A stretch of DNA of 64,000 bases from the NCBI RefSeq assembly GCF_040371085.1, contig NZ_JAMBMT010000001.1:1674001-1738000 (forward strand), written 5' to 3'. Source of the stretch: Psychrobacter sp. AH5. GTDB lineage: Bacteria; Pseudomonadota; Gammaproteobacteria; Pseudomonadales; Moraxellaceae. Shown one piece after another: positions 1 to 64,000 of this stretch. Each line of letters begins with the position of its first letter. The first letter of the stretch is position 1. The position numbers and the translations under genes are program-made. The notes below the pieces were generated by a model. It saw only the letters and a list, made by a program, of their open reading frames with translations, was not told the DNA's origin and searched no databases.

Positions 1-1227
1 CTGGTAAAGCGTTTAGAGCGCGACGGTAATTTATACCATCAGCTTCATATGAATAAGAAGTCTTGGTTATCGCTATTGCAAGTGGCTCCCCTGCGTCATT
101 TGATTGAGAATTACAAACCAGACGTCATTCATGTGCACTCACGTACGCCGGCTTGGATACTGCATTTAGCACTCAAACGCGCCAAAGTAAAACGTCGGCC
201 CAAGCTGGTCTCAACGATGTACGGCTTTTATCCGATTAATAAGTATTCACAAGCGCTATTGGATGTCGATACGATTATTACCGTCTCTGATAGCGTAACT
301 AATTATTTGGTAAAAGGTATTCGCCGCGAAGAGCTTGGCCCCAGACATATCAAACGTATTTATCGAGGTATTGATACGCGCCGCTATCCTTATCGGCATA
401 ATCCTTCAGTCTACTGGTTACGGCGCACTTTCGCTGAATATCCTGAGCTTGAGCACAAAAAATGGCTGGTGTTTCCTACTATTATCGGTAACGAGTATGG
501 GCAAGAGTGGCTTATCGATATCTTAGGTAATCTAAAAGAGCAGTTTCCAAACATTCATGCCATCATTATGGATGAGGACTATCGAGAAGGCGATGTGGCC
601 CATGAGGATTTTCGTCAGCGTACCAATGCTTTGGGCTTAGGGGAATACATTACTTATGTCGGTAGCAAGCGTAATGATATGCGTGAGTGGTTATCAGCGG
701 CCAATATCGTTATGGCCCTAGCCAATCAGCCGGAGTCTATCGGTATTAATGCGCTACAAGCTATCCATTTAGGTACGCCGGTTATTGGCTGGGATCAAGC
801 GGCTTTTAGTGAGATTCTGCAGCCTTTGTATCCGCAAGGACTGGTGAAAAAATATAATGCTCAAGCGCTATGTAAAGTGGTTAGAAGTCAATTAGAAAGC
901 GTAACTCGTCCTGAGATGACTAATAAATTTACTATGCGCGAGATGATCGCTGAGACCCTTGCTGTCTATCAAGAATTATATGAAGAGTCGTTGATGCAGG
1001 AGCAAGCAAAGCCGAATAGTGATTCGGCGAAGAAGCTGAGAAAACATCTCAAGTCCGCCGTGCAAACTTTGAGTAAACCCTCCAACCATCTTGTTGAGCA
1101 GTCACCGATTAAGACTATTGGCTCTAACAAGCAAACAAGTCCGATTACTGTTACTAAAAACTCGATTCACAACGCTGAGCACAAAAAAGCTACCTCAGCC
1201 ACTACTGGCAAAGATATCGATAAATAG
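1..1227 (+). CDS. Glycosyltransferase family 4 protein, 5' end outside window
   Basis: The frame is open from base 1 (it reads LVKRLERDGN...), so the ATG at 49 is internal and the true start lies upstream of the window. The visible 408 residues have a GT-B/GT4 layout: an N-terminal acceptor half with DVIHVHSR, and a C-terminal nucleotide-sugar half ending in PESIGINALQAIHLGTPVIG, which matches the E-x7-E region of GT4 enzymes. These enzymes transfer sugars from nucleotide donors in lipopolysaccharide or surface-glycan synthesis at the cytoplasmic face of the inner membrane. The last 60 or so residues are a Lys/Ser/Thr-rich tail outside the fold. A strong hairpin terminator follows. The family call is firm; the sugar and acceptor cannot be told. 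Confidence 0.8.
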   Translation: MVKRLERDGNLYHQLHMNKKSWLSLLQVAPLRHLIENYKPDVIHVHSRTPAWILHLALKRAKVKRRPKLVSTMYGFYPINKYSQALLDVDTIITVSDSVTNYLVKGIRREELGPRHIKRIYRGIDTRRYPYRHNPSVYWLRRTFAEYPELEHKKWLVFPTIIGNEYGQEWLIDILGNLKEQFPNIHAIIMDEDYREGDVAHEDFRQRTNALGLGEYITYVGSKRNDMREWLSAANIVMALANQPESIGINALQAIHLGTPVIGWDQAAFSEILQPLYPQGLVKKYNAQALCKVVRSQLESVTRPEMTNKFTMREMIAETLAVYQELYEESLMQEQAKPNSDSAKKLRKHLKSAVQTLSKPSNHLVEQSPIKTIGSNKQTSPITVTKNSIHNAEHKKATSATTGKDIDK

Positions 1228-1260
1228 ACAGGCTAATTTTATATTTAGTGCTATTCAATG

Positions 1261-1307
1261 ATAAAACACCAGCCCAATATAATCATTATACTGGGCTGGT
1301 GTTTTAT
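1261..1307. terminator. Bidirectional intrinsic terminator
   Basis: A 20-bp stem with one mismatch (arms ATAAAACACCAGCCCAATAT and ATACTGGGCTGGTGTTTTAT) is flanked by A and T runs. It lies between the convergent glycosyltransferase and permease genes and can stop transcription from both sides. Confidence 0.85.
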
Positions 1308-1332
1308 CTGCTGGTTGTTATCAAAGTGAGCT

Positions 1333-2775
1333 TTACTTTTTGGTAAAGTTGTCCTTTAGCCAAAGCTGGTTGACTACTTTTAATTGGAGTAGCTCCTCGG
1401 CCATGATAGCTTCACTTTGACCTGGATATTTAGATTTTGCATAGCCAAATAGTATGACTCCTAGTACCGTCCAGCCAAAGAAGATCCACCATTCAACAGG
1501 GATAAGTGCTGATGGCATACCGGGCATATATAGAACCAGTAGACCAAAACTTAAGACGATAGTGACTATACCTACCAACTTGCCTGCAGGTACTCTAAAG
1601 GGCCTTACCATATCAGGCTCACGATAGCGCAATACTAAAAATGAGATAGCAACACAAGTATAAGCGATAACGATACCAAAGCCGCCGGCATCCACGATCC
1701 ACACTAGCATTTTGCGACCAAACAAAGGTGCTAAAGTCGCTAAGCCGCCTATTAATAAAATAGCGTTGACCGGCGTATTGTATTTGGGATGTAATTTACC
1801 CAAAAACGCTGGCAGCATTTTTGCTTTTGACATAGCATAAAGCAAACGGCTACCCCCGATCAAAAAAGCATTCCAGCTTGATAAAATACCAAGTACTCCG
1901 CCGATAACTAGCAAGATGCCCGCCCATTTTCCTTGCCAGGCATTGGTCATCGCATCCGCTGTCGCTAAGGTTGAATTCTCAGCTTGTACCAAAGGTAGCG
2001 TAGTGCCGACACTCCAAGCGATGCCCACATACCACATAACTGCTACTAAGATTGAGATAATCAAAAACTTACCAATATTTGGCCGAGTCAAATCAATCTC
2101 TTCTGCTGCCTGCGGAATCACGTCAAAACCGACAAACATAAAGGGCACCATCACAATAACCGCCATGACTCCAGCCGCTCCGCCAATAAAAGCTGGCGCT
2201 TGTACCACTTGTGCATCGGCCGGGTTATAAAGCACCGCTCCGACGAATAGCAAAGTACCTACAAATAAAATACCGATGACCGCTAACTTTTGGAACCAAG
2301 CACTGACCTCCATACCACGAATATTGAGCCAAGTGACGATGATTGAACCAAGCATACCAACGCCTACCCAAGTGGCATAAACCTCCCAGCCTGCAATCGT
2401 CCATAAGTAGCCTTGGTTGTAATTAGGGATAAAATATTCTACTACGGTTGGCAGTGCCACCGCTTCAAAAGCAACTACTGAGAAGTAACCGAACAAAATA
2501 CTCCATGAACAAATAAAGGAGACATTCACACCTAGGGCCCGATGAGTATAAGTGTGCTCACCTCCGGTAATAGGCATGGATGAGGCCAGCTCAGCATAAG
2601 TCACCCCGATTAATACCACCGCAAGCCCGCCTAGCAAAAAAGCTAGCATCGCGCCCCAAGTACCCGCTGATAATACCCAGCCACCTGCCAATACTACCCA
2701 GCCCCAACCTACCATAGCTCCAAAGGCTAAGGCGATGATATCGAGCGTTCCTAACGATTTTTTTAGCTCAGACAT
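1333..2775 (-). CDS. APC-family amino acid permease
   Basis: A 480-residue inner-membrane protein with about 12 hydrophobic segments. It starts with the APC-type TM1 region (LGTLDIIALAFGAMVGWGWV, with the glycine-rich unwound segment) and later has the conserved TM6 stretch PFMFVGFDVIPQAAEEI. Such proteins import amino acids or polyamines with protons or by exchange. I chose the ATG at 2775 because AAGGAGA lies 5 bases upstream; an in-frame ATG 36 bases earlier lacks a ribosome binding site. It is downstream of the GabT/GabD genes on the same strand but separated by a hairpin terminator, so it probably has its own promoter. By context it may import 5-aminovalerate, GABA or a related substrate (inference). 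Confidence 0.85.
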   Translation of the reverse strand: MSELKKSLGTLDIIALAFGAMVGWGWVVLAGGWVLSAGTWGAMLAFLLGGLAVVLIGVTYAELASSMPITGGEHTYTHRALGVNVSFICSWSILFGYFSVVAFEAVALPTVVEYFIPNYNQGYLWTIAGWEVYATWVGVGMLGSIIVTWLNIRGMEVSAWFQKLAVIGILFVGTLLFVGAVLYNPADAQVVQAPAFIGGAAGVMAVIVMVPFMFVGFDVIPQAAEEIDLTRPNIGKFLIISILVAVMWYVGIAWSVGTTLPLVQAENSTLATADAMTNAWQGKWAGILLVIGGVLGILSSWNAFLIGGSRLLYAMSKAKMLPAFLGKLHPKYNTPVNAILLIGGLATLAPLFGRKMLVWIVDAGGFGIVIAYTCVAISFLVLRYREPDMVRPFRVPAGKLVGIVTIVLSFGLLVLYMPGMPSALIPVEWWIFFGWTVLGVILFGYAKSKYPGQSEAIMAEELLQLKVVNQLWLKDNFTKK

Positions 2776-2915
2776 TATATTCTCCTTGTCTGTATAGTCA
2801 TCCTTAATCATGCTTGTTGATCAAAATAAAGATCAGCCCAGCATAGCTATTTTGTTTAAAGCTCATAATCACTAGTTAGGGTCTATTGAGTATTAAGCTT
2901 TATTTATCAGTCATA

Positions 2916-2950
2916 AAAAACGGCGCGTTGTCGTGCAAGGCGCCGTTTTT
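2916..2950. terminator. Intrinsic terminator after the aminotransferase gene
   Basis: An 11-bp perfect stem (AAAAACGGCGC / GCGCCGTTTTT) about 90 bp beyond the stop of the aminotransferase gene. The A and T tracts on the two arms make it symmetrical. It separates the aminotransferase from the permease transcript. Confidence 0.8.
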
Positions 2951-3041
2951 ACTTTATGTCAATTAAGTAAGCTTTACTAAGCAAGGCCTTGCTAATCACT
3001 CAAACATCTAAAATAGCTTTTTTGTCGCTGCTTTAACGACA

Positions 3042-4412
3042 CTAAGCGGTGAGTATAGAGGCGATGATATCTAGGCCTTCTTGTAATACCTCATCTTCAA
3101 CCGTCAAGGGCACCATCACGCGAATAGCGTTACCATACATACCGCAGGAGGCTAGCAATAAGCCCTGCTCAAAGGCTTTGGCTTTTAGCTCAGTGGTCGC
3201 AGCGGCGTCAGGCTTGCCTTCGCTATCAATGAGCTCAAACGCTAACATTGCGCCTTTATGACGAATATGACCGATACAATCGAGGTTTAAATCTTGCAAA
3301 AATGACGCTATTTTTTTGCCAATTTGGATACTACGCTCCAGTAAGTTTTCCTCCTCAATCACTTCCATAACCGCAAGCGCTGCCGCTACTGCTACTGGGT
3401 TACCTGAGTAAGTACCGCCAAGACCGCCTACTTGTGGCGCGTTCATAATATCAGCGCGACCTACGACCGCCGAGATTGGATAGCCGCCGGCTAAGCTTTT
3501 GGCGCTAGTCATCAAATCAGGCTCAACCCCTAACTGCTCGGTGGCAAATAAAGTACCGGTTCTAGCAAAACCGCACTGTACCTCATCAAAAATCAGCACG
3601 ATGCCATGCTCATCACAGATAGCGCGTAGGGCTTTGGCAAATGATGGCGTCACTTGATGAAAACCGCCCTCGCCTTGTACCGGCTCAATGATCATCGCCG
3701 CCACTTCACTTGGATCAATGGATGCCTGGAAGATCATATCTAAGCTATGTAGCGCCTGCTCTTCAGTGACGTTGTGCTCCTCACAGGGAAACAATGCGTG
3801 AAATACAGGGCCTGGCATCGGGCCAAAGTCTTTTTTGTAAGGGATGACTTTACCGGTCAAGCTCATACACATCAGCGTACGTCCATGCCAGCCACCAACA
3901 AAAGAGATGACGCCCGGGCGACCGGTTTTGGCGCGAGCGATTTTGATAGAGTTCTCTACCGCTTCTGCGCCTGTGGTCAAAAAGAACGCTCTTTTCTCGC
4001 CACTAATAGGCGCTTTTTCACACAGCTTTTCAGCCAAATCGACATAAATCTCATAGTTGACCATTTGCGCAGCAGTATGAGTAAACTTATCAATTTGCTC
4101 ATGGACGCGCTGAGTGATTTTGGGGTGGCTATGTCCGGTATTTAGTACTGAGATGCCGCCGACAAAGTCAATATAGCGATTGCCTTCGATATCCCAAATC
4201 TCAGAGTTTTTGGCATGCGAGGCAAACACTGGAAAGGCCACACCGAGTCCCGTTGGTAGGACGGCTTTACGGCGTGCGAGTAGTTTCTCGTTAGTCATTT
4301 TATTATTATCATTGGAGATATCATGAAGATGGCTGTCATCAAGCACTTGGTTAGTGGTATCTTCAAAGTCGGTATCTAGATGAGTAGAGCGGAGCTGAGT
4401 AGTCGTAGTCAT
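3042..4412 (-). CDS. gabT: 4-aminobutyrate / 5-aminovalerate aminotransferase (GabT/DavT family)
   Basis: A class III PLP aminotransferase of 456 residues that moves the omega-amino group of GABA or 5-aminovalerate to 2-oxoglutarate. Visible landmarks: TTGAEAVENSIKIAR near 146-160, the WHGRT loop near 175, IFDEVQCGFARTG with the PLP-contacting Asp near 276, and the PLP Lys in SAKSLAGGYP near 305. The first 38 residues are a polar extension. An internal Met at 39 fits family length better, but only the ATG at 4412 has a ribosome binding site (AAAGGA, 7-base gap). Next to a semialdehyde dehydrogenase, an IclR regulator and the glutaryl-CoA genes, a DavT role in lysine/5-aminovalerate breakdown is as likely as a GABA role. 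Sequence alone does not separate the two. Confidence 0.9.
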   Translation of the reverse strand: MTTTTQLRSTHLDTDFEDTTNQVLDDSHLHDISNDNNKMTNEKLLARRKAVLPTGLGVAFPVFASHAKNSEIWDIEGNRYIDFVGGISVLNTGHSHPKITQRVHEQIDKFTHTAAQMVNYEIYVDLAEKLCEKAPISGEKRAFFLTTGAEAVENSIKIARAKTGRPGVISFVGGWHGRTLMCMSLTGKVIPYKKDFGPMPGPVFHALFPCEEHNVTEEQALHSLDMIFQASIDPSEVAAMIIEPVQGEGGFHQVTPSFAKALRAICDEHGIVLIFDEVQCGFARTGTLFATEQLGVEPDLMTSAKSLAGGYPISAVVGRADIMNAPQVGGLGGTYSGNPVAVAAALAVMEVIEEENLLERSIQIGKKIASFLQDLNLDCIGHIRHKGAMLAFELIDSEGKPDAAATTELKAKAFEQGLLLASCGMYGNAIRVMVPLTVEDEVLQEGLDIIASILTA

Positions 4413-4523
4413 AAGAGTATCCTTTTCTTTATTCCTAATTAAAGCCAGTCATTTGCGGTTGAGTCAATCATTTACCCATGAGATTGCGCATCAAAGCGCT
4501 ATAAAAATTATTTATCGTAGTGA

Positions 4524-5987
4524 TCAGCTAATATCTGAACACCAGTATTTGGTCACCACGTATTCTTCGATACCGTACTTTGAGCCTTCACGACCAAAAC
4601 CCGATTGTTTCACCCCGCCAAACGGTGCTACTTCAGTTGAGATCAGGCCAGTATTGTGACCGACGATACCGTATTCTAAGCCTTCGGTAACTCGCCAAGC
4701 GCGCGCGTAATCACGACAATAAAAGTAAGCGGCCAAACCATAAATGGTGTCATTGGCCTGCTTTATGGCCTCGTCTTCGTGCGTAAAGCTAAATATTGTG
4801 GCAATAGGGCCAAATATCTCCTCAGCGGCAATATCCATACTGCTATCGACATCTGTAATGACCGTAGGGTTAAAGCTCAGCTTTGAGGCTTCATTGGTGT
4901 CGCCACCTGCTACTAACGTTGCGCCTTTATCCAAAGCATCTTGTAATAAGGATTGCACCTTCTCAAGACCGCCTTTATTAATGAGTGGTCCGATATCGGT
5001 GCCCTCCTGCATGCCATCCCCTACTTTTAGCGCTTTGACTTTTTTGACAAAAATAGCTAAAAACTTATCTTTAATACTGTCTTGCACGTAGATGCGATTG
5101 GCGCAAACACAAGTTTGACCAGCGTTACGGAATTTGGAGGCAATCAGACCGTCCGCCGCTTTTTCCAAATCAGCATCATCAAAAACGATAAAAGGAGCGT
5201 TGCCGCCAAGCTCAAGCGATACTTTTTTGATAGTCGGCGCGCACTGCGCCATTAAGGTGCGACCCACTTCGGTGGATCCGGTAAAGGAGAGCTTTTGGAT
5301 ACGGCTATCGCCCGTTAAGATATCGCCGATGACTGAGGATTTGCCAGTAACGACTTGGATGACGCCTGCAGGAATGCCGGCTTGCTCAGCGAGTACCGCT
5401 AACGCTAAGGCAGAAAAAGGCGTTTCGGTCGCAGGTTTGATAATCATAGTACAGCCTGCGGCTAAAGCCGGAGCGGCTTTACGGGTAATCATCGCTGCAG
5501 GAAAGTTCCAAGGCGTGATAGCCGCGCAAACACCAACCGGCTGTTTTAAGATGACATAACGTAGCTGGGTTTGCGTGGCTGGTATGATATCGCCATACAC
5601 GCGTTTGCCTTCCTCAGCAAACCAGCGAATAAAGCTATTGGCATAACCAATCTCACCGCGCGACTCAGTCAAAGGCTTGCCTTGCTCGGCGGTCATTAGT
5701 ACCGCAAGATCCTCTTTGTTAGCGTCAATAAGATCGGCCCATTTTTGTAATAAACCAGCACGCTCTTGAGCCGTTTTGGCCGCCCAGCTCGCTTGCGCCT
5801 CATGTGAATAGGCGACAGCTTGCTCGACATCTTGCTGAGTGAGACTAGGCACCTTACCGATGACTTCGCCATTGAAAGGGTTGACGACCTCGATAGTCGC
5901 CTCATCACTGGCCGCGTGCCAGCCGTCTTTGATTAGGCACTGCTCTTTGAGTAGCTCTGGGTTAGATAGTACTAGCGATGATGACAT
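4524..5987 (-). CDS. gabD: NAD(P)-dependent succinate/glutarate-semialdehyde dehydrogenase
   Basis: An aldehyde dehydrogenase superfamily enzyme of 487 residues that oxidises succinate or glutarate semialdehyde to the diacid. The general base is Glu259 (VSLELGGN) and the nucleophile Cys293 (NAGQTCVCANR). The coenzyme loop FTGSTEVGR and the ITPWNFP segment are present. The start at 5987 is set by AAGGAG with a 7-base gap; the upstream in-frame extension has no such signal. It lies upstream of the aminotransferase on the same strand, so the two are probably one transcript, and it diverges from an IclR regulator across an AT-rich gap. GabD and DavD functions are not distinguishable here. Confidence 0.9.
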   Translation of the reverse strand: MSSSLVLSNPELLKEQCLIKDGWHAASDEATIEVVNPFNGEVIGKVPSLTQQDVEQAVAYSHEAQASWAAKTAQERAGLLQKWADLIDANKEDLAVLMTAEQGKPLTESRGEIGYANSFIRWFAEEGKRVYGDIIPATQTQLRYVILKQPVGVCAAITPWNFPAAMITRKAAPALAAGCTMIIKPATETPFSALALAVLAEQAGIPAGVIQVVTGKSSVIGDILTGDSRIQKLSFTGSTEVGRTLMAQCAPTIKKVSLELGGNAPFIVFDDADLEKAADGLIASKFRNAGQTCVCANRIYVQDSIKDKFLAIFVKKVKALKVGDGMQEGTDIGPLINKGGLEKVQSLLQDALDKGATLVAGGDTNEASKLSFNPTVITDVDSSMDIAAEEIFGPIATIFSFTHEDEAIKQANDTIYGLAAYFYCRDYARAWRVTEGLEYGIVGHNTGLISTEVAPFGGVKQSGFGREGSKYGIEEYVVTKYWCSDIS

Positions 5988-6298
5988 CGTGACGCTCCTT
6001 GTCGTTTGGGCAACTAACTCATTTCCCCTATTTATAATAAAAATACCTTCACTACTTTTAGGCTTGATACACATTTGCAAAGTAGATACTTATCAATCCG
6101 ATTGTTAGTAGTAGAAACGGGTAGTGATAGAAATAATTATTGATATATCTTTATATGTTCATTATATTGAACAATAATTCTATATATAGAACATCATTAT
6201 AAGAATGAATTATCGTCTATTGCAACCCTTATTCATAAAATTCTTATAAAATAATAAAACTTTACATATCTAATTTAATTCACTTAAATAGGCCATTT

Positions 6299-7060
6299 AT
6301 GACCACCACTGCTGTTCCAGCGTTAGACAAAACTTTTCAGATTTTGGATCTTATTACCGAAAGCTCGCAGCCTTTGACCGCCGCTCAAATCGCTAAGCAG
6401 CTAGCCTTTGCGCGCAGCTCAACCCATAATATTTTACAAAGCTTATTGGATAAGCATGTCATTCATAAAGACGCCGAAAATCGTTTTCACTTAGGCTCAT
6501 ATTTGCTGTATTGGGCGGGCAAATATGAGCAGCAGCAAGGCGTCATTCATCTCTTCAAAGAGCTCATTGTGCAGTATCCTATCCTGCTGCAGCATACCGT
6601 CACCCTATCAAAACTAGACTTAGGCGAGGTGGTGTTTCTTGCTTGTCATGAGTCTCCAGCGCCGCTTGGCTTTACCTTTCGCGCTGGTGTTCGGGTGCCA
6701 GCAGTCTTCTCAGCGACGGGTAAAGCTATGCTCTCAACACTACCGATGCAGACCATTAAGTCGCTCTACGAAGACCAATTTCCGCAGCCGATGACTATCC
6801 ATGGAGTCGATAATTTCGCTGATCTAGCGACTGAGCTTAGCGCTATTCATGACAGTCGTATCTCGCTTGATGACGGTCAGCTCCGCGATGGTATGTACTG
6901 CTTAGGCACTTATATTCGTAATGCTTCTGGCAATGCCAGCGTAGGTATGGCGGTTAGCTTTTTGCAAAGAGAGTACGAGGCAAAGCGTCATGAGGTCAGT
7001 GCCGCTCTCATCGAGCTTGCTCAGCAAATGGAGCAGCGTTTAGGGTTTGGCGGCGTGTAG
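6299..7060 (+). CDS. IclR-family transcriptional regulator
   Basis: A 253-residue protein with an N-terminal winged helix (ALDKTFQILDLITESSQPLT, then the recognition region ARSSTHNILQSLLDK) and a C-terminal GAF-like effector domain with the family's GVRVPAVFSATGKAML and GMYCLGTYI segments. It is divergent from the semialdehyde dehydrogenase gene, with about 310 bp of AT-rich DNA between them, which is typical for an IclR protein controlling its neighbours. The effector is probably a pathway intermediate such as an amino acid or glutarate (inference). No strong ribosome binding site precedes the ATG. Confidence 0.88.
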   Translation: MTTTAVPALDKTFQILDLITESSQPLTAAQIAKQLAFARSSTHNILQSLLDKHVIHKDAENRFHLGSYLLYWAGKYEQQQGVIHLFKELIVQYPILLQHTVTLSKLDLGEVVFLACHESPAPLGFTFRAGVRVPAVFSATGKAMLSTLPMQTIKSLYEDQFPQPMTIHGVDNFADLATELSAIHDSRISLDDGQLRDGMYCLGTYIRNASGNASVGMAVSFLQREYEAKRHEVSAALIELAQQMEQRLGFGGV

Positions 7061-7086
7061 CTCGCTTAGTTGGTACAATTAAAAGC

Positions 7087-8337
7087 TTAGACAATACCAT
7101 CGGCTTTTAGCTTAGCTATGGTCTCGATATCGTAGCCCAAACTTGCAAGCGTACTGTCGGTATGCTCGCTTAATTTTGGTGGCGGCGAGCGATAGCTAAC
7201 CGGCGACTTAGACAGTTTAATTGGGTTACCCAAAGCTCGTACCGGACTGCCCTGAGCGCCAAAATCCACAATCATCTCGCGCGCTTTGGCCTGCGGCATT
7301 GCCAAAGCCTCACTGATATCATGAATCGGTCCACAAGGTATCCCTGCCTGACTCAAAGCTTTGAGCCAATACTCACGCGGCTGCTGCGCAAACTTCTGTG
7401 ATAGCTGCTCGCACAATAGCTTACGGTTTGCCACTCGCGCAGGGTTACTAGCAAACCTATCCTCTTGCTGCCAATCTACAGCTAGCACTTGGCACAGCTT
7501 AGCAAATTGACTGTCGTTACCGCAGGCTAGGATAAAGTGCTGCGCGCCTTTGCCTGCAAACACTTGATAAGGGACGATATTAGGATGCTGATTGCCCAGT
7601 CTTGGCGGCACATTACCGGACGCTAAATGATTCATACCGACATTTGCTAGCATCGATAGCGCACTATCTAGCAGCGCCACATCGACATGCTGACCAAGGC
7701 CGCTTTGTTGTCTAGCTAATAGTGCCGCTTGAATACCAATAGTTAGCTGCAAGCCTGCAAATAGATCGACTACCGCCACCCCAACCTTGTGCGGTTCGCC
7801 GTCAGTAGGCCCGGTGATACTCATAAGCCCTGATAATCCTTGGATAATATAATCATAGCCTGGCAGATGGGCGTCAGGTCCGGTCTGCCCAAATCCTGTC
7901 AATGAGGCATAAATCAGCCGCGGATTGAGCGCTTTGAGATTATGGTAATCAAGACCGTACTTTTTGAGTCCGCCCACTTTAAAATTTTCTACCAAAATAT
8001 CGCTGTCAGTAGCTAGCTTTTTGATAATGGCCTGCCCCTCAGCAGTAGTAATATCGACAGTGAGCGATTTTTTATTGCGGTTGATAGTGGCGTAATAGGC
8101 AGAAGTCTCATCACTAAAAGTAGGCGGCGCCCAGTGCCGAGTCTCATCACCGATACGTGGCCGCTCAATCTTGATAACCTCAGCGCCCAAATCTGCTAAT
8201 ATTTGCGTGCAAGAAGGTCCTGCTAATACTCTAGATAAGTCGAGAACCTTAATCCCTTGTAACGCGCTTTGATGAGTATCAGTAGCTTCACTGCCATTAT
8301 TATCATTGTTATTGTCATTATTAATCTTGGCTGCCAT
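7087..8337 (-). CDS. Class III CoA-transferase (CaiB/BaiF), probable glutarate CoA-transferase
   Basis: A 416-residue class III (family III) CoA-transferase. It has LQGIKVLDLSRVLAGPSCTQ at the N-terminus, the nucleotide-fold segment LADLGAEVIKIERP, and the catalytic Asp region PGYDYIIQGLSGLM. These enzymes move CoA between carboxylic acids through an aspartyl intermediate. Lying directly downstream of glutaryl-CoA dehydrogenase on the same strand, it most likely activates glutarate using succinyl-CoA or a similar donor, as for the GcdG/SUGCT group. AAGGAG precedes the ATG. The first 20 residues are an Asn-rich low-complexity leader, a style also seen in the pseudopilins of this window. Confidence 0.85.
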   Translation of the reverse strand: MAAKINNDNNNDNNGSEATDTHQSALQGIKVLDLSRVLAGPSCTQILADLGAEVIKIERPRIGDETRHWAPPTFSDETSAYYATINRNKKSLTVDITTAEGQAIIKKLATDSDILVENFKVGGLKKYGLDYHNLKALNPRLIYASLTGFGQTGPDAHLPGYDYIIQGLSGLMSITGPTDGEPHKVGVAVVDLFAGLQLTIGIQAALLARQQSGLGQHVDVALLDSALSMLANVGMNHLASGNVPPRLGNQHPNIVPYQVFAGKGAQHFILACGNDSQFAKLCQVLAVDWQQEDRFASNPARVANRKLLCEQLSQKFAQQPREYWLKALSQAGIPCGPIHDISEALAMPQAKAREMIVDFGAQGSPVRALGNPIKLSKSPVSYRSPPPKLSEHTDSTLASLGYDIETIAKLKADGIV

Positions 8338-8487
8338 TATTATTCTCCTTATTCTAAAGCACTGTTGCTGTTTTTAACCTTATGAACCATGACTAAAAAC
8401 GTACGCTAGCGTTGAGCCTGTTATAGCCAAACTCCAACGTACGTTAGTCACCCTCTAGCTGCCATTTTCTATTTTTGACTTAGCAGC

Positions 8488-9690
8488 CTAGAAAAAAGCC
8501 TGAATACCGGTTTGCGCGCGACCTAAAATTAGCGCATGAATATCGTGAGTACCTTCATAAGTATTGACCGCCTCTAGGTTCATCACGTGGCGGATGATAT
8601 GATACTCATCAGAGATACCATTGCCGCCGTGCATATCACGAGCGACGCGAGCGATATCGAGCGCCTTACCGCAGTTATTACGCTTAATCAGCGATATCAT
8701 CTCAGGGGCAGCGTTATGCTCATCCATCAAACGACCAACGCGTAGCGCGGCTTGCAAGCCAAGCGCAATCTCCGTTTGCATATTGGCAAGTTTTAATTGC
8801 ACCAGCTGAGTGGCAGCTAGTGGACGCCCAAACTGTTTACGATCTAGAGTGTATTGACGCGCCGCCTTCCAGCAAAACTCAGCTGCGCCCATCGCGCCCC
8901 AAGCGATACCGTAGCGCGCTTTATTTAGGCAGCCAAACGGACCACTGAGGCCGCGGATATCAGGGAAAGCATTGGCTTCTGGCACAAACACTTTATCCAT
9001 CACAATCTCACCGGTGATAGAGGCTCGCAAGGAGAACTTACCCTCAATCTTGGGCGCTGATAAGCCTTTCATACCTTTATCTAAGATAAAACCGCGAATC
9101 TTATCTTCATCATCTTTAGCCCAAACCACAAACACATCGGCGATAGGACTATTAGTAATCCACATCTTTGTGCCAGTCAGCTCATAACCGCCGTCAACAG
9201 CGCGCGCACGCGTAGACATAGACGCAGGGTCGGAGCCTGAGTCCGGCTCTGTCAGACCAAAGCAGCCGACATACTCGCCAGTGGCAAGCTTTGGCAGATA
9301 CTTCTCTTTTTGCTCTTTGGTGCCGTATTCATGAATCGGATGCATAACAAGGCTTGATTGCACGCTCATTGCCGAGCGATAACCTGAGTCTACCGCCTCG
9401 ATCTCACGCGCCAATAATCCATAAGCCACGCTTGATAACCCGGCACAGCCATAGCCTTCGATCGTGACACCAAGTAGGCCCATCTCGCCCATTTGCCGCA
9501 TGATATTGCGATCAAAGGTTTCATTGCGATTGGCTTGTAGGATACCCGGCATCAGCTCTTTTTGAAAAAACTGATGGGCGCTATCGCTGACCATACGCTC
9601 TTCATCTGTTAACTGTGTCCGTAGTAAAAAAGGATCTTCCCAATCGAAGCTTGGGCTTTTATTGGTGCGTAGAGTGGTAGGGTGAGACAT
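8488..9690 (-). CDS. gcdH: Glutaryl-CoA dehydrogenase
   Basis: An acyl-CoA dehydrogenase fold enzyme of 400 residues that oxidises and decarboxylates glutaryl-CoA to crotonyl-CoA, using FAD and passing electrons to ETF. The FAD segments [17 protein letters not shown] and [12 protein letters not shown] are present. The catalytic base is Glu379 in [17 protein letters not shown], which is the typical glutaryl-CoA dehydrogenase ending, and the length is normal. AAGGAG with a 6-base gap sets the start. It is upstream of the CoA-transferase gene on the same strand, and a second IclR regulator is divergent from it, so this is the lower half of a lysine/glutarate pathway. Confidence 0.93.
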
Positions 9691-9894
9691 GTCATGCTCC
9701 TTGATCTGTCTGTTGGCTATAATCGGATTGACTCATTATTCAAATTATTACTTGAATTATTAAAACTTGAACGGTGACTTAAATCATTACTTGACTTATT
9801 AGTTCCGCTGTGCAAAACTTAGTTTCATAATATAAAACTATTAAAGCAGAATACATCTTCGCTGTAAACCTCAGATTCACGATTAGGTAAAATA

Positions 9895-10704
9895 ATGACA
9901 AAAAATTCTCTTTTAGAGCGTATGCATAGTACGCTTGAGCATCATAAAAGTATTGAGGATCGGCAGTTTGTAACTGCTCTTGGACGTGGTTTGAGTTTGT
10001 TAGCGGCGTTTGAACAGCAGCAACAATTGAGCCATCAGCAGCTGTGTCAGATGAGCGGGCTACCCAAAGCCACCGTGACTCGTCTGATTTATACTTTGAC
10101 GGTATTAGGATTTTTGCGCGCCACTACCGGCGGTCAGTATCAGTTAGGCAGTAGCGCGGTAAGGCTAAGCGCAGCCGCTTGGAGTCGTCATGATATCGTA
10201 GCTTTTGCCGAACCACTACTGCGTCAATTTGCCAGTGAGCAGCAAGTTTCGGTGAATCTAGCAACAGAGATAGATGGCGAGATGCGCTACTTGGCGTGTT
10301 GTCGTAGTCCGGCGCGGCTCTCGGTCAATCTACAAGTCGGCTCAGCAGTCCCTGTAGCCAAGACCGCTATCGGACGAGCTTTTTATGCCACAAGCTCGCC
10401 TGCGCGTCAATCCGTCATTCAAACCAATTTACAACAGCACTTGTCGACAGCCGATTATGAGCAAGCGCAAATTATGCTAACGCAGGCGCAGCAGCATTAT
10501 CAACAGCAAGGCTATACTGTGTCCGATGGCGAGTTCTCCCCTGATATATTGGCGGTTGCGGTTGGAGTTTTTGATATGACCACAGATCGTTACGAGTATT
10601 CATTGAATGCTAGTGTCCCGCGCGCAAACTGGGATAGCGATGATTATGCCGCGATGCTAGTGCCTAGATTACAAGAGCTGGCTGAGCGGATTAGGGGCAG
10701 CTAA
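9895..10704 (+). CDS. IclR-family transcriptional regulator
   Basis: A 269-residue IclR protein. The winged helix spans roughly residues 22-85 (FVTALGRGLSLLAAFEQ, then SGLPKATVTRLIYTL). The effector domain has GSAVPVAKTAIGRAFYA and a C-terminal VPRANWDSDDYAAML segment. The arrangement recalls the PcaR/PobR branch of the family. It is divergent from gcdH with about 200 bp between, so it probably controls the gcdH-CoA-transferase operon. It is distinct in sequence from the first IclR protein at 6299, so the two halves of the pathway may have separate sensors. Confidence 0.87.
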   Translation: MTKNSLLERMHSTLEHHKSIEDRQFVTALGRGLSLLAAFEQQQQLSHQQLCQMSGLPKATVTRLIYTLTVLGFLRATTGGQYQLGSSAVRLSAAAWSRHDIVAFAEPLLRQFASEQQVSVNLATEIDGEMRYLACCRSPARLSVNLQVGSAVPVAKTAIGRAFYATSSPARQSVIQTNLQQHLSTADYEQAQIMLTQAQQHYQQQGYTVSDGEFSPDILAVAVGVFDMTTDRYEYSLNASVPRANWDSDDYAAMLVPRLQELAERIRGS

Positions 10705-10882
10705 CAGCGTATAAACGGCTCACCGACCCATCACAAAATATAAGCCAACGTTAGCACACCGTTACTCAATTAAAATCCACTCATGATATGATCTACGTAT
10801 AATATTAACGATAAATGATTAACTGATTCAGCTTTTATTTACTGCCATACTTTTAATTTTTATCTTACTGCCGAGCCTTGCC

Positions 10883-12640
10883 ATGCCCCAATCTCGTACC
10901 AATCTAAATGCCGAACCCAAAGCGGATTTCCCTTATCTTATTGGCTTAATGCTACGCTACAGTACTTTTTTAGCGGTCGCTTTACTGTTTTTGGCAGGCT
11001 TACTGCTAACCAATTGGTGGCTGATTATCATCGCAGGCCTACTCTTGGCTTTGGGTATCTATGATATTATCCAGTCCAAACATGCCATCCTAAATAACTA
11101 CCCTATCGCTGGTCATATTCGCTATGTACTAGAGGATTTTCGGCCGGAGATTCGTCAGTATTTGTTGGAAGATGATAAAGAACAAGTGCCTTTTTCACGC
11201 CAGCAAAGAGCGCTTGTATATCAGCGCGCCAAAAACGTCAGTGATACCAATGCATTTGGCACTTTAGATAACTTGTACGCGCACGGTAAAGAGTGGTTTT
11301 TGCAGTCCTCTTTGAGTCATCCTATTATTGATCAAGATTTTCGTATCACCGTCGGCGGTGAGCGTTGTCAGCAGCCGCATGATATGTCGGTATTTAATAT
11401 CTCAGCGATGAGCTTTGGGAGTCTCTCTGCTAACGCCATTATGGCGCTCAATCAAGGCGCTAAGATAGGCGGCTTTACTCATGATACGGGTGAGGGCGCG
11501 ATTAGTCCTTATCATCGTAAGTTCGGCGGTGATCTGATTTGGGAATTAGGCACCGGTTATTTTGGTTGCCGTGATGATAATGGCAACTTTGATGCGCAGT
11601 CTTTCGCTGAAAAAGCGGTTGATCCCCAAGTCAAAATGATTGAGATTAAACTCTCGCAAGGCGCAAAGCCGGGCAAAGGTGGGGTGCTACCGACTGAGAA
11701 GATTACTCAAGAGATTGCCAATACCCGCCAAGTGACTATGGGGCAAGATTGTATCTCGCCTGCCTCCCATACCGCCTTTAATACGCCGCTTGAGTTGGTG
11801 GCATTTTGGCAGCAGCTACGTGAGCTATCGGGCGGTAAACCGGTCGGCTTTAAGCTTTGTATCGGTCAGCCTTGGCAGTTTATGGCGATAGTCAAAGCGA
11901 TGATAGAGACCGATAACTATCCAGATTTTATCGTTATAGACGGCGCTGAGGGCGGTACGGGAGCCGCGCCTGTTGAGTTCATGGATAATGTCGGTATGCC
12001 GATGGTTGATGGGTTTTTATTGGTGCATAACACTTTAGTGGGCGCAGGCATCCGCGACAAGATTAAGCTTGGGGTCAGTGGCAAGATCGTCTCAGGTTTT
12101 GATATTGCCCGTATGCTAGCGCTAGGTGCCGACTGGTGTAACTCGGCGCGCGGCTTTATGTTTGCCGTGGGTTGTATTCAGTCGCGCTCGTGCCATACCA
12201 ATACTTGTCCAACTGGCGTTGCCACTCAAGACCCTTATCGCCAAAAAGCCTTAGACGTCCCTAGTAAGGCTGAGCGGGTGGCAAGCTTTCATAAAAACAC
12301 CCTAAAGTCGCTAGCCAGCATCGTTGGAGCAGTAGGACTTGAGCACCCCAGTCAATTACAGCCCTATCATATCGCGCGCCGCTTAGATGATGGACAAATT
12401 AAGCTATTATCGAAGTTCTTTTATTTTGCCGATGAGGGCGCGTTACTCGATCATAGCGCCCGTGCTGATGTCTTTAACCAGATGTGGGTGATGGCAGATG
12501 CCAATACTTTCTTGCCTGATAATGATGCACTGATCGCCTACAATAAAGACTCGCGTGATAAAGGTAAAAAGCCTAAATTAAAACCAGAGCATAGCGTCAA
12601 AGACGTTACCGAAAATATTAATACCAACTTAAAAGATTAG
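10883..12640 (+). CDS. FMN-binding glutamate synthase family protein
   Basis: A 585-residue protein with two N-terminal hydrophobic segments (about residues 20-60), then a full glutamate-synthase FMN/Fe-S barrel. Landmarks are FNISAMSFGSLSANAI, DTGEGAISPYH, KPGKGGVLP, IDGAEGGTGAAP and the Fe-S ligand cluster C-IQSRS-C-HTNT-C-PTGVA. It lacks the amidotransferase domain of true GOGAT large subunits, so it belongs to the stand-alone membrane-linked family whose physiological reaction is not settled. The next gene starts 6 bases beyond its stop. The start is the ATG near a short AGCCTTGCC leader, with no strong ribosome binding site, so an alternative start a few codons on is possible. Confidence 0.87.
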   Translation: MPQSRTNLNAEPKADFPYLIGLMLRYSTFLAVALLFLAGLLLTNWWLIIIAGLLLALGIYDIIQSKHAILNNYPIAGHIRYVLEDFRPEIRQYLLEDDKEQVPFSRQQRALVYQRAKNVSDTNAFGTLDNLYAHGKEWFLQSSLSHPIIDQDFRITVGGERCQQPHDMSVFNISAMSFGSLSANAIMALNQGAKIGGFTHDTGEGAISPYHRKFGGDLIWELGTGYFGCRDDNGNFDAQSFAEKAVDPQVKMIEIKLSQGAKPGKGGVLPTEKITQEIANTRQVTMGQDCISPASHTAFNTPLELVAFWQQLRELSGGKPVGFKLCIGQPWQFMAIVKAMIETDNYPDFIVIDGAEGGTGAAPVEFMDNVGMPMVDGFLLVHNTLVGAGIRDKIKLGVSGKIVSGFDIARMLALGADWCNSARGFMFAVGCIQSRSCHTNTCPTGVATQDPYRQKALDVPSKAERVASFHKNTLKSLASIVGAVGLEHPSQLQPYHIARRLDDGQIKLLSKFFYFADEGALLDHSARADVFNQMWVMADANTFLPDNDALIAYNKDSRDKGKKPKLKPEHSVKDVTENINTNLKD

Positions 12641-12646
12641 TTAGTT

Positions 12647-13483
12647 ATGCGCTTTAAAAAAACAGTTAGCACTGCTAATAGTCGTCTTGTTCTATTAGCA
12701 AGCTGCTTTGTGGCGATAAGTATAAGCGCGTGCCAGCCTTTTGAGAGTGATTCAGCTCATGCAGCAGAGCAAGTTTGGTCATGTACTACTAAGGATGCGC
12801 CTTTTAGTTACAGTGCTTGTGGTATCGATATGCAGGCGCTCATGGCTGATAATTATCAATTAAAGCTTTTTTGGCAAGATGCTAATAAGCAGCCACTACT
12901 AACTTTTGCCTCCTTATTAAACACCCTACCCTCGACGCAAACCCTAGCCTTTGCGATGAATGCGGGGATGTACAATGACCGCTACGCACCTATTGGCTAT
13001 ACAGTCATTGCTGGGGAAGAAAAACGCGCGCTCAATCTAAAAGAGGGCGGTGGCAATTTTCATCTGCTCCCTAATGGCGTGATATGGTGGGATCAAACAG
13101 GCAAGGTACAAATTACTGAGAGCCATGCGCTAGCTAAGCTCATCGATGACAAGCAAGCAAATATCTGGTACGCCACTCAATCAGGGCCGATGCTAGTGAT
13201 TGATGGCAAGATTCATCCAAAGTTTAATGCTAAGAGTACTTCAGCAAAGTTTCGTAACGGTATTGGAATTTGTAGCGCTGGCAATGATATCAATATACAG
13301 ATGGTCAATAGCGATGAGCCAGTGAATTTTTATCAGTTTGCTAAGCTATTTAAAGATGATTTGAATTGTTCTAATGCGCTATTTTTGGATGGCGGTATCG
13401 CCTCAGCGCTTTATGCACCCACTATCGATAAACACGATAAAAAAGATATGGGTGTGATGATTGGTGTTCTTGAGCTTAAATAA
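12647..13483 (+). CDS. Phosphodiester glycosidase-like (NAGPA/DUF2233) lipoprotein
   Basis: A 278-residue protein with a lipoprotein signal: hydrophobic stretch, then ISAC with the acylated Cys at about residue 29. The mature part matches the NAGPA/DUF2233 fold, with FAMNAGMYNDRYAPIGY, TQSGPMLVIDGKIHP, SAKFRNGIGI and NALFLDGGIASALY. Proteins of this fold cleave phosphodiester-linked sugars or bind peptidoglycan-related glycans at the cell surface. It is 6 bases downstream of the glutamate-synthase-like gene and probably co-transcribed, but no functional link is obvious. The fold assignment is fairly firm; the substrate is unknown. Confidence 0.78.
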   Translation: MRFKKTVSTANSRLVLLASCFVAISISACQPFESDSAHAAEQVWSCTTKDAPFSYSACGIDMQALMADNYQLKLFWQDANKQPLLTFASLLNTLPSTQTLAFAMNAGMYNDRYAPIGYTVIAGEEKRALNLKEGGGNFHLLPNGVIWWDQTGKVQITESHALAKLIDDKQANIWYATQSGPMLVIDGKIHPKFNAKSTSAKFRNGIGICSAGNDINIQMVNSDEPVNFYQFAKLFKDDLNCSNALFLDGGIASALYAPTIDKHDKKDMGVMIGVLELK

Positions 13484-13516
13484 CATAGAGACTAACTAAC
13501 ACAAAGGCTGATTGAC

Positions 13517-13885
13517 TTATTTTTCAGTCTGTAACTGACATAACTCTGCCACTAGCTTATACCAATCTTGCTTTAGACAAAATCTGTAGAACTTTATTTT
13601 TGCAGCCACTTTTTTACGATAGAGCCAACTCTTTTGTAATTTAAGTAAATGTCTATTTATACTACTAATGACATATTCTTCGCTAAAGCCTTTATGGTTA
13701 TTGGCTTTGAGAGTTAATAAGTTACTCATAAACACCGGAGCGACTTCATAAAACAAAATACGCTCGACCTCACTAATTGGCAGATGAGCGACTCGCTCAG
13801 CGATGCCTTCATAGCTTATCTCATTATCAATAAACAAATCTGACAATGCCATCCAAACTAACTTTTTATCCGTTACCCTACCCAT
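13517..13885 (-). CDS. Small conserved protein resembling DUF7079
   Basis: A 122-residue soluble protein, mostly helical, with the motif pattern ALSDLFIDNEISYEGIAERV at residues 13-32 and ILFYEVAPVFMSNL near 43-56. This resembles the small DUF7079 family found in proteobacteria, recalled from memory and not searched. There is no signal peptide or membrane segment. It lies between two rightward genes on the opposite strand with its own start. The function is unknown; the steady reading frame and typical codon choice support it as a real gene. Confidence 0.6.
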   Translation of the reverse strand: MGRVTDKKLVWMALSDLFIDNEISYEGIAERVAHLPISEVERILFYEVAPVFMSNLLTLKANNHKGFSEEYVISSINRHLLKLQKSWLYRKKVAAKIKFYRFCLKQDWYKLVAELCQLQTEK

Positions 13886-14074
13886 AGATATACTCAGTTA
13901 TCGCATTAGTATCGCCCTAATATTATACTAAGACTCAATGCCTTAGCCTAAAATTAGCACATCTATACGCCCCTTAGTAGCTAAACTTTGCTACAATAGC
14001 GCCAATTTTTATACTGAATTCGTTTTTATTGCAAATAGCTAACTCCTGCTTTTTTATTATATTGAGAGACCATT

Positions 14075-15166
14075 ATGGGTTTTAACTGCGGTATCGTCGG
14101 CCTACCTAACGTAGGCAAATCCACTTTATTTAATGCCTTGACCAAAGCGGGAATTGCCGCTGAAAACTTCCCCTTTTGTACCAAAGATCCCAATACCGGT
14201 ATTGTCCCCGTGCCTGATCCACGCCTCAAAGAGCTTGCCGATATTGTCAAGCCTGAGCGCGTCTTGCCGACCACAATGGAGTTTGTCGATATCGCAGGCT
14301 TAGTGGCTGGTGCCTCCAAAGGCGAAGGTATGGGCAACCAGTTCTTAGCCAATATCCGTGAGACCGATGCTATCGCCCACGTGGTACGCTGCTTTGATGA
14401 TGACAACGTGGTGCACGTTGATGGCCGCGTCAGCCCTATCGATGATATCGAAACTATCAATACTGAATTAGCACTAGCCGATTTAGAAGCGGTTGAGCGC
14501 GCCATTCATAACCAAAGCAAAAAAGCCAAAGGCGGCGATAAAGACGCACAAGCATTGCTTGATGTGTTCAAAAAAATTGAACCGCTGCTAGCGGAAGGAA
14601 AAGCGGCACGCGGTGCAAACTTGGATCGCGATGAGAAAAAACTCATCAGAAGCTATGGTCTTATCACCTTAAAGCCAACGATGTATATCGCTAACGTTGC
14701 TGAGGACGGTTTTGAGAATAATCCTTATCTGGACGCGGTTCGTAACTACGCGACAGGTGAGGACTCTATCGTCATCGCTTTATGCAATCAGATCGAGTCT
14801 GAGATTGCCCAGCTTGATGAAGACGATAAAAAAGATTTCCTAGCTGAGATGGACATGATCGAGGCCGGTCTGGATCAAGTGATACGCGGTGGTTATGATC
14901 TGCTCGATATGCAAACTTACTTTACCGCTGGGGTCAAAGAGGTGCGCGCTTGGACGGTTGAAGTGGGCGCTACTGCTCCGCAAGCGGCTGGTGTCATCCA
15001 CACCGATTTTGAGCGCGGCTTTATTCGTGCTGAAGTCATCGCCTATGACGACTTTATCGAATACGGCGGCGAAAAAGGCGCAGCGGCCGCTGGTAAATCA
15101 CGATTAGAGGGTAAAACCTATATCGTGCAAGATGGCGATGTGATGCATTTTAGATTTAACGTCTAA
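14075..15166 (+). CDS. ychF: Redox-regulated ATPase YchF
   Basis: A 363-residue Obg-family P-loop protein. The P-loop is GLPNVGKS at residues 8-15, followed by [20 protein letters not shown]. In place of the GTPase G4 motif NKxD it has NVAED, the signature that gives YchF its ATP preference. The C-terminal TGS domain ends in [15 protein letters not shown]. YchF binds ribosomes and takes part in stress responses and translation fidelity. Length and C-terminus are standard. A terminator hairpin follows 50 bases after the stop, so it is probably transcribed alone. Confidence 0.96.
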
Positions 15167-15214
15167 TCTGTGTAACTAAACTACTTTACTTAACGTCTTA
15201 AAATTGTTAGCAAA

Positions 15215-15240
15215 AGTCAGCCTTGGTGCTGGCTTTTTTT
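15215..15240 (+). terminator. Intrinsic terminator of ychF
   Basis: A 7-bp stem (AGTCAGC / GCTGGCT, one G-U pair) with a six-base loop, running directly into seven T residues, about 50 bp after the ychF stop. Confidence 0.85.
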
Positions 15241-15361
15241 ATGTTTGATATCTTTCCTATAGCTTAGCCATCGTTTTATTACAAGACTTCATGGAAATTC
15301 TATTTAAAGAATTTCCCTTGCAAAGCTAAAATTGCAATGCAATTTTTTAACGCTTCTCAGA

Positions 15362-15376
15362 GTGCGCCCCGCGCAC
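15362..15376. repeat. REP-like short GC-rich hairpin
   Basis: GTGCGCCCCGCGCAC can form a perfect 6-bp stem with a three-base loop. A related hairpin (GGTGTGCCTCGTGCACC) sits at 24617-24633, also between genes, so this may be a dispersed chromosomal repeat family. Confidence 0.4.
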
Positions 15377-15516
15377 CAATGCATAATTTATGTCATTTAA
15401 AAGTTAACCCATGTATTGCCATTCCCACTACAAACATTATTAAATAGTATCTACAAATGCTATAAGAGTTTAAGTATCATAAAGAACACTATAAAAATAA
15501 TAACGGACGATAAATA

Positions 15517-16932
15517 ATGAGTACTTACTCTAAAAAACCAAACAATGCTACGGAGCACTGGGCAAGGCTATTTAATGCGCAGCGTTTAGGGAGTGATAAA
15601 CAAGCGCCAGTACAAGATAGCGCCCGTACTTCTTTCCATAAGGACTATGACAGGCTAGTGTTTTCGCACTCCTTTCGCCAGCTTAATCAAAAAACCCAAG
15701 TCCATCCGCTGACCAATCAGCTCGGCATTCATACGCGCTTGACGCACTCACTAGAGGTCTCTTGTATTGGTCGCTCTTTAGGTATGATGGCGGCAGAAAA
15801 ACTCGATGATAAATTAGCAAATGGCTTACCTATTGGCGTCTCGCCAGCCGATGTTGGGGTGATAGTACAAGCCGCTTGTTTGGCGCATGATATTGGTAAT
15901 CCGCCTTTTGGTCATGCAGGCGAGTATGCCATTCGCGATTGGTTTATGCATCCTGAGCGTCGGCCGATATTGCAGCACTTGAGCGCCAATGAGCGTTTAG
16001 ATATCTTAGCTTATGAAGGCAATGCGCAGGGCTTTCGGCTGTTAGTACGCAATGAGCACCATCCTGATAAAGGCGGTATGCGTCTCACTTGCGCGACACT
16101 CGGCGCTTTTATGAAATATCCTTGGTTAGCTAGCCATAGTAATATCATAACTAGCGATGATAACTACGCTATTAATAAGGTAAAAAAGTTCGGTAGCTTT
16201 ATGAGTGAGTCAGCACAACTAGAGGAGCTAGCAGCCTGTCTGCAGCTGCCGCGCTCAAAGCAGCACGATGGTTTTGCCCGGCATCCTCTAGCCTATTTGT
16301 TAGAGGCGGCTGATGATATCTGCTATGCGCTAATAGATTTGGAAGATGGTATTCATTTGGGTATGTTGCCATTTGCTGAAGTGGCAGCAATATTTTATCA
16401 GCTGATAGGCGCGCGCCCGACGACTATTAGCTTGCCTACAAATATGTCAGTGCGGCAGCAACTTGCCTCTTTGCGAGCGCAAGCGATGATGCGCCTAGTC
16501 AATACCGTAACCGATGCTTTTGTGACCAATAGCGATGAGCTGCTCGCCGGAGAGCTTAGCGGTAGCTTATTTGCGTACTCTGATAGCGAAGTACAAAACG
16601 GTATCACTCAGGCCAAACAGTTGGCTCGCGAGCGTATATTCAACCACCCGAGTAAAGTACGCATGGAGCTGATGGCAAATCAGTGCTTGCATCGTCTGCT
16701 CGATGCGTTTATGCCACTAGCTTGGACGGGGCTCAACAAGACTCCCAAACCATTTGAGCAGCAGCGCTTATTGAGTCTGTTGCAGCCACACCTTAGCGAG
16801 CAGCAGCGCCAACTATCGACCAATATTTATCACAATATTCTTAATATCTTAGACTTTATTACTGGCATGAATGATCACGAAGCTTATCGTTTAGCGCAGG
16901 AGCTACAAGGTCATTGGGGCACTATGGTCTAA
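15517..16932 (+). CDS. dgt: Deoxyguanosine triphosphate triphosphohydrolase
   Basis: A 471-residue HD-superfamily dNTPase that releases tripolyphosphate from dGTP. The metal ligands follow the family pattern: H77 in RLTHSLEV, the HD pair at 124-125 in ACLAHDIGNPPFGHAGE, and a later Asp in EAADDICYALIDLEDG. The N-terminus (SARTSFHKDYDRLVFSHSFRQL) is also characteristic. It has its own intergenic regions on both sides and no functional neighbours. dGTPases balance dNTP pools and can limit phage replication; nothing here points to the defence role. Confidence 0.93.
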   Translation: MSTYSKKPNNATEHWARLFNAQRLGSDKQAPVQDSARTSFHKDYDRLVFSHSFRQLNQKTQVHPLTNQLGIHTRLTHSLEVSCIGRSLGMMAAEKLDDKLANGLPIGVSPADVGVIVQAACLAHDIGNPPFGHAGEYAIRDWFMHPERRPILQHLSANERLDILAYEGNAQGFRLLVRNEHHPDKGGMRLTCATLGAFMKYPWLASHSNIITSDDNYAINKVKKFGSFMSESAQLEELAACLQLPRSKQHDGFARHPLAYLLEAADDICYALIDLEDGIHLGMLPFAEVAAIFYQLIGARPTTISLPTNMSVRQQLASLRAQAMMRLVNTVTDAFVTNSDELLAGELSGSLFAYSDSEVQNGITQAKQLARERIFNHPSKVRMELMANQCLHRLLDAFMPLAWTGLNKTPKPFEQQRLLSLLQPHLSEQQRQLSTNIYHNILNILDFITGMNDHEAYRLAQELQGHWGTMV

Positions 16933-17070
16933 AAGAATAGTTTAAGAGAGTGGTTTGAGAAAAGCTCTAAGAAAATATTACAACCTCAAACACTATAAGC
17001 ACGGATTTTATTCGTATTTTTGCTTTGAGATAGGTATCATAAACAACAACTCAACCATATTAGATACATT

Positions 17071-17751
17071 ATGAGCAGCCGCGAACAAAAAAAACTGCAA
17101 ACCAGACGGGCTTTTTTTAATGCCGTATTAGATATTTGCATGACAGGACAGTCTTTTAGCTCGATTAGTCTTCGTCAAATCACCCGTGAAGTCGGCGTAG
17201 TACCGACCGCTTTTTATCGCCACTTCGATGATATGGAATCACTGGGTAAAGCTTTGGTGATAGAGGAGCTTGGCGATACCCTAGCCGCGCTAAGTGAAAA
17301 TTTGCATATTGGCAAAACCCGTAGCTTTGAGCGCCAGATTGCCAAGAGTATTCAGCTGTTTTTGCAGATGGTCAGCGAGCAGCCTTACTACTGGCAGTTT
17401 TTGGTCAGTGAGCGCTTTGGCGGTTCTGAGGCGGTACGCAATACTATCAATAAACTGATTAAGCTGCATGTACAAAGCTTAGCTGAGGATTTGGCCTTGC
17501 AGCCGGCTTTTAATCATATCAATGACTATGATCGCCGCCTGCTTGCCGATGCGGGTATTAATATGTTTTTTTCTTGGATTATCGATTGGCTGGAGCTGAC
17601 CTACTCTGAGGATCATGATGAAGAGGCGGATCTAGCGGACATTGAGCGCAAAAAGCAACTCATGCAGCATAACTGTACGCGGCAAGCGCAAATGCTGTTT
17701 TATGGCGCTTATAATTGGAAATCTAGTGAGGAGACTTTACTGGATGAATAA
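17071..17751 (+). CDS. TetR-family regulator, FabR-like
   Basis: A 226-residue TetR protein with an N-terminal helix-turn-helix. The segment TRRAFFNAVLDICMTGQSFSSISLRQITREVGVVPTAFYRHF follows the pattern of FabR, the repressor of unsaturated fatty acid synthesis, including the V-P-T-A-F-Y-R-H-F recognition helix. The remainder is a helical ligand domain with a late Trp-rich helix (FFSWIIDWLELTY). It is not next to a fatty acid gene, so the target must be inferred; FabR-like control of desaturation is a reasonable guess for a cold-adapted genus. Confidence 0.8.
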   Translation: MSSREQKKLQTRRAFFNAVLDICMTGQSFSSISLRQITREVGVVPTAFYRHFDDMESLGKALVIEELGDTLAALSENLHIGKTRSFERQIAKSIQLFLQMVSEQPYYWQFLVSERFGGSEAVRNTINKLIKLHVQSLAEDLALQPAFNHINDYDRRLLADAGINMFFSWIIDWLELTYSEDHDEEADLADIERKKQLMQHNCTRQAQMLFYGAYNWKSSEETLLDE

Positions 17752-17771
17752 AAAAAATGTAAATTAAATAC

Positions 17772-18872
17772 TCAAAAATTTGGCGGAAACGCCCAGAGCC
17801 GCTGAGACACTACGCTGATGGTTTTGGCGGCTTTATCGTCCTTATTATCAGCGTTGTTGTTATTATTATTGTTATTAACTGCATTACTGCTATTACCATT
17901 AGCAGCTGTATTATTATTGGCCTTACTACTATCAGCAGCGTCTGTTTTAGCAATCAATACGGTGGCAAATCTTTGCCTTGCCTCGCCTAAGTTGCCACTA
18001 TCTGTAGCGGTAATAACTGCGGTAAAAGCGCGGCTATCGACTGCTAATAATGGCGCTAATAGCTGACGCTGCTCGGCGCTTATAGCATTCAATGGCGGCT
18101 GCTCCCAAATACTATCAATCGACTCAATGACTTGCTGCTGCCGCAATGTAACCAGCGCCTGTGCTTGCTGAGCGCTGACACCATCTACCAGAGCGGCAAG
18201 GATTTCAGGGCTTGCGGTATTGATATTTAGTGGCAAATAATAAGGCACTGCGGTAATAAAAGGTCGTAAGCTTGCTAATGCCTCCGCGCTCATGCCGCGC
18301 ACTTGTTGCAGCTGATCAATACTGACAAACGGCTGATTTGGCAAGGAAGTGTTCAAAGTATTGACGCTTGCTCCTTGCTGACCATAAACCGCTCCCTCAT
18401 CGCCGCCATCGTTATACACCTCGCTATCACTATCTTGCCAATCAAGAGCGGCAATAGCGATATCTGGCTCTAAATTTAACTGTATCAATAAACGCTGAAA
18501 AACGGCTAAAGCGGCGCTATCAGGTGCGCCATCATGATAGAGATTGTTAATATTAAAACGACCGGCCTCATCACGTATCTTCATAGTAACGCTATGGCTG
18601 CCTAGAGGATAAGGCGCTATAGGCTGTGCCCAAATATCTTGCAGGCTATCGCTGTCGTTAAGCATACTGTCGGCATTGATAATAGTGACGGCTAACTGTT
18701 TAGCGGCGTCAATATCTTGTAACAACTGGTTTTGATTAAATAGCAGGCCACTGCGGCGAATGGCAATCTTTTGACTGGCAAGCATTGCGCCTGCCACCAC
18801 AGTGATACTGACGACTAATAAAAGAATCGTCAATAGAGCCACACCGCGCTGAGAATGCATTGAGGTCGTCAT
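17772..18872 (-). CDS. gspK: Type II secretion system minor pseudopilin GspK
   Basis: A 366-residue pseudopilin. The short leader ends in QRG before the methylated hydrophobic helix VALLTILLLVVSITVVAGAML, where the prepilin peptidase would cut. The middle has the GspK helical domain with RDEAGRFNINNLY and NINTASPEILAALV. GspK caps the pseudopilus tip with GspI and GspJ. It is the last gene of an H-I-J-K operon, starting 3 bases after gspJ. The C-terminal 60 residues contain long Asn runs unusual for the family and probably surface exposed. A Met four codons in (18860) is an alternative start. Confidence 0.9.
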   Translation of the reverse strand: MTTSMHSQRGVALLTILLLVVSITVVAGAMLASQKIAIRRSGLLFNQNQLLQDIDAAKQLAVTIINADSMLNDSDSLQDIWAQPIAPYPLGSHSVTMKIRDEAGRFNINNLYHDGAPDSAALAVFQRLLIQLNLEPDIAIAALDWQDSDSEVYNDGGDEGAVYGQQGASVNTLNTSLPNQPFVSIDQLQQVRGMSAEALASLRPFITAVPYYLPLNINTASPEILAALVDGVSAQQAQALVTLRQQQVIESIDSIWEQPPLNAISAEQRQLLAPLLAVDSRAFTAVITATDSGNLGEARQRFATVLIAKTDAADSSKANNNTAANGNSSNAVNNNNNNNNADNKDDKAAKTISVVSQRLWAFPPNF

Positions 18873-18875
18873 AGA

Positions 18876-19736
18876 CTAATTGCTACTGCCGCTATTATTC
18901 GAATTACTTTGATTATTAGCGCTATTGTTAGTGTTATTTTGAGAGTTGTTATTATTGCCACTACTGTCCGTATTAGTTTTACTACCATTATTAAGAGCTG
19001 AAGTATTAAGCGCTAAGGGCTGCGGCGCTAGTGACCATTGCCAAGTGATAGGCATGTCTTGATAAGTAAAGCTAACGGCCACGCCCTTGGGTAATAGGCT
19101 GACCTCATTAGCGCTAGCCGCTGTCGCTGCGTTACTAGTATTGCTGTTGTTATTATTGCTATTTTTATCAGGAAAACGATTAGCCAATTCAGGTAATAAA
19201 GCTTGCCAACGCAAAGCGCTAACCCCTTCTAAAAGCACACTGTCCAAACTAACACTGTCACTGCCGCCTTGAATGTTAGTATATTGTCGCCGAATCAGAC
19301 GCTGACCTGCAAAGACATATTCGATACGCTGCAAACTGGGGCTGCTTTGATAACGGGGATCGGGATCAGCGAAACGGACAAAGCTCATCTGCTCGCTGTC
19401 TAAGCGCATAAAGGGTTCAGGCGCTATAATTGCCGAGTCAGCTCTCTTGACGTTGTTACCATCAGCATTATTATTGCTAGCGTTGTTAGCAGCTGTATTA
19501 GTATTTGTAGTCGCGTTTGTCATATTAGGCGCTTGATAAGCAATAATCTGACTCATATCTTGTTGCAGCTGCAAATAAGCGTACTGCAATACTGCTAGAT
19601 TATCTGCCTGCAACTGCGCGCGCTCCCGCGCTCGATTGACACTATCAAATACTTGCCAGCCTGCCACCGCTAGCATCGCAAATATCGCCATAGCTACCAT
19701 CAGCTCAAGCAGCGTAAAGCCGCGCTGTGCATTCAT
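18876..19736 (-). CDS. gspJ: Type II secretion system minor pseudopilin GspJ
   Basis: A 286-residue pseudopilin with the prepilin leader MNAQRG followed by FTLLELMVAMAIFAMLAVAGW, with Glu at position +5 of the mature protein as required for assembly. The core SVNRARERAQLQADNLAVLQYAYLQLQQDM is typical of GspJ. Its start overlaps the gspI stop (ATGA). Three Asn/Ser/Thr-rich inserts, near residues 76-95 and 193-210 and at the C-terminal 40 residues, make it much longer than the usual 200 residues. The underlying DNA is rich in AAT/AAC triplets. Confidence 0.9.
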   Translation of the reverse strand: MNAQRGFTLLELMVAMAIFAMLAVAGWQVFDSVNRARERAQLQADNLAVLQYAYLQLQQDMSQIIAYQAPNMTNATTNTNTAANNASNNNADGNNVKRADSAIIAPEPFMRLDSEQMSFVRFADPDPRYQSSPSLQRIEYVFAGQRLIRRQYTNIQGGSDSVSLDSVLLEGVSALRWQALLPELANRFPDKNSNNNNSNTSNAATAASANEVSLLPKGVAVSFTYQDMPITWQWSLAPQPLALNTSALNNGSKTNTDSSGNNNNSQNNTNNSANNQSNSNNSGSSN

Positions 19737-20194
19737 GACGCGCTTCCTGTTTGCGCGTTAGCTGACTCTACTCCAAAAGAGCTTACACTTGCACTATCAG
19801 GATTACTGATTACTACGGTAATATCGGTCACTACCCTGCGAGCCGCGCCATCTATTATAGGCGCTACGCTGATATTGACCTCTTTTAACGCTGGACTCAA
19901 AGTATCAGCCACGCTCATTAGTACTTGCCAATCGCGGCCCTGTGCATTTATCGTTTGCGTGCGGTTAGCCGTCAGCCAAGTTTGCTGAATACGCAGATCA
20001 GCGGCGGCGTTTTGCGCGACGAAATGCGCTAAAGTTCGCGTTTTCAGCACATCGACAGAAGACAGATACGCGCTACTTGCTCGGCTTGCCGCCACCGCGA
20101 CCACTGCCAAAATAGCAAGCGCTACCATGACCTCGATTAGGGTAAAGCCGCGCTGTACTTGGTGCAAACTTGTGGACTTAGATGGGATGCTCAT
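19733..20194 (-). CDS. gspI: Type II secretion system minor pseudopilin GspI
   Basis: A 153-residue pseudopilin. An in-frame extension reaches 20317, but that DNA codes for the end of gspH in another frame. The ATG at 20194 lies two bases after the gspH stop with AAGGG upstream, and gives a leader ending in QRG followed by FTLIEVMVALAILAVVAVAA. The body has the GspI pattern AHFVAQNAAADLRIQQTW. GspI starts assembly of the tip complex with J and K. The stop overlaps the gspJ start, indicating translational coupling. Confidence 0.9.
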   Translation of the reverse strand: MSIPSKSTSLHQVQRGFTLIEVMVALAILAVVAVAASRASSAYLSSVDVLKTRTLAHFVAQNAAADLRIQQTWLTANRTQTINAQGRDWQVLMSVADTLSPALKEVNISVAPIIDGAARRVVTDITVVISNPDSASVSSFGVESANAQTGSAS

Positions 20195-20196
20195 AG

Positions 20197-20853
20197 CTAC
20201 AACCCTTGCCCTAGCAGCATACTGCCATCTGGCATAATGGTAATCACCTCGCCAACCAGTCTTGACTGATGGCGCACCTCTATGGTCACCGGGGTCGCCT
20301 GACCCGTACCAAACCATAACACTTGCGGCACGGCTTGCTCAGTGAACCAAGGCTGTAAGGTTTGTTGTTGTCCAGCGTTATTTAGCGTGCGGATACCGCT
20401 AGTCTCTAAGCTTTGGATAGCCAAACTCACTCCTGCTGGCATCTCAGGCAAAGTAATCTCAGATTCCGACTGCCAGCTTGGTGTCGGCTTACTGTCTTTA
20501 AGAGAAGCTGACGAGGCTGTCATCGCTGACAACTCCATGGCGTTTTTTGGTGAGCTATCAGTATTAGCGCTATTAACATTTTGGTAGGTAATATAAGGAT
20601 TGGAGAGGGTAACGATGGTAGGAACGACTTGACCTTGCTTATTAGACTGTAAGCTCAATCCCATCGGCTGCATACGTTCTGCCGAGAGCAGACGCACGTA
20701 ACTGAGTGAATCGGTCAAATGCTCATAAAAAGCTAGGTTTTTACGCGATTCACTGCTGCCGACAGATAAGCTAATCATGCCAGCGAAGATGGACAAAATG
20801 ACCACCACCACTATAATCTCAACTAAGGTGAAACCCGTTTGCGAGTGTTTCAT
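20197..20853 (-). CDS. gspH: Type II secretion system minor pseudopilin GspH
   Basis: A 218-residue pseudopilin with leader MKHSQTG and the hydrophobic helix FTLVEIIVVVVILSIFAGMI, Glu at +5. Tail elements include PQVLWFGTGQATPVTIEVRHQSRLVGEV, the GspH beta-rich domain, ending with a G-x-GL tail. It is the first gene of the H-I-J-K operon; the GspE ATPase lies 2 kb upstream on the same strand, and the other secretion genes are elsewhere. A Ser-rich loop near residues 95-125 is longer than usual. Confidence 0.88.
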   Translation of the reverse strand: MKHSQTGFTLVEIIVVVVILSIFAGMISLSVGSSESRKNLAFYEHLTDSLSYVRLLSAERMQPMGLSLQSNKQGQVVPTIVTLSNPYITYQNVNSANTDSSPKNAMELSAMTASSASLKDSKPTPSWQSESEITLPEMPAGVSLAIQSLETSGIRTLNNAGQQQTLQPWFTEQAVPQVLWFGTGQATPVTIEVRHQSRLVGEVITIMPDGSMLLGQGL

Positions 20854-20860
20854 GATAAGA

Positions 20861-20894
20861 GGGTTATCATTAATAAGGGGTTATCATTAATAAG
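20861..20894. repeat. 17-bp perfect tandem duplication upstream of gspH
   Basis: Two adjacent copies of GGGTTATCATTAATAAG (20861-20877 and 20878-20894), lying 7-41 bases before the gspH start and just after the preceding TetR gene. A change in copy number would alter the spacing of the gspH leader. Confidence 0.85.
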
Positions 20895-20903
20895 TGATTT
20901 TCA

Positions 20904-21593
20904 TCAATAATTAGTATTACGATGCTCTGCTGACTCAGTCTCAATTTGCTCTACTAGCTCTTGCATATCCTCATCATTGATCTCATCATCATGAGTATGC
21001 GCCGGATAATGCCCAGGAAGATCAAGCATCTGCTGCACTAAAGCATAACGCAGAGTATCGCGGCGACCCAAATAGCGCTGATAAAAACTTGAATTAAGCA
21101 GTCCAGCCCCGCCTTGACCCATCGCCCAAATAGTACACAGATAATCACGAGTCGTCATGCTGCTCTGTTGCTCTTTTAGATAAGCACTGACAATATCAAT
21201 CAGACGCTTCATACGTTGACGGCGAATATCATAAAGCTCGCCAAATAAGCGATTAAGACCAGTAACCGACGCCGCTAGACGCTCTTCTATTTGATTAAGA
21301 AGCATCGCTTTTTGCGGATTGAGCAGCTGCTGAAAAATCATCCGTGCCACCCCAGCTGAGGCACAATCATCAACACGATTGATCTCAAACAGCTGCTCTT
21401 CATAGCGAATAATGATACGCAAATACAGCTCATCTTTACTTGAGAAATGCTTATACAGAGTGCCTTTAGCCAAATCAAGCTGATCGGCTAAGCTATCTAA
21501 AGTAATATCACCATCGCCTGACTCAAGCAGCAATTGCTCAGCCATCGCTAAGATATTTTCTTCCCTTACTTTAAACTGGTGCTGACGACTCAT
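20904..21593 (-). CDS. TetR-family transcriptional regulator
   Basis: A 229-residue TetR protein. The helix-turn-helix is at about residues 28-53 (ITLDSLADQLDLAKGTLYKHFSSKDELYLRII). The ligand domain contains RRQRMKRLIDIVSAYLKE and DYLCTIWAMGQGGAGLLNS. The acidic C-terminus (EINDEDMQELVEQIETESAE) is unusual. It is upstream of gspH on the same strand, with a 50-bp gap holding a tandem repeat, so read-through into the secretion operon is possible. A candidate TetR-type operator lies at 21862-21877 upstream. Confidence 0.82.
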   Translation of the reverse strand: MSRQHQFKVREENILAMAEQLLLESGDGDITLDSLADQLDLAKGTLYKHFSSKDELYLRIIIRYEEQLFEINRVDDCASAGVARMIFQQLLNPQKAMLLNQIEERLAASVTGLNRLFGELYDIRRQRMKRLIDIVSAYLKEQQSSMTTRDYLCTIWAMGQGGAGLLNSSFYQRYLGRRDTLRYALVQQMLDLPGHYPAHTHDDEINDEDMQELVEQIETESAEHRNTNY

Positions 21594-21861
21594 AACTGCT
21601 CCTAAACTTTGATAAAATTAAGCATAGGGCTATGTATATAATCCCTGTCTGTGACCATAGCTCGACTATCGAGCGCCAATGACGCTGTTGATGACCCTAT
21701 GGACAACTATGACGAGTAGCTATAGCTATGCTTAGCAATCACTTACTATTGCCGCCCTTAACTAACTTTAGCAAGGGTTCTTGCCCGTTAAATAAAGACG
21801 CCGCTATAATAAACGAGGCAAACAGTAATACTTTAAAAATAACCATAAGCATTACTAATAA

Positions 21862-21877
21862 ATGACTGACTGGTCAT
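21862..21877. promoter_or_regulatory. Candidate TetR-type operator
   Basis: ATGACTGACTGGTCAT has the ATGAC/GTCAT outer arms and ACTGGTCA core often seen at TetR-family operators. It lies about 270 bp upstream of the TetR gene, close to the end of tatD. The link is inferred from motif style only. Confidence 0.3.
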
Positions 21878-21889
21878 AGCATAACGATT

Positions 21890-22678
21890 TTAATGGTATT
21901 GCGCTAGTAGATTTTCAAAGTTTTTTGCAGTTAATTGTCCAAGCTCCTCTCGACTACAACCATACATATTGGCAAGGTAGCTTGCGACATAAGGCACATA
22001 AGCGGGTTCGTTAGGACAACCACGCTTAGGCACGGGCGCTAAATAAGGACTATCGGTTTCGATAAGTATTCTATCTCTTGGCATATTTTTAGCGGCTTGT
22101 TGAATGTTTTTGGCACTGTTAAAGCTGACAATACCCGAAAAAGAGATATAAAAGCCTAGATCAAGCGCGCGCTTGGCGGTGTCCCAATCCTCAGTAAAGC
22201 AGTGAATGATACCGTGCTCTGCGCCCTCAGACTTTAGAATATCGATAGTGTCATCTTTGGCCTCACGCATATGCACCACCAACGGCTTTTTCAATTGCTG
22301 GCTGGCATGAATATGCCGCGCAAAACTTTCACGCTGCGCTTGCGCATTCTGCGTCGACCAATAGTAATCTAGCCCCGTCTCCCCTATCGCCCATACTTTA
22401 TCGTCATTAGCCGTCTCTACAAGACGCTCAACAGTCGCTGATTGCAAAACGTTGATATCCTCACAAGGATGAATACCCACGCTCATCCCTAAAGTGAGCT
22501 GCTCATCGCTAAAGGTATCGACAATATTGGCAATCTCGTCATATTCTGCAAAGTCGCACATAATGGCCATGGCGCGTGTGACTTGAGCTTCTTTCATCGC
22601 ATTAATAGCACCGGACAGCTCTCCATCGTATTTAGTAAGATCTAGGCGGTTAAGGTGGCAATGAGTATCGGTAAACAT
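21890..22678 (-). CDS. tatD: TatD-family metal-dependent hydrolase
   Basis: A 262-residue TIM-barrel metallohydrolase. The metal ligands are all visible: H6 and H8 in FTDTHCHLN, Glu in WAIGETGLDYYW, His in LVVHMREA, His in GIIHCFTED, and Asp in LIETDSPYLAP. TatD proteins are 3'-5' DNA exonucleases or deoxyribonuclease-like enzymes linked to DNA repair; the subgroup (YcfH, YjjV or TatD proper) is not resolved here. Full length, with spaced neighbours. Confidence 0.88.
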   Translation of the reverse strand: MFTDTHCHLNRLDLTKYDGELSGAINAMKEAQVTRAMAIMCDFAEYDEIANIVDTFSDEQLTLGMSVGIHPCEDINVLQSATVERLVETANDDKVWAIGETGLDYYWSTQNAQAQRESFARHIHASQQLKKPLVVHMREAKDDTIDILKSEGAEHGIIHCFTEDWDTAKRALDLGFYISFSGIVSFNSAKNIQQAAKNMPRDRILIETDSPYLAPVPKRGCPNEPAYVPYVASYLANMYGCSREELGQLTAKNFENLLAQYH

Positions 22679-22789
22679 AAATAATCTCTATAATAATTTG
22701 GCTAAGCGTTGTACTATTAATGCTGTTAAGGTAGCTTTTTTCAAGGTTGGGTTTATAAGCTACAAGCTAGCTATGTTTTGACGATTAAG

Positions 22790-24568
22790 CTATAGCGGCA
22801 CCACTCGCATTACCTCTTCTATGGTAGTCACCCCTTCACTAATACGCTTGGCACCTGAGAGCCGTAACGGCTGCACCCCTTCACGATAGGCCTGCTGCTT
22901 GATAGCTTCTAAATTCGCATCAGCGGCGACTAGCTTTTTGAGCTCATTAGAGAGCGGCATAATCTCATAAAGTCCAATACGCCCCTGATAGCCAGTATGA
23001 CGGCAGTGCTCACAGCCTTTGGCACTATAGATTTGCGGCGGCAAAGTAGCGCGCCACGGCTGTACTAACTCTTGCCATTGCAGAGCGATTTCACTGTCGC
23101 TACTGAGCTCCTGTGCTTGCTTGCAATGCGGGCACAGCGTCCGGATAAGTCGCTGCGCCATCACCCCAAGGATAGTCGCTGAGCTCAAGAACGGCTGTAC
23201 GCCCAAATCATGCAGACGCGGCAAGGAGCTTGGCGCATCATTGGTATGCAAAGTCGAGAGCACCAAATGACCAGTCAAAGAGGCTTGCACCGCCATATTA
23301 GCCGTCTCAGAATCACGGATCTCCCCCACCATAATAATGTCAGGATCTTGGCGCATAAGCGAGCGAATACCATCGGCGAAGTGCAGATCAATCGCCGGAT
23401 TGACCTGCATCTGATTAAAGGCCGGCTCAATCATCTCGATAGGATCTTCGATAGTGCAGACGTTGACCTGCTCAGTAGCGAGCTGCTTGAGCGTGCTATA
23501 TAAAGTTGTGGTCTTACCAGAACCGGTCGGCCCCGTCACTAAGATAATGCCATTGGGATGGCTGGTCAGCTCATGCCACATCGCAAGCTGCTTGCCTGAG
23601 AGTCCAAGCTGCGCAAACGAGCGCACCAGCACTTCGGGATCAAAGACGCGCATGACCAGCTTTTCACCAAAGGCGGTCGGCAAAGTCGACAGCCGCAGCT
23701 CAGTCTCTAAACCTTTATGAGTCCGCGTCTTTAGGCGACCATCTTGCGGTTTGCGCTTTTCAGCGACATTGAGCCGACCCAAAATTTTGATCCGCGCGGT
23801 TACCGCCATCAAAATCGCGATGGGCATCTCATAAACGGTATGCAGCACGCCATCGATACGAAAGCGCACTTTACCCGTCTCACGGCGCGGCTCTAAATGA
23901 ATATCACTGGCGCGTTGCTCAAAGGCATAGAGCAGTAACCAATCGACGACTTTGACGATATGCTGATCATTGGCATCAGGATTGGTATTATCGCCAAGTT
24001 GCAGTAGCGCCTCGACATTGGTGACATCGGCTGCCGCCCGTTTATGCACACTATTAGCGCCAGCAATCGCTTGCGTCACTTGATAAAACTCTTGCCGATA
24101 GCGATTGATCTGATCAGGACCGATATAAACCGTACGATAGCTTTTTTTATGAATGATCTTTTCGATATTGCCATGCCAATCGCTATAAAAAGGCTGATCG
24201 GTACCAATGACGACTTCATCATCAGCTACATCAATGGGCAAAATATGCTGCGAGCGCGCATATTCAAAGGACATCAATTGTGTCACTGCCGGCACGTCAA
24301 TTTTTAGCGGATCGATACGCACTAAGGGCATATTGGCTTTGGCAGCTAGCCATTGATTGAGCCACGTGAGCGTCAGCTTATTCTCACCTTCTATATCATG
24401 AGCATTTGGCAGTGCAAACTCGCTAATGGTTATCAGCGGATGTTGCGCCTTATCGCGGCGACTGGTCATCACCAAATTATAACCGCGCTGATCGATGACC
24501 TTATCCGCTAGCAGCTCATCGAGGCACCAACGCAAATCAATCATTAACGAGTAATCTGGAACCGACAT
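22790..24568 (-). CDS. gspE: Type II secretion ATPase GspE (PulE family)
   Basis: A 592-residue cytoplasmic hexameric ATPase. Visible: Walker A GPTGSGKTTT, Asp box TIEDPIEM, Walker B DPDIIMVGEIRD, the His box (LSTLHTNDAPSSL), and the zinc-binding tetracysteine module (CPHCKQ ... CEHCRHTG) typical of GspE. The N-terminal 170 residues are an MshEN-like domain. PilB type IV pilus ATPases share this layout, but the nearby GspH-K genes favour type II secretion. It stands alone with intergenic gaps on both sides, so it is not in the H-K operon. Confidence 0.88.
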   Translation of the reverse strand: MSVPDYSLMIDLRWCLDELLADKVIDQRGYNLVMTSRRDKAQHPLITISEFALPNAHDIEGENKLTLTWLNQWLAAKANMPLVRIDPLKIDVPAVTQLMSFEYARSQHILPIDVADDEVVIGTDQPFYSDWHGNIEKIIHKKSYRTVYIGPDQINRYRQEFYQVTQAIAGANSVHKRAAADVTNVEALLQLGDNTNPDANDQHIVKVVDWLLLYAFEQRASDIHLEPRRETGKVRFRIDGVLHTVYEMPIAILMAVTARIKILGRLNVAEKRKPQDGRLKTRTHKGLETELRLSTLPTAFGEKLVMRVFDPEVLVRSFAQLGLSGKQLAMWHELTSHPNGIILVTGPTGSGKTTTLYSTLKQLATEQVNVCTIEDPIEMIEPAFNQMQVNPAIDLHFADGIRSLMRQDPDIIMVGEIRDSETANMAVQASLTGHLVLSTLHTNDAPSSLPRLHDLGVQPFLSSATILGVMAQRLIRTLCPHCKQAQELSSDSEIALQWQELVQPWRATLPPQIYSAKGCEHCRHTGYQGRIGLYEIMPLSNELKKLVAADANLEAIKQQAYREGVQPLRLSGAKRISEGVTTIEEVMRVVPL

Positions 24569-24616
24569 AATTATCTTCTTATATTATTAAAACTAAATGG
24601 CTTAATTTTGGCGTAG

Positions 24617-24633
24617 GGTGTGCCTCGTGCACC
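24617..24633. repeat. REP-like short hairpin
   Basis: GGTGTGCCTCGTGCACC can fold into a 7-bp stem (two G-U pairs) with a three-base loop. It is similar in style to the hairpin at 15362-15376. Confidence 0.35.
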
Positions 24634-24690
24634 ATTAAAATAGCTATTATTCAAATCTACTGCATCACAAAGTCCAATGATTATTTATCA

Positions 24691-25533
24691 TCAAAGCACC
24701 TCATTAATAGCCACTATCTGCAATGTCCCAAGCTCATTCTGACAAAAGCTGACATCGACAGACTTATAGCGCATAATAAAGGTAGTGTTTATCTCTTTAC
24801 GCCGATACGCCGGCCGCGGGTCTTGCGCAATTAATGCTTGGATTAAGTCTTTATCCTCGCCAACTAATTGCTGCTGCAGCTTAGAGATAACCGCTTCGCT
24901 GCTTAAGCTAGCTGCGTCATTCTCGCTATTAATTAAAGTTAAAAACTGCGTCTGCGCCTCATTAGTCATACTTACATCTAGCAGCACTGGAGCATCGGTG
25001 GCAAAACCGCTCTGAGCGTGCTCAATACTATCACTATAAGCGACGTAAGGCTTGATATCGATAATCGGTGTGCCGTCAATCATATCGGCGCCGCTAATGA
25101 TAAGGATGACTCGCCCCTCGATGACTTGTAAGCGTTCAAGTTTAACCACTGATAGCCCTAGCTGTGAAGGCCGATACATGCTGCGGCTAGCAAAGACGCC
25201 TATCTTTTGGTTACCACCCAGTCTAGGCGGTCTAACTTGCGCCCGAAAGGATTGGCTATTACTAGCGTTTTCATTTTTAGCGTCATTATTGCTAGCGCCT
25301 CTATTATGATGAAACTGCCAACTGAGCCAAAGATGACTAAATTCCTCCAAGCCTACAAAGGCCGCTGGCGTATCAAAGGGAGCAATCATCTCGATTGCGC
25401 TAGTCAAGCCTACTAAATTGGGCTGCCTTGGCGCGCCAAATTTTTGTGACAAGGGCGCACGATGATAGCCGATAATAGGCGCTTTATGAAAAGTATCATA
25501 AGAGGCTAGTTGCTGGTGAGTCTGACTGCTCAT
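24691..25533 (-). CDS. trmO: tRNA (N6-threonylcarbamoyladenosine37-N6)-methyltransferase TrmO
   Basis: A 280-residue TrmO/TsaA protein that adds a methyl group to t6A37 of tRNA-Thr. The family signatures are visible: PIIGYHRAPLSQKFGAPRQP at residues 19-38, AFVGLEEFSHLWLSWQFH near 58-75, and FASRSMYRPSQLGLSVVKLE near 114-133. The C-terminal domain ends with QDPRPAYRR, also conserved. A short Asn/Ser linker sits near residue 80. The gene is monocistronic. Confidence 0.9.
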   Translation of the reverse strand: MSSQTHQQLASYDTFHKAPIIGYHRAPLSQKFGAPRQPNLVGLTSAIEMIAPFDTPAAFVGLEEFSHLWLSWQFHHNRGASNNDAKNENASNSQSFRAQVRPPRLGGNQKIGVFASRSMYRPSQLGLSVVKLERLQVIEGRVILIISGADMIDGTPIIDIKPYVAYSDSIEHAQSGFATDAPVLLDVSMTNEAQTQFLTLINSENDAASLSSEAVISKLQQQLVGEDKDLIQALIAQDPRPAYRRKEINTTFIMRYKSVDVSFCQNELGTLQIVAINEVL

Positions 25534-25749
25534 TCGTTATTCCAAAGCCAAAAAGAGTCCATAGTAAGATAAAATCTGCCAATCATACAAATATACTCAC
25601 TAACGATATTCCATATTATCATGGTGCGTGCGCATTTCATGGCGGATTTTTATTTTGAAATTTGTTATGATGTGCTCCATTATATATTGAGAATAACTTG
25701 CATCTGGCTATTAGCTTTTGATGCGTTTATCGACTAATTAGAGGGCTTT

Positions 25750-26523
25750 ATGTCAAAACTGCGCACCGAAACGGTCACCGAAGTTCATCATTGGAACGAT
25801 TCGCTATTCACTATCAAGACCACTCGCGACGATGGCCTACGCTTTCGTAACGGTGAGTTTGCGATGATAGGTATCATCGTTGATGGCAGGCCATTACTGC
25901 GAGCTTACTCGATTGCTAGCCCTAATTATGAGGATCATTTAGAGTTCTTTTCGATCAAAGTACCCGATGGCCCATTGACTTCGCGCTTACAACATATCAA
26001 AGTTGGTGATGAGCTATTAGTCAGTAAAAAACCTACTGGCACGCTAGTATTGGACGATTTGCTACCGGGCAAAAATCTTTATATGCTTGCGACCGGTACG
26101 GGGCTTGCGCCGTTCTTAGCGTTATCACGCGATCCTGAGGTTTATGAGCGCTTTGATAAGATTATTCTCGTCCACGGCGTGCGTAATGTGGAAGACTTGG
26201 CCTATCGTGAGATGTTCGAAAACGAGCTGCCAAATGATGAGATCTTTGGCGAGTGGTATCGTGAGAAGTTTATTTACTACCCCACCACTACCCGTGAAGA
26301 GTTTAGAAACACTGGCCGTATCACGGATCTTATGGAGTCAGGTAAACTATTTCAAGACATTGGCTTACCGCAGATGAATAAGGATGACGATCGTGTGTTG
26401 ATTTGTGGTAGTATGCCTTTTAACGCTGATATCTCCAAAATTCTTGATGGTTTTGGTTTAACAGTATCGCCACGCATGGGCGTACAAGCGGATTATGTGA
26501 TTGAGCGTGCGTTTGTCGGCTAG
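25750..26523 (+). CDS. fpr: Ferredoxin-NADP reductase
   Basis: A 257-residue plant-type FNR of the bacterial Fpr subgroup that exchanges electrons between NADPH and ferredoxin or flavodoxin. The FAD site is LLRAYSIASPNYEDHLEFFS near residues 50-70 and the NADP site GTGLAPFLALSRDPEVY. The tail GVQADYVIERAFVG ends close to the flavin in known structures. An AT-rich promoter region precedes it. The tRNA-Leu gene that holds the island follows 120 bases downstream. Confidence 0.93.
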   Translation: MSKLRTETVTEVHHWNDSLFTIKTTRDDGLRFRNGEFAMIGIIVDGRPLLRAYSIASPNYEDHLEFFSIKVPDGPLTSRLQHIKVGDELLVSKKPTGTLVLDDLLPGKNLYMLATGTGLAPFLALSRDPEVYERFDKIILVHGVRNVEDLAYREMFENELPNDEIFGEWYREKFIYYPTTTREEFRNTGRITDLMESGKLFQDIGLPQMNKDDDRVLICGSMPFNADISKILDGFGLTVSPRMGVQADYVIERAFVG

Positions 26524-26551
26524 AAAACTACTCAATTAAGCTAAATAATTC

Positions 26552-26579
26552 TTGACGACCAAAAATAGGCTGTTATAAT
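26552..26579 (+). promoter_or_regulatory. Sigma-70 promoter of tRNA-Leu
   Basis: TTGACG (26552-26557) and TATAAT (26574-26579) with a 16-base spacer, about 65 bases ahead of the tRNA. It is the clearest consensus promoter noticed in the window. Confidence 0.8.
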
Positions 26580-26643
26580 ACGCAGCCTATACAGCACAAC
26601 CTGTAGCCCCATTCGATAAAGCTTAGCGCTTTATACCTAATAC

Positions 26644-26730
26644 GCCGGTGTGATGGAATTGGTAGACATGACGGATTCAAAATCCGTTGCCTTTAAAAGC
26701 GTGTCGGTTCGAGTCCGACCACCGGTACCA
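26644..26730 (+). tRNA. tRNA-Leu (anticodon CAA), CCA encoded
   Basis: An 87-base class II tRNA. The acceptor stem pairs GCCGGTG with CACCGGT (G1-U72, as in some E. coli tRNA-Leu), the anticodon stem-loop is ACGGA-TTCAAAA-TCCGT with CAA at the anticodon, there is a long variable arm, and the TPsiC arm contains GGTTCGAGTCC. The 3' CCA is in the DNA. Its 3' 58 bases are the left copy of the island's direct repeat, so integration left the gene whole. Confidence 0.96.
26673..26730 (+). repeat. attL, 58-bp direct repeat inside tRNA-Leu
   Basis: Runs from GGATTCAAAA of the anticodon stem to the encoded CCA. It is identical over all 58 bases to 58084-58141, and the flanking sequences differ at both ends. 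Confidence 0.95.
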
Positions 26731-26737
26731 CTATACG

Positions 26738-26773
26738 AAACCCTTACAGTCTATGGATTGTGAGGGTTTTTTA
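26738..26773 (+). terminator. Hairpin terminator after tRNA-Leu (island side)
   Basis: Stem AAACCCTTAC / GTGAGGGTTT with one G-U pair, followed by a T tract. It lies inside the island, just beyond attL, and would end the tRNA transcript in the integrated state, replacing the original terminator now found beyond attR. Confidence 0.8.
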
Positions 26774-26822
26774 TTGCGTGAATTATTTATAAATTGGTCG
26801 AGTAATACTAGCGTCAAATAAA

Positions 26823-26845
26823 ATTTTGATACTATCTTGATACTT
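26823..26845. other. Candidate integrase arm-type site, left end
   Basis: Contains two copies of TTGATACT (TTTTGATACTATCTTGATAC), about 95 bases inside attL. A near-identical pair occurs at 57927-57948, about 135 bases inside attR. Paired sites inside both ends are what arm-type integrase binding sites look like. The role is inferred. Confidence 0.45.
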
Positions 26846-26912
26846 TGATGCATCTGTTATTTAACGTATTATAGTATTATTAACACGATAAATAATGCGG
26901 TACGGATGAGAT

Positions 26913-28190
26913 ATGAAAGTTAAGCTTAGTAAGAAGTTTGTTGATTCAGTAGCATACACCTCAAGCGGCACAGATATTTACATGGATGAAGTATTAACAG
27001 GCTTCGCACTTCGTGTGGGTAAACAATCTAAGCGATACACACTTCACAAACGCATTAACGGTAAGCTCTATCGTGACGAAGTTGAAGAAACACATCTTAT
27101 CACTTTGACTGAAGCTCGTGAAAAAGCCAGCACAATGATGGTCAACATAAAGAAGGGACTTGATGTATATGATAGCTATCACGCTACTCCAAAAATAAAA
27201 GATACACCAGATTTTAACGTGCCAACACTAAATGAAGCTTATATCTACTTTAAATCTATGAAACCTAATCTTGCCAGCCGTACTGTTGAGACTTACGACC
27301 AACAGATACTTGGTCGACTCGATGACTGGCTTGAAGTGTCTTTAAACGATATAACTAAAACTATGATAAGTGAAAAACATAAGCAAATAAGTAAGTCTAG
27401 TCCAGCTCAGGCAAATGCCACTATGCGAGCTCTTCGATCAGTATGGAATTATTGTCAAGATAGCTTCTTAGATGATGATGAAGAGTACATAATAAAGGAC
27501 CAACCCATTCGAATACTGAATGCCAAAAATGATTGGAACAAAATTAAACCTCGTACTCACCATGTTGAGGAGGAATATTTGGGAGTATATTTTAAAACTT
27601 TGATAGAGCACCGAGACGGTAGTTCATTTAAACAAGCACCTTATAGTAATAACGCTCGCGATATTTTATTGCTTTTTATGTTTGCTGGTGTTCGTTTAAA
27701 TGAAGCGCAATCACTAAGATGGGAAGATGTAGACCTTGACGCTGCTCGCATTGTCTTTAAAGCCACTAAAAACGGTTCTGATTACCATATGCCAACTGGA
27801 AAAATACTTCAAGCCATACTCAGTGAACGATTTAGATTGAGCTATGGAGAGCATTGGGTATTTCCGAGTGATTTGCAGAGAAATGATGACCATGTCAAGG
27901 ATTTGAGCGGTAGTTACCGTTCGATATCAAATAAGGCTAGCATGCATATTACCCCTCACGATTTACGCCGTACATTTGGCACTGTCGCCAATAGTCTCAA
28001 TGTAAGCTACCCTGTGCTCAAGAGACTGCTAAATCATCGTGAGGCTAAATCTAGTGATGATGTGACACTACATTACATACAGGTATCACAGCGACAATTA
28101 CGTGAAGCTTTAGATGAGATTGAAGCTTTTTATTGCAAGCATATAGGAATGACTCAAGATGAGGTGATTAAGAGCCTCTTACAGACATAA
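26913..28190 (+). CDS. Tyrosine-recombinase integrase of the island
   Basis: A 425-residue phage/island-type integrase. The N-terminal arm-binding domain reads MDEVLTGFALRVGKQSKRY, a core-binding domain covers about residues 105-200, and the catalytic domain has the expected residues: Arg in AGVRLNEAQSLRWEDVDL, Lys near KATKNGSDYHMP, HDLRRTFG, the second His in LLNHREAKSS, and Tyr in VTLHYIQVS. It starts 183 bases after the tRNA and reads away from it. It would catalyse integration and excision at the 58-bp repeat. No excisionase was recognised beside it. Confidence 0.92.
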   Translation: MKVKLSKKFVDSVAYTSSGTDIYMDEVLTGFALRVGKQSKRYTLHKRINGKLYRDEVEETHLITLTEAREKASTMMVNIKKGLDVYDSYHATPKIKDTPDFNVPTLNEAYIYFKSMKPNLASRTVETYDQQILGRLDDWLEVSLNDITKTMISEKHKQISKSSPAQANATMRALRSVWNYCQDSFLDDDEEYIIKDQPIRILNAKNDWNKIKPRTHHVEEEYLGVYFKTLIEHRDGSSFKQAPYSNNARDILLLFMFAGVRLNEAQSLRWEDVDLDAARIVFKATKNGSDYHMPTGKILQAILSERFRLSYGEHWVFPSDLQRNDDHVKDLSGSYRSISNKASMHITPHDLRRTFGTVANSLNVSYPVLKRLLNHREAKSSDDVTLHYIQVSQRQLREALDEIEAFYCKHIGMTQDEVIKSLLQT

Positions 28191-28269
28191 CTTCATATAA
28201 TTTTTTAAAGTTCTGTACAACTAAATAATCGATAGAACATATAACGACATTTTGATTAGGAGACATACT

Positions 28270-28584
28270 ATGGGTATCAAACTTGAATTTGGTATGACAC
28301 AGAATAGTAGAGATCAAAAAATCTGTGTTGATTATTGGGCATATGATCATAAGGAGGATTATCTTGAACATGTACGAATGCTATGTCATAAATATAGAAT
28401 CAGCTCAAATCTATTGTTTGAGACGATTGCTCAATGTTACGCTTGTTTAGATGATGTGCTCTGTGAGTACTGCGCAAGTGCTTGCCCGGTAGAGATGCCA
28501 GCAGATATCCTATATATGCGTGCTCAAGATAGTTGGTGTTGTATGGTTTGCAAAAACGCAGTATGGCAAAAGGATTACGTTTGA
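28270..28584 (+). CDS. Small cysteine-rich protein next to the integrase
   Basis: A 104-residue protein with AGGAGA 6 bases before its ATG; a longer in-frame TTG start is unlikely. The middle and end contain clustered cysteines (CYACLDDVLCEYCASAC near residues 56-72, then CCMVCKN near 91-97), which look like zinc ligands, although the spacing matches no module I can name. The N-terminal half is charged and helical. It follows the integrase in the same direction with an 80-base gap. It may be an island control protein, but no family was recognised. Confidence 0.6.
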   Translation: MGIKLEFGMTQNSRDQKICVDYWAYDHKEDYLEHVRMLCHKYRISSNLLFETIAQCYACLDDVLCEYCASACPVEMPADILYMRAQDSWCCMVCKNAVWQKDYV

Positions 28585-28681
28585 TTGCTTTCAAACTTAT
28601 ATAGTAATTATTGCAAAATCTACAGTAGTAAATTACATTTTATGATTTTTTATAAACAATCATATATGCCAATTATCCTGA

Positions 28682-28834
28682 TTAAACTGGTTCACTATCT
28701 CTAGTAACCCATTTACCAAACTCAAAACTCTCGTTATATTTGATTTTAAAACTGTTGTTTACACGGTAGACACATTCCGTATTAAGAGTTGTATTCGAAG
28801 TATAGAATTTTTCTGTATTAAGGAGCCCATCCCG
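28682..28834 (-). pseudogene. Orphan C-terminal gene fragment beside IS256
   Basis: A 50-codon open stretch on the minus strand that runs out of the IS256 end and stops at 28682. It reads as ordinary polar protein (for example NTECVYRVNNSFKIKYNESF). It has no start of its own and abuts the element, so it may be the 3' remnant of a gene cut by IS256 or by an IS-mediated deletion. The parent gene was not identified, and chance cannot be excluded. Confidence 0.3.
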
Positions 28835-28838
28835 AATT

Positions 28839-30108
28839 CTGTGTAACTGCCATTTAGATTAAATGCTTACTAATACGGTCATCAAACATAATCATAAAGC
28901 GATTCAGAGCAGACGTCCAGTTACGGATTGGCATCGACCACTTTTTGGATGCCTGCTGGGTGGCTAAGTACACCACTTTGAATGCTGCCTGATCAGATGG
29001 GAACACCTTACGCTTATTCACCGCCGTACGAATCACACTGTTTAATGATTCTATAGCATTGGTGGTATATATGACTTTTCTGATGTCTTTCGGATACTCA
29101 AAGAACACCGTTAGGCCCTCCCAGTTATTGCGCCAAGACTTAACCACGTGCGGGTAATCCTTACCCCAAGTCTCATCAAAGTGCTCAAGATTGGCCTCTG
29201 CTATCTCAAGCGTATCCGCACCGTAGATGGCTTTTAAATCAGCCGCTACGGCCTTTTTATCCGTCCACGGTACGAACTTCATTGAGTAACGCACCATGTG
29301 TACGATACACAGCTGAACCTGAGCGTTGGGGTAGACGGTGTTAATGGCATCAGGGAAGCCCTTTAAGCCGTCGACACAGGCAATGAGGATATCTTGTACC
29401 CCGCGGTTTTGTAGTTCAGTGAGAACACCCAGCCAGAACTTAGCCCCTTCATTCTCTGAGAGCCACATACCAAGCAGCTCTTTTTTACCGTTAAGAGCAA
29501 CACCTAGGGCTAAGTAAATGGCTTTGTTGATGATCTGCTTGTCTTGACGTACTTTGACGACGATGCAGTCTAAATAGACGATAGGATAAACACTGCTCAG
29601 TGGCCGGTTCTGCCAAGCGGTGATGTCGTCTAAGATATTATTGGTGACTCTTGAGACAAGAGAGCTTGAGATGTCGACATCGTAGAGCTCTTTGATGGTC
29701 TCTACAATCTCAGTCGTGGTTTGACCTTTGGCGTAAAAGAATATGATCTTGTCATCAAGACCTGAGATACGGGTTTGATGCTTACGCACGAGTGTAGGTT
29801 CAAACTCACCATCACGGTCTCTTGGAGTGGATATCTCAAGATCGCCTGTGTCACTGCGGACGGTCTTTTTAGTATGCCCATTGCGTTTATTTGGCTTATC
29901 TACTTTCTCATGCTTAGGATAGCCGAGATGGTCTTCCATCTCAGCTTCAAGGGCAGTGTCGATAAAGGATTGCATGAGCTGCTTTTGAAAGTCTTTGATG
30001 TCATCGAAGCTATTCATGCTACCAGCCATTTGCTCAGCCAGTTTCTTGATGTCAGTTTGGTTAGTCATTGCTTATTCTCCTGTTAGTGGATTATAAGCAG
30101 TTACACAG
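28839..30108 (-). mobile_element. IS256-family insertion sequence
   Basis: About 1.27 kb bounded by inverted repeats with a perfect core CTGTGTAACTGC (28839-28850) and its complement (30097-30108); the outer ends may extend about 8 bases further with mismatches. It contains one transposase gene. No matching 8-9 bp target duplication is visible under any end setting I tried. Confidence 0.85.
28854..30068 (-). CDS. IS256-family transposase
   Basis: A 404-residue DDE transposase of the Mutator/IS256 group. It has YPIVYLDCIVVKVRQD (first Asp), LIACVDGLKGFPDAI (second Asp), the C/H signature near VQLCIVHMVRYSMKFV, and TTNAIESLNSVIRTAVNKRKVFP (catalytic Glu). Full length with no frameshift, so the element may be active. 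A ribosome binding site (GGAG) precedes the ATG. Confidence 0.95.
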   Translation of the reverse strand: MTNQTDIKKLAEQMAGSMNSFDDIKDFQKQLMQSFIDTALEAEMEDHLGYPKHEKVDKPNKRNGHTKKTVRSDTGDLEISTPRDRDGEFEPTLVRKHQTRISGLDDKIIFFYAKGQTTTEIVETIKELYDVDISSSLVSRVTNNILDDITAWQNRPLSSVYPIVYLDCIVVKVRQDKQIINKAIYLALGVALNGKKELLGMWLSENEGAKFWLGVLTELQNRGVQDILIACVDGLKGFPDAINTVYPNAQVQLCIVHMVRYSMKFVPWTDKKAVAADLKAIYGADTLEIAEANLEHFDETWGKDYPHVVKSWRNNWEGLTVFFEYPKDIRKVIYTTNAIESLNSVIRTAVNKRKVFPSDQAAFKVVYLATQQASKKWSMPIRNWTSALNRFMIMFDDRISKHLI

Positions 30109-30111
30109 TTT

Positions 30112-31206
30112 TTAGGAAAGGCTCGTATTAAGACCTAAATGCTTTATAAAAAGCGGCTTAGTGAAAATTTTTTTTAAATAGGTACTATACTGACCATCTC
30201 TATCTATGACAAAACCACATTCAACACAAGTGTTGACTATAAAAACTTTGTTCAGTATTTCACTACGCACCTTTTTTATGGGTGAAAAAACATAATGCTT
30301 AGAAAAATGCGTATTAATAATTCTAAGCTCTTTATCGCTACAATTTTTTATTTTCTTAGAACGTACTTTATAGTCTTCTTTATATCTCACCTCAGAAATT
30401 ATCGGATTGGAGTAACCACATTTAGCGCAAGAGTCTTTACTCACCCCTAAAGTCATCTCAGTGATACCATTGGATTTAAATCTAAACTTTGTAGAGGTGA
30501 ATCGCTCATAAGGTATAAAAACTAGGCCTTGTGACACCAATCTTTGTATAAAACTCTCTAATGGTAGCGTAATAGGCTTAAATGAACGGTGGTTGTACCG
30601 ACTACTGTTGCTGTCTAGCCTATTCACGTTATAGATCATATAAGCTTGATTGTCCTGCGTCTTATTTCTATAAATAGAGAATACAGGTATGTCTTTCGTA
30701 CTATAGGCATAATCGCCTGTAATTGCATTAGTATCTTTAACTGAGCCACTTCTAAGCAACCACGCACACCTTACGCCTGATTGAGCATATTTTTCTTGTC
30801 TGCGTTTTGTTTCTATAAAAGCTTGAGGGCTCCATTGCACTTCAATGGCAATCTTAGCTTTGCCTTTCTCTGCATAAATATCAGCAATCCACTCCTCACC
30901 ACTTGGGGTAAGCCCCGCTTTTTCAACTTCTACAACCCAACCGTTTCTATCCAATTCTTTCATAACAAGATATTTGATATGCATGTGTTCGGCAGTTTCA
31001 CCACCAGTCGAGCAGTTAGAGTCTTTAGGTTTTGCCTTATGAGCGAAGAACTTCGTACCTAGCTTACTTGTCTTTAGTATTGCCTGATTACCACAGCAAG
31101 CCATATTGAAACTGGACGATTTATCTTCTTTTAAAACTATCCAATCTTTTAAGCTATATATAAAACTATAGATTTTTTCATCATTTTTTATGCAAATAAA
31201 AGCCAT
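30112..31206 (-). CDS. CoiA-like nuclease-domain protein, 3' end abuts IS256
   Basis: A 364-residue protein resembling the competence protein CoiA. An N-terminal zinc-like region (ACCGNQAILKTSKLGTKFFAHK) is followed by a GGETAEHMHIKYLVMKEL helix and a PD-(D/E)xK-type nuclease core with EWIADIYAEKGKAKIAIEVQWSPQ. The C-terminal half has CxxC pairs (CAKCGYSNP and CVECGFVID) that may bind zinc. CoiA proteins help recombination of incoming DNA; island homologues could instead serve defence (inference). The stop codon lies 4 bases from the IS256 core repeat, so the native C-terminus may have been shortened. Confidence 0.7.
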   Translation of the reverse strand: MAFICIKNDEKIYSFIYSLKDWIVLKEDKSSSFNMACCGNQAILKTSKLGTKFFAHKAKPKDSNCSTGGETAEHMHIKYLVMKELDRNGWVVEVEKAGLTPSGEEWIADIYAEKGKAKIAIEVQWSPQAFIETKRRQEKYAQSGVRCAWLLRSGSVKDTNAITGDYAYSTKDIPVFSIYRNKTQDNQAYMIYNVNRLDSNSSRYNHRSFKPITLPLESFIQRLVSQGLVFIPYERFTSTKFRFKSNGITEMTLGVSKDSCAKCGYSNPIISEVRYKEDYKVRSKKIKNCSDKELRIINTHFSKHYVFSPIKKVRSEILNKVFIVNTCVECGFVIDRDGQYSTYLKKIFTKPLFIKHLGLNTSLS

Positions 31207-31363
31207 GTTGACCCTTAATTATTTTGACTCTTGAGCTAGCAATTCATTCTTACATATGCTCATGCTTTCTATAGTGAATACGCTTTAAAAATAACATAGC
31301 GCTACTGGGATGAATTTTGCGCAGCCTCTAGGAACACAGCACGCAAGTAAAATTTATACCAGT

Positions 31364-31611
31364 AGCGTGTCTAAACTTATAACAGTTTTATTTTCAAAGG
31401 ACTATAAGATAATTGCACGTAATTAGGGTTTATCTTCTCCTAAGCCTTCATCTGATTTAGTATTTTACTTAGGTAACGTTGTGAATACTGGGGTTTGATC
31501 TCAAAGCGTGTCTGTTAGTGCTTTTCTTGCAATAACTTGTATTTTTAGTAGCGACTCAATAGATGCGGTATTGTAACTATTACTTATAGCTTATCCAATT
31601 GAAGACACGCT
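31364..31611. repeat. Dispersed AGCGTGTCT 9-mers, possible IS/MITE scar
   Basis: AGCGTGTCT occurs at 31364-31372 and 31505-31513 and in inverted form at 31603-31611. The 107-bp segment between the last two has the size and inverted ends of a small non-coding element, but the shared ends are too short for certainty. Confidence 0.3.
31454..31498 (+). repeat. Module-border repeat, copy A
   Basis: Reads ATTTAGTATTTTACTTAGGT, then a variable 9 bases, then ATACTGGGGT. It shares the TTTACTT..TTAGGT..AATAyyGGGGT pattern with copies at 40668, 40804 and 56125, all in the same orientation. Confidence 0.6.
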
Positions 31612-31700
31612 AGCCCTAGACTAAAGATGAAAAAATAGTTTATAAAACTAATAAATATGAACTAAAAGTTAGTATATGATTTTAACAAATAAGCATTTAT

Positions 31701-32180
31701 CTATTCTAATTCAGGATATAAAAATTGAGTCAACTCATAGATCTCATCTTCTGCCGCCATACCTTTTTTATCAGGATTTGGATAGAGAGCCGCTGTAAGA
31801 ATTAATCTAGGAAGCTGCCAATACTCAGCAAATACCTTCTCAAGCTCTTTTCTAAGAAATTCAAGCCAAAGTGCTACAGTCTCTTCGGGTGTATGAGGGT
31901 CTGGTATTTTGTAAATGAGAAAATCTGCATTAAGACAATACTCCATACGGAACGCAGCTGCCATACAGTCATGAAGCCACTGCAGGGTTCTATGGTCAAA
32001 ACCTCTCAGCCCATCACGTAAATCACTAAATTCCGTACGAACAGCAACCACCCTTTCAGCATGACGGTGTTTATCGATAGCAAAATCGATGATACGTAAG
32101 GCTTTTCCATAGCTGTCATGCTGGATCCATCCAATACGATCAGAATCACCGTGAAAACAACTACCAACTATCATTACCAA
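31701..32180 (-). CDS. Hypothetical protein at left edge of the restriction-modification module
   Basis: A 159-residue soluble protein of unknown family. Noticeable segments are VGSCFHGDSDRIGWIQHDSYGKALRI at the N-terminus, YCLNADFLIYKIPDPHTPEETVALWLEF in the middle and LTAALYPNPDKKG near the end. There is no signal peptide or membrane segment. It is divergent from the methyltransferase gene, with about 150 bp between. Being present only at this edge of the module, it could be an accessory or control protein of the system (inference). Confidence 0.55.
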   Translation of the reverse strand: MVMIVGSCFHGDSDRIGWIQHDSYGKALRIIDFAIDKHRHAERVVAVRTEFSDLRDGLRGFDHRTLQWLHDCMAAAFRMEYCLNADFLIYKIPDPHTPEETVALWLEFLRKELEKVFAEYWQLPRLILTAALYPNPDKKGMAAEDEIYELTQFLYPELE

Positions 32181-32334
32181 GTCCCATTAACAAAGTTTTA
32201 GTCTTATTATTTAAAATGATAAGAGTCTATCAACTCTCATTTAAAACACCTAACACTTCAAATACGATAAGATATGGCTATAATTGCACATTAGCCTGCT
32301 TATTTACACCCGTAATTCATCTACAGAGACAGCC

Positions 32335-34684
32335 ATGGCATTTAACCAAACCCAGTTTTTTGAAGATTTAGAAAAACTAACCGCTAAAGTTATTGATAAA
32401 AAAAATAAAGAAGACTTTATCTTTGATTTCCTAACACTGCTAGATGTCTCAAAGTCCACGATTACTTCTCTCAAAAAGAACGATAATCGTTTCAATGTAG
32501 CAGCCCATCCTGAAGCTGGCGAGGTTGCCAACAAGCATCGTATCTACTTCAAGCCTGTAGAGGAAGGTCAAGACCTTGCTAAAGCCCTGAGTGGGGTGAT
32601 GAACAGCCCAATCATCAATCAGCACAAAATCCGCATGATAATGGTGACGGATTTCGACACCGTACTGATTAACGACACCAAGTATGATGAGACCCTCGAC
32701 TGCGATTTTACTGACCTTTATAAGAACTATCATTTCCTATTGCCACTTGCCGGCCTAGAGCGTGCTCGTGAGTACTCAGAGCACCCTGCTGATGTGCAAG
32801 CCTCTGAAAAGATGGGGCGCTTGTTCGACCATATCCGCAAGCTCAACGAGTTTAATACTGCTGATGACTTGCATGCGCTCAATATATTTTTAACGCGACT
32901 ACTATTCTGTTTTTATGCCGAAGACACGGGTATTTTTAAAGCAGACCAGTTCTATGACGTGATTGATAGAACCACCAATATAGATGGCAGCGACGTCGAT
33001 AGCACACTGTTTGAGCTGTTCGAGGTTCTCGACTTACCTGAGTCTAGCAGCGAGCGTAGTGCCAAGCCTACTCATTTAAGTGCATTCCCCTATGTGAACG
33101 GCAGCTTATTTGAATATCAGTTCGCCATTCCTGAGTTTGATGCGCGGACCCGCCCTATCTTACTAGAGTGTGCACGTTTGAGCTGGGCCGAGATTAACCC
33201 TGATATTTTTGGTTCCATGTTTCAAGCGGTCATTGACCCTGAGCAGCGTGGCAGCTTAGGACAGCATTACACCAGTGTTAGCAATATCATGAAGGTCATA
33301 CAGCCGCTATTCTTAGACGAGCTACTTGCAGAGCTAGACACAGTCATAGCGCTAAGCCATGACAATCGCCATAAGAACAATAAAGCTGAGCGCCTAGATG
33401 CTCTACTTAAGCGTATCAGCCAAATCAAAGTATTTGACCCAGCTTGCGGATCAGGCAACTTCTTGATCATTGCCTATAAAGAGTTACGCAAACTAGAGAT
33501 TGATGTATTAAAAGCACAGCGCGACTTACTGGGCTCTAAAGACAACCTACTAGGTCTAGGCTTTGACAGTGTGGTCAGCTTAGATAATTTATACGGTATC
33601 GAGTATGACGACTTTGCCAGTCAAATAGCGCGTTTGTCGCTGTGGCTAGCTGAACACCAAATGAATGTACTATTCGAGCAAGAGTTCGGCGCATCTCAGC
33701 CTATGCTTCCGCTGAAAGATAGCGGACACATTGTTTATGGCAATAGCTTGCGTATCGACTGGAAGGAGGTATGTCCAAATAATGGCAGTGATGAGATTTA
33801 TATCATTGGTAATCCGCCATTTGGGGGTACTGGGAGTCGTAACGATGAGCAAACAGAGGATATGACGCAAGTATTTAAGGAGTTCAAAAATTTCAAATCT
33901 CTAGATTATGTTGCTTCTTGGTTTTGGAAAGGCTCACAGTATATTGCTAATTCTAATGCCGAACTGGCTTTAGTATCAACCAACTCTATTGCTCAAGGCG
34001 CTCAAGTATCTGCGTTATTTCCCCATATTTTCAATCTAAGTATTCATATTAGTTTTGCCTATCAAAGTTTCCCTTGGAAAAACAATGCTAAACATAATGC
34101 TGCTGTCCACGTAGTCATTATCGGGCTATCTGCAAAGATAAATAAGCTGAAAAGAATATATAAAGTTGTAGAGAACACCTGGCATTGCGAATCTGTAAAT
34201 AATATCAGCCCCTATTTGATTAAAGGTAGCAACCTAGCAATTGAAAGTAGGCGTCAACCTTTCTATGATGATTTACAACCTATGATACAAGGTAGCAAAG
34301 CTACCGACTTTGGAAACTTCTTTTTAAACCATAATGAAAGAGACGAGCTTCTTTTGATTGAGCCAAACTCTAAAAAATGGCTAAGAAAAACTATAGGTTC
34401 GGAAGAGTTTATTAATAATAAAGAACGATGGTGTTTATGGCTTAACGATATTACTGAAGACGAGCTCAATGAACTTCCAGAAATTAAGAGACGAATTGAA
34501 AATGTTAGAGAAAATAGGCTTATCAGTAAAAAGCTTGCTACTCAAAAGCTTGCTGCTACACCTCATAAATTTGACGAGATTAAACAACCTTTAGATGGAA
34601 ATTATATAGTTGCTCCTATTGTCTCTTCTGAACGTAGACGCTATATTCCCATGGGAATAGTAAGCTCAGATACTATAGCTACTA
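32335..34684 (+). pseudogene. MmeI-like DNA methyltransferase, N-terminal part (interrupted by IS630)
   Basis: The first 783 codons of a class I SAM-dependent DNA methyltransferase. The start is taken at MAFNQTQFFEDL (32335); an in-frame extension to 32284 has no support. Motif I is FDPACGSGNFLI near residue 367 and motif IV NPPF near 493, typical of N6-adenine enzymes. The layout (N-terminal domain, helical spacer, methyltransferase, target recognition) matches type IIL MmeI-like proteins. However, the N-terminal domain shows RIYFKPVEEGQDLAKAL where a D...ExK nuclease centre is expected, so it is probably not a nuclease. The frame runs 17 bases into the IS630 and stops. Joining this part to 35603-36036 after removing one TA restores a 927-residue ORF. 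Confidence 0.85.
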
Positions 34685-35600
34685 TAGTCAAGCCCACCTA
34701 AAAATGTTATAAATTAATTATCAAACCCAATTGTTATTATAAAGACCATGACTTACTCACTAGATTTTCGTAAACAAGTTCTTAAAAGTATAGATGATGG
34801 TATGACCTTTGCCGAGGCAGCTGAGTTCTATAATCTTAGCCCAACCACTATACAGAACTGGAAGAGACGTGTTCATAGTAAAACAAACAGGCAAACTAAA
34901 CCCTATAAAATACCAGATGACGTGCTACTTAATGATGTTAAAGAACATCCTGATGATTACCAGTATGAGCGAGCTCGTCGTTTAAACTGTAGTAAAACAG
35001 GCATTTATCATGCCCTAAAGCGACTTGGCATCAGTCAAAAAAAAGACCTTAGAGCATCCAAAAGCGTGTCCGATCAAAAGAGCGATATATCACAGTAAGC
35101 TTAATAGCTTTACGCAGCAAGGCTATCCCATCGTTTATATGGATGAAAGTGGCTTTGAGGCTGAAACTATTCGTCCTTATGGCTATGCACCGATTGGTAA
35201 GCCTTGTATCGATAGCTACAACTGGCAAGGTAAAAAGCGAACCAACGTTATCGGTGCTCTATATGAAAAGATGCTGTTTGCATTAGATTACTTTGAGACA
35301 AACATCAACAGCATCGTTTTCTATCACTGGTGCAAACACAAGCTAATCCCAAGTCTTAAAACCAAATGCGTGATTGTCATGGATAATGCCAGATCTCATA
35401 AGAGCAAACGCATTCAAAAGCTACTGAACAGGCACGGTCATCGTATTCTATGGCTGCCACCGTACAGCCCTGATCTGAACCCTATCGAGAAAAAATGGGC
35501 TCAGGTGAAGCTTCTACGCCAAGGTTGGATGGAAAATGACTTATCCAAATTGTTTCATGATATTTGCCCTAGTCATAACAATTTTATTTTGAACTGACTA
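34685..35600 (+). mobile_element. IS630-family insertion sequence inside the methyltransferase gene
   Basis: A 916-bp element with related ends (TATAGTCA on both, reading inward with the target TA) flanked by the TA duplication typical of IS630 (34683-34684 and 35601-35602). Removing the element with one TA rejoins the methyltransferase frame exactly. It holds one transposase gene split by a frameshift. Confidence 0.9.
34748..35597 (+). CDS. IS630-family transposase, split by a shift at an A8 run
   Basis: Two overlapping frames: 34748-35098 holds the helix-turn-helix part (MTYSLDFRKQVLKSIDDGMT, then FYNLSPTTIQNWKRR), and 35025-35597 holds the DDE catalytic part (YMDESGFEAETIRPYG, VIVMDNARSHKSK, LPPYSPDLNPIEKKWA). 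The frames meet at eight A residues (35037-35044); reading it as seven gives a continuous SQKKTLEHP junction. Either polymerase slippage on the A run makes the full enzyme, as suspected for related elements, or this copy is dead. The protein would be about 280 residues. Confidence 0.85.
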
Positions 35601-35602
35601 TA

Positions 35603-36036
35603 ACCTTCTGCAAATAATACCTAATGGTAATATGTATGAGTTTGGAATATTGAATTCTACAACTCATAATGACTGGATGAGAACTGTTAGTAGTCGTTTA
35701 AAAAGTGATTATCGTTATCTCAACACACTTGTATACAACACCTTCCCCTTCCCTGATGCCACTGACGAGCAAAAAAACAATATAGAAAATCTTGCAGAAG
35801 AAATCCTACTCGCCAGAGCCAGTAATGCTGGCATGACTCTCGCAGAGCTATACGATCCAGAGAAGATGCCTGAGGATTTAAAACAAGCGCATAGCAACCT
35901 CGATGATGCGGTAGACAAGCTGTATCGTCCGCAAGGCTTTACCAATACCGAAGAGCGTTTGGCGCATTTGCTGGCACGTTATGAGCAGCTTATCGAAGCG
36001 GAAAAACAGAGCAAAGGTAAAAAGAAAGCTAAGTAG
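35603..36036 (+). pseudogene. MmeI-like DNA methyltransferase, C-terminal part
   Basis: The 3' end of the interrupted methyltransferase. In the restored frame the junction reads SDTIATNLLQIIPNGNMYEF, then LNSTTHNDWMRTVSSRLKSDYRY and NTFPFP, the conserved end of the target-recognition domain and the start of the helical tail of MmeI-like enzymes. The tail continues with IENLAEEILLARASNAGMTLAELYDPEKMP and ends at 36036. From 35632 it could be translated as a 134-residue fragment but would have no activity alone. Confidence 0.85.
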
Positions 36037-36106
36037 CTTATTTGGTTATTTGGCATCAATATCCATACAAAAACAACATCAAACCCCTTATAAAGAGCAT
36101 TCTCTT

Positions 36107-36724
36107 ATGATTCCTAAAGTCTTATCAAGTATAGCCTTAGCTGCACTACTCGTGTTTTCTATGGGCCAAGCATCAGCCGTGCCACAAAGCGAGCTCATAT
36201 CGCTAAAGGGCAAAAATGGTCAAGACCTTCCTGAGGGCGATATGTTCATAATGTTTGCTTGGATGGAGGATGGCTGTATCGGAGACGGGCCAATTTATAG
36301 TTCTATCAATGAAAATCATAATAAATTCATTAGTAAAACTATGAAAATGAAGACACTTACAAAACCAAATAAAAATGATGAAATCTATGAGTTTTCTATA
36401 GCTCCGCGCTCTCAATGGGCCCCTGGTTATAGCCCACTAATGAAAGATGTGAGTATTCTTACCAATCTTGAATATACTGAATATCATATTAAATTTGCAA
36501 GTGGTGTCAAATACCGCGAACAGCCCATAGCAGAATATCACTATAAGTTTAGACCAGAATCTGAAGGTGGCGAATACGTTCTTAAGTTTGCTAAAAACGC
36601 AGATATGCAAAGTGTTTGGAAACATTTCAAAACACGTCAGACATCAGACTATATGGATGACGGTTTTTATGACTCAAAAGCTAGGTTTGATCGTAATAAT
36701 AATACGATAACTTGTGTTTACTAA
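36107..36724 (+). CDS. Putative exported protein inside the restriction-modification module
   Basis: A 205-residue protein with a clear signal peptide (MIPKVLSSIALAALLVFSMG, then QASA before the cut). The ORF opens at 35981, but that part overlaps the methyltransferase end, so the Met of the signal peptide is the likely start. The mature protein is beta-rich, with only two cysteines that could form one disulfide (WMEDGCIGDGP and the C-terminal TITCVY). No family recognised. It sits 70 bases after the methyltransferase stop and 83 before the helicase in the same direction. A periplasmic protein is out of place between cytoplasmic DNA enzymes, so it may be a passenger or a novel component. Confidence 0.6.
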   Translation: MIPKVLSSIALAALLVFSMGQASAVPQSELISLKGKNGQDLPEGDMFIMFAWMEDGCIGDGPIYSSINENHNKFISKTMKMKTLTKPNKNDEIYEFSIAPRSQWAPGYSPLMKDVSILTNLEYTEYHIKFASGVKYREQPIAEYHYKFRPESEGGEYVLKFAKNADMQSVWKHFKTRQTSDYMDDGFYDSKARFDRNNNTITCVY

Positions 36725-36807
36725 TTTCACACTATTGTTATGATAAATGAGCTGTATTTTTACTACGCTACAGATTTACGAGCATCTCTACTTATAATGA
36801 ATCTACT

Positions 36808-39009
36808 ATGACTGCAACTGTTAATATCCTAAATCAAACTTATGCCCGCACGGGTCAAAGCAAAACACATAATTCGATGGGCATGCGTGAAATGCAGGCA
36901 CGTGCATTCGAGAAGCGTCATAGCCAATACTTACTCATTAAGTCGCCGCCTGCCTCTGGTAAGTCACGCGCCATGATGTTCTTGGCGTTAGACAAGCTCA
37001 TCAACCAAGGTGTCAAAAAAGTCATCATTACCGTGCCAGAGATGAGTATTGGTAAATCCTTTAAATCAACAGCGCTAAGTGATTATGGTTTCTTTGCCGA
37101 TTGGGAAGTAGCAGATCGCTATAACTTATGCTTAAGTCTTGCTCAAAGTGATACTCGTAAGACTGCCATCTTCTCAGAATTTATCACTTCAGATGTCAAT
37201 GATAACTCTCTTCCCCAAGTATTAGTCTGCACGCATCATAGCTTCCGATATGGCTTTGACAAAGTGATTGAGGACGGCTGTAGCATAGCGTTATTTAACG
37301 ATGTACTTATCGGTATTGATGAATTCCATCACGTCTCAGCGGATGAATCTAACCGCTTGGGTGCCATACTCGATGGCATTATGACGCAGACTAGCGCGCA
37401 TATTGTGGCAATGACTGGCTCCTACTTCCGTGGCGACTCAATACCTATCTTGTCAGATAGCGATGAAGAAAAGTTTGATAAGGTGACTTATACCTATTAC
37501 GAACAGCTGAATGGTTATGAGCACCTAAAGTCATTAGGACTTGGCTATCACTTTTATAAAAAATCATTTTTTGATGCCTTAAATGAATGCTTGGATACCA
37601 GTAAAAAGACCATTATTCACATCCCTAACGTCAATAGCTTAACCGCTGAGACAGACAAGTATGAGACCGTTGGTCGTATCATAGATATTATAGGTGAAAG
37701 TGAATCTCGTGATGAGAATACTGGCGTTATCACCATACGATCACATGATGGCAGGCGCTTACTCCTCGCTGACTTAGTGACTGATGACGCCATACGGGTA
37801 AATACACAGGCTTACTTAGCGGATATTACTTCTCGTGATCAGATGGATATCATCGTAGCCCTTGGGATGGCAAAAGAGGGCTTTGACTGGGAGTATTGTG
37901 AGCATGTATTAACCATTGGCTATCGCGGTTCTCTAACCGAGGTGGTGCAGATTATTGGGCGCTCAACCCGTGATAGCGCGGGCAAACACCATGCACAGTT
38001 CACCAACCTAATCGCTGAGCCAGAAGCGGATAAGTCTGAGGTGACAAGCTCTGTCAATGACTTATTAAAAGCCATTACTTTATCACTACTAATGGAGCAG
38101 GTGCTCAAGCCTAACATCAGCTTTAAGCGTCGTAGTGAACTGGATATATTAGGCACGTTAGACTTGCCGGCAGGTACCGTTATCATTGATGACACCGTAA
38201 ACCCGCCCTCTGATCGAGTCATGAAGATACTTAACCAAGACCGTGACGAGATATTGGCACAGCTAGCCCAAAATACAGATAGCATTAAAAAGTATATCGC
38301 TGCCGAAACCAATAACGTCGAGACCGAATCGGTATCGGATAACGTTATCCCCAGTATTATTCGTAGTAAGTACCCAGCGCTGGAAGAAAATGAAGTACGG
38401 CAAGTACAAGAAGGCGTCATGCAGTATATGGCCATCAACCGCCAAGGCGGCGTTATTGACGGCAAAGACATTCCTGAAGATGCCATTATCGAAAATGAAC
38501 GCTGTTTCATTAAGCAAGGTCATGAATATATAGATATCACTACTTTAAATGCTGAACGAAAAAGTCAGCTCAATGAAAACGACATTATTAAAGAGCGCCA
38601 CCTACCATCTGACGCAAAAATATATAACCCTAAAACCAAATCAAGCAGCAGCAATGACTCAAATCCTAGCAACGGCTTTGTGAAGGTTGGCAGTAAGTTT
38701 GTCAATGTAAACAACCTTCCCATCGATCTTGTGAAATCGGTCAACCCATTTCATGATGCGTATGAAGTCCTTTCTAGGACAGTCGATAAAGAAGTACTAC
38801 AAACCATCAATGACGTCGTTCATGCCAGCCGTTCGACCGTAACTGAGGCAGAAGCGGTCCTAATGTGGCCAAAGATAGTGGCGTTTATAAAGAATAAAGG
38901 ACGTCAGCCAAATAGAAACTCAGAAGATGCTATCGAGCGTCGTATGACTGAAGTTATCTCCTATGTCAGAAACCAAAAAGCCAAGCGAGAAGCCAACAGT
39001 CATGATTAA
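36808..39009 (+). CDS. DEAD/DEAH-type superfamily 2 helicase of the restriction-like module
   Basis: A 733-residue SF2 helicase/translocase. Motif I is SPPASGKS at 46-53, motif II DEFHH at 171-175, motif III-like MTGSYFRGD, and motif VI QIIGRSTRD near 381-389. The C-terminal half is unlike common restriction subunits and ends with FIKNKGRQPNRNSEDAIERRM (693 on), a helicase-associated-type segment. The nuclease gene overlaps its last codons, so they are translationally coupled. With the methyltransferase and GIY-YIG nuclease it fits a restriction complex in which this protein translocates DNA (inference). Confidence 0.85.
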   Translation: MTATVNILNQTYARTGQSKTHNSMGMREMQARAFEKRHSQYLLIKSPPASGKSRAMMFLALDKLINQGVKKVIITVPEMSIGKSFKSTALSDYGFFADWEVADRYNLCLSLAQSDTRKTAIFSEFITSDVNDNSLPQVLVCTHHSFRYGFDKVIEDGCSIALFNDVLIGIDEFHHVSADESNRLGAILDGIMTQTSAHIVAMTGSYFRGDSIPILSDSDEEKFDKVTYTYYEQLNGYEHLKSLGLGYHFYKKSFFDALNECLDTSKKTIIHIPNVNSLTAETDKYETVGRIIDIIGESESRDENTGVITIRSHDGRRLLLADLVTDDAIRVNTQAYLADITSRDQMDIIVALGMAKEGFDWEYCEHVLTIGYRGSLTEVVQIIGRSTRDSAGKHHAQFTNLIAEPEADKSEVTSSVNDLLKAITLSLLMEQVLKPNISFKRRSELDILGTLDLPAGTVIIDDTVNPPSDRVMKILNQDRDEILAQLAQNTDSIKKYIAAETNNVETESVSDNVIPSIIRSKYPALEENEVRQVQEGVMQYMAINRQGGVIDGKDIPEDAIIENERCFIKQGHEYIDITTLNAERKSQLNENDIIKERHLPSDAKIYNPKTKSSSSNDSNPSNGFVKVGSKFVNVNNLPIDLVKSVNPFHDAYEVLSRTVDKEVLQTINDVVHASRSTVTEAEAVLMWPKIVAFIKNKGRQPNRNSEDAIERRMTEVISYVRNQKAKREANSHD

Positions 39010-40351
39010 ACTTGATGAGATCTATCAAAGTCGTGAGTACAAAACGCTAGAAGATATTTTTTCTAATGACAGTACCGGTCTATTAGACGACATAAAGCCC
39101 GTTACCAAAAGCTCAGCGAATAACAGCGTTTTAGCGCAGCAGTTTGACACTATCAACCTTTTTATCGATCAACAGGGGCGCGTGCCTAGTAGCAGTGCCA
39201 ATGATATTAATGAAAAGATAAATGCTCGCCTGTTAGCTACCATACAAACCAACCACGCAAACTCGCAAGAACTGCTAGCCTTAGATAAGCATGGTTTATT
39301 GGCTGCTCAAAGTACTGATTCTGCCCTACCTGACAAACCGACACTCTCAGACAAAGGCGTGAACAATAAGGATGATGGGTCTGAAAAGGCAGTCAGCGCT
39401 AGCACTAAAGAAGCTGAGCCGGTAACCGAGGCTGTTAGCGAGCCACCTGTTATTAATAGTCTAGATGATATCTTTAACAGCGATGACCTAGGAATTTTTG
39501 ACAACATCCATTCTGAAATCTTAGTCAGTGATAGTCAGAGCAATACACGTGCCAGCTACGATCAATACAATGACGAAGATATAGCCAGCCGGTTCGAATG
39601 TAAGGACTTTTATAAGTTTGAAGCAACCTTTGAGCGCATATCTAAAGCTATTCAAATGGGTGCTTTTGCTAAAACCAACTTTTCATCAGTGAAAGATATC
39701 AACATTGGCAGTGTATTCGTTCTAAACGGCATGCTTTGCTATGTGGCTAATATATATAAAGCAGAAGCTAGAAAAAATACTCGTAGTCAAGAAAGACTAC
39801 GCTTAATACTCTCTAATGGTACAGAGTCAAATATGCTCACCCATTCATTAGCTACCGCTCAATATAAATATGAAAACAGCTATCAGTTGTTAATTACTGA
39901 TCCTGACTGGATGGATGATGAATTGGCCAAAAACTTCGGAGATGATCGTCAGCTTACTGGTGTCATTTATGTCGCTAAGCTAACTGATACGCCAAGCAAT
40001 TTAGCACACTATAAGCACCTGCATAAAGTAGGTTTCTCTACCCTTACAGGAGAGGCTCGCACAAAGCACTCGATTAGAGATACTGCCTTCTTGCAACAAC
40101 CAGTAGATATCATTGCTGAGTGGCAGGTCTATGATGCCAATGCGCGTAGTGTAGAAGGTGTACTGCATGCTTTCTTCTATGATCAAAGGGTCAAGGTATC
40201 TTCAAAAGCAGCAAACGATAACCTCTACAAGGCTACAGAGTGGTTTAACGTTCCCCTTGATGAGATCGAAAAAGCCATTAATTTGGTTATCGCTGGTGAC
40301 ATTAAAAACTATCGAATGGATGGTGCGGCTGGCAAGGTGGTTTTGAAGTAA
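38963..40351 (+). CDS. GIY-YIG (T5orf172-like) nuclease domain protein
   Basis: A 462-residue protein whose C-terminal third carries a GIY-YIG core: GVIYVAKL at 333-340, HKVGFST at 354-360, conserved arginines near 366-372 and the metal Glu in SVEGVLH near 398. The N-terminal half is flexible and acidic with a duplicated motif (TLEDIFSNDSTGLLDDI at 28-44 and SLDDIFNSDDLGIFDNI at 166-182) and a GRVP segment (67-75) like the helicase tail. It overlaps the helicase gene by 47 bases; an internal ATG at 39002 that overlaps the helicase stop is the alternative start. It probably cuts DNA loaded by the helicase when the site is unmethylated (inference). Confidence 0.82.
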   Translation: MSETKKPSEKPTVMIKLDEIYQSREYKTLEDIFSNDSTGLLDDIKPVTKSSANNSVLAQQFDTINLFIDQQGRVPSSSANDINEKINARLLATIQTNHANSQELLALDKHGLLAAQSTDSALPDKPTLSDKGVNNKDDGSEKAVSASTKEAEPVTEAVSEPPVINSLDDIFNSDDLGIFDNIHSEILVSDSQSNTRASYDQYNDEDIASRFECKDFYKFEATFERISKAIQMGAFAKTNFSSVKDINIGSVFVLNGMLCYVANIYKAEARKNTRSQERLRLILSNGTESNMLTHSLATAQYKYENSYQLLITDPDWMDDELAKNFGDDRQLTGVIYVAKLTDTPSNLAHYKHLHKVGFSTLTGEARTKHSIRDTAFLQQPVDIIAEWQVYDANARSVEGVLHAFFYDQRVKVSSKAANDNLYKATEWFNVPLDEIEKAINLVIAGDIKNYRMDGAAGKVVLK

Positions 40352-40667
40352 TGAGCGTTTGCAGAATTAATCTGTATCCATAACTCAAAATTGTTAGATG
40401 TGATTTCCTATAACATTGCGGGTCTGCAAATCGCATTTATAGATGTACTGATTACTTACCAAAATGTGAAAATGCTATATCACTAGTTCATCTGAGCCTT
40501 TCCATACAAGGATTTCACTACAAATGGCTAATAATAAGATTTCTAAGGTGGCTTTGTTAAGCTCGGGGTATCTTATTATATTAGATGTATGCCCTTATTT
40601 TTTAGACATTAGAGACATCAAATAAAGGCTTCCAACACTACTATAGGTAGCGTTAGGAACTTTTATC

Positions 40668-40712
40668 TGATTTGGTATTTTACTTAGGTGAGTTTATTAA
40701 TATTGGGGTATC
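40668..40712 (+). repeat. Module-border repeat, copy B
   Basis: Reads TGATTTGGTATTTTACTTAG, then GTGAGTTTATTAATATTGGG. It is closest to copy A (31454), which starts with the same ATCTGATTT-GTATTTTACTT lead. Confidence 0.6.
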
Positions 40713-40715
40713 AAC

Positions 40716-40845
40716 ATCTGCATATGCCATGGAACAACCTTACTCTGATAAGTCAGAAAAGCTCTATATGCTATTATTTATATAGCATATAGGGCTGAGC
40801 TATGAAATTTACTTTTCTTAGGTGACGCTATTAATATCGGGGTTT
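40716..40845 (+). repeat. Module-border repeat, extended copy C
   Basis: About 130 bp matching 56037-56167 at roughly 70% by eye, including AAAAGCTCTAyAyGCTATTA, then ATTTACTTTT-TTAGGTGA and a GGGGT end. The core (40804-40843) is the third copy of the border motif. Confidence 0.6.
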
Positions 40846-40946
40846 GTCATTCAATTACTTAGCCCTAGCAACGATGATTCAAGGCTTAAATAAGCGTACC
40901 ATTTGCCTTATCAAGTTTATGCTAAGCACAGTAACTTTCATGTGTT

Positions 40947-42206
40947 CTAGCGAAAATCAAAGAACTCATAATGAATGTTTTTGGCGGGAATGCCATACTC
41001 TTTCATGAGTGACTGTACATTTTGTAGCAGTCCTTTGGGGCCGCAGAAGCTGATTTGAACCTCCTTTGGATTGACTTCACTGGTTGCTTTGCGAATTGCA
41101 TCAGCCATGGCATCGCTACCACTCGGATTGGCCACAAAATCGGCACCAGATTGATCTGTTACTTCTTTCATACGCTCAACACTAGGAAAAGCGCGTGAGG
41201 GACTGAAGCAATAAACCAAAGTAGCCTGTTCAAAATGACCGACCGTTTTATCCTCTAACCATGAAATAAAGGGTGAGATTCCTACTCCAGCCCCAATCCA
41301 GATTTCACGCTCTGCGTTCGGCTTGCGTTTGAAATGACCATAAGGGGCATAAATATCAGCCAACATACCCACTTTAGCTTGTTCACTAAGCTTTTTTGTG
41401 TAGTCGCCTAATGCTCGAATCACAAAATGAATGTGTCCAGTATCTGAGGGCGCACTGGCTATGGTAAAGGGATGCGGCTCACGCAAACCTGATTCTTTAA
41501 GAGAGATAAAAGCGAATTGACCGGCTTTAAAGGGGAATTTACTATCCACTGGCTCAAATTCCAAGTGTATAGCCGCTTTGCCATGAGACATAGACACGAG
41601 CTTATATTCGCCAACTTTGGCAACGAAAGGGTACAGTAGCATTTTGTACAGCGCGGCAATCACCCCTAAACCACAAATTAGCGCTAACCAAATGCCCGCT
41701 GGGCTAGTCAAGGTAATAGGTGACTTAAAGCTCAACCAATGCAGTATGACGATTAAAAAAAGTGGCCCTGAGAACTTATGTAACCAACGCCAGTTGCCAT
41801 AGGGAATTTTTCTGTTCAATGCCAACATCACAATTAGACCTAAGGCGACAATGCTGAGTTGTCGGATCAAACGCGTCCAATACTTGGACAATTCTAAAAT
41901 GGGCGCAAGATCCCAAGAGTCTAGTTTGGCTTTAAAAACGAAATGATAGACAGCAAAAACCAGTGCCCATATGGCAATCCATTTATGAGCTTCATACACT
42001 CTATCTAGACCACCAAATAATCTTTCAACAACATGCCAACGACTAGCAAGTATGCATGAGATTGCCATACATGCTAAAGCTGAAGCACCCAGTATTAGGC
42101 TGGCTGTTGCTGCTGTTGCCCATGTCTCAGAGGGGATTTGCATGAGTACAGTGACTGAAGTAATTGCTACGATGCCAACGATAGCTTGCCAGACCTTTAA
42201 GGCCAT
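40947..42206 (-). CDS. Ferric-reductase-like membrane protein fused to FAD/NAD(P) reductase
   Basis: A 419-residue inner-membrane protein. About six membrane helices in the first 210 residues carry His pairs (YEAHKWIAIWALVFAVYH and WRWLHKFSGPLFLIVILHWL) for two b-type hemes. A cytosolic FNR module follows, with FAD motif HPFTIASAPSD, NAD(P) motif GAGVGISPFISWLED and CGPKGL near the end. It carries electrons from NAD(P)H across the membrane. It is divergent from the cytochrome b/two-component operon; a candidate response-regulator box (42303-42319) with TATCAT 13 bases away on this strand suggests joint control. Confidence 0.88.
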   Translation of the reverse strand: MALKVWQAIVGIVAITSVTVLMQIPSETWATAATASLILGASALACMAISCILASRWHVVERLFGGLDRVYEAHKWIAIWALVFAVYHFVFKAKLDSWDLAPILELSKYWTRLIRQLSIVALGLIVMLALNRKIPYGNWRWLHKFSGPLFLIVILHWLSFKSPITLTSPAGIWLALICGLGVIAALYKMLLYPFVAKVGEYKLVSMSHGKAAIHLEFEPVDSKFPFKAGQFAFISLKESGLREPHPFTIASAPSDTGHIHFVIRALGDYTKKLSEQAKVGMLADIYAPYGHFKRKPNAEREIWIGAGVGISPFISWLEDKTVGHFEQATLVYCFSPSRAFPSVERMKEVTDQSGADFVANPSGSDAMADAIRKATSEVNPKEVQISFCGPKGLLQNVQSLMKEYGIPAKNIHYEFFDFR

Positions 42207-42302
42207 AATAGACTCCCTAAAATTATTTCATTAAAGTTAAGAAAGCTTGTTTTACCAAGTTTAGATTTTTTGAAAAAGCATGAATGATACTACTACTTAA
42301 TT

Positions 42303-42319
42303 CTTAACTGAGTCTTAAG
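42303..42319. promoter_or_regulatory. Candidate response-regulator box 1
   Basis: CTTAAC-TGAGT-CTTAAG, two hexamers with an 11-bp period, as for PmrA/QseB-type regulators. On the minus strand TATCAT (42284-42289) lies 13 bases away, pointing to the ferric-reductase gene. Confidence 0.5.
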
Positions 42320-42381
42320 GTAGCATATGACCTCAGATATGCCACTATATCCACTACCTAAGTTTTTACATTCTTTGATTT

Positions 42382-42398
42382 CCTAAGCTCGCCTTAAG
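42382..42398 (+). promoter_or_regulatory. Candidate response-regulator box 2
   Basis: CCTAAG-CTCGC-CTTAAG, 11-bp period. TAATAA (42411-42416) follows after 12 bases on the plus strand, so it would serve the cytochrome b/two-component operon. Confidence 0.5.
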
Positions 42399-42528
42399 CT
42401 TCATTTGTTGTAATAACTGTAAGACAGACACTGCGACATCTAGTCTGCTTACGATATCTCGCTTCGCTTTAGTTTCTTGCAGCCAAATATCGTTAATAAA
42501 CAAATGTATTCTTAAGGGAGTGACGATC

Positions 42529-43137
42529 ATGAGCCAAAATAACACCACCAATTTGATCCCTAATTCTGGCGTACCGTCATCCAGCATCCCCAAGATGAGA
42601 CAAGTACGAGTTTGGGATATTTTAGTTAGAATCACCCACTGGACAGTGGCAGCGGGTATTATTGCCAATCTACTCTTTACTGAAGACGGTAGCGATCTAC
42701 ACGCCTATGTAGGCTATACCGTGGTAGGATTAGTGGTGATACGCTTGCTTTGGGGTTTAATTGGCACTCGATATGCACGCTTTACTAATTTCTTTCCCAC
42801 ACCAACACGACTTAAGTATCATATATCAGACTTAAGTGTTCGCCGTGTTGATGAGCAGCATCTTGGGCATAATCCATTGGCAGCCCTTATGATACTATCG
42901 TTATGGGCAGTAATTATAGGATTAGGAATAACCGGTTATCTAATGGAATCAGAAATCATTGGTAATGAAGATTTTCTTGAAGATGTGCATGAGCTATTAG
43001 CAAACAGTTTATATCTACTCGTTCCTTTGCATATTATCGCTGCGATTGCCATGAGTTACTGGCAACGCCAAAACCTGATTAAATCGATGATAACCGGCAA
43101 TAAAATGGTGACAGATGAACCGTCAAATATGAAATAA
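42529..43137 (+). CDS. Cytochrome b561/b-type membrane protein
   Basis: A 202-residue protein with four membrane helices of the cytochrome b/b6 (hydrogenase-type b cytochrome) group. Heme-ligand histidines appear in RITHWTVAAG, DLHAYVGY, DVHELLAN and VPLHIIAAI. AAGGGAG 8 bases upstream sets the ATG at 42529; an in-frame GTG nine bases earlier is less likely. It is the first gene of a probable operon with the response regulator 36 bases downstream. Such proteins pass electrons between quinol and periplasmic partners. A genetic link to a two-component system suggests it is part of the sensed or controlled redox pathway. Confidence 0.85.
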   Translation: MSQNNTTNLIPNSGVPSSSIPKMRQVRVWDILVRITHWTVAAGIIANLLFTEDGSDLHAYVGYTVVGLVVIRLLWGLIGTRYARFTNFFPTPTRLKYHISDLSVRRVDEQHLGHNPLAALMILSLWAVIIGLGITGYLMESEIIGNEDFLEDVHELLANSLYLLVPLHIIAAIAMSYWQRQNLIKSMITGNKMVTDEPSNMK

Positions 43138-43173
43138 ACGAAGCGGCAGAATAAATAGAGCGATGGAAAACAC

Positions 43174-43851
43174 ATGTCACGTATATTATTAATAGAAGAC
43201 GATAGCAGCATTGCTGAAGGTATTATTCTCGGCTTAAAAAGCCATGGCATGATGGTCGATTGGTTCAGTGATGCTAAGCAAGGTGAAATGGCGCTGCAAG
43301 AGGATATGTTTGATGCGGTGCTGCTTGATTTAACCTTGCCAAAAGGGGACGGCATGACCGTGCTGCAAAATTGGCGCGCCAAACACATTGATACGCCGGT
43401 TTTAATTATCACTGCACGCGACGCGATTGCCAATCGGGTGGCAGGACTCAATGTGGGCGCTGACGATTATTTGGTTAAGCCGTTTGCATTAGATGAAGTT
43501 GTTGCTCGTCTGCAAGCTTTGATGCGACGCAGTCAGGGACGTAGCCAACCTGAAATCCGTTATGGCGAGGTTGCCTATCAGCCTCATAATCAGCAACTAA
43601 CGTATCAAGGTCAAGTGATTGAATTGACCATCAAAGAAGTGGCAATCTTGGAGCAAATGCTGACCCATCCCAAACAAATACATAGTAGAGCGAGCTTAGA
43701 AGATAAACTGTATGGATGGCAACAAGATATCGAAAGTAATGCCATTGAAGTGCACATTCATCACTTACGTAAAAAACTGGGCAATGACTTTATCTTGACC
43801 AAACGCGGTATCGGCTACTATCTCAATCCCGCTTATAACAGTCATGAATGA
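43174..43851 (+). CDS. OmpR-family response regulator
   Basis: A 225-residue regulator. The receiver domain has acidic residues EDD (about 7-9), phospho-acceptor Asp near 51 (AVLLDLTLPKGDG), and Lys in DDYLVKPF. The C-terminal winged helix contains EVHIHHLRKKLG and TKRGIGYYL. It belongs to the PmrA/QseB-like branch, whose DNA sites are paired TTAA-centred hexamers, and such sites occur upstream of this operon and three other units in the module. The cognate kinase gene is now separated from it by an IS982 copy. Confidence 0.93.
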   Translation: MSRILLIEDDSSIAEGIILGLKSHGMMVDWFSDAKQGEMALQEDMFDAVLLDLTLPKGDGMTVLQNWRAKHIDTPVLIITARDAIANRVAGLNVGADDYLVKPFALDEVVARLQALMRRSQGRSQPEIRYGEVAYQPHNQQLTYQGQVIELTIKEVAILEQMLTHPKQIHSRASLEDKLYGWQQDIESNAIEVHIHHLRKKLGNDFILTKRGIGYYLNPAYNSHE

Positions 43852-43900
43852 TATCCTTGATTACCTTTAGCTTATCTATCTTGTCTATTTTATTTAATAT

Positions 43901-44880
43901 ACCCCACTCTCAACTTCGAAAGTGATTGAAAAAAGAAGAGCACCTCACTAATCTATTGTTTTCGACCAAGAATACAATGGAGTTGTGAGATGTCCATAGA
44001 CGAATTTATCATCAATATCTATTTAATGGTAGAGCAATATTACAAAATAGTCGTCACCAAACCCTTGCGAAGTGCAGGTTACGCGCCAAAGCTAAGTGAT
44101 CCTGAGGTTATTTGCATGGAGATGGTCGGTGAATTTTTACACCTAGATCAAGACAAACAAATTTGGCAATACTTTACCCAGCATTGGCAAGACTGGTTTC
44201 CAGCCATCGGCTCATACCCTAACTTCGCAAAGCACTGCGCCAATCTGTGGCAAGTCAAACAGCAGATACAAGATAACGTCAGTCAAATTGAAGGCCGTGA
44301 CAACATTCATTTTATGGATGGCTTTCCGATACCCGTCTGTCATTATGGACGCGCTTATCGGCATAAGAATTATCAAGACTTAGCAGCTTTTAGCTACTGT
44401 GCCGCTAAGCAAGAGAGGTACTATGGCTTTGAAGGCCATTTGCTTGTTAACTTATCGGGCATGATTAAAGGCTTTACCTTTGCTCCTGCCAATGTTGATG
44501 AAAGAGCGGTTGCCCCAGAAATCACCACTCATATTCATGGGCTACTTGGCGCTGATAAAGGGTATATCAGCCCGAGTCTGACATCGTACTACGACGCTCA
44601 AGGAGTAGATTTACAAACGCCACTCAGAGCTAATATGAAAGAAGATAGACCCAAACCTGTGGTAAGGCGGCTAATGAAAGCCCGCCGTATCGTTGAAACA
44701 GTCATTGGTCAGTTATCAGAACGATTTAATATACAAAAGGTACGAGCAAGAGATTTATGGCATTTGTCTCATCGATTGATTCGTAAAATCCTGTCACACA
44801 ATCTGTGCTTTGTACTCAACAAAAAACTTGGTAATCCGCCTCTTCAGTTTGATTTGCTTATTTCAAGTTGAGAGTGGGGT
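43901..44880 (+). mobile_element. IS982-family insertion between regulator and kinase genes
   Basis: A 980-bp element with perfect 16-bp inverted ends (ACCCCACTCTCAACTT and complement) and a 7-bp target duplication. It is inserted 50 bases after the response-regulator stop and 26 before the kinase start, in an intergenic gap originally about 70 bp long. Confidence 0.95.
43990..44871 (+). CDS. IS982-family transposase
   Basis: A 293-residue DDE transposase, full length. Catalytic residues appear in NIHFMDGFPIPVCHYGRA (Asp), HGLLGADKGYIS (Asp) and RRIVETVIGQLSERF (Glu). It reads in the same direction as the two-component genes around it, so its promoter might drive the kinase. Confidence 0.95.
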   Translation: MSIDEFIINIYLMVEQYYKIVVTKPLRSAGYAPKLSDPEVICMEMVGEFLHLDQDKQIWQYFTQHWQDWFPAIGSYPNFAKHCANLWQVKQQIQDNVSQIEGRDNIHFMDGFPIPVCHYGRAYRHKNYQDLAAFSYCAAKQERYYGFEGHLLVNLSGMIKGFTFAPANVDERAVAPEITTHIHGLLGADKGYISPSLTSYYDAQGVDLQTPLRANMKEDRPKPVVRRLMKARRIVETVIGQLSERFNIQKVRARDLWHLSHRLIRKILSHNLCFVLNKKLGNPPLQFDLLISS

Positions 44881-44905
44881 TTAATATATAAGTACACGTG
44901 AGCCT

Positions 44906-46402
44906 ATGAAAAGTATCCAGCAACGGCTATTAACCTCCTTACTTATTGGACTTCCTTTGTTGTGGATACTCACCTCCAGCTTTATTGCGTGGCGGCTGTG
45001 GCACGAAATTAACGAGATGAATGATACCCAAATTACTCAAGTTGCCCGCTACCTAATAGGTGTCGCTCCTAAAGACGATGATGATAGAGACGATCATGAG
45101 CAAGAGGATAGTAAAAGTAAAAAGAAGCGTTCCGCCAAAATATACAACTTAAACAGTAAGCAGCTGTCAGGTGACCTTGGTAATGCTAAAGATGATTATA
45201 TGGGCTTTGCTATTTGGGATAGAAAAGGACGCTTATTAATGGCCGATGAAAATGGTCAATCCTTTGCCTTTTTATCTGATCAGCATGGTTTTGTAGAAGC
45301 GCATGATTCTGCTTATCAGCGCCTAAACCCATTTAGTAAGCGCTGGCGTTTATTTTATATTTATGATGACCATGATTCTAAGCATAAAGGTCGGGTGATT
45401 GCGGTCGGGCAAAACCTAGATTCTCGCCAAGAAATGATTGTCAGTGCCATGTCTGTGCAAGTGCTACCGATGTTGATTGGGCTATTGGCATTTATCGGTT
45501 TGGTTATTTGGTTGATTCGGCGCGGGTTTATGCCACTCACCCAAATCAGTGCCGAGCTTGCTCAACGTCAGCCGCAAGATGATAGTCCCATCACTGCAGA
45601 TATACCCAAAGAGATTCAACCTTTGGTGACCGCCTTAAATGTTTTATTTGTTAAAGTAGCGGAAACTTTAGCACGTGAGCAACGCTTTACAGCGGATGCC
45701 TCGCATGAGCTACGAAGTCCACTTGCGGCATTAAAACTACAAGCGGACTTATTGCAACAGCAGATATTACAGCTATCAGATATAGAAGATGATAATCAGC
45801 TATTTTACCACGCTCAAAAAATTAGTAATGGCATTGAGCGCGCCACTCATTTAGTTGACCAACTACTGATTTTAGCCAAAATAGAACCGCAACAACAATT
45901 GCCACCTGAGCAATTAGAAAAACCAGATTGGCTGGCGCTAACGGATATTGTGCTAAGTGATGTTAATCGTTTGGCTCGTGAAAAGCACATTCAATTAAAA
46001 CGTACTGTACAGTGTGATAACCCTGCTGATATTTTACCGATTCTTATCAATCCTATCTTGTTCAAATTGTTAATCCGCAACTTGTTAGACAATGCCATTC
46101 GCTACTGTCCTGAAGGGGCTTTGATTGAACTTCAATTGGATACCAATACTATTAGAGTAGTTGATAATGGCTTAGGCGTAGATCCGCAGCAGTTAGCGCG
46201 TCTGAGCGAACGCTTTTATCGTCCAGCAGGTCAAAGCCAATTGGGTAGCGGCTTAGGTCTCTCCATTGTTAATCGAATTGCCGAGCTACATGGTCTCGCC
46301 ATAACGTTTGCGAACCGCCCTGCACCAGAAGTAGGTTTTATCGCAACGGTAATAGATAAAAAAAACCATCAAGCGGCCTATAAAAACACTATAAAGAATT
46401 AA
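44906..46402 (+). CDS. Membrane sensor histidine kinase
   Basis: A 498-residue kinase with two membrane helices (about 10-32 and 190-212) and a periplasmic domain containing a very acidic/basic loop (DDDDRDDHEQEDSKSKKKR, near residues 55-75) that may bind metal ions. The HAMP-like linker is followed by the H-box FTADASHELRSPLAALKLQ, N-box RNLLDNAIRYC, and G boxes VDNGLGVD and GSGLGLSIVNRIAELH. It pairs with the upstream OmpR-type regulator. IS982 sits 26 bases before the ATG, so its expression may now depend on read-through or an IS promoter. Confidence 0.93.
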   Translation: MKSIQQRLLTSLLIGLPLLWILTSSFIAWRLWHEINEMNDTQITQVARYLIGVAPKDDDDRDDHEQEDSKSKKKRSAKIYNLNSKQLSGDLGNAKDDYMGFAIWDRKGRLLMADENGQSFAFLSDQHGFVEAHDSAYQRLNPFSKRWRLFYIYDDHDSKHKGRVIAVGQNLDSRQEMIVSAMSVQVLPMLIGLLAFIGLVIWLIRRGFMPLTQISAELAQRQPQDDSPITADIPKEIQPLVTALNVLFVKVAETLAREQRFTADASHELRSPLAALKLQADLLQQQILQLSDIEDDNQLFYHAQKISNGIERATHLVDQLLILAKIEPQQQLPPEQLEKPDWLALTDIVLSDVNRLAREKHIQLKRTVQCDNPADILPILINPILFKLLIRNLLDNAIRYCPEGALIELQLDTNTIRVVDNGLGVDPQQLARLSERFYRPAGQSQLGSGLGLSIVNRIAELHGLAITFANRPAPEVGFIATVIDKKNHQAAYKNTIKN

Positions 46403-46412
46403 ACCTTACTTT

Positions 46413-46429
46413 CTTAAGCTTGAGTTAAT
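46413..46429 (+). promoter_or_regulatory. Candidate response-regulator box 3
   Basis: CTTAAG-CTTGA-GTTAAT with 11-bp period. TATGCT (46440-46445) follows after 10 bases, about 40 bp ahead of the PepSY gene. Confidence 0.5.
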
Positions 46430-46484
46430 ATTCACTACGTATGCTAGTTGTATTCCCTAACAACATATACGGAGTACACATATT

Positions 46485-47087
46485 ATGAGCTTACCTCTAT
46501 TAAAACCCTTGTTATTAACTGTCGGTGCGACTTCATTAGTCTTTTTTGGCGGGGTCATCGCTTTATCTGTCCAGTCGCCTAATGCTGATAACGTTCAATC
46601 AGCAGCAAATACTGTGAGTCAAAACCCTGACATAACCTCTCCTTCTTTATCCTCATTTAAAGCACTCGTCAATCCTCTCTCTCAATCTACCCAAACCTCG
46701 TCTCTTGCTGCACTAACTGCTGAGCAAGCAACTGCGCTTGCCAAGCAGAAGGCTCCTGACGCCATATTGCAGGCTACTCCAGAGCTTATCAACTATAACG
46801 GCACAGTCGCTTATGAAGTGCTATTAGACAGCGGTCCTAGTTATGTTGATGCCAATCTTGGTGCTGTCCTAAATCCAGTTGCTAGCTCGGTCGTTACTAG
46901 TGACTATCGTGCTGAGGACTTTGATTATGAAGAAGAAGACGATGATCATGATGACTATAAAGATAAGCATCACGATGATGATAATAAACACCGCAATAAA
47001 AAACACGACGACAAACGCTATAAAGAGAGTGGGCGTTTAATTGCTACGAGCTATCAGCAACATGATGAGGATGAATACGATGACTAA
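46485..47087 (+). CDS. PepSY-domain exported protein with His/Asp-rich tail
   Basis: A 200-residue protein with an N-terminal membrane anchor or signal (residues 7-28). A PepSY-like domain follows (ALTAEQATALAKQKAPDAIL, then YEVLLDSGPSYVDANLGAVL). The C-terminal 60 residues are extremely rich in Asp, His and Lys (EEEDDDHDDYKDKHHDDDNK), which could bind metals or act as a sensor. Its tail composition echoes the kinase loop. A candidate regulator box lies 55-70 bp upstream. It overlaps the next gene by 8 bases, starting an operon that leads to apbE. Confidence 0.75.
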   Translation: MSLPLLKPLLLTVGATSLVFFGGVIALSVQSPNADNVQSAANTVSQNPDITSPSLSSFKALVNPLSQSTQTSSLAALTAEQATALAKQKAPDAILQATPELINYNGTVAYEVLLDSGPSYVDANLGAVLNPVASSVVTSDYRAEDFDYEEEDDDHDDYKDKHHDDDNKHRNKKHDDKRYKESGRLIATSYQQHDEDEYDD

Positions 47088-47406
47088 TACCAAATCACAT
47101 CAGGCTCAAACCCTTAATACAGCCACTACTAAAACTGCTAAAAAAGCAGATCCTTTTGCCTCTCTTAAAAGCAGCATTATGATCGTCTCGATTGCAGGCA
47201 CTATGGCGGGATGGTTACTACTACTCAATCAAGAAGCCGACACTGCGCCGGTAAACACCGCCATGTTAAGTACGGTTGCTCCTCAAGGTAGTGTGAGTGC
47301 TATTGAACCAGCACCCATTGTTGATATCAGCCAATTGCGACAGGTCAATGAAGTCGCTCCTGTTGAGGCAATAAGAGTTGTCGCCCGCACACGGTCTTCT
47401 CAATAA
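47080..47406 (+). CDS. Small single-pass membrane protein in the apbE operon
   Basis: A 108-residue protein. The longer ORF from 47041 lies inside the PepSY gene; the ATG at 47080 overlaps that gene's stop by 8 bases. One membrane helix (residues 32-50, IMIVSIAGTMAGWLLLLNQ) is preceded by a basic cytosolic segment and followed by a short periplasmic tail. No known domain. Its position between PepSY and ApbE suggests a small subunit of the same redox complex. Confidence 0.6.
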   Translation: MTNTKSHQAQTLNTATTKTAKKADPFASLKSSIMIVSIAGTMAGWLLLLNQEADTAPVNTAMLSTVAPQGSVSAIEPAPIVDISQLRQVNEVAPVEAIRVVARTRSSQ

Positions 47407-47461
47407 AAAAGGTTAATGGTCATTTGATTTATACCTCGTCACAAAAAGATGGAGACCTCTA

Positions 47462-48598
47462 ATGAAAGAAAACGTGCTTAATAAAAACATACCACAATTG
47501 GCAACTATTCAACTGGTCGCGATGGGTTGTCATATTCAAGTCAGCTTAAATACCACAAGGCTGTATACACAGTATTCAGCGATAGCAATAGACCAACAAA
47601 TTGCTATTTTGACAAGTGATATTCAGCAGCGCTTAACTCACTGGGAGCATATATTCAGTCGTTTTGATGATACCAGTGAGCTGATGAGACTTAACAACCA
47701 TACTAATCAATGGATTAAAGTGAGCTCAGAGTTATTTGAGGTCTTGCAACGTGCCATTCATTTTGTCTCGAAAACTCAAGGTTTGGTAACACCGACCTTA
47801 CTTAAAGATCTTTGGAACGCTGGCTATAAGCATTCATTTGAAACCCTACCCAAAGTGTCTGTGCCACCCTTGCCTGTTGTTAGTTCAAATTCAAACGTTG
47901 ACTTAAATAGCAATGCAAATTTACAAGATACCTCTATAGCGAACGATTCTAAATTAAACCATCAGCACATAGAGCGTATCCAACTGCGCCAGTTAGCTGA
48001 TGGACAGCATCAAGTATATCTTCCCGCTGGAATGGCGTTGGACCTGAATGGATATGTAAAAGGATGGTGCGCCATGCAGCTGACTGAGCATATTAGCCGA
48101 GTTCACCACTGGCAACTTCCTTGCTTAGTAGATATGGGTGGAGATATGGCGATTGGCATTCCAAGAGCCCAAATAGATAAACCAATGACTTGGGGAGTTG
48201 CTGTTGCCAAACCTTACGTTGCTAACAGTGAGCATGTTCAAGAAGAAGATATCGCTATCCTCAAACTCAGCTCGGGCGCTGTCGCTACGTCTGGACAAGA
48301 TTATCGTCGCTGGTGGCATGAAGGCCGCTGGCAACATCATTTAATTCACCCTCGTTATTCTTGTTCCGTAAATAGTGATGTATTGACTGCAACTGTATTG
48401 GCTACGGACACGATGACAGCAGAAGTCTACGCAAAATTCTGTGTGCTTCTTGGCGTCACGGAAGCGATGGCATGGCTTAACAAACACCATATTGCTGCGC
48501 TGTTAATCGATACGAATAACAAAGTTCTGATGACACCTGCCATGCGTCCAAACTTAGTTCAGCCAAACTTACTACATCCAGACTTGATTCCTGTTTAA
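47462..48598 (+). CDS. apbE: FAD:protein FMN transferase ApbE
   Basis: A 378-residue ApbE-family flavin transferase. It attaches FMN from FAD to a Thr or Ser of target proteins outside the cytoplasm. Conserved parts visible: MALDLNGYVKGW, LVDMGGDMAIG, SSGAVATSGQDYRRW with HHLIHP, and TATDTMTAEVYAK-like VLATDTMTAE near the end with its metal ligands. A non-conserved Asn/Ser insert is near residue 140. No clear signal peptide is seen, so transport is uncertain. No FMN-bind domain target was recognised in this module. Confidence 0.9.
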   Translation: MKENVLNKNIPQLATIQLVAMGCHIQVSLNTTRLYTQYSAIAIDQQIAILTSDIQQRLTHWEHIFSRFDDTSELMRLNNHTNQWIKVSSELFEVLQRAIHFVSKTQGLVTPTLLKDLWNAGYKHSFETLPKVSVPPLPVVSSNSNVDLNSNANLQDTSIANDSKLNHQHIERIQLRQLADGQHQVYLPAGMALDLNGYVKGWCAMQLTEHISRVHHWQLPCLVDMGGDMAIGIPRAQIDKPMTWGVAVAKPYVANSEHVQEEDIAILKLSSGAVATSGQDYRRWWHEGRWQHHLIHPRYSCSVNSDVLTATVLATDTMTAEVYAKFCVLLGVTEAMAWLNKHHIAALLIDTNNKVLMTPAMRPNLVQPNLLHPDLIPV

Positions 48599-48660
48599 CT
48601 TATCATCCTACATACGCAAGATTTAATAGATAAAGTAGAGCCATTCATAGGAGTATAGTC

Positions 48661-49344
48661 ATGCACACAGACCACCCTAGTCGCAGTCATACTGCTTCCA
48701 ACACCAATATTCTCACTCAGGCTTTATGGGTTAGTTTAATATTAAGTATTGCTGCCGGAGTCGGCGGTTATGCGTTGTTCACATGGGGAGAGACGGTTTC
48801 TCAGCTGCTGACAGCCACTGATAAACATTTTTGGTATTTGTCACGCGCAAGTGGGGTTATTGCCTACACATTATTTTGGCTAGCAGTCCTTTTTGGCTTG
48901 CTGTTGAGTACGCGTTTAGGCAAGCGCTTTAATGCAGCGCGGGTATTTGCCCTACATCAGTACTTAAGCCTGATAGCAGTGGGCTTTGCCGCGTTCCATG
49001 CAGGTATCTTATTAGCAGATAACTTCTTAAACCTTAATCTATGGCAAATTTTACTGCCCTTTGGATTCCAGACTGAGCGTGTAGGCGTTGCACTAGGACA
49101 ATTGGGATTTTGGCTATTGTTTATCTGTGCTTTTAGCTTTTATATTAAGAAATATATTGGGCAATCAGCTTGGCGCTGGCTACACTTTTTAACTTTTATG
49201 GCTTATATGTTTATTAGTATTCACGTATTTATGGTGGGGTCGGACAGTCGCGCGCTGCCTCTACTGTTATTTTATGCAGGTAGTCAGACACTGGTTTTTT
49301 TACTGATGACCTATCGCTTAGTGGCGCTAAAGCAAGCAAAGTGA
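48661..49344 (+). CDS. Ferric-reductase-like transmembrane protein
   Basis: A 227-residue protein with about six membrane helices. Two His pairs with heme-type spacing (LHQYLSLIAVGFAAFHAG and LHFLTFMAYMFISIHVF) mark the ferric-reductase/MsrQ-type transmembrane domain. Unlike the gene at 40947 it has no flavin module. It follows apbE by 62 bases and is likely co-transcribed; flavinylated partners of ApbE are often encoded next to such membrane hemes (family knowledge). It may take electrons from quinol and pass them to a periplasmic acceptor. Confidence 0.82.
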   Translation: MHTDHPSRSHTASNTNILTQALWVSLILSIAAGVGGYALFTWGETVSQLLTATDKHFWYLSRASGVIAYTLFWLAVLFGLLLSTRLGKRFNAARVFALHQYLSLIAVGFAAFHAGILLADNFLNLNLWQILLPFGFQTERVGVALGQLGFWLLFICAFSFYIKKYIGQSAWRWLHFLTFMAYMFISIHVFMVGSDSRALPLLLFYAGSQTLVFLLMTYRLVALKQAK

Positions 49345-49418
49345 CCGTCTGCTAAGTTGTATGAAAGGGTGTGACATTATAGGCTACACTGACATACTCT
49401 AATTTATGTCTAAACCGT

Positions 49419-50129
49419 TTGAGGGTATTTATGCACCATTCTATTCATGACGAAGCTCATTTAAGTAACCGCAATCATTGGTTAAGAGCGGCAGTACTGG
49501 GCGCAAATGATGGGTTGATTTCAACAGCTAGCTTATTGGTCGGTGTCGCTGCAGCAAGTACAAATAGTCAGACATTGCTACTAACAGGAATGGCAGCATT
49601 GACCGCGGGTGCTTTATCGATGGCTGCTGGTGAGTATATTTCAGTATCGTCACAAGCGGATACCGAAAAAGCGGATCTAGATAAAGAATTGCATGAGCTG
49701 ACTCATAATGCTGAGCGCGAGCTTTTTGAGTTGACTAAGATTTATGAGACACGTGGGCTGGATCACGTATTGGCACATCAAGTTGCGGTAGCATTGACTG
49801 AGCACAATGCACTTGAGGCTCATGCTCGCGATGAGATTGGCTTAACAGATTTAAGTCAAGCAAAACCGATTCATGCCTCAGTGGCTTCTGGGTTATCATT
49901 CATTGCTGGCGCGATATTACCGATTATTGGTATTCTCCTGTTACCCGCACAAACACTGGTTTGGTCATTATCATCTTTGACCATAATAGGCTTAGCGCTA
50001 CTTGGGGTAATATCGGCGCGTTTGGGCGGCGCACCTGTTATTCCTGCTACTGCTAGAGTCGTGATTTGGGGCGTGCTAGCAATGGTTGCTACCTCATTGA
50101 TTGGACGCCTATTTGGGGTGGCGGTCTAG
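49419..50129 (+). CDS. VIT-family iron/manganese transporter-like protein
   Basis: A 236-residue member of the VIT1/CCC1 family. Two N-terminal helices have WLRAAVLGANDGLISTASLLVGVA, then GMAALTAGALSMAAGEYISVSSQADTEKADL, a Glu-rich cytosolic metal-binding segment (ELHELTHNAERELFELTKIYE), and three further helices. The family moves Fe2+ or Mn2+ out of the cytoplasm. The position in a redox module with ferric reductases suggests iron handling. Confidence 0.88.
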   Translation: MRVFMHHSIHDEAHLSNRNHWLRAAVLGANDGLISTASLLVGVAAASTNSQTLLLTGMAALTAGALSMAAGEYISVSSQADTEKADLDKELHELTHNAERELFELTKIYETRGLDHVLAHQVAVALTEHNALEAHARDEIGLTDLSQAKPIHASVASGLSFIAGAILPIIGILLLPAQTLVWSLSSLTIIGLALLGVISARLGGAPVIPATARVVIWGVLAMVATSLIGRLFGVAV

Positions 50130-50190
50130 CGTTCACTGTATCTCTAAAAACAAGCTATCAATTAAAACTATTCCTAACATTAGCCATCAC

Positions 50191-50207
50191 CTTAACGCTA
50201 TCTTAAC
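50191..50207 (+). promoter_or_regulatory. Candidate response-regulator box 4
   Basis: CTTAAC-GCTAT-CTTAAC, a perfect hexamer repeat with 11-bp period. TATGAT (50220-50225) follows after 12 bases, about 80 bp before the DedA gene. Confidence 0.55.
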
Positions 50208-50304
50208 GGCAAGCTAAGTTATGATGATAGAGGTAGAAATAGAAGGGCATGATATATTGGCTCATGGTGCAAAAATCACATCAGTTATTTAACAAGGTAT
50301 TTTA

Positions 50305-50934
50305 ATGAGTCAGGTAAGCGCGTGGGTACTAATTATCATGGCAAAGTTTGGCTACCTCGGTATTATCTTTGCTATGTTTGCCGAAAACGTTTTTCCGCCC
50401 ATACCTTCTGAGCTTATCATGCCAGCCGCTGGTTTTGCGGTAGCAAAAGGTGATTTAAATTTAATATTAGTCATCCTAGCAGGTACGCTTGGCTCGGTAC
50501 TTGGAGCACTGCCGCTATATTACCTAGGGCGCTTACTGAATGAAGATCGCCTACTAGTATTTACGCAAAAGTATGGCAAATACGTGTTCGTTAGGCCTAG
50601 CGATATACGGTCCTCTAGTGTTTGGTTTGATAAACATGGCAGCAAGGCTGTCTTCTTTGGACGTATGGTGCCGGGTATTCGCTCATTTATATCCATCCCT
50701 GCGGGAATGAGTAAAATGCCGATTCTTCCTTTTTTGGCATTTACTGCTTTGGGCTCAAGCATTTGGACAAGCTTATTGACCGTTGCTGGCTATTATTTTG
50801 GTGAGAATTACGAAGTGATTGAGACTATGCTAGCACCGTACTCTAAGGGTTTCTTATTACTCGCTGTGGTTATTATTATTGCTTGGTTTATAAAACGTCG
50901 TTTAATGGCTCGACGTAATATCAATAACATTTAA
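50305..50934 (+). CDS. DedA-family membrane protein
   Basis: A 209-residue DedA (SNARE-associated/VTT) protein with the family's FAENVFPPIPSELIMPAAGF near residues 25-45 and FGRMVPGIRSFISIPAGMSKM near 117-137. DedA proteins are needed for envelope integrity and flip membrane lipids, with effects on resistance to cationic peptides. In other bacteria some dedA genes lie in PmrA-type regulons; here a strong candidate box lies upstream. An island copy is probably additional to chromosomal DedA genes. Confidence 0.9.
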   Translation: MSQVSAWVLIIMAKFGYLGIIFAMFAENVFPPIPSELIMPAAGFAVAKGDLNLILVILAGTLGSVLGALPLYYLGRLLNEDRLLVFTQKYGKYVFVRPSDIRSSSVWFDKHGSKAVFFGRMVPGIRSFISIPAGMSKMPILPFLAFTALGSSIWTSLLTVAGYYFGENYEVIETMLAPYSKGFLLLAVVIIIAWFIKRRLMARRNINNI

Positions 50935-51056
50935 TTGAAAACGTAGTTTTTTATCTGCTGTAATGAACGACCCTTGTATTTAGTTTAATAAGATAGGGCT
51001 AGTAAAATTTTACGAAGCGTGTCATAAGTAAGATTACACAACAAAGGAATGTTGTC

Positions 51057-51670
51057 ATGAGCCAGCTTGTATTTGACAAAGTCGTATTACGTTACTATAA
51101 GCGATTAGGGACATTATTATTGCTGGCAGGTTGTACGGTTGGCAGCCATGCTGCTACCTATAAAATTGAGCCTGACCATTCCAACGTACGCTTCGCTATT
51201 GACCACCTCAAAACCTCTGCTACCACTGGCGGCTTCTATAATTTGACCGGAATACTCCAGTATGATCGGAGCGCAAAAACCGGTGACATCTCCCTTATTA
51301 TTCCCATAAAATCTTAAACACCGGTAACAAGATTTTTAATCTTAAACTGATGGGACCTGATTTTTTTAATATGGAACAGTATCCATTAGCACGTTTTGAA
51401 TCTACCAAATGGCATTTCACCTCTGATAAAGACAATCCAAAGGTCACACGAGTGGATGGCAAGCTAACCCTAAACGGTCAGACCCATCCTATTAGCTTAC
51501 TGGCGACCAAATTTAATTGTTACCTGAGCTCTCCAATTAATAGAACGGTCTGTGGCGGCAATTTTACCGCCACGATTGATCGTACCCAGTGGAATATCAA
51601 AAAATATGTCTTATTCGGCATGACTAAAAGTCTGACTTTAAATATTCAAGTTGAAGCAGCTAAACAGTAG
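51057..51670 (+). pseudogene. YceI-family periplasmic protein, frameshifted
   Basis: Two frames make one YceI protein. The first (51057-51317) has a signal peptide and TYKIEPDHSNVRFAIDHL, ending ISLIIPIKS-stop. The second (51320-51670) continues NTGNKIFNLKLMGPDFFNME and FESTKWHFTSDKDNP. A single lost T in the run at about 51315 (TCTTAA for TCTTTAAAC) explains the break, since adding it gives a continuous protein of about 204 residues. YceI proteins bind isoprenoids or respond to base and cold stress and often accompany cytochrome b561. This could be a real decay or a sequence error. Confidence 0.8.
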
Positions 51671-51758
51671 CTTTTCCAGTCCAGTAAAAAATTAGCGAGT
51701 TATAGAGCGATAGCCAAAGTTATTAAAAATTAGTTTTTGCCAGCCTAGCGAGGATACT

Positions 51759-53123
51759 ATGAAGCCAATTTCTATAATGTTATCAGTACTTGCACTTAGT
51801 ATGGCTTCCAGCGCTATCATGGCTGATAGCGCTGGCTTACCTCATGTAATAAGCCAGCTTAATGTTAGTCCCGCTATTAGCTTGCCCAATGTAAGTTCTA
51901 TGAATAGTGATTTAGCCAATCGCGGCGCTTATATTGCTCGTACTGCTGACTGTATGGCTTGTCATCGCGAGGACTATAACGGTGGCGTCGCGATTGAAAC
52001 ACCGATTGGCAATATTTATTCGACTAATATCACATCTTCTCAACGTTATGGTATCGGCAACTATACCGAAACTGACTTTAAAAAAGCCCTGCAAAAAGGC
52101 CGTGCGCCCACTCATCAGCTGTATCCTGCGATGCCATATCCGTCTTATCATGGTATGGCTGATGCGGATATCAGTGCCTTATTTGCTTACTTTCAAACCG
52201 TACCTCCCATTGACATACCGCCTGAAAAAACCACCAAACTACCCTTCCCATTGAATATCCGCACCTTAATGCTGGCCTGGAATGTGATTAATGTACCTTC
52301 TACCGATAACCGTTTAGGTCTCACCCAAACCCAGCAACGCGGTGAATATCTGGTTAATAACTTAGAACATTGCGGCACTTGTCACACCTCGCGTAATCTC
52401 ACTCAAGGTCTTGATAAAGACAAGTATTTATCTGGTGCACCGCTTGGTAAATGGTATGCACCCAACATCACCCCAGATAATGATACTGGCATCGGGCGTT
52501 GGAGTCAGCTAGATATCGTCACGTATCTGCGTACCGGCATGCTTGATAAACGCGCATATGCTGGTGGGCCGATGGCTGAGGCAGTCGCCCATAGCACCCG
52601 TTATCTAACCGATGAAGACTTAAGCGCTATGGCTGCTTATCTAAAAGTCGTCCCCGCTATTAAAACCGATGATTACTTAATACCCGTAAATATCGCCCGC
52701 CTGCCAAATCCAGTGAGTAACTCTATTACTTACGATTTGCTTGAGCAAAAAGACTATTTAGCGCAGGCAAAAGCTACTACTAATAATGCTGATGCTAACA
52801 ACAATGCTACCAACTCACCAAAATCGCTGTATCTTGCTGCCTGTGGCAGCTGTCACGGGGTGGATGGTTACGCACAGCCCGATGCTCGTTACGCCTCTAT
52901 CGTAGGGCTAAGCAGTATTCGTCGTGTTAAGCCAGATACATTGATTAACGTCATTGCTTATGGTGCAAAAGGCGCATTAAATACTGCACCCGAAATGCCT
53001 GGCTTCGCTAAAGAGCTCACTCATGCACAGATTGCTAGTATTACCAATTATGTGCGTGTCAATTTCGGCGGCCTACCAAGCAGTGACGTCACTGCTAAAG
53101 ATGTTAAAGAAGTAATGGAATGA
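51759..53123 (+). CDS. Triheme c-type cytochrome, dehydrogenase electron acceptor
   Basis: A 454-residue exported protein. The signal peptide covers residues 1-22, and three CxxCH heme sites lie at 65-69 (CMACH), 205-209 (CGTCH) and 362-366 (CGSCH). The domain order and segments such as TPIGNIYSTNITSS, GKWYAPNITPDNDTGIG and MPGFAKELTHAQIASITNYVR match the cytochrome subunit of membrane alcohol or gluconate dehydrogenases. It is followed after 110 bases by a flavin amine oxidase and may accept its electrons in the periplasm (inference). Confidence 0.88.
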   Translation: MKPISIMLSVLALSMASSAIMADSAGLPHVISQLNVSPAISLPNVSSMNSDLANRGAYIARTADCMACHREDYNGGVAIETPIGNIYSTNITSSQRYGIGNYTETDFKKALQKGRAPTHQLYPAMPYPSYHGMADADISALFAYFQTVPPIDIPPEKTTKLPFPLNIRTLMLAWNVINVPSTDNRLGLTQTQQRGEYLVNNLEHCGTCHTSRNLTQGLDKDKYLSGAPLGKWYAPNITPDNDTGIGRWSQLDIVTYLRTGMLDKRAYAGGPMAEAVAHSTRYLTDEDLSAMAAYLKVVPAIKTDDYLIPVNIARLPNPVSNSITYDLLEQKDYLAQAKATTNNADANNNATNSPKSLYLAACGSCHGVDGYAQPDARYASIVGLSSIRRVKPDTLINVIAYGAKGALNTAPEMPGFAKELTHAQIASITNYVRVNFGGLPSSDVTAKDVKEVME

Positions 53124-53232
53124 GGCAGTATAAGTTTGAGGGTGGTTAATGAAATGTAAAAACAATACCGTGCTATAAAAATAAGCAAACCCTGGCTGTC
53201 ATGGACAAATGCTCTATAACAAGGATATGTAA

Positions 53233-54834
53233 ATGAACGACTTATTTCAAGCGCCTACAAGACGGCAATTACTAGCAATGATCGGTAAGACCGCAGGAGC
53301 AACGGCCATGTATCAAGCAATGACGACCTTAGGGTTTGCTTCAGAGTCTAGCTTTAAGCAACAGATTGATCTTAAAGGGGCGCCTGCTGGAGCAAGCATC
53401 GTCATTCTGGGTGCAGGTTTAGCTGGTTTAACTGCTGCTTATGAGCTACGTAAAGCGGGCTATAAAGTGACTGTTCTTGAGTTTCAAAATCGCGGTGGTG
53501 GCCGCAGTTGGACACTAAACGCTGGTGATAAGTATACTGAATTGGGTGGCGATGAGGTTACTTGCGACTTTAAAAAAGGCAACTACTTTAATGGTGGGCC
53601 ATGGCGATTGCCTATTCATCATTATGCCGTCTTTCATTATTGCAAAAAGTTTGGCGTGGCGTTGCAGCCTTTTATTCAAACCAATGACCGTGCCTACCTG
53701 CACCGTACTACCCATTTTAATGGCGCGCCGCAGCGCTTAGGCGAGGTACAAAACGATGTACGGGGTTATGTCTCAGAGTTATTATCCAAGGCAGTCAATG
53801 CAGGTGGTCTTGATAAGACCGTCAATAAAGAGGACAAAGAAAAGCTGTTAGAAGGTCTAAAGGGTTGGGGCGTTTTGGATAATAATTATCGTTACGTCAG
53901 AAGCCATGAAACCAGCAAACATCGCGGCTATAGTGTTTATCCAGGTGGCGAGCTGATGCCAGATGCTAAGCCCTCAACGCCAATACCAATGAATAAACTA
54001 TTGGCTTCAGGAATGTGGGCAGACCTTTATAACAACTATACCGTTCACGTTCATCAACCAACAATGTTTCAGCCTGTCGGCGGTATGGGTAAAATTGGTG
54101 ATGCCTTCACTCGCGAATGTCGAGATATGATTACCTTCAATGCAAAAGTGACCAAAATCAAGCAAGATGATAGCGGTGTTAGTGTCGATTATGTCGATAG
54201 CAATGATCTTGACGGCGTCTCGAAAACCGTACGCGCAGATTGGTGTATTTGTACTATTCCTCTATCAGTATTGACCCAAATAGATATTAATGTCTCAGCA
54301 CCGATGAAACAAGCGATGGCAGCCGTTCCCTATGACAGCTCCTATAAAGTAGGCTTGGAGTTTAAACGCCGCTTTTGGGAAGAAGACGAATGGATTTACG
54401 GCGGTATCACCTATACCGACATGCCTATCTCACAAATCTCCTATCCTTCACACGATATGTTTACCAACGGCTCAGGGGTACTGCTCGGTGCCTATGGGTT
54501 TGGAGAAGCCTCTTATAAATTTAATAGCCTGAATCCCAAACAACGCATTGATGCGGCGCTACAGTATGGCAAATATATTCATCCACAATATCCCAAAGAG
54601 TTCCGCTCTGGTACTTCAGTCGCTTGGCATCGTATTCCATGGTCGCTCGGTTGCTACGGCATTTGGAGTGAGTCAAGTCGCGATCAATATTACGATACGC
54701 TATGCGCGATTGATCACCGTATTGTGCTAGCAGGTGAGCACTGCTCGCATATTCCAGCTTGGCAAGAAGGCGCAATCTTATCCGGTATGGATGCCGCCAA
54801 GCGCTTGCACCAAAGAGCAAAAAGCATTGGCTAG
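53233..54834 (+). CDS. Tat-exported flavin amine oxidase/dehydrogenase
   Basis: A 533-residue FAD enzyme. The N-terminus has a twin-arginine signal (TRRQLLAMIGKTAGATAMY). The FAD-binding Rossmann fold follows: IVILGAGLAGLTAAYELRKAGYK near 50-72, then EFQNRGGGRSW. The C-terminal flavin motif is VLAGEHCSHIPAWQEGAILSG. This is the monoamine-oxidase/L-amino acid oxidase superfamily. It lies between two cytochrome c genes in the same direction, so it probably works as a periplasmic dehydrogenase feeding cytochrome c, rather than as an O2-using oxidase (inference). The amine or amino acid substrate is unknown. Confidence 0.85.
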   Translation: MNDLFQAPTRRQLLAMIGKTAGATAMYQAMTTLGFASESSFKQQIDLKGAPAGASIVILGAGLAGLTAAYELRKAGYKVTVLEFQNRGGGRSWTLNAGDKYTELGGDEVTCDFKKGNYFNGGPWRLPIHHYAVFHYCKKFGVALQPFIQTNDRAYLHRTTHFNGAPQRLGEVQNDVRGYVSELLSKAVNAGGLDKTVNKEDKEKLLEGLKGWGVLDNNYRYVRSHETSKHRGYSVYPGGELMPDAKPSTPIPMNKLLASGMWADLYNNYTVHVHQPTMFQPVGGMGKIGDAFTRECRDMITFNAKVTKIKQDDSGVSVDYVDSNDLDGVSKTVRADWCICTIPLSVLTQIDINVSAPMKQAMAAVPYDSSYKVGLEFKRRFWEEDEWIYGGITYTDMPISQISYPSHDMFTNGSGVLLGAYGFGEASYKFNSLNPKQRIDAALQYGKYIHPQYPKEFRSGTSVAWHRIPWSLGCYGIWSESSRDQYYDTLCAIDHRIVLAGEHCSHIPAWQEGAILSGMDAAKRLHQRAKSIG

Positions 54835-54916
54835 CAGCAGTAACATTTAGCTAAAGATGATTGGGCTTTAAAGTGATATTGACTCAATAATAAAGAACTT
54901 ATAGGTGGACATAGAG

Positions 54917-55564
54917 ATGATAAAACCAAACTTGCTTGCCATATCTACCATCACAGTAGCGTTGGGTGTCACTACACTATCTGGTTGTAGCCGCTATAGC
55001 AAAGACCAAACTGCTCATACAACTCCTACTCTAGCTGATCTACAAGCCTCGCAAGTAGTATTTAAAAATCAAGCCAGTCGTAATAATGGCGCATGGGGCG
55101 CGGTCTATATGACGAAAGAAGAACTTAAGTCGCCGAGAACTAATATCGTTGATATCAGTTCCTTACCAGCGATGGCAGAAGATGTTGACTTGCAGCAATG
55201 GCTAGTCAAATTCGAAGGCAGCTTAGAAGGTAAAACGGGATTTTTTAGCACTAGTGGTAAAAAGCTCTATGATGACTCTTGTGCTGCCTGTCATATGCAA
55301 GATGGCAAGGGCGCACAAGGGGCAGGTTACTATCCGCCGCTTGCCAATAACAGTAAGATGCAATCAAAATATTATATCATTAGCGTTATCCTCAATAGTC
55401 TTCGCGGTATGCCCTCCTTTCACAGCATGATGAATGATGAGCAGATAGCATCGGTCACGCAGTATGTGCATAGTGATCTTAATAATTTTACTGATACAGT
55501 CACTGCTGCTAATATCGCTCAGCTCCGTCATGATTTTCCGCCGGGTTCTGATCCTAGTGAGTAG
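54917..55564 (+). CDS. Monoheme cytochrome c lipoprotein
   Basis: A 215-residue lipoprotein; a longer GTG start at 54905 is possible. The lipobox is LSGC with the modified Cys at 24. One heme site (CAACH in DDSCAACHMQDGKGAQG) is followed by YYPPLANNSKM, and MPSF holds a likely Met ligand. It is likely anchored in the outer or inner membrane facing the periplasm. It lies 80 bases after the flavin oxidase gene and forms a probable three-gene unit with it and the triheme cytochrome. Confidence 0.85.
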   Translation: MIKPNLLAISTITVALGVTTLSGCSRYSKDQTAHTTPTLADLQASQVVFKNQASRNNGAWGAVYMTKEELKSPRTNIVDISSLPAMAEDVDLQQWLVKFEGSLEGKTGFFSTSGKKLYDDSCAACHMQDGKGAQGAGYYPPLANNSKMQSKYYIISVILNSLRGMPSFHSMMNDEQIASVTQYVHSDLNNFTDTVTAANIAQLRHDFPPGSDPSE

Positions 55565-55785
55565 AGCTTTGAATACCGTCTTTGGGCTGCTCATCTATTG
55601 ACTCAAAAATATGTCGATAAAAGTCTTTATTATCCTCTATCACGCAGACCACTTCGGAGTGACTGATATATTATTCGTATAGCCAGATTTGTAGATAATA
55701 AGGGGTATAAGGAGTTTGCATATCTTCTAACGGGCCTCTCCATGACTGATAGATTTTTTGCAAGCCTTTTAATCAATAGGTATTC
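55563..55785 (-). pseudogene. Decayed minus-strand gene remnant
   Basis: On the minus strand one frame reads GPLEDMQTPYTPYYLQIWLYE, a TAA stop, then YISHSEVVCVIEDNKDFYRHIF and ESIDEQPKDG, which looks like real protein interrupted by one stop. No start or full length is left and no family was recognised. It supports insertion or deletion events at the right edge of the redox module. Low confidence. Confidence 0.35.
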
Positions 55786-56154
55786 ACAGTCACCCTGCTT
55801 TACAGCCCCACTCTACTATAATCATCTAAAGGATGGTTTCTTAGCAATAACTCAAGAAGCTGTAGTCGCTAGATAGATATCTTTAACCATTGTGGTTATT
55901 ATAATATGCTTATAGCTATAAAATTAGCATCGATATTAAAAATTATTTAACTCTATAATAGTCTAGATTTGAATTTAAACTATAACTTATTAGGTAATAG
56001 ACTTCTCGATATTATGGTTTTTAAAATATGATTGATATCTGCATATATCATAGATTGGTTTTACTTTAACAAGTCCTAAAAGCTCTACACGCTATTACTT
56101 ACATGGTTTAAAGCGCTAATTTATAAGATTTACTTTTGTTAGGTGATGTTGTTA
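55565..56154. other. Gene-free stretch with a decayed ORF and border repeat D
   Basis: 590 bp with no intact gene. The first 240 bp carry a broken minus-strand reading frame (listed separately). The rest is AT-rich and ends in the extended copy D of the module-border repeat. Confidence 0.5.
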
Positions 56155-56167
56155 ATGTTAGGGTATG
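56037..56167 (+). repeat. Module-border repeat, extended copy D
   Basis: Matches 40716-40845. The core (56125-56163) reads GATTTACTTTTGTTAGGTGA, then a T/G-rich stretch and AATGTTAGGGT. The AGGTGA of the core is placed as a ribosome binding site for the ATG at 56155, where copies B and C have ATA. Confidence 0.6.
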
Positions 56168-56628
56168 AAGAGTGGCTAGAATGGGAGGAAAGAGCGGATG
56201 ATTTTATTGAAAATAGGTCGACCTTAGAACAGATAAAGAAATATCCCAATTTAAGTGTTTTTATAGAAAATTTTAAACATGTAGAACAACCATTAAGGTC
56301 GCAATCTGAAATTGCTGAACGGACGAACAGTAACTTAAGTAAGACCCTATTCTATAATCAAGAAGACCATAGCATGCAGCCGAGAATCACTATTGGTGCA
56401 CAGTGCTCAGTAGATTTAACTAAACGCACTATAAAAAACGGCAAGTTTTACTTGATAAGAACGGATAGCTTTTACGGGGTAAGAGCACTATTTAGTCAGT
56501 CTGATGGTGGCCTGCTACTACAATGTAAGAACAAGGAATATCCAGATGAGAAAATTTCTAAATCCAAAACAGACAGCTTAGAGGTTCTCGGTTATGTTTA
56601 TGCTTGGACTAATATGGATCCTTGGTAA
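56155..56628 (+). CDS. S24 (LexA/phage-repressor) peptidase-like protein without HTH
   Basis: A 157-residue protein counted from the ATG at 56155, which has AGGTGA 8 bases upstream; GTG and ATG codons just upstream are alternatives. The C-terminal half looks like an S24 domain: DHSMQP with the nucleophile-position Ser73, the strand pair SVDLTKRTIKNGKFYLIRTD, VRALFSQSDGGLLLQ and KNKEYPDEK. The usual catalytic Lys (VKRL) is Arg (VRAL), so self-cleavage is doubtful. The N-terminal 70 residues are acidic and helical with no clear helix-turn-helix. It may be a truncated phage or island repressor. Confidence 0.55.
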   Translation: MLGYEEWLEWEERADDFIENRSTLEQIKKYPNLSVFIENFKHVEQPLRSQSEIAERTNSNLSKTLFYNQEDHSMQPRITIGAQCSVDLTKRTIKNGKFYLIRTDSFYGVRALFSQSDGGLLLQCKNKEYPDEKISKSKTDSLEVLGYVYAWTNMDPW

Positions 56629-56853
56629 AGAAATGTCTTAACGTGACCTTAAAGCTACTTATGAAGAATACTAAATATTAAAAAAAGGTCATCTGCACCT
56701 TTAGGAGGCATAAGCAAATAATAAGCTCGACTATCCAAACGCGCTAAATCAATAGTTTAATGACAATCGCTCGAATCTGAAGAGGATCAGTGATATTAAA
56801 TGCATTTGGACTACTAAGGACTGCTTGTATCTAATGTATGATAAAGAATTATG

Positions 56854-57655
56854 GGTGGTGTTCTAAAAAGTATGCTGGCATCAGACGTAGCCATAATTGA
56901 CATAGAAGAACACCAGATCGAATACCTTAAAGTGATTATCAAGCTTTTTCGAGAAGCAGCAGGTTTTTCTAACGGCTCGACGTAATCGGTGTCTCAAGCG
57001 ACAGTTATTACCTTCTATACCTACGGTATGCTGCTTGCCGACTTGTTTGCGATCAAGTTTAAAGGCGGTTAAAAAACTATCCCAGTTATCCATGCTAATA
57101 GAACCATAGCTGACTTTGAGCTGATTTAGACGTGCTCTGAGCTTCTTAGCCGTTCTCAAATCACGTTTGCCCCAGACATAAGCCACAATCTCACTGGTAG
57201 CACGGTCATAAGCATAAATCAGCCAGACTTTACGTTTCTTACGGTACACGTAAGTCCAAAACTCATCAACCTCTAAGCGTTCATAGTAGCGCTTTTTAGG
57301 CGCAATCTTATGAATAGATGAACCTATGGTACTGAGCACTTTGCCAATGCTAACTGAGGCTATCAGAGCAATGTCTCTAACGCCACACCCCCTAACCGTC
57401 ATTAGCCGTATGAGGTCTTCTATTTTAGAGTGACAGCCGTTGTAAGTTAAGGCATGATCGCCAATAAACTGACGTTTGCAGTCCTTACATTGGTAGTTTT
57501 GTTTACCATAGCTTTTTTTGCCATTTTTCTTTAAACTGGGACTGTGACAGTCGGGGCATCTGATATTTATTTGTGTCTTCATAACCTCAAATATATCATC
57601 TTGCCTCGGCTGTCACTCTCCTTTATTACCTCAGCATACTTTCTGATACACCACC
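56854..57655 (-). mobile_element. IS1-family insertion sequence
   Basis: An 802-bp element with inverted ends (GGTGGTGT...AAAGTATGCTG on each side) and a perfect 8-bp target duplication, in the gene-poor right end of the island. Confidence 0.95.
56881..57582 (-). CDS. IS1-family transposase (single ORF)
   Basis: A 233-residue transposase made as one frame instead of the InsA/InsB frameshift pair of classical IS1. An N-terminal zinc ribbon (CPDCHSPSLKKNG ... CKDCKRQF) and helix-turn-helix are followed by the DDE domain with LEVDEFWTYVYRKK, SMDNWDSF and GIEGNNCRLRHRLRRAVRK. Confidence 0.94.
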   Translation of the reverse strand: MKTQINIRCPDCHSPSLKKNGKKSYGKQNYQCKDCKRQFIGDHALTYNGCHSKIEDLIRLMTVRGCGVRDIALIASVSIGKVLSTIGSSIHKIAPKKRYYERLEVDEFWTYVYRKKRKVWLIYAYDRATSEIVAYVWGKRDLRTAKKLRARLNQLKVSYGSISMDNWDSFLTAFKLDRKQVGKQHTVGIEGNNCRLRHRLRRAVRKTCCFSKKLDNHFKVFDLVFFYVNYGYV

Positions 57656-57663
57656 GAATTATG

Positions 57664-58083
57664 TACTAGAGAGCTTATTGGCTAAGCAATAAATAAATGT
57701 ACGCAGCTGATTCGATATGCTGCGCATTCAATGTAATAATTAGGGATAAACGGTTGGGTCAAAGTTTAATTATTACAATCTATATAATTTAATATTTTGT
57801 ACAATCTGCTGATAACTTTTTTGGTACTCTTAACTGAATCGAAGTCCGTTACATAAATGCGTTTCATCATATTAAAATTAACGACGAGATCTAAAACTAG
57901 TTAAACAAACCAATTTTTAAAAGTAATTTTGATACTTATTTGATACTTGAAAAATATTGTTACATCTTTTTAGTTATAGCTAAATATAGTTAATTTAACC
58001 CTAAGTCATTGTTTATAAATATATTTTATCTCTACTCATTGCTTATTATCGTTAAGTATATCTAGTTATTTGAGATAGCCAAA
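57664..58083. other. Gene-free right end of the island
   Basis: AT-rich, no gene on either strand. It contains the paired TTGATACT sites (57927-57948) that mirror those near attL. Confidence 0.6.
57927..57948. other. Candidate integrase arm-type site, right end
   Basis: TTTTGATACTTATTTGATAC holds two TTGATACT copies spaced as at 26823-26845, about 135 bases inside attR. Confidence 0.45.
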
Positions 58084-58141
58084 GGATTCAAAATCCGTTG
58101 CCTTTAAAAGCGTGTCGGTTCGAGTCCGACCACCGGTACCA
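58084..58141 (+). repeat. attR, 58-bp direct repeat (tRNA-Leu fragment)
   Basis: Identical to the last 58 bases of tRNA-Leu(CAA). It lacks the acceptor 5' strand and the D arm, so it is not a working tRNA. It marks the right end of the island. Confidence 0.95.
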
Positions 58142-58162
58142 ATTGTAACAGCAATAAAAGAG

Positions 58163-58198
58163 AATACCGCTAGCCATCCAGCTTAGCGGTATTTTTTT
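58163..58198 (+). terminator. Original tRNA-Leu terminator, now beyond attR
   Basis: Perfect 10-bp stem AATACCGCTA / TAGCGGTATT followed by a T run, 20 bases after the tRNA CCA sequence. Before integration it would have followed the tRNA directly. Confidence 0.85.
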
Positions 58199-58240
58199 GT
58201 CTGCGATTTTATATGGATCAATATTATTTTATAACTAGCG

Positions 58241-58258
58241 TGTACACTTAAGTGTACA
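58241..58258. promoter_or_regulatory. Perfect 18-bp palindrome, possible operator
   Basis: TGTACACTTAAGTGTACA is identical to its own complement. No T run follows, so it is a better operator than terminator candidate. It lies 363 bp before otsB, between two terminators. The binding protein is unknown. Confidence 0.4.
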
Positions 58259-58311
58259 ATTTGATACACCCTTAAAGTCAGTTTGATTGGATGATCATTT
58301 AGAAAAATTAG

Positions 58312-58334
58312 CCTCCTACTTGGGAGGTTTTTTT
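58312..58334 (+). terminator. Short intrinsic terminator
   Basis: CCTCC-TACTTG-GGAGG stem-loop followed by seven T residues. The transcript it ends is not evident; a small RNA between 58200 and 58334 is possible. Confidence 0.6.
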
Positions 58335-58620
58335 GTGCTTAACATAATTATACTCTTGCCAGCGTCTTACTCAGCCCTCTCTAGCGCCTGCCCTTTTTTC
58401 ACTGTCGTAAAATCCCATCCTCTTACCTTCTCGCTTTTTAATTCATTTAAACAATGATTAGCTATTATAGCTATCTTCTTTAAAATCAGTAATTTATAAG
58501 TTACAAAAGTGATAACGAACTGAGTATCATCACTAACGAAGGATCATTAAGTTTATGGCAAACTTCCTCTAAAGTAGTCTAAACCAACAGCAGGTTATTC
58601 TATACATTAAGGAAGTAGAT

Positions 58621-59571
58621 GTGACTTTAGGAAGAAGTATTGATGTGAGCTCATCACCTAGATATATCCCGCCCCAACACTTTACTGATTATTTATCTTA
58701 TCAGCAAAACTATGCTTTGTTTTTGGATATAGATGGCACCTTGGCGGAGTTTACCTTAGACCCTAAAAACAGTTTTATTCCTAAATCAACGCTGCAAATT
58801 TTACAGCAAATACAAAGCTGCGGCGTCAAAGTTGCTATCGTCACCGGGCGTAGCCTTGTTGAAGCTAGGCAAATGCTGTCCCCTTTAGATCTGCCGTTTG
58901 CCGCAACCCATGGGTTAGAGATTGCTCTTGGCAAGGGCCTTAATAACATCGAGAAAAGCGACAATACTGTCAATGTTGCCGGCGTCAATAGCGCTGAGCT
59001 GGCTGTCATAAAGCAAGCTATTGCTCAATCTAGCCAGCCTTATAATGAGCTTAGCGTAGAGAATAAACCTTACTCTATCGCGCTGCATTTTCGAGAAGAC
59101 CCTACTTTGGCGGACGTAGCCTATAACATTATGACAAAGACCCTCGAGCACTATCCTAACTGGGTATTAAAGCCTGGCAAATACGTTTGGGAAATAGTGC
59201 CCAAAGGTGCCGATAAAGGCTCTGCAATTATTAGCTTATTACAACAGATGAGCGCTAATGATACTCTTTGTCCTATTTTTATTGGTGATGATAGCACTGA
59301 CGAAGCAGGATTTATAGCTGTTCAACAGGCGTACAGCTCGATAGTAAAACAGCATAACATAATAAAAGGCATGGGCATTAAGGTAGGAGATGAGACTAGT
59401 TGCGCCCATTATCGGGTTAATGACATTGCTGAGGTTACTACTTTACTCAGCAGCTTTTTAAGATTTTGCCAAACCTCTTCTGCACCATCGTTTAAACCAG
59501 CAGACGCTCACTTTTCACTGACAAAGACAATAGGAGGCCAATGCTATGAACCGCTTAATTGTCTTATCTAA
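58621..59571 (+). CDS. otsB: Trehalose-6-phosphate phosphatase
   Basis: A 316-residue HAD phosphatase that removes phosphate from trehalose-6-phosphate. Motif I LFLDIDGTLAEF near residues 35-46 holds the nucleophile and acid Asp, motif II is VAIVTGRS, and motif III/IV is KGADKGSAI with FIGDDSTDEAGF. The start is a GTG with AAGGAAG 5 bases upstream. It overlaps otsA by 26 bases. The trehalose made is a compatible solute and cryoprotectant, in keeping with a cold- or salt-tolerant host. Confidence 0.93.
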   Translation: MTLGRSIDVSSSPRYIPPQHFTDYLSYQQNYALFLDIDGTLAEFTLDPKNSFIPKSTLQILQQIQSCGVKVAIVTGRSLVEARQMLSPLDLPFAATHGLEIALGKGLNNIEKSDNTVNVAGVNSAELAVIKQAIAQSSQPYNELSVENKPYSIALHFREDPTLADVAYNIMTKTLEHYPNWVLKPGKYVWEIVPKGADKGSAIISLLQQMSANDTLCPIFIGDDSTDEAGFIAVQQAYSSIVKQHNIIKGMGIKVGDETSCAHYRVNDIAEVTTLLSSFLRFCQTSSAPSFKPADAHFSLTKTIGGQCYEPLNCLI

Positions 59572-61177
59572 CCGGGTAACCCTACCTGACAATCAGCCTA
59601 TGGCAGGCGGGCTTGCAGTAGCGCTGCAAGATATTTTACAAGGAAGCTCAGTGATTTGGATGGGCTGGAATGGCAAGGTTGTAAAGGGCCATAATGACGG
59701 TACTGACAATGACTTTAGTATTTATAATAATGCAACTTTAACAAATACTAAGCCGTCACCTACCACCAAGTGTCTAACTTATATGACCACCCCTTTTACC
59801 CATGCGCAATATCAGCAATTTTACTGTGGATTTGCCAATAATGTGCTGTGGCTGCTATTGCATGAACGCCCTGAACTAATAAGCCAGGCGGCTGATGACT
59901 ATCTAGGCTACCAAGAGGTGAACCGGCTTTTTGCGCAGCAAATCAAACAGATCATTGAGCCTGATGATGTGATTTGGGTGCATGATTATCATTTTTTGAG
60001 CGTGGCTTATTATTGCCGAAAGCTTGGAATCAGCAATCGTATAGGCTTGTTTTTACATATTCCCTTTGCGCCCCTAAGCTTTTGGCAACTGCTTGAGCAA
60101 AGCGCTGAGCTGATTGCTCACCTTAGTCATTATGATGTGCTTGGCACCCAGACTGAGCACGATAAGACCAACTGTCTGGCGGTTTTGCAACATTATTTAA
60201 AAGAGCGCTTATTACCAAACCGTCTTTTAGCTGATTTACCTATCAATACTTACTCTACAAAAGATGATTTTATTGATGCCTATCGATCAGCGGTTAACGA
60301 GCTGTTGATCCGTTTAGAGGTAAGAGCTCAGCATTCGCTCATTGTTAAGGCTTATCCCATCGGCGTCAATGTGTCAAAGATACAGCAACAGGTCGCTCAT
60401 TTGTGGTCGTCTTCAACATCATCTATCAAAGCCAATAAGCAAACTATCAAGCCTGCTACTCAGCAGATCATCGCGGTAGATCGAATCGATTACTCCAAAG
60501 GCTTATTAAAGCGTTTTTCGGCGTATCGCGCTTTTTTGCAGCACTATCCTCACTATAAAAACCAGCTACAACTGCTACAAACTGCCTGTCCTAGTCGTTT
60601 AGACTTGCCAGCTTATCAGCGCCTCTACGATAAAGTGAGACGGGCTATCACTGAGGTGAATCAGCAATTTTCACCTCATGCATGTACGCCTAATAGCCTT
60701 AAAGCGGACACGGTTAGCGCTAATAAAGCAGTTGATTGGCAAGCGATTGACTATAGCGAGCAGGTACTAGATCACAAGGCGTTGATGGGCTTATTTTCGC
60801 AAAGCGATGTGGGCTGGGTGAACTCGCTTAAAGATGGCATGAACTTGGTCGCCAAAGAGTATATTGCCGCGCAAAATCCTGACAATCCTGGCGTGTTGTT
60901 ACTCTCACGTTATGCAGGAGCCGCTGAGCAAATGCAAGAGGCGCTCATTATCGATCCGCTGCAAATCGAGAGTATGATTCAAGGGTTAAGGGTAGCTCTA
61001 ACCATGCCCCTAGTTGAGCGCCAAGCTCGCTATCAAAAACTGCTACAAGGGCTACAAACAGATAACCTGCAAGCTTGGCAACAACGGTTTTTAGAGGATT
61101 TATACAACCCCAGCCCTTATCAGAACCAGACCCAAAGCTTGGGAGCGCAGCAAAGCCCACTACCTGAATCACAATGA
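59546..61177 (+). CDS. otsA: Trehalose-6-phosphate synthase
   Basis: A 543-residue GT20 enzyme that joins UDP-glucose and glucose-6-phosphate. Key segments: VSLSNR-like LIVLSNRVTLPDN, AGGLAVAL, VHDYHFLSVAY, LFLHIPFAP, AVDRIDYSKGLLKRF (residues 311-325) and SLKDGMNLVAKEYIAAQ. AGGAGG before the ATG is strong, inside the end of otsB. It is longer than the usual 450-480 residues because of inserts near 280 and 370 (polar, low conservation). It is followed after 16 bases by the acyl-CoA-dehydrogenase-like gene. Confidence 0.93.
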   Translation: MNRLIVLSNRVTLPDNQPMAGGLAVALQDILQGSSVIWMGWNGKVVKGHNDGTDNDFSIYNNATLTNTKPSPTTKCLTYMTTPFTHAQYQQFYCGFANNVLWLLLHERPELISQAADDYLGYQEVNRLFAQQIKQIIEPDDVIWVHDYHFLSVAYYCRKLGISNRIGLFLHIPFAPLSFWQLLEQSAELIAHLSHYDVLGTQTEHDKTNCLAVLQHYLKERLLPNRLLADLPINTYSTKDDFIDAYRSAVNELLIRLEVRAQHSLIVKAYPIGVNVSKIQQQVAHLWSSSTSSIKANKQTIKPATQQIIAVDRIDYSKGLLKRFSAYRAFLQHYPHYKNQLQLLQTACPSRLDLPAYQRLYDKVRRAITEVNQQFSPHACTPNSLKADTVSANKAVDWQAIDYSEQVLDHKALMGLFSQSDVGWVNSLKDGMNLVAKEYIAAQNPDNPGVLLLSRYAGAAEQMQEALIIDPLQIESMIQGLRVALTMPLVERQARYQKLLQGLQTDNLQAWQQRFLEDLYNPSPYQNQTQSLGAQQSPLPESQ

Positions 61178-61193
61178 ACACTTGGAGACTCTC

Positions 61194-62294
61194 ATGCTAC
61201 TGCTAGAGACAAAAAACCCTTTATTATTAGCGATCAAAACCAGTATAGAAGACATCTTACACGCTGATACTCAAGCTATGAGCACTTTTAGTTTAAGTGA
61301 TGACTTACGTCATAAAATCCTAAGCTGCTTAGTATCTTATAGCGCTAAGATTCCGCATCCGGCAAGTTATAATGCGAATGCCGATAACGCTTTATCGAAC
61401 ACTTTAATTCGCTGGCAGATTTTGGCTTATGTTGCTGGTCTTGATTTGACGATTGCTAAATGGTTCGAATCGCATCTAGATGCTTTGAGTATCTTACATG
61501 AGCTAGGCTATGAGCAGGCTGCTAAGGGGTTATGGGCAGTTTGGGCGGCAGAAGGTCATCCCGATCCGATACGTTATAGTCAAGGCAAAGCGCGCGGCAC
61601 CAAAGCGTGGTGCTCGGGAGCAAATAGTGTCGATAATGGCTTACTCACTTATCGCGATGAGCAAGCTAGGTCCTGTCTGCTTATCATAAATATGCACCAG
61701 CAAGGCATTGCGATTGACAATAGTGCATGGCAAGCGGTAGGCATGCAGGCGACTGATACCGCTACTATTCAATTTAATGAAGTAGCGGCCCGACCAGTGG
61801 GAGCGGCGAGTGCCTATTTAGATCGCGCGGGATTTTGGCATGGCGCAGCGGGCGTTGCGGCTTGCTGGTATGGCGCTAGCGCAAAGCTAGCGAGCTACTT
61901 GATAAGCGCTTATCAGCAAAAACCGCACGCTTATAAAGCGATGTATTTAGGCCAAATCAGTACCGCTTTGGCAGTCAATCAGCAGTATTTTTATTATGTT
62001 GCCAAGCTAATAGATACTCAGCCAAAGGTTAGTCATGAGCTGGTGATTCGTCAGCTAAGAGCGAACACCGAGCAACTGGCGCGGAAAGTCATAGAAGTCA
62101 TGGGACAAGCTTTGGGGGCTGCGCCGTTTTGTAGTAATGCGCACTTTGCCAGATTGGCAGCCGATTTGCCTGTGTTTATTCGCCAAAGTCATGGCGCTTT
62201 TGATTTACAAAAGATTGGCGAGCTGGCTAGTGAGTCTATCGGCCCGTTATCAAAAAACCCTCTGATTAGGCAGGAGGATCTATGGCAGTTATAA
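61194..62294 (+). CDS. Acyl-CoA dehydrogenase-like protein of the PIG-L cluster
   Basis: A 366-residue acyl-CoA-dehydrogenase-fold protein. GTKAWCSGANSVDNGLL matches the flavin-contact strand of the family, and the C-terminal helical domain has KVIEVMGQALGAAPFCSNAHFARLAADLPVFIRQSHG. The usual catalytic Glu region (YEG) is absent or replaced, so the reaction is uncertain. The ATG at 61194 has GGAG upstream; a TTG 12 bases earlier is less likely. It overlaps the PIG-L gene by 13 bases and forms an operon with it, a methyltransferase and a glycosyltransferase. Confidence 0.75.
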   Translation: MLLLETKNPLLLAIKTSIEDILHADTQAMSTFSLSDDLRHKILSCLVSYSAKIPHPASYNANADNALSNTLIRWQILAYVAGLDLTIAKWFESHLDALSILHELGYEQAAKGLWAVWAAEGHPDPIRYSQGKARGTKAWCSGANSVDNGLLTYRDEQARSCLLIINMHQQGIAIDNSAWQAVGMQATDTATIQFNEVAARPVGAASAYLDRAGFWHGAAGVAACWYGASAKLASYLISAYQQKPHAYKAMYLGQISTALAVNQQYFYYVAKLIDTQPKVSHELVIRQLRANTEQLARKVIEVMGQALGAAPFCSNAHFARLAADLPVFIRQSHGAFDLQKIGELASESIGPLSKNPLIRQEDLWQL

Positions 62295-63115
62295 CTTTGA
62301 GTAATGAGGTTTTAGATGATAAGGTGGAACAAAATAGCCACCCGATCGTTGGTGACCGTATCATTAAAGGGCAAGGCACCAGTCAAAAGGCTTGGCAGAA
62401 TTGGGCAGGACTACAAAATATGGCGCGGTTAGATGTCGCTACTCGCTTCCCTGCACAGCAGCGAGTGTGTCTTTTTGCGCCGCATCCTGACGATGAAATA
62501 TTAGGTTGCGGCGGTCTACTACAGCAGCTGGCGGCTAATGGTAATGATATTTTGCTGGTTCACGTCACCAACGGCACCCAAAGTCATCCCCACTCACAAA
62601 TTTATTCTCAAGATAAGCTCAACATTATCCGCCCACAAGAGAGTCTAGCAGCGCTAAAGGTGCTAGGCGTGGAGCAGCAGGTCACAACTATCCACTTAGA
62701 TTTGAGCGATGGCGAGGTATTCAATCAGCAGGCAAAGCTGCATAACAAACTGACCACTATCATTCAGCCGAATGATATTTTGGTGACGCCCTTTATACAC
62801 GACGGTCATCCTGATCACGAAGCGACGGGGCAAGTCGTCGCTGCATTTGCTAGACAACAGCAATTGGCTTGTTATCAGGTATTGATCTGGGCATGGCACT
62901 GGGCTGAGCCTGCTGACAGCCGTATTCCTTGGCAGCATGCTGTTAGAGTAACTTTAGATACGCAGCAATTACAGCGTAAAACCGCGGCGATTACTTGTTT
63001 TAAAAGCCAAATCGAGAGCGATGAGAGTACCGGCAATCCACCTATTTTATCCGCGCAAACTATCGCTAGAATCAGCCAACCTTGGGAGGTGTATCTATAT
63101 GAGCCAAATGCCTAA
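62282..63115 (+). CDS. PIG-L family deacetylase
   Basis: A 277-residue zinc N-acetylglucosamine-type deacetylase. The metal motif HPDDE is at 68-72 (FAPHPDDEILGCGG) and the second His pair in DGHPDHEATGQ near 178-188. The first 50 residues are a variable extension. AGGAGG precedes the ATG. PIG-L enzymes remove acetyl groups from GlcNAc in glycolipids, thiols or antibiotics. With an acyl-CoA-type enzyme, a methyltransferase and a glycosyltransferase it suggests assembly of a modified amino-sugar product. Confidence 0.9.
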   Translation: MAVITLSNEVLDDKVEQNSHPIVGDRIIKGQGTSQKAWQNWAGLQNMARLDVATRFPAQQRVCLFAPHPDDEILGCGGLLQQLAANGNDILLVHVTNGTQSHPHSQIYSQDKLNIIRPQESLAALKVLGVEQQVTTIHLDLSDGEVFNQQAKLHNKLTTIIQPNDILVTPFIHDGHPDHEATGQVVAAFARQQQLACYQVLIWAWHWAEPADSRIPWQHAVRVTLDTQQLQRKTAAITCFKSQIESDESTGNPPILSAQTIARISQPWEVYLYEPNA

Positions 63116-63824
63116 CTCTACTTTGCCAGTCGATGCTGGTTTCAGCGCTACTGACTTAAGCGCTTCTGATCTAACCACTTTTGATAGTCAGGCTGATGGC
63201 TATCCAGAGGCTTATTTTGATGCCTTATATCAAGGTAATGGTGATCCTTGGCAGTATCAAACGCGCTGGTATGAGAAGCGCAAGCGTGATATGTGTTTAG
63301 CAGCATTGCCGCAAGCGAATTATATTAATGGCGTTGAATTAGGCTGTGGGAATGGCGTATTTAGTGAATTGTTGGCTGGTCGCTGCCAGAGCCTCTTGAG
63401 TATAGATGGTAATCAAAAAGCGGTGCAGCTCGCCAAACAACGCTTAGTAAACCACTCCAACATCAAAGTGGTACAAGGGGTGATTCCTCAAGTTTTAGCG
63501 GAGACCCCGATCAATAATAACCAGTCTTATGACTTAATAGTTATTAGTGAGATTTTATATTATTTACCTCTAGCTGATATTGATCAAGTTATCTCTTGGA
63601 TTGAGCAAAGCCTTGCTTTAAGTGGCACCCTACTTTGCTGTCATTGGCGCTATGAGATTGAAGGCTTTGTGATGACTGGCGAAAGCGTACACCAGCATTT
63701 GCAGCAGGCGTTTAATAAAAATTCGGCTTTTACCCATCAAAGCCAACTGGTCGACAGTGATTTTTTATTAGACGTTTGGCAGCGCTCAGCGCAGACCATC
63801 GCCATGCAAGAACAACTCATATAA
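63099..63824 (+). CDS. NodS-like SAM-dependent methyltransferase
   Basis: A 241-residue class I methyltransferase; the start is the ATG at 63099, with GGAGGT upstream, inside the PIG-L end. YFDALYQGNGDPWQYQTRWYEKRK and GVELGCGNGVFSELLAGRC (motif I) match the NodS group, which N-methylates amino groups of chitooligosaccharide backbones after deacetylation. That activity fits an adjacent deacetylase. YDLIVISEILYYL is motif IV-like. The exact acceptor is not known. Confidence 0.85.
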   Translation: MSQMPNSTLPVDAGFSATDLSASDLTTFDSQADGYPEAYFDALYQGNGDPWQYQTRWYEKRKRDMCLAALPQANYINGVELGCGNGVFSELLAGRCQSLLSIDGNQKAVQLAKQRLVNHSNIKVVQGVIPQVLAETPINNNQSYDLIVISEILYYLPLADIDQVISWIEQSLALSGTLLCCHWRYEIEGFVMTGESVHQHLQQAFNKNSAFTHQSQLVDSDFLLDVWQRSAQTIAMQEQLI

Positions 63825-63837
63825 AATAGGTCAGCGT

Positions 63838-64000
63838 ATGAGAGCCAATAAACCCGGCAATGATATCGACAAGGCTACCACCATCGCCATTGTGATTCCG
63901 GCGCATAACGAGGCGTCGACTATTAGGGCTTGTCTAACGTCGGTGCAGCTCGCTATTGAGCAATTGCCCTCGACTATCAGCGCTTACCCTTTAATAGTCC
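63838..64000 (+). CDS. Glycosyltransferase family 2 protein, 3' end outside window
   Basis: An open frame from the ATG at 63838 to the window end: residues 13-40 read TTIAIVIPAHNEASTIRACL, the start of a GT2 (GT-A) fold. It follows the methyltransferase by 13 bases and belongs to the same operon. Only 54 residues are visible. Confidence 0.8.
   Translation, partial: MRANKPGNDIDKATTIAIVIPAHNEASTIRACLTSVQLAIEQLPSTISAYPLIV

What the first reader, a model, noticed from the sequence alone, without database searches (positions are those of the whole stretch)
32335..40351. Candidate undescribed restriction-like system: MmeI-type methyltransferase, helicase and GIY-YIG nuclease
Type IIL enzymes like MmeI carry their own nuclease domain, but here the N-terminal domain lacks a visible D...ExK centre. 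The nuclease seems to be supplied in trans by a GIY-YIG protein coupled to an SF2 helicase gene by a 47-base overlap. The arrangement resembles neither DISARM, BREX nor classic type I/III systems as I know them. It may be a separate class in which the methyltransferase scaffold gives specificity and the helicase and GIY-YIG pair gives cleavage.
Basis: partly seen in the sequence, partly recalled or inferred. Interest (0 to 1): 0.72.

Follow-up and report, generated by a model that had tools for sequence, protein, structure and literature searches.

The report
Broken MmeI-methylase/helicase/GIY-YIG restriction cassette
This is a Psychrobacter copy, with its methylase gene broken by an insertion sequence, of a widespread three-gene DNA-restriction-like cassette already reported in Bacillus subtilis, whose way of cutting DNA is still unproven as far as I could read.

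Summary
An MmeI-type methyltransferase gene (32335-36036, split by an IS630-like element), an SF2 helicase gene (36808-39009) and a GIY-YIG/T5orf172 gene (ORF 38963-40351) lie in order on one strand, inside a tRNA-Leu-integrated element (about 26673-58141). Of 80 loci fetched by helicase similarity, 73 show all three genes in order; the other 7 end close to the helicase. It is not undescribed: it is the dnmA-yeeB-yeeC cluster of B. subtilis. Most likely it works like a Type I enzyme: the methyltransferase chooses and marks the site, the helicase translocates, the GIY-YIG protein cuts only with the methyltransferase. My evidence (swapped recognition domains, methyltransferases broken beside intact helicase and nuclease genes) fits this but proves no cutting; B. 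subtilis tests found no restriction. The window's copy is probably inactive for both marking and cutting.

The parts
32335..34684 (+). 5' piece of the MmeI-type gamma-class N6-adenine methyltransferase gene (N-terminal domain without the MmeI PD-ExK residues, helical spacer, methyltransferase domain with DPACGSGNF and NPPF, most of the target recognition domain); the ORF runs on to 34701 inside the insertion
   Evidence: Pfam MmeI_N/hel/Mtase/TRD; 5hr4 alignment; catalytic residues checked
34683..35602 (+). IS630-like insertion sequence (transposase in two overlapping frames, 34748-35098 and 35025-35597) that breaks the methyltransferase gene
   Evidence: terminal inverted repeats, HTH_Tnp_IS630; the only full copy in the genome, with two partial matches of 75% and 80% identity at C1:713888 and C1:716210
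35632..36036 (+). 3' piece of the methyltransferase gene: end of the target recognition domain and MmeI_C domain
   Evidence: Pfam MmeI_TRD and MmeI_C
36107..36724 (+). cargo gene between methyltransferase and helicase: 205-aa protein with a signal-peptide-like N-terminus (read by eye; longest ORF 35981-36724, 247 aa), no Pfam or PADLOC match
   Evidence: present in this place in L046 and L047, no match in L045; family in 25 of 105 genomes of the genus
36808..39009 (+). SF2 helicase/translocase (YeeB-like) with a C-terminal GRxP...E module
   Evidence: DEAD/ResIII/Helicase_C below cut-off; conserved motifs
39002..40351 (+). GIY-YIG / T5orf172 nuclease (YeeC-like) with an N-terminal GRxP...E module (longest ORF starts at 38963)
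   Evidence: MUG113 and T5orf172; G, Y, K, G, R, E of the GIY-YIG centre each in 88 of 89 rows
31701..32180 (-). 159-aa protein gene, divergent from the methyltransferase; a possible lineage-specific accessory
   Evidence: found in 4 of 199 family genomes, each time beside this methyltransferase variant; the G008 copy is cut by a stop
26673..58141 (.). integrated element holding the cassette: tRNA-Leu end, integrase 26913-28190, and a 58-bp direct repeat of the tRNA 3' part
   Evidence: tRNA; integrase; 58-bp exact repeat 26673-26730 / 58084-58141

Best explanation
[quoted passage not shown] In the intact form the MmeI-type protein reads a short asymmetric site and methylates one adenine (shown for B. 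subtilis DnmA in print, not here). Its N-terminal domain has lost the MmeI nuclease centre, so it probably cannot cut by itself. On unmethylated DNA it recruits the SF2 helicase, which translocates along DNA with ATP (inferred), and the GIY-YIG protein makes the cut (inferred). A shared module (GRxP...E) in the helicase tail and the nuclease N-terminus may hold these two together (inferred). Because cutting needs the methyltransferase as its specificity subunit, loss of the methyltransferase is not lethal. In this genome an IS630-like insertion near the end of the recognition domain has most likely switched off both modification and restriction, leaving intact helicase and nuclease ORFs.
For: Domain anatomy. 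PD-ExK residues together in 0 of 83 helicase-linked methyltransferase rows against 8 of 9 stand-alone MmeI-like ones of the same family, with no helicase or GIY-YIG match in the 9 stand-alone stretches; the two sorts fall on two sides of one branch, support 99/97. Synteny: 73 of 80 helicase-anchored loci, the other 7 cut near the helicase. GIY-YIG centre conserved in 88 of 89 rows. Purifying selection: dN/dS 0.07-0.12 for helicase and nuclease against L045 and L046 (L047 saturated). The target recognition domain alone is strongly diverged (76-89 of 173 identical; methyltransferase core 210-239 of 265), as in systems that change specificity for cutting and marking together. Methyltransferase broken with helicase and nuclease ORFs intact in 6 of 25 assessable loci (window, L045, L049, L216, L218, L219) against 0 of 25 with a broken nuclease. 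As cited in PMC9973331, deletion of the dnmA and yeeB homologues in Vibrio crassostreae raised sensitivity to some phage subclades (no effect with others).
Against: In B. subtilis, deletions of dnmA, yeeB or yeeC changed neither phage killing nor plaquing for three phages, dnmA loss did not affect transformation by a plasmid from E. coli, and the DnmA site is not avoided in phage genomes (PMC7261158, PMC9973331); the authors call it a relic. No passage I read shows cleavage by any member. The 6-against-0 count is weak (p 0.03 with equal odds, 0.19 when weighted by gene length), the loci were chosen by helicase, and broken methyltransferases could equally mean dead or silent operons or assembly errors. 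43 of 83 methyltransferase rows carry a D-x7-(D/E)-x-K string further along the N-terminal domain (window residues 106-116), so a shifted nuclease centre is not excluded. The N-terminal model has good Foldseek matches only to MmeI over 148 columns and weak ones to DrdV. Four loci have helicase but no methyltransferase match in the 570-1883 bases left of it (L052, L094, L097, L143): cargo there, or a lost methyltransferase.
Confidence: 0.7

Rival explanations
1. A relic: the methyltransferase family persists as an orphan regulator or by drift, and helicase plus nuclease no longer restrict in most hosts, including this one.
For: B. subtilis phenotypes; methyltransferase broken in 6 of 25 loci; decayed remnants in relatives (G174 helicase lacking its first 165 residues and with one stop, and no methyltransferase match; short GIY-YIG pieces with stops in G062, G128 and G190).
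Against: Nuclease active-site residues kept in 88 of 89 rows, from loci under many of the 13 phylum labels; low dN/dS in two close pairs; diverged recognition domains; the helicase matches 263 plasmid records, 148 of them over at least 80% of its length (the neighbours were checked on only two); the Vibrio phenotype cited in PMC9973331.
Confidence: 0.2
2. A BREX-, DISARM- or MADS-like system in which the methyltransferase marks self and helicase plus nuclease block phage DNA without site-directed cutting.
For: Lower-scoring hits of the methyltransferase to DrmMI (E 2.3e-23), mad2 (4.5e-16) and PglX (1.8e-8) models; the DnmA site is not avoided by phages.
Against: No BREX or DISARM partner among the ten proteins scanned: the helicase gives only marginal PbeA, Cas3 and SngC hits and the GIY-YIG protein none; the best methyltransferase model by far is type IIG (E 1.2e-252).
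Confidence: 0.08
3. A Type II-like system in which the GIY-YIG protein recognises and cuts the same site on its own.
For: It carries the only intact, recognised nuclease centre in the cassette.
Against: Loss of the methyltransferase should then kill the cell, yet it is broken beside an intact nuclease ORF in 6 of 25 loci; B. subtilis lacking dnmA grows normally; the recognition domain diverges without a matching change in the nuclease domain.
Confidence: 0.03

Closest known systems
Bacillus subtilis dnmA (yeeA)-yeeB-yeeC
   Same: MmeI homologue without the endonuclease motif, followed by SF2 helicase and T5orf172/GIY-YIG protein in the same order; conserved cluster in other bacteria (PMC7261158, PMC9973331, passages). 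B. subtilis is also a positive control for MmeI_Mtase and T5orf172.
   Different: Here the methyltransferase is broken by an IS, a signal-peptide-like cargo gene sits between methyltransferase and helicase, and the cassette lies in a tRNA-Leu element. I had no B. subtilis protein to align directly.
Type IIL enzyme MmeI (PDB 5hr4)
   Same: Homologous to the methyltransferase chain: spacer, methyltransferase, recognition and C-terminal domains.
   Different: MmeI carries D70/E80/K82 and cuts alone; the window protein lacks them and has separate helicase and nuclease genes.
Type I restriction-modification (HsdRMS)
   Same: Proposed logic: translocase and cutting depend on the modification/specificity unit; toxin-like cargo genes within the operon, as described for some R-M operons (PMC3710099, passages). 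That Type I enzymes exchange recognition domains is recalled.
   Different: No HsdM or HsdS match of weight; specificity and methylation in one MmeI-type chain; nuclease is a separate GIY-YIG protein.
BREX and DISARM
   Same: A gamma-class adenine methyltransferase together with other defence genes.
   Different: No PglZ, BrxC, BrxL, DrmA or DrmC hit for the three proteins in the tables shown.

Membership tests
dnmA-yeeB-yeeC cluster | MmeI-type methyltransferase lacking the PD-ExK centre | tested here: met
   (gene split by an IS in the window)
dnmA-yeeB-yeeC cluster | SF2 helicase gene downstream, same strand | tested here: met
   (one cargo gene lies between them in the window)
dnmA-yeeB-yeeC cluster | T5orf172/GIY-YIG gene next downstream with intact centre | tested here: met
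dnmA-yeeB-yeeC cluster | Direct sequence relationship to the B. subtilis proteins | tested here: inconclusive
   family-level only: B. subtilis rings for PF20473 and PF10544
dnmA-yeeB-yeeC cluster | Active m6A methyltransferase | not testable with these tools
   the window's gene is split by an IS; no methylome data
Type IIL / IIG (MmeI) | PD-(D/E)xK nuclease centre in the same chain | tested here: not met
   0 of 83 linked rows with D, E and K at the MmeI positions; caveat: D-x7-D/E-x-K string at 106-116 in 43 of 83
Type I R-M | HsdR/HsdM/HsdS subunits | tested here: not met
   one weak Type I methyltransferase model (E 1.8e-6) among the best 25 of 36 PADLOC families shown for the MmeI-type protein; helicase gives ResIII at E 1.7e-4, below cut-off
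Type I R-M | Cutting dependent on the methyltransferase and ATP translocation | not testable with these tools
   only indirect: broken methyltransferases tolerated
BREX | PglZ and BrxC beside PglX | tested here: not met
   not among the ten proteins scanned from 26913 to 40351
DISARM | DrmA helicase with DrmB or DrmC | tested here: not met
   helicase has no DrmA hit

The most novel reading that the evidence does not exclude
The helicase-linked MmeI-type methyltransferases form a separate, bacteria-wide class of ATP-dependent restriction enzymes: a nuclease-dead MmeI chain acts as modification and specificity unit, an SF2 translocase and a GIY-YIG cutter act in trans, and the translocase tail and cutter N-terminus dock through copies of one shared module. 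The gap between methyltransferase and helicase is a standing slot for second-line toxins (Fic, DarT-like with macro domain, RhuM, Schlafen-type, Abi_2).
Probability: 0.45. Interest if true: 0.6.

Novelty: new member of a known kind. Interest (0 to 1): 0.38.

Why it matters
The cassette occurs under 13 phylum labels, several of them from metagenome-assembled genomes, and its helicase matches 263 plasmid records, yet PADLOC (2023) scores its methyltransferase as a type IIG restriction enzyme and has only marginal or no hits for its helicase and nuclease, so such loci are probably miscalled as one-gene type IIG enzymes. The two experimental accounts that I met disagree: a relic in B. subtilis, and phage resistance in a Vibrio, the latter second-hand. 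The link shown here (nuclease residues lost where helicase and GIY-YIG are present, kept where they are absent) gives a simple rule for telling the two kinds apart and a direct biochemical prediction.

Tried and rejected
Rejected: DISARM, BREX or HsdRMS membership. Rejected: independent Type II cutting by the GIY-YIG protein (see rivals). Considered: a shifted nuclease centre at residues 106-116 of the methyltransferase; 43 of 83 linked rows fit D-x7-(D/E)-x-K, both acidic positions also exist in MmeI, the lysine is in 50 of 83; left open. Considered: the 47-base overlap as unusual coupling; the comparative start at 39002 makes it an ordinary 8-base overlap. Considered: synonymous divergence as proof of recognition-domain swapping; it sets the recognition domain apart in two pairs (L045, L046) but not against L047, where the rest of the gene is saturated too. 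Led nowhere: promoter and terminator scan (32 promoter-like sites against 26.0 expected); Foldseek of the GIY-YIG protein model (pLDDT 79.2; no match at E 0.001 or better; a short stretch resembles EF-P domain I only at E 0.11); PDB sequence searches of nuclease and helicase (nothing significant); phage records (2 partial hits). Papers: PMC7261158, PMC9973331, PMC4833311 and PMC3710099 were seen as passages; PMC12839542 was searched for five terms without a hit; PMC12707154 gave one passing mention of DnmA as an orphan methyltransferase; Morgan et al. 2009 is not held; the Vibrio crassostreae work is known to me only through PMC9973331.
Full report
What is there. The window is G000:C1:1674001-1738000 of a 3.24-Mb genome. 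From 32335 to 40351 lie, on one strand, an MmeI-type methyltransferase gene in two pieces, a cargo gene, an SF2 helicase gene and a GIY-YIG/T5orf172 gene. The methyltransferase is split by an IS630-like element with inverted repeats at 34683-34710 and 35575-35602. Upstream are an integrase gene and a tRNA-Leu, and the last 58 bases of that tRNA are repeated exactly at 58084-58141, so the cassette rides in an integrated element of about 31 kb.

Nuclease centre. In MmeI the catalytic residues are D70, E80 and K82; changing any of them abolishes cutting (PMC4833311, passage). Aligned to 5hr4, the window protein has none of the three. In an alignment of 83 helicase-linked methyltransferase rows (window, 12 intact relatives and one fragment from the same family, 69 loci of the wide scan whose N-terminus was covered; a few rows are the same locus from two collections) 0 of 83 have all three at these positions. 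I checked the reverse in the same bacterial family: among its strongest MmeI_Mtase matches (over 260 bits) 15 lie in the cassette, one more is a contig-end piece of a cassette genome (G145, not used), and 9 distinct ones do not lie in a cassette; weaker matches were not examined. Of these 9, 8 keep D, E and K; the ninth (L189) lacks that part in its reading frame. None of the 9 has a helicase or GIY-YIG match in the stretch fetched (two stretches are cut by contig ends). In a tree of 87 rows the 9 stand-alone and 78 linked methyltransferases are the two sides of one branch (99/97; the root is unknown). A caveat: 43 of 83 linked rows have a D-x7-(D/E)-x-K string later in the domain. AlphaFold2 models the N-terminal part (302 aa) with mean pLDDT 92.6 and pTM 0.59; Foldseek matches MmeI over 148 columns (E 3e-9), presumably the spacer because MmeI's nuclease domain is disordered in 5hr4, and DrdV weakly (E 5e-3).

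Co-occurrence. In 199 genomes of the family, 19 have a helicase match at E 0.001 or better (two of them marginal) and 24 a GIY-YIG match. Of 19 regions fetched around these, 15 have methyltransferase, helicase and GIY-YIG in this order on one strand; L048 is a remnant without methyltransferase, L051 and L063 start or end inside the cassette, and L052 has 570 bases left of the helicase without a methyltransferase match. The 5 without a methyltransferase match have 34-1883 bases left of the helicase; L094, L097 and L143 (1214-1883 bases) show no methyltransferase piece there, so either cargo lies between or it is missing. The 2 without a nuclease match have 46 and 385 bases right of the helicase. 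These 80 were chosen by similarity to this helicase, so the figures hold for this helicase subfamily. In a thinner sample of the class, 13 of 369 genomes, the window's included, have the helicase; I fetched 11 of the 12 others (G452, a 118-aa piece, was left out), and the 10 not cut by a contig end have all three genes.

Working parts. The GIY-YIG residues G333, Y336, K355, G357, R366 and E398 (numbered from 38963) are each kept in 88 of 89 rows. The helicase motifs are invariant in 16 of 16 family rows. The nuclease N-terminus carries a module (FxxI..F....GR.P....E) that in 7 of 15 family loci is a separate 91-101-aa ORF between helicase and nuclease and in 73 of 78 wide-scan loci lies in the same frame as the nuclease (2 separate, 3 without a hit). 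It resembles the helicase tail: hhalign probability 90.7, pairwise E 1.2e-6, against 0.1 for one control comparison of the tail with the methyltransferase N-terminal domain. Docking through this module is my inference.

Specificity. Against the three nearest relatives the recognition domain (residues 611-783) is 76-89 of 173 identical, while the methyltransferase core is 210-239 of 265 and the N-terminal domain 144-154 of 170. Recognition-domain dS is 2.8 and 1.9 against L045 and L046, where the rest of the methyltransferase has 0.70 and 1.00; against L047 (1.7) the rest is saturated, so that pair does not tell. Replacement of the recognition domain by recombination is the likely cause, as expected if one domain sets the site for both marking and cutting.

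Natural knock-outs. Among 25 loci where the methyltransferase can be judged (window, 14 of the family, 10 of the class; L057 is cut by its contig), it is broken in 6: the window (IS), L045 and L049 (in-frame stops), L216 (frameshift), L218 (in-frame stop) and L219 (deletion across the recognition domain). Helicase and nuclease ORFs are intact in all 25, but the loci were chosen by helicase. Six against zero for the nuclease gives p 0.03 with equal odds and 0.19 when weighted by gene length. In the wide set 2 of 75 methyltransferases are split (L112, L132); L112 carries 21 copies of CTGC that put the two halves in different frames, the hallmark of a phase-variable gene. These cases argue against a nuclease that cuts unmethylated self DNA on its own, but silent operons or assembly errors would look alike.

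What is known. PMC7261158 and PMC9973331 (passages) describe B. subtilis DnmA as an MmeI homologue without the endonuclease motif, flanked by yeeB (helicase) and yeeC (T5orf172/GIY-YIG); they report m6A at GACGAG, conserved order in other bacteria, no effect on transformation or on three phages, and cite both a Type I-like proposal (Morgan et al. 2009) and a Vibrio crassostreae study in which deletions raised sensitivity to some phages. So the architecture is known, and the window adds a member. In six searches for a later or named system no other paper among the rows listed had a title or abstract start about this cluster; I did not open those with passing term counts, and the library holds open-licence papers only.

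Cargo slot. In 20 of 75 wide-scan loci more than 400 bases separate methyltransferase and helicase. I scanned 41 ORFs from this gap (1 window, 5 from family loci, 35 from 19 of the 20 wide-scan loci; some may not be genes): hits include Fic (5), Schlafen AlbA_2 (5), RhuM (3), Abi_2 (3), AAA_15, PIN and FitA-like antitoxin (1 each), from the first 25 of 32 families shown (single loci). On Moraxella osloensis pYHS1 the gap holds RelB/YafQ and a DUF4433 plus macro-domain pair; on Vibrio pSEA1 it is empty. Toxins inside R-M operons are a described theme (PMC3710099, passages), a single search, listed nothing on this for the present cluster.

Verdict. Ordinary in kind, informative in detail: a broken member of a known, under-characterised restriction-like cluster. 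Mechanism as stated in Best explanation; marking is shown in print for a relative, everything about cutting is inferred.

Noticed in passing
26673-58141: Integrated element flanked by a 58-bp exact repeat of the tRNA-Leu(caa) 3' part; besides the cassette it carries a ferric-reductase-like oxidoreductase, a sensor kinase, ApbE, cytochrome c and amine-oxidase-like genes. In several same-genus genomes (for example G085, G128, G219) the tRNA end is followed at once by DNA matching about 58294-58305 onward, so the right edge may lie some 150 bases further on.
   Followed up: partly
31701-32180: 159-aa gene, divergent from the methyltransferase, found in 4 of 199 family genomes, each beside this close methyltransferase variant; no Pfam match.
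   Followed up: partly
35981-36724: Signal-peptide-like protein family (25 of 105 genomes of the genus) sitting inside the cassette of the window, G077 (two copies) and G008; a secreted protein in a restriction operon is odd.
   Followed up: partly
L112:5676-5759: Tract of 21 CTGC copies between the methyltransferase and recognition domains of a Candidatus Anaerobiospirillum MAG, leaving the gene out of frame: likely phase variation of this methyltransferase; it was the only tract of 4-base or 5-base or 6-base units with 4 or more copies that one search listed in the three genes of the wide-scan loci.
   Followed up: partly
L212:2517-4867 (Moraxella osloensis pYHS1): RelB/YafQ and DUF4433/macro-domain (DarTG-like, name recalled) genes lie between methyltransferase and helicase; other loci have Fic, RhuM or Schlafen-type genes there.
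   Followed up: partly
L064 (G000:C3, 24104 bases): The contig with a stand-alone MmeI-like enzyme holds the same gene twice, 12052 bases apart, which is half the contig length: probably a 12-kb plasmid assembled as a dimer.
   Followed up: no
30112-31206: Protein with a CoiA-type nuclease-like domain next to an IS256-type transposase gene (28854-30068), upstream of the cassette.
   Followed up: no
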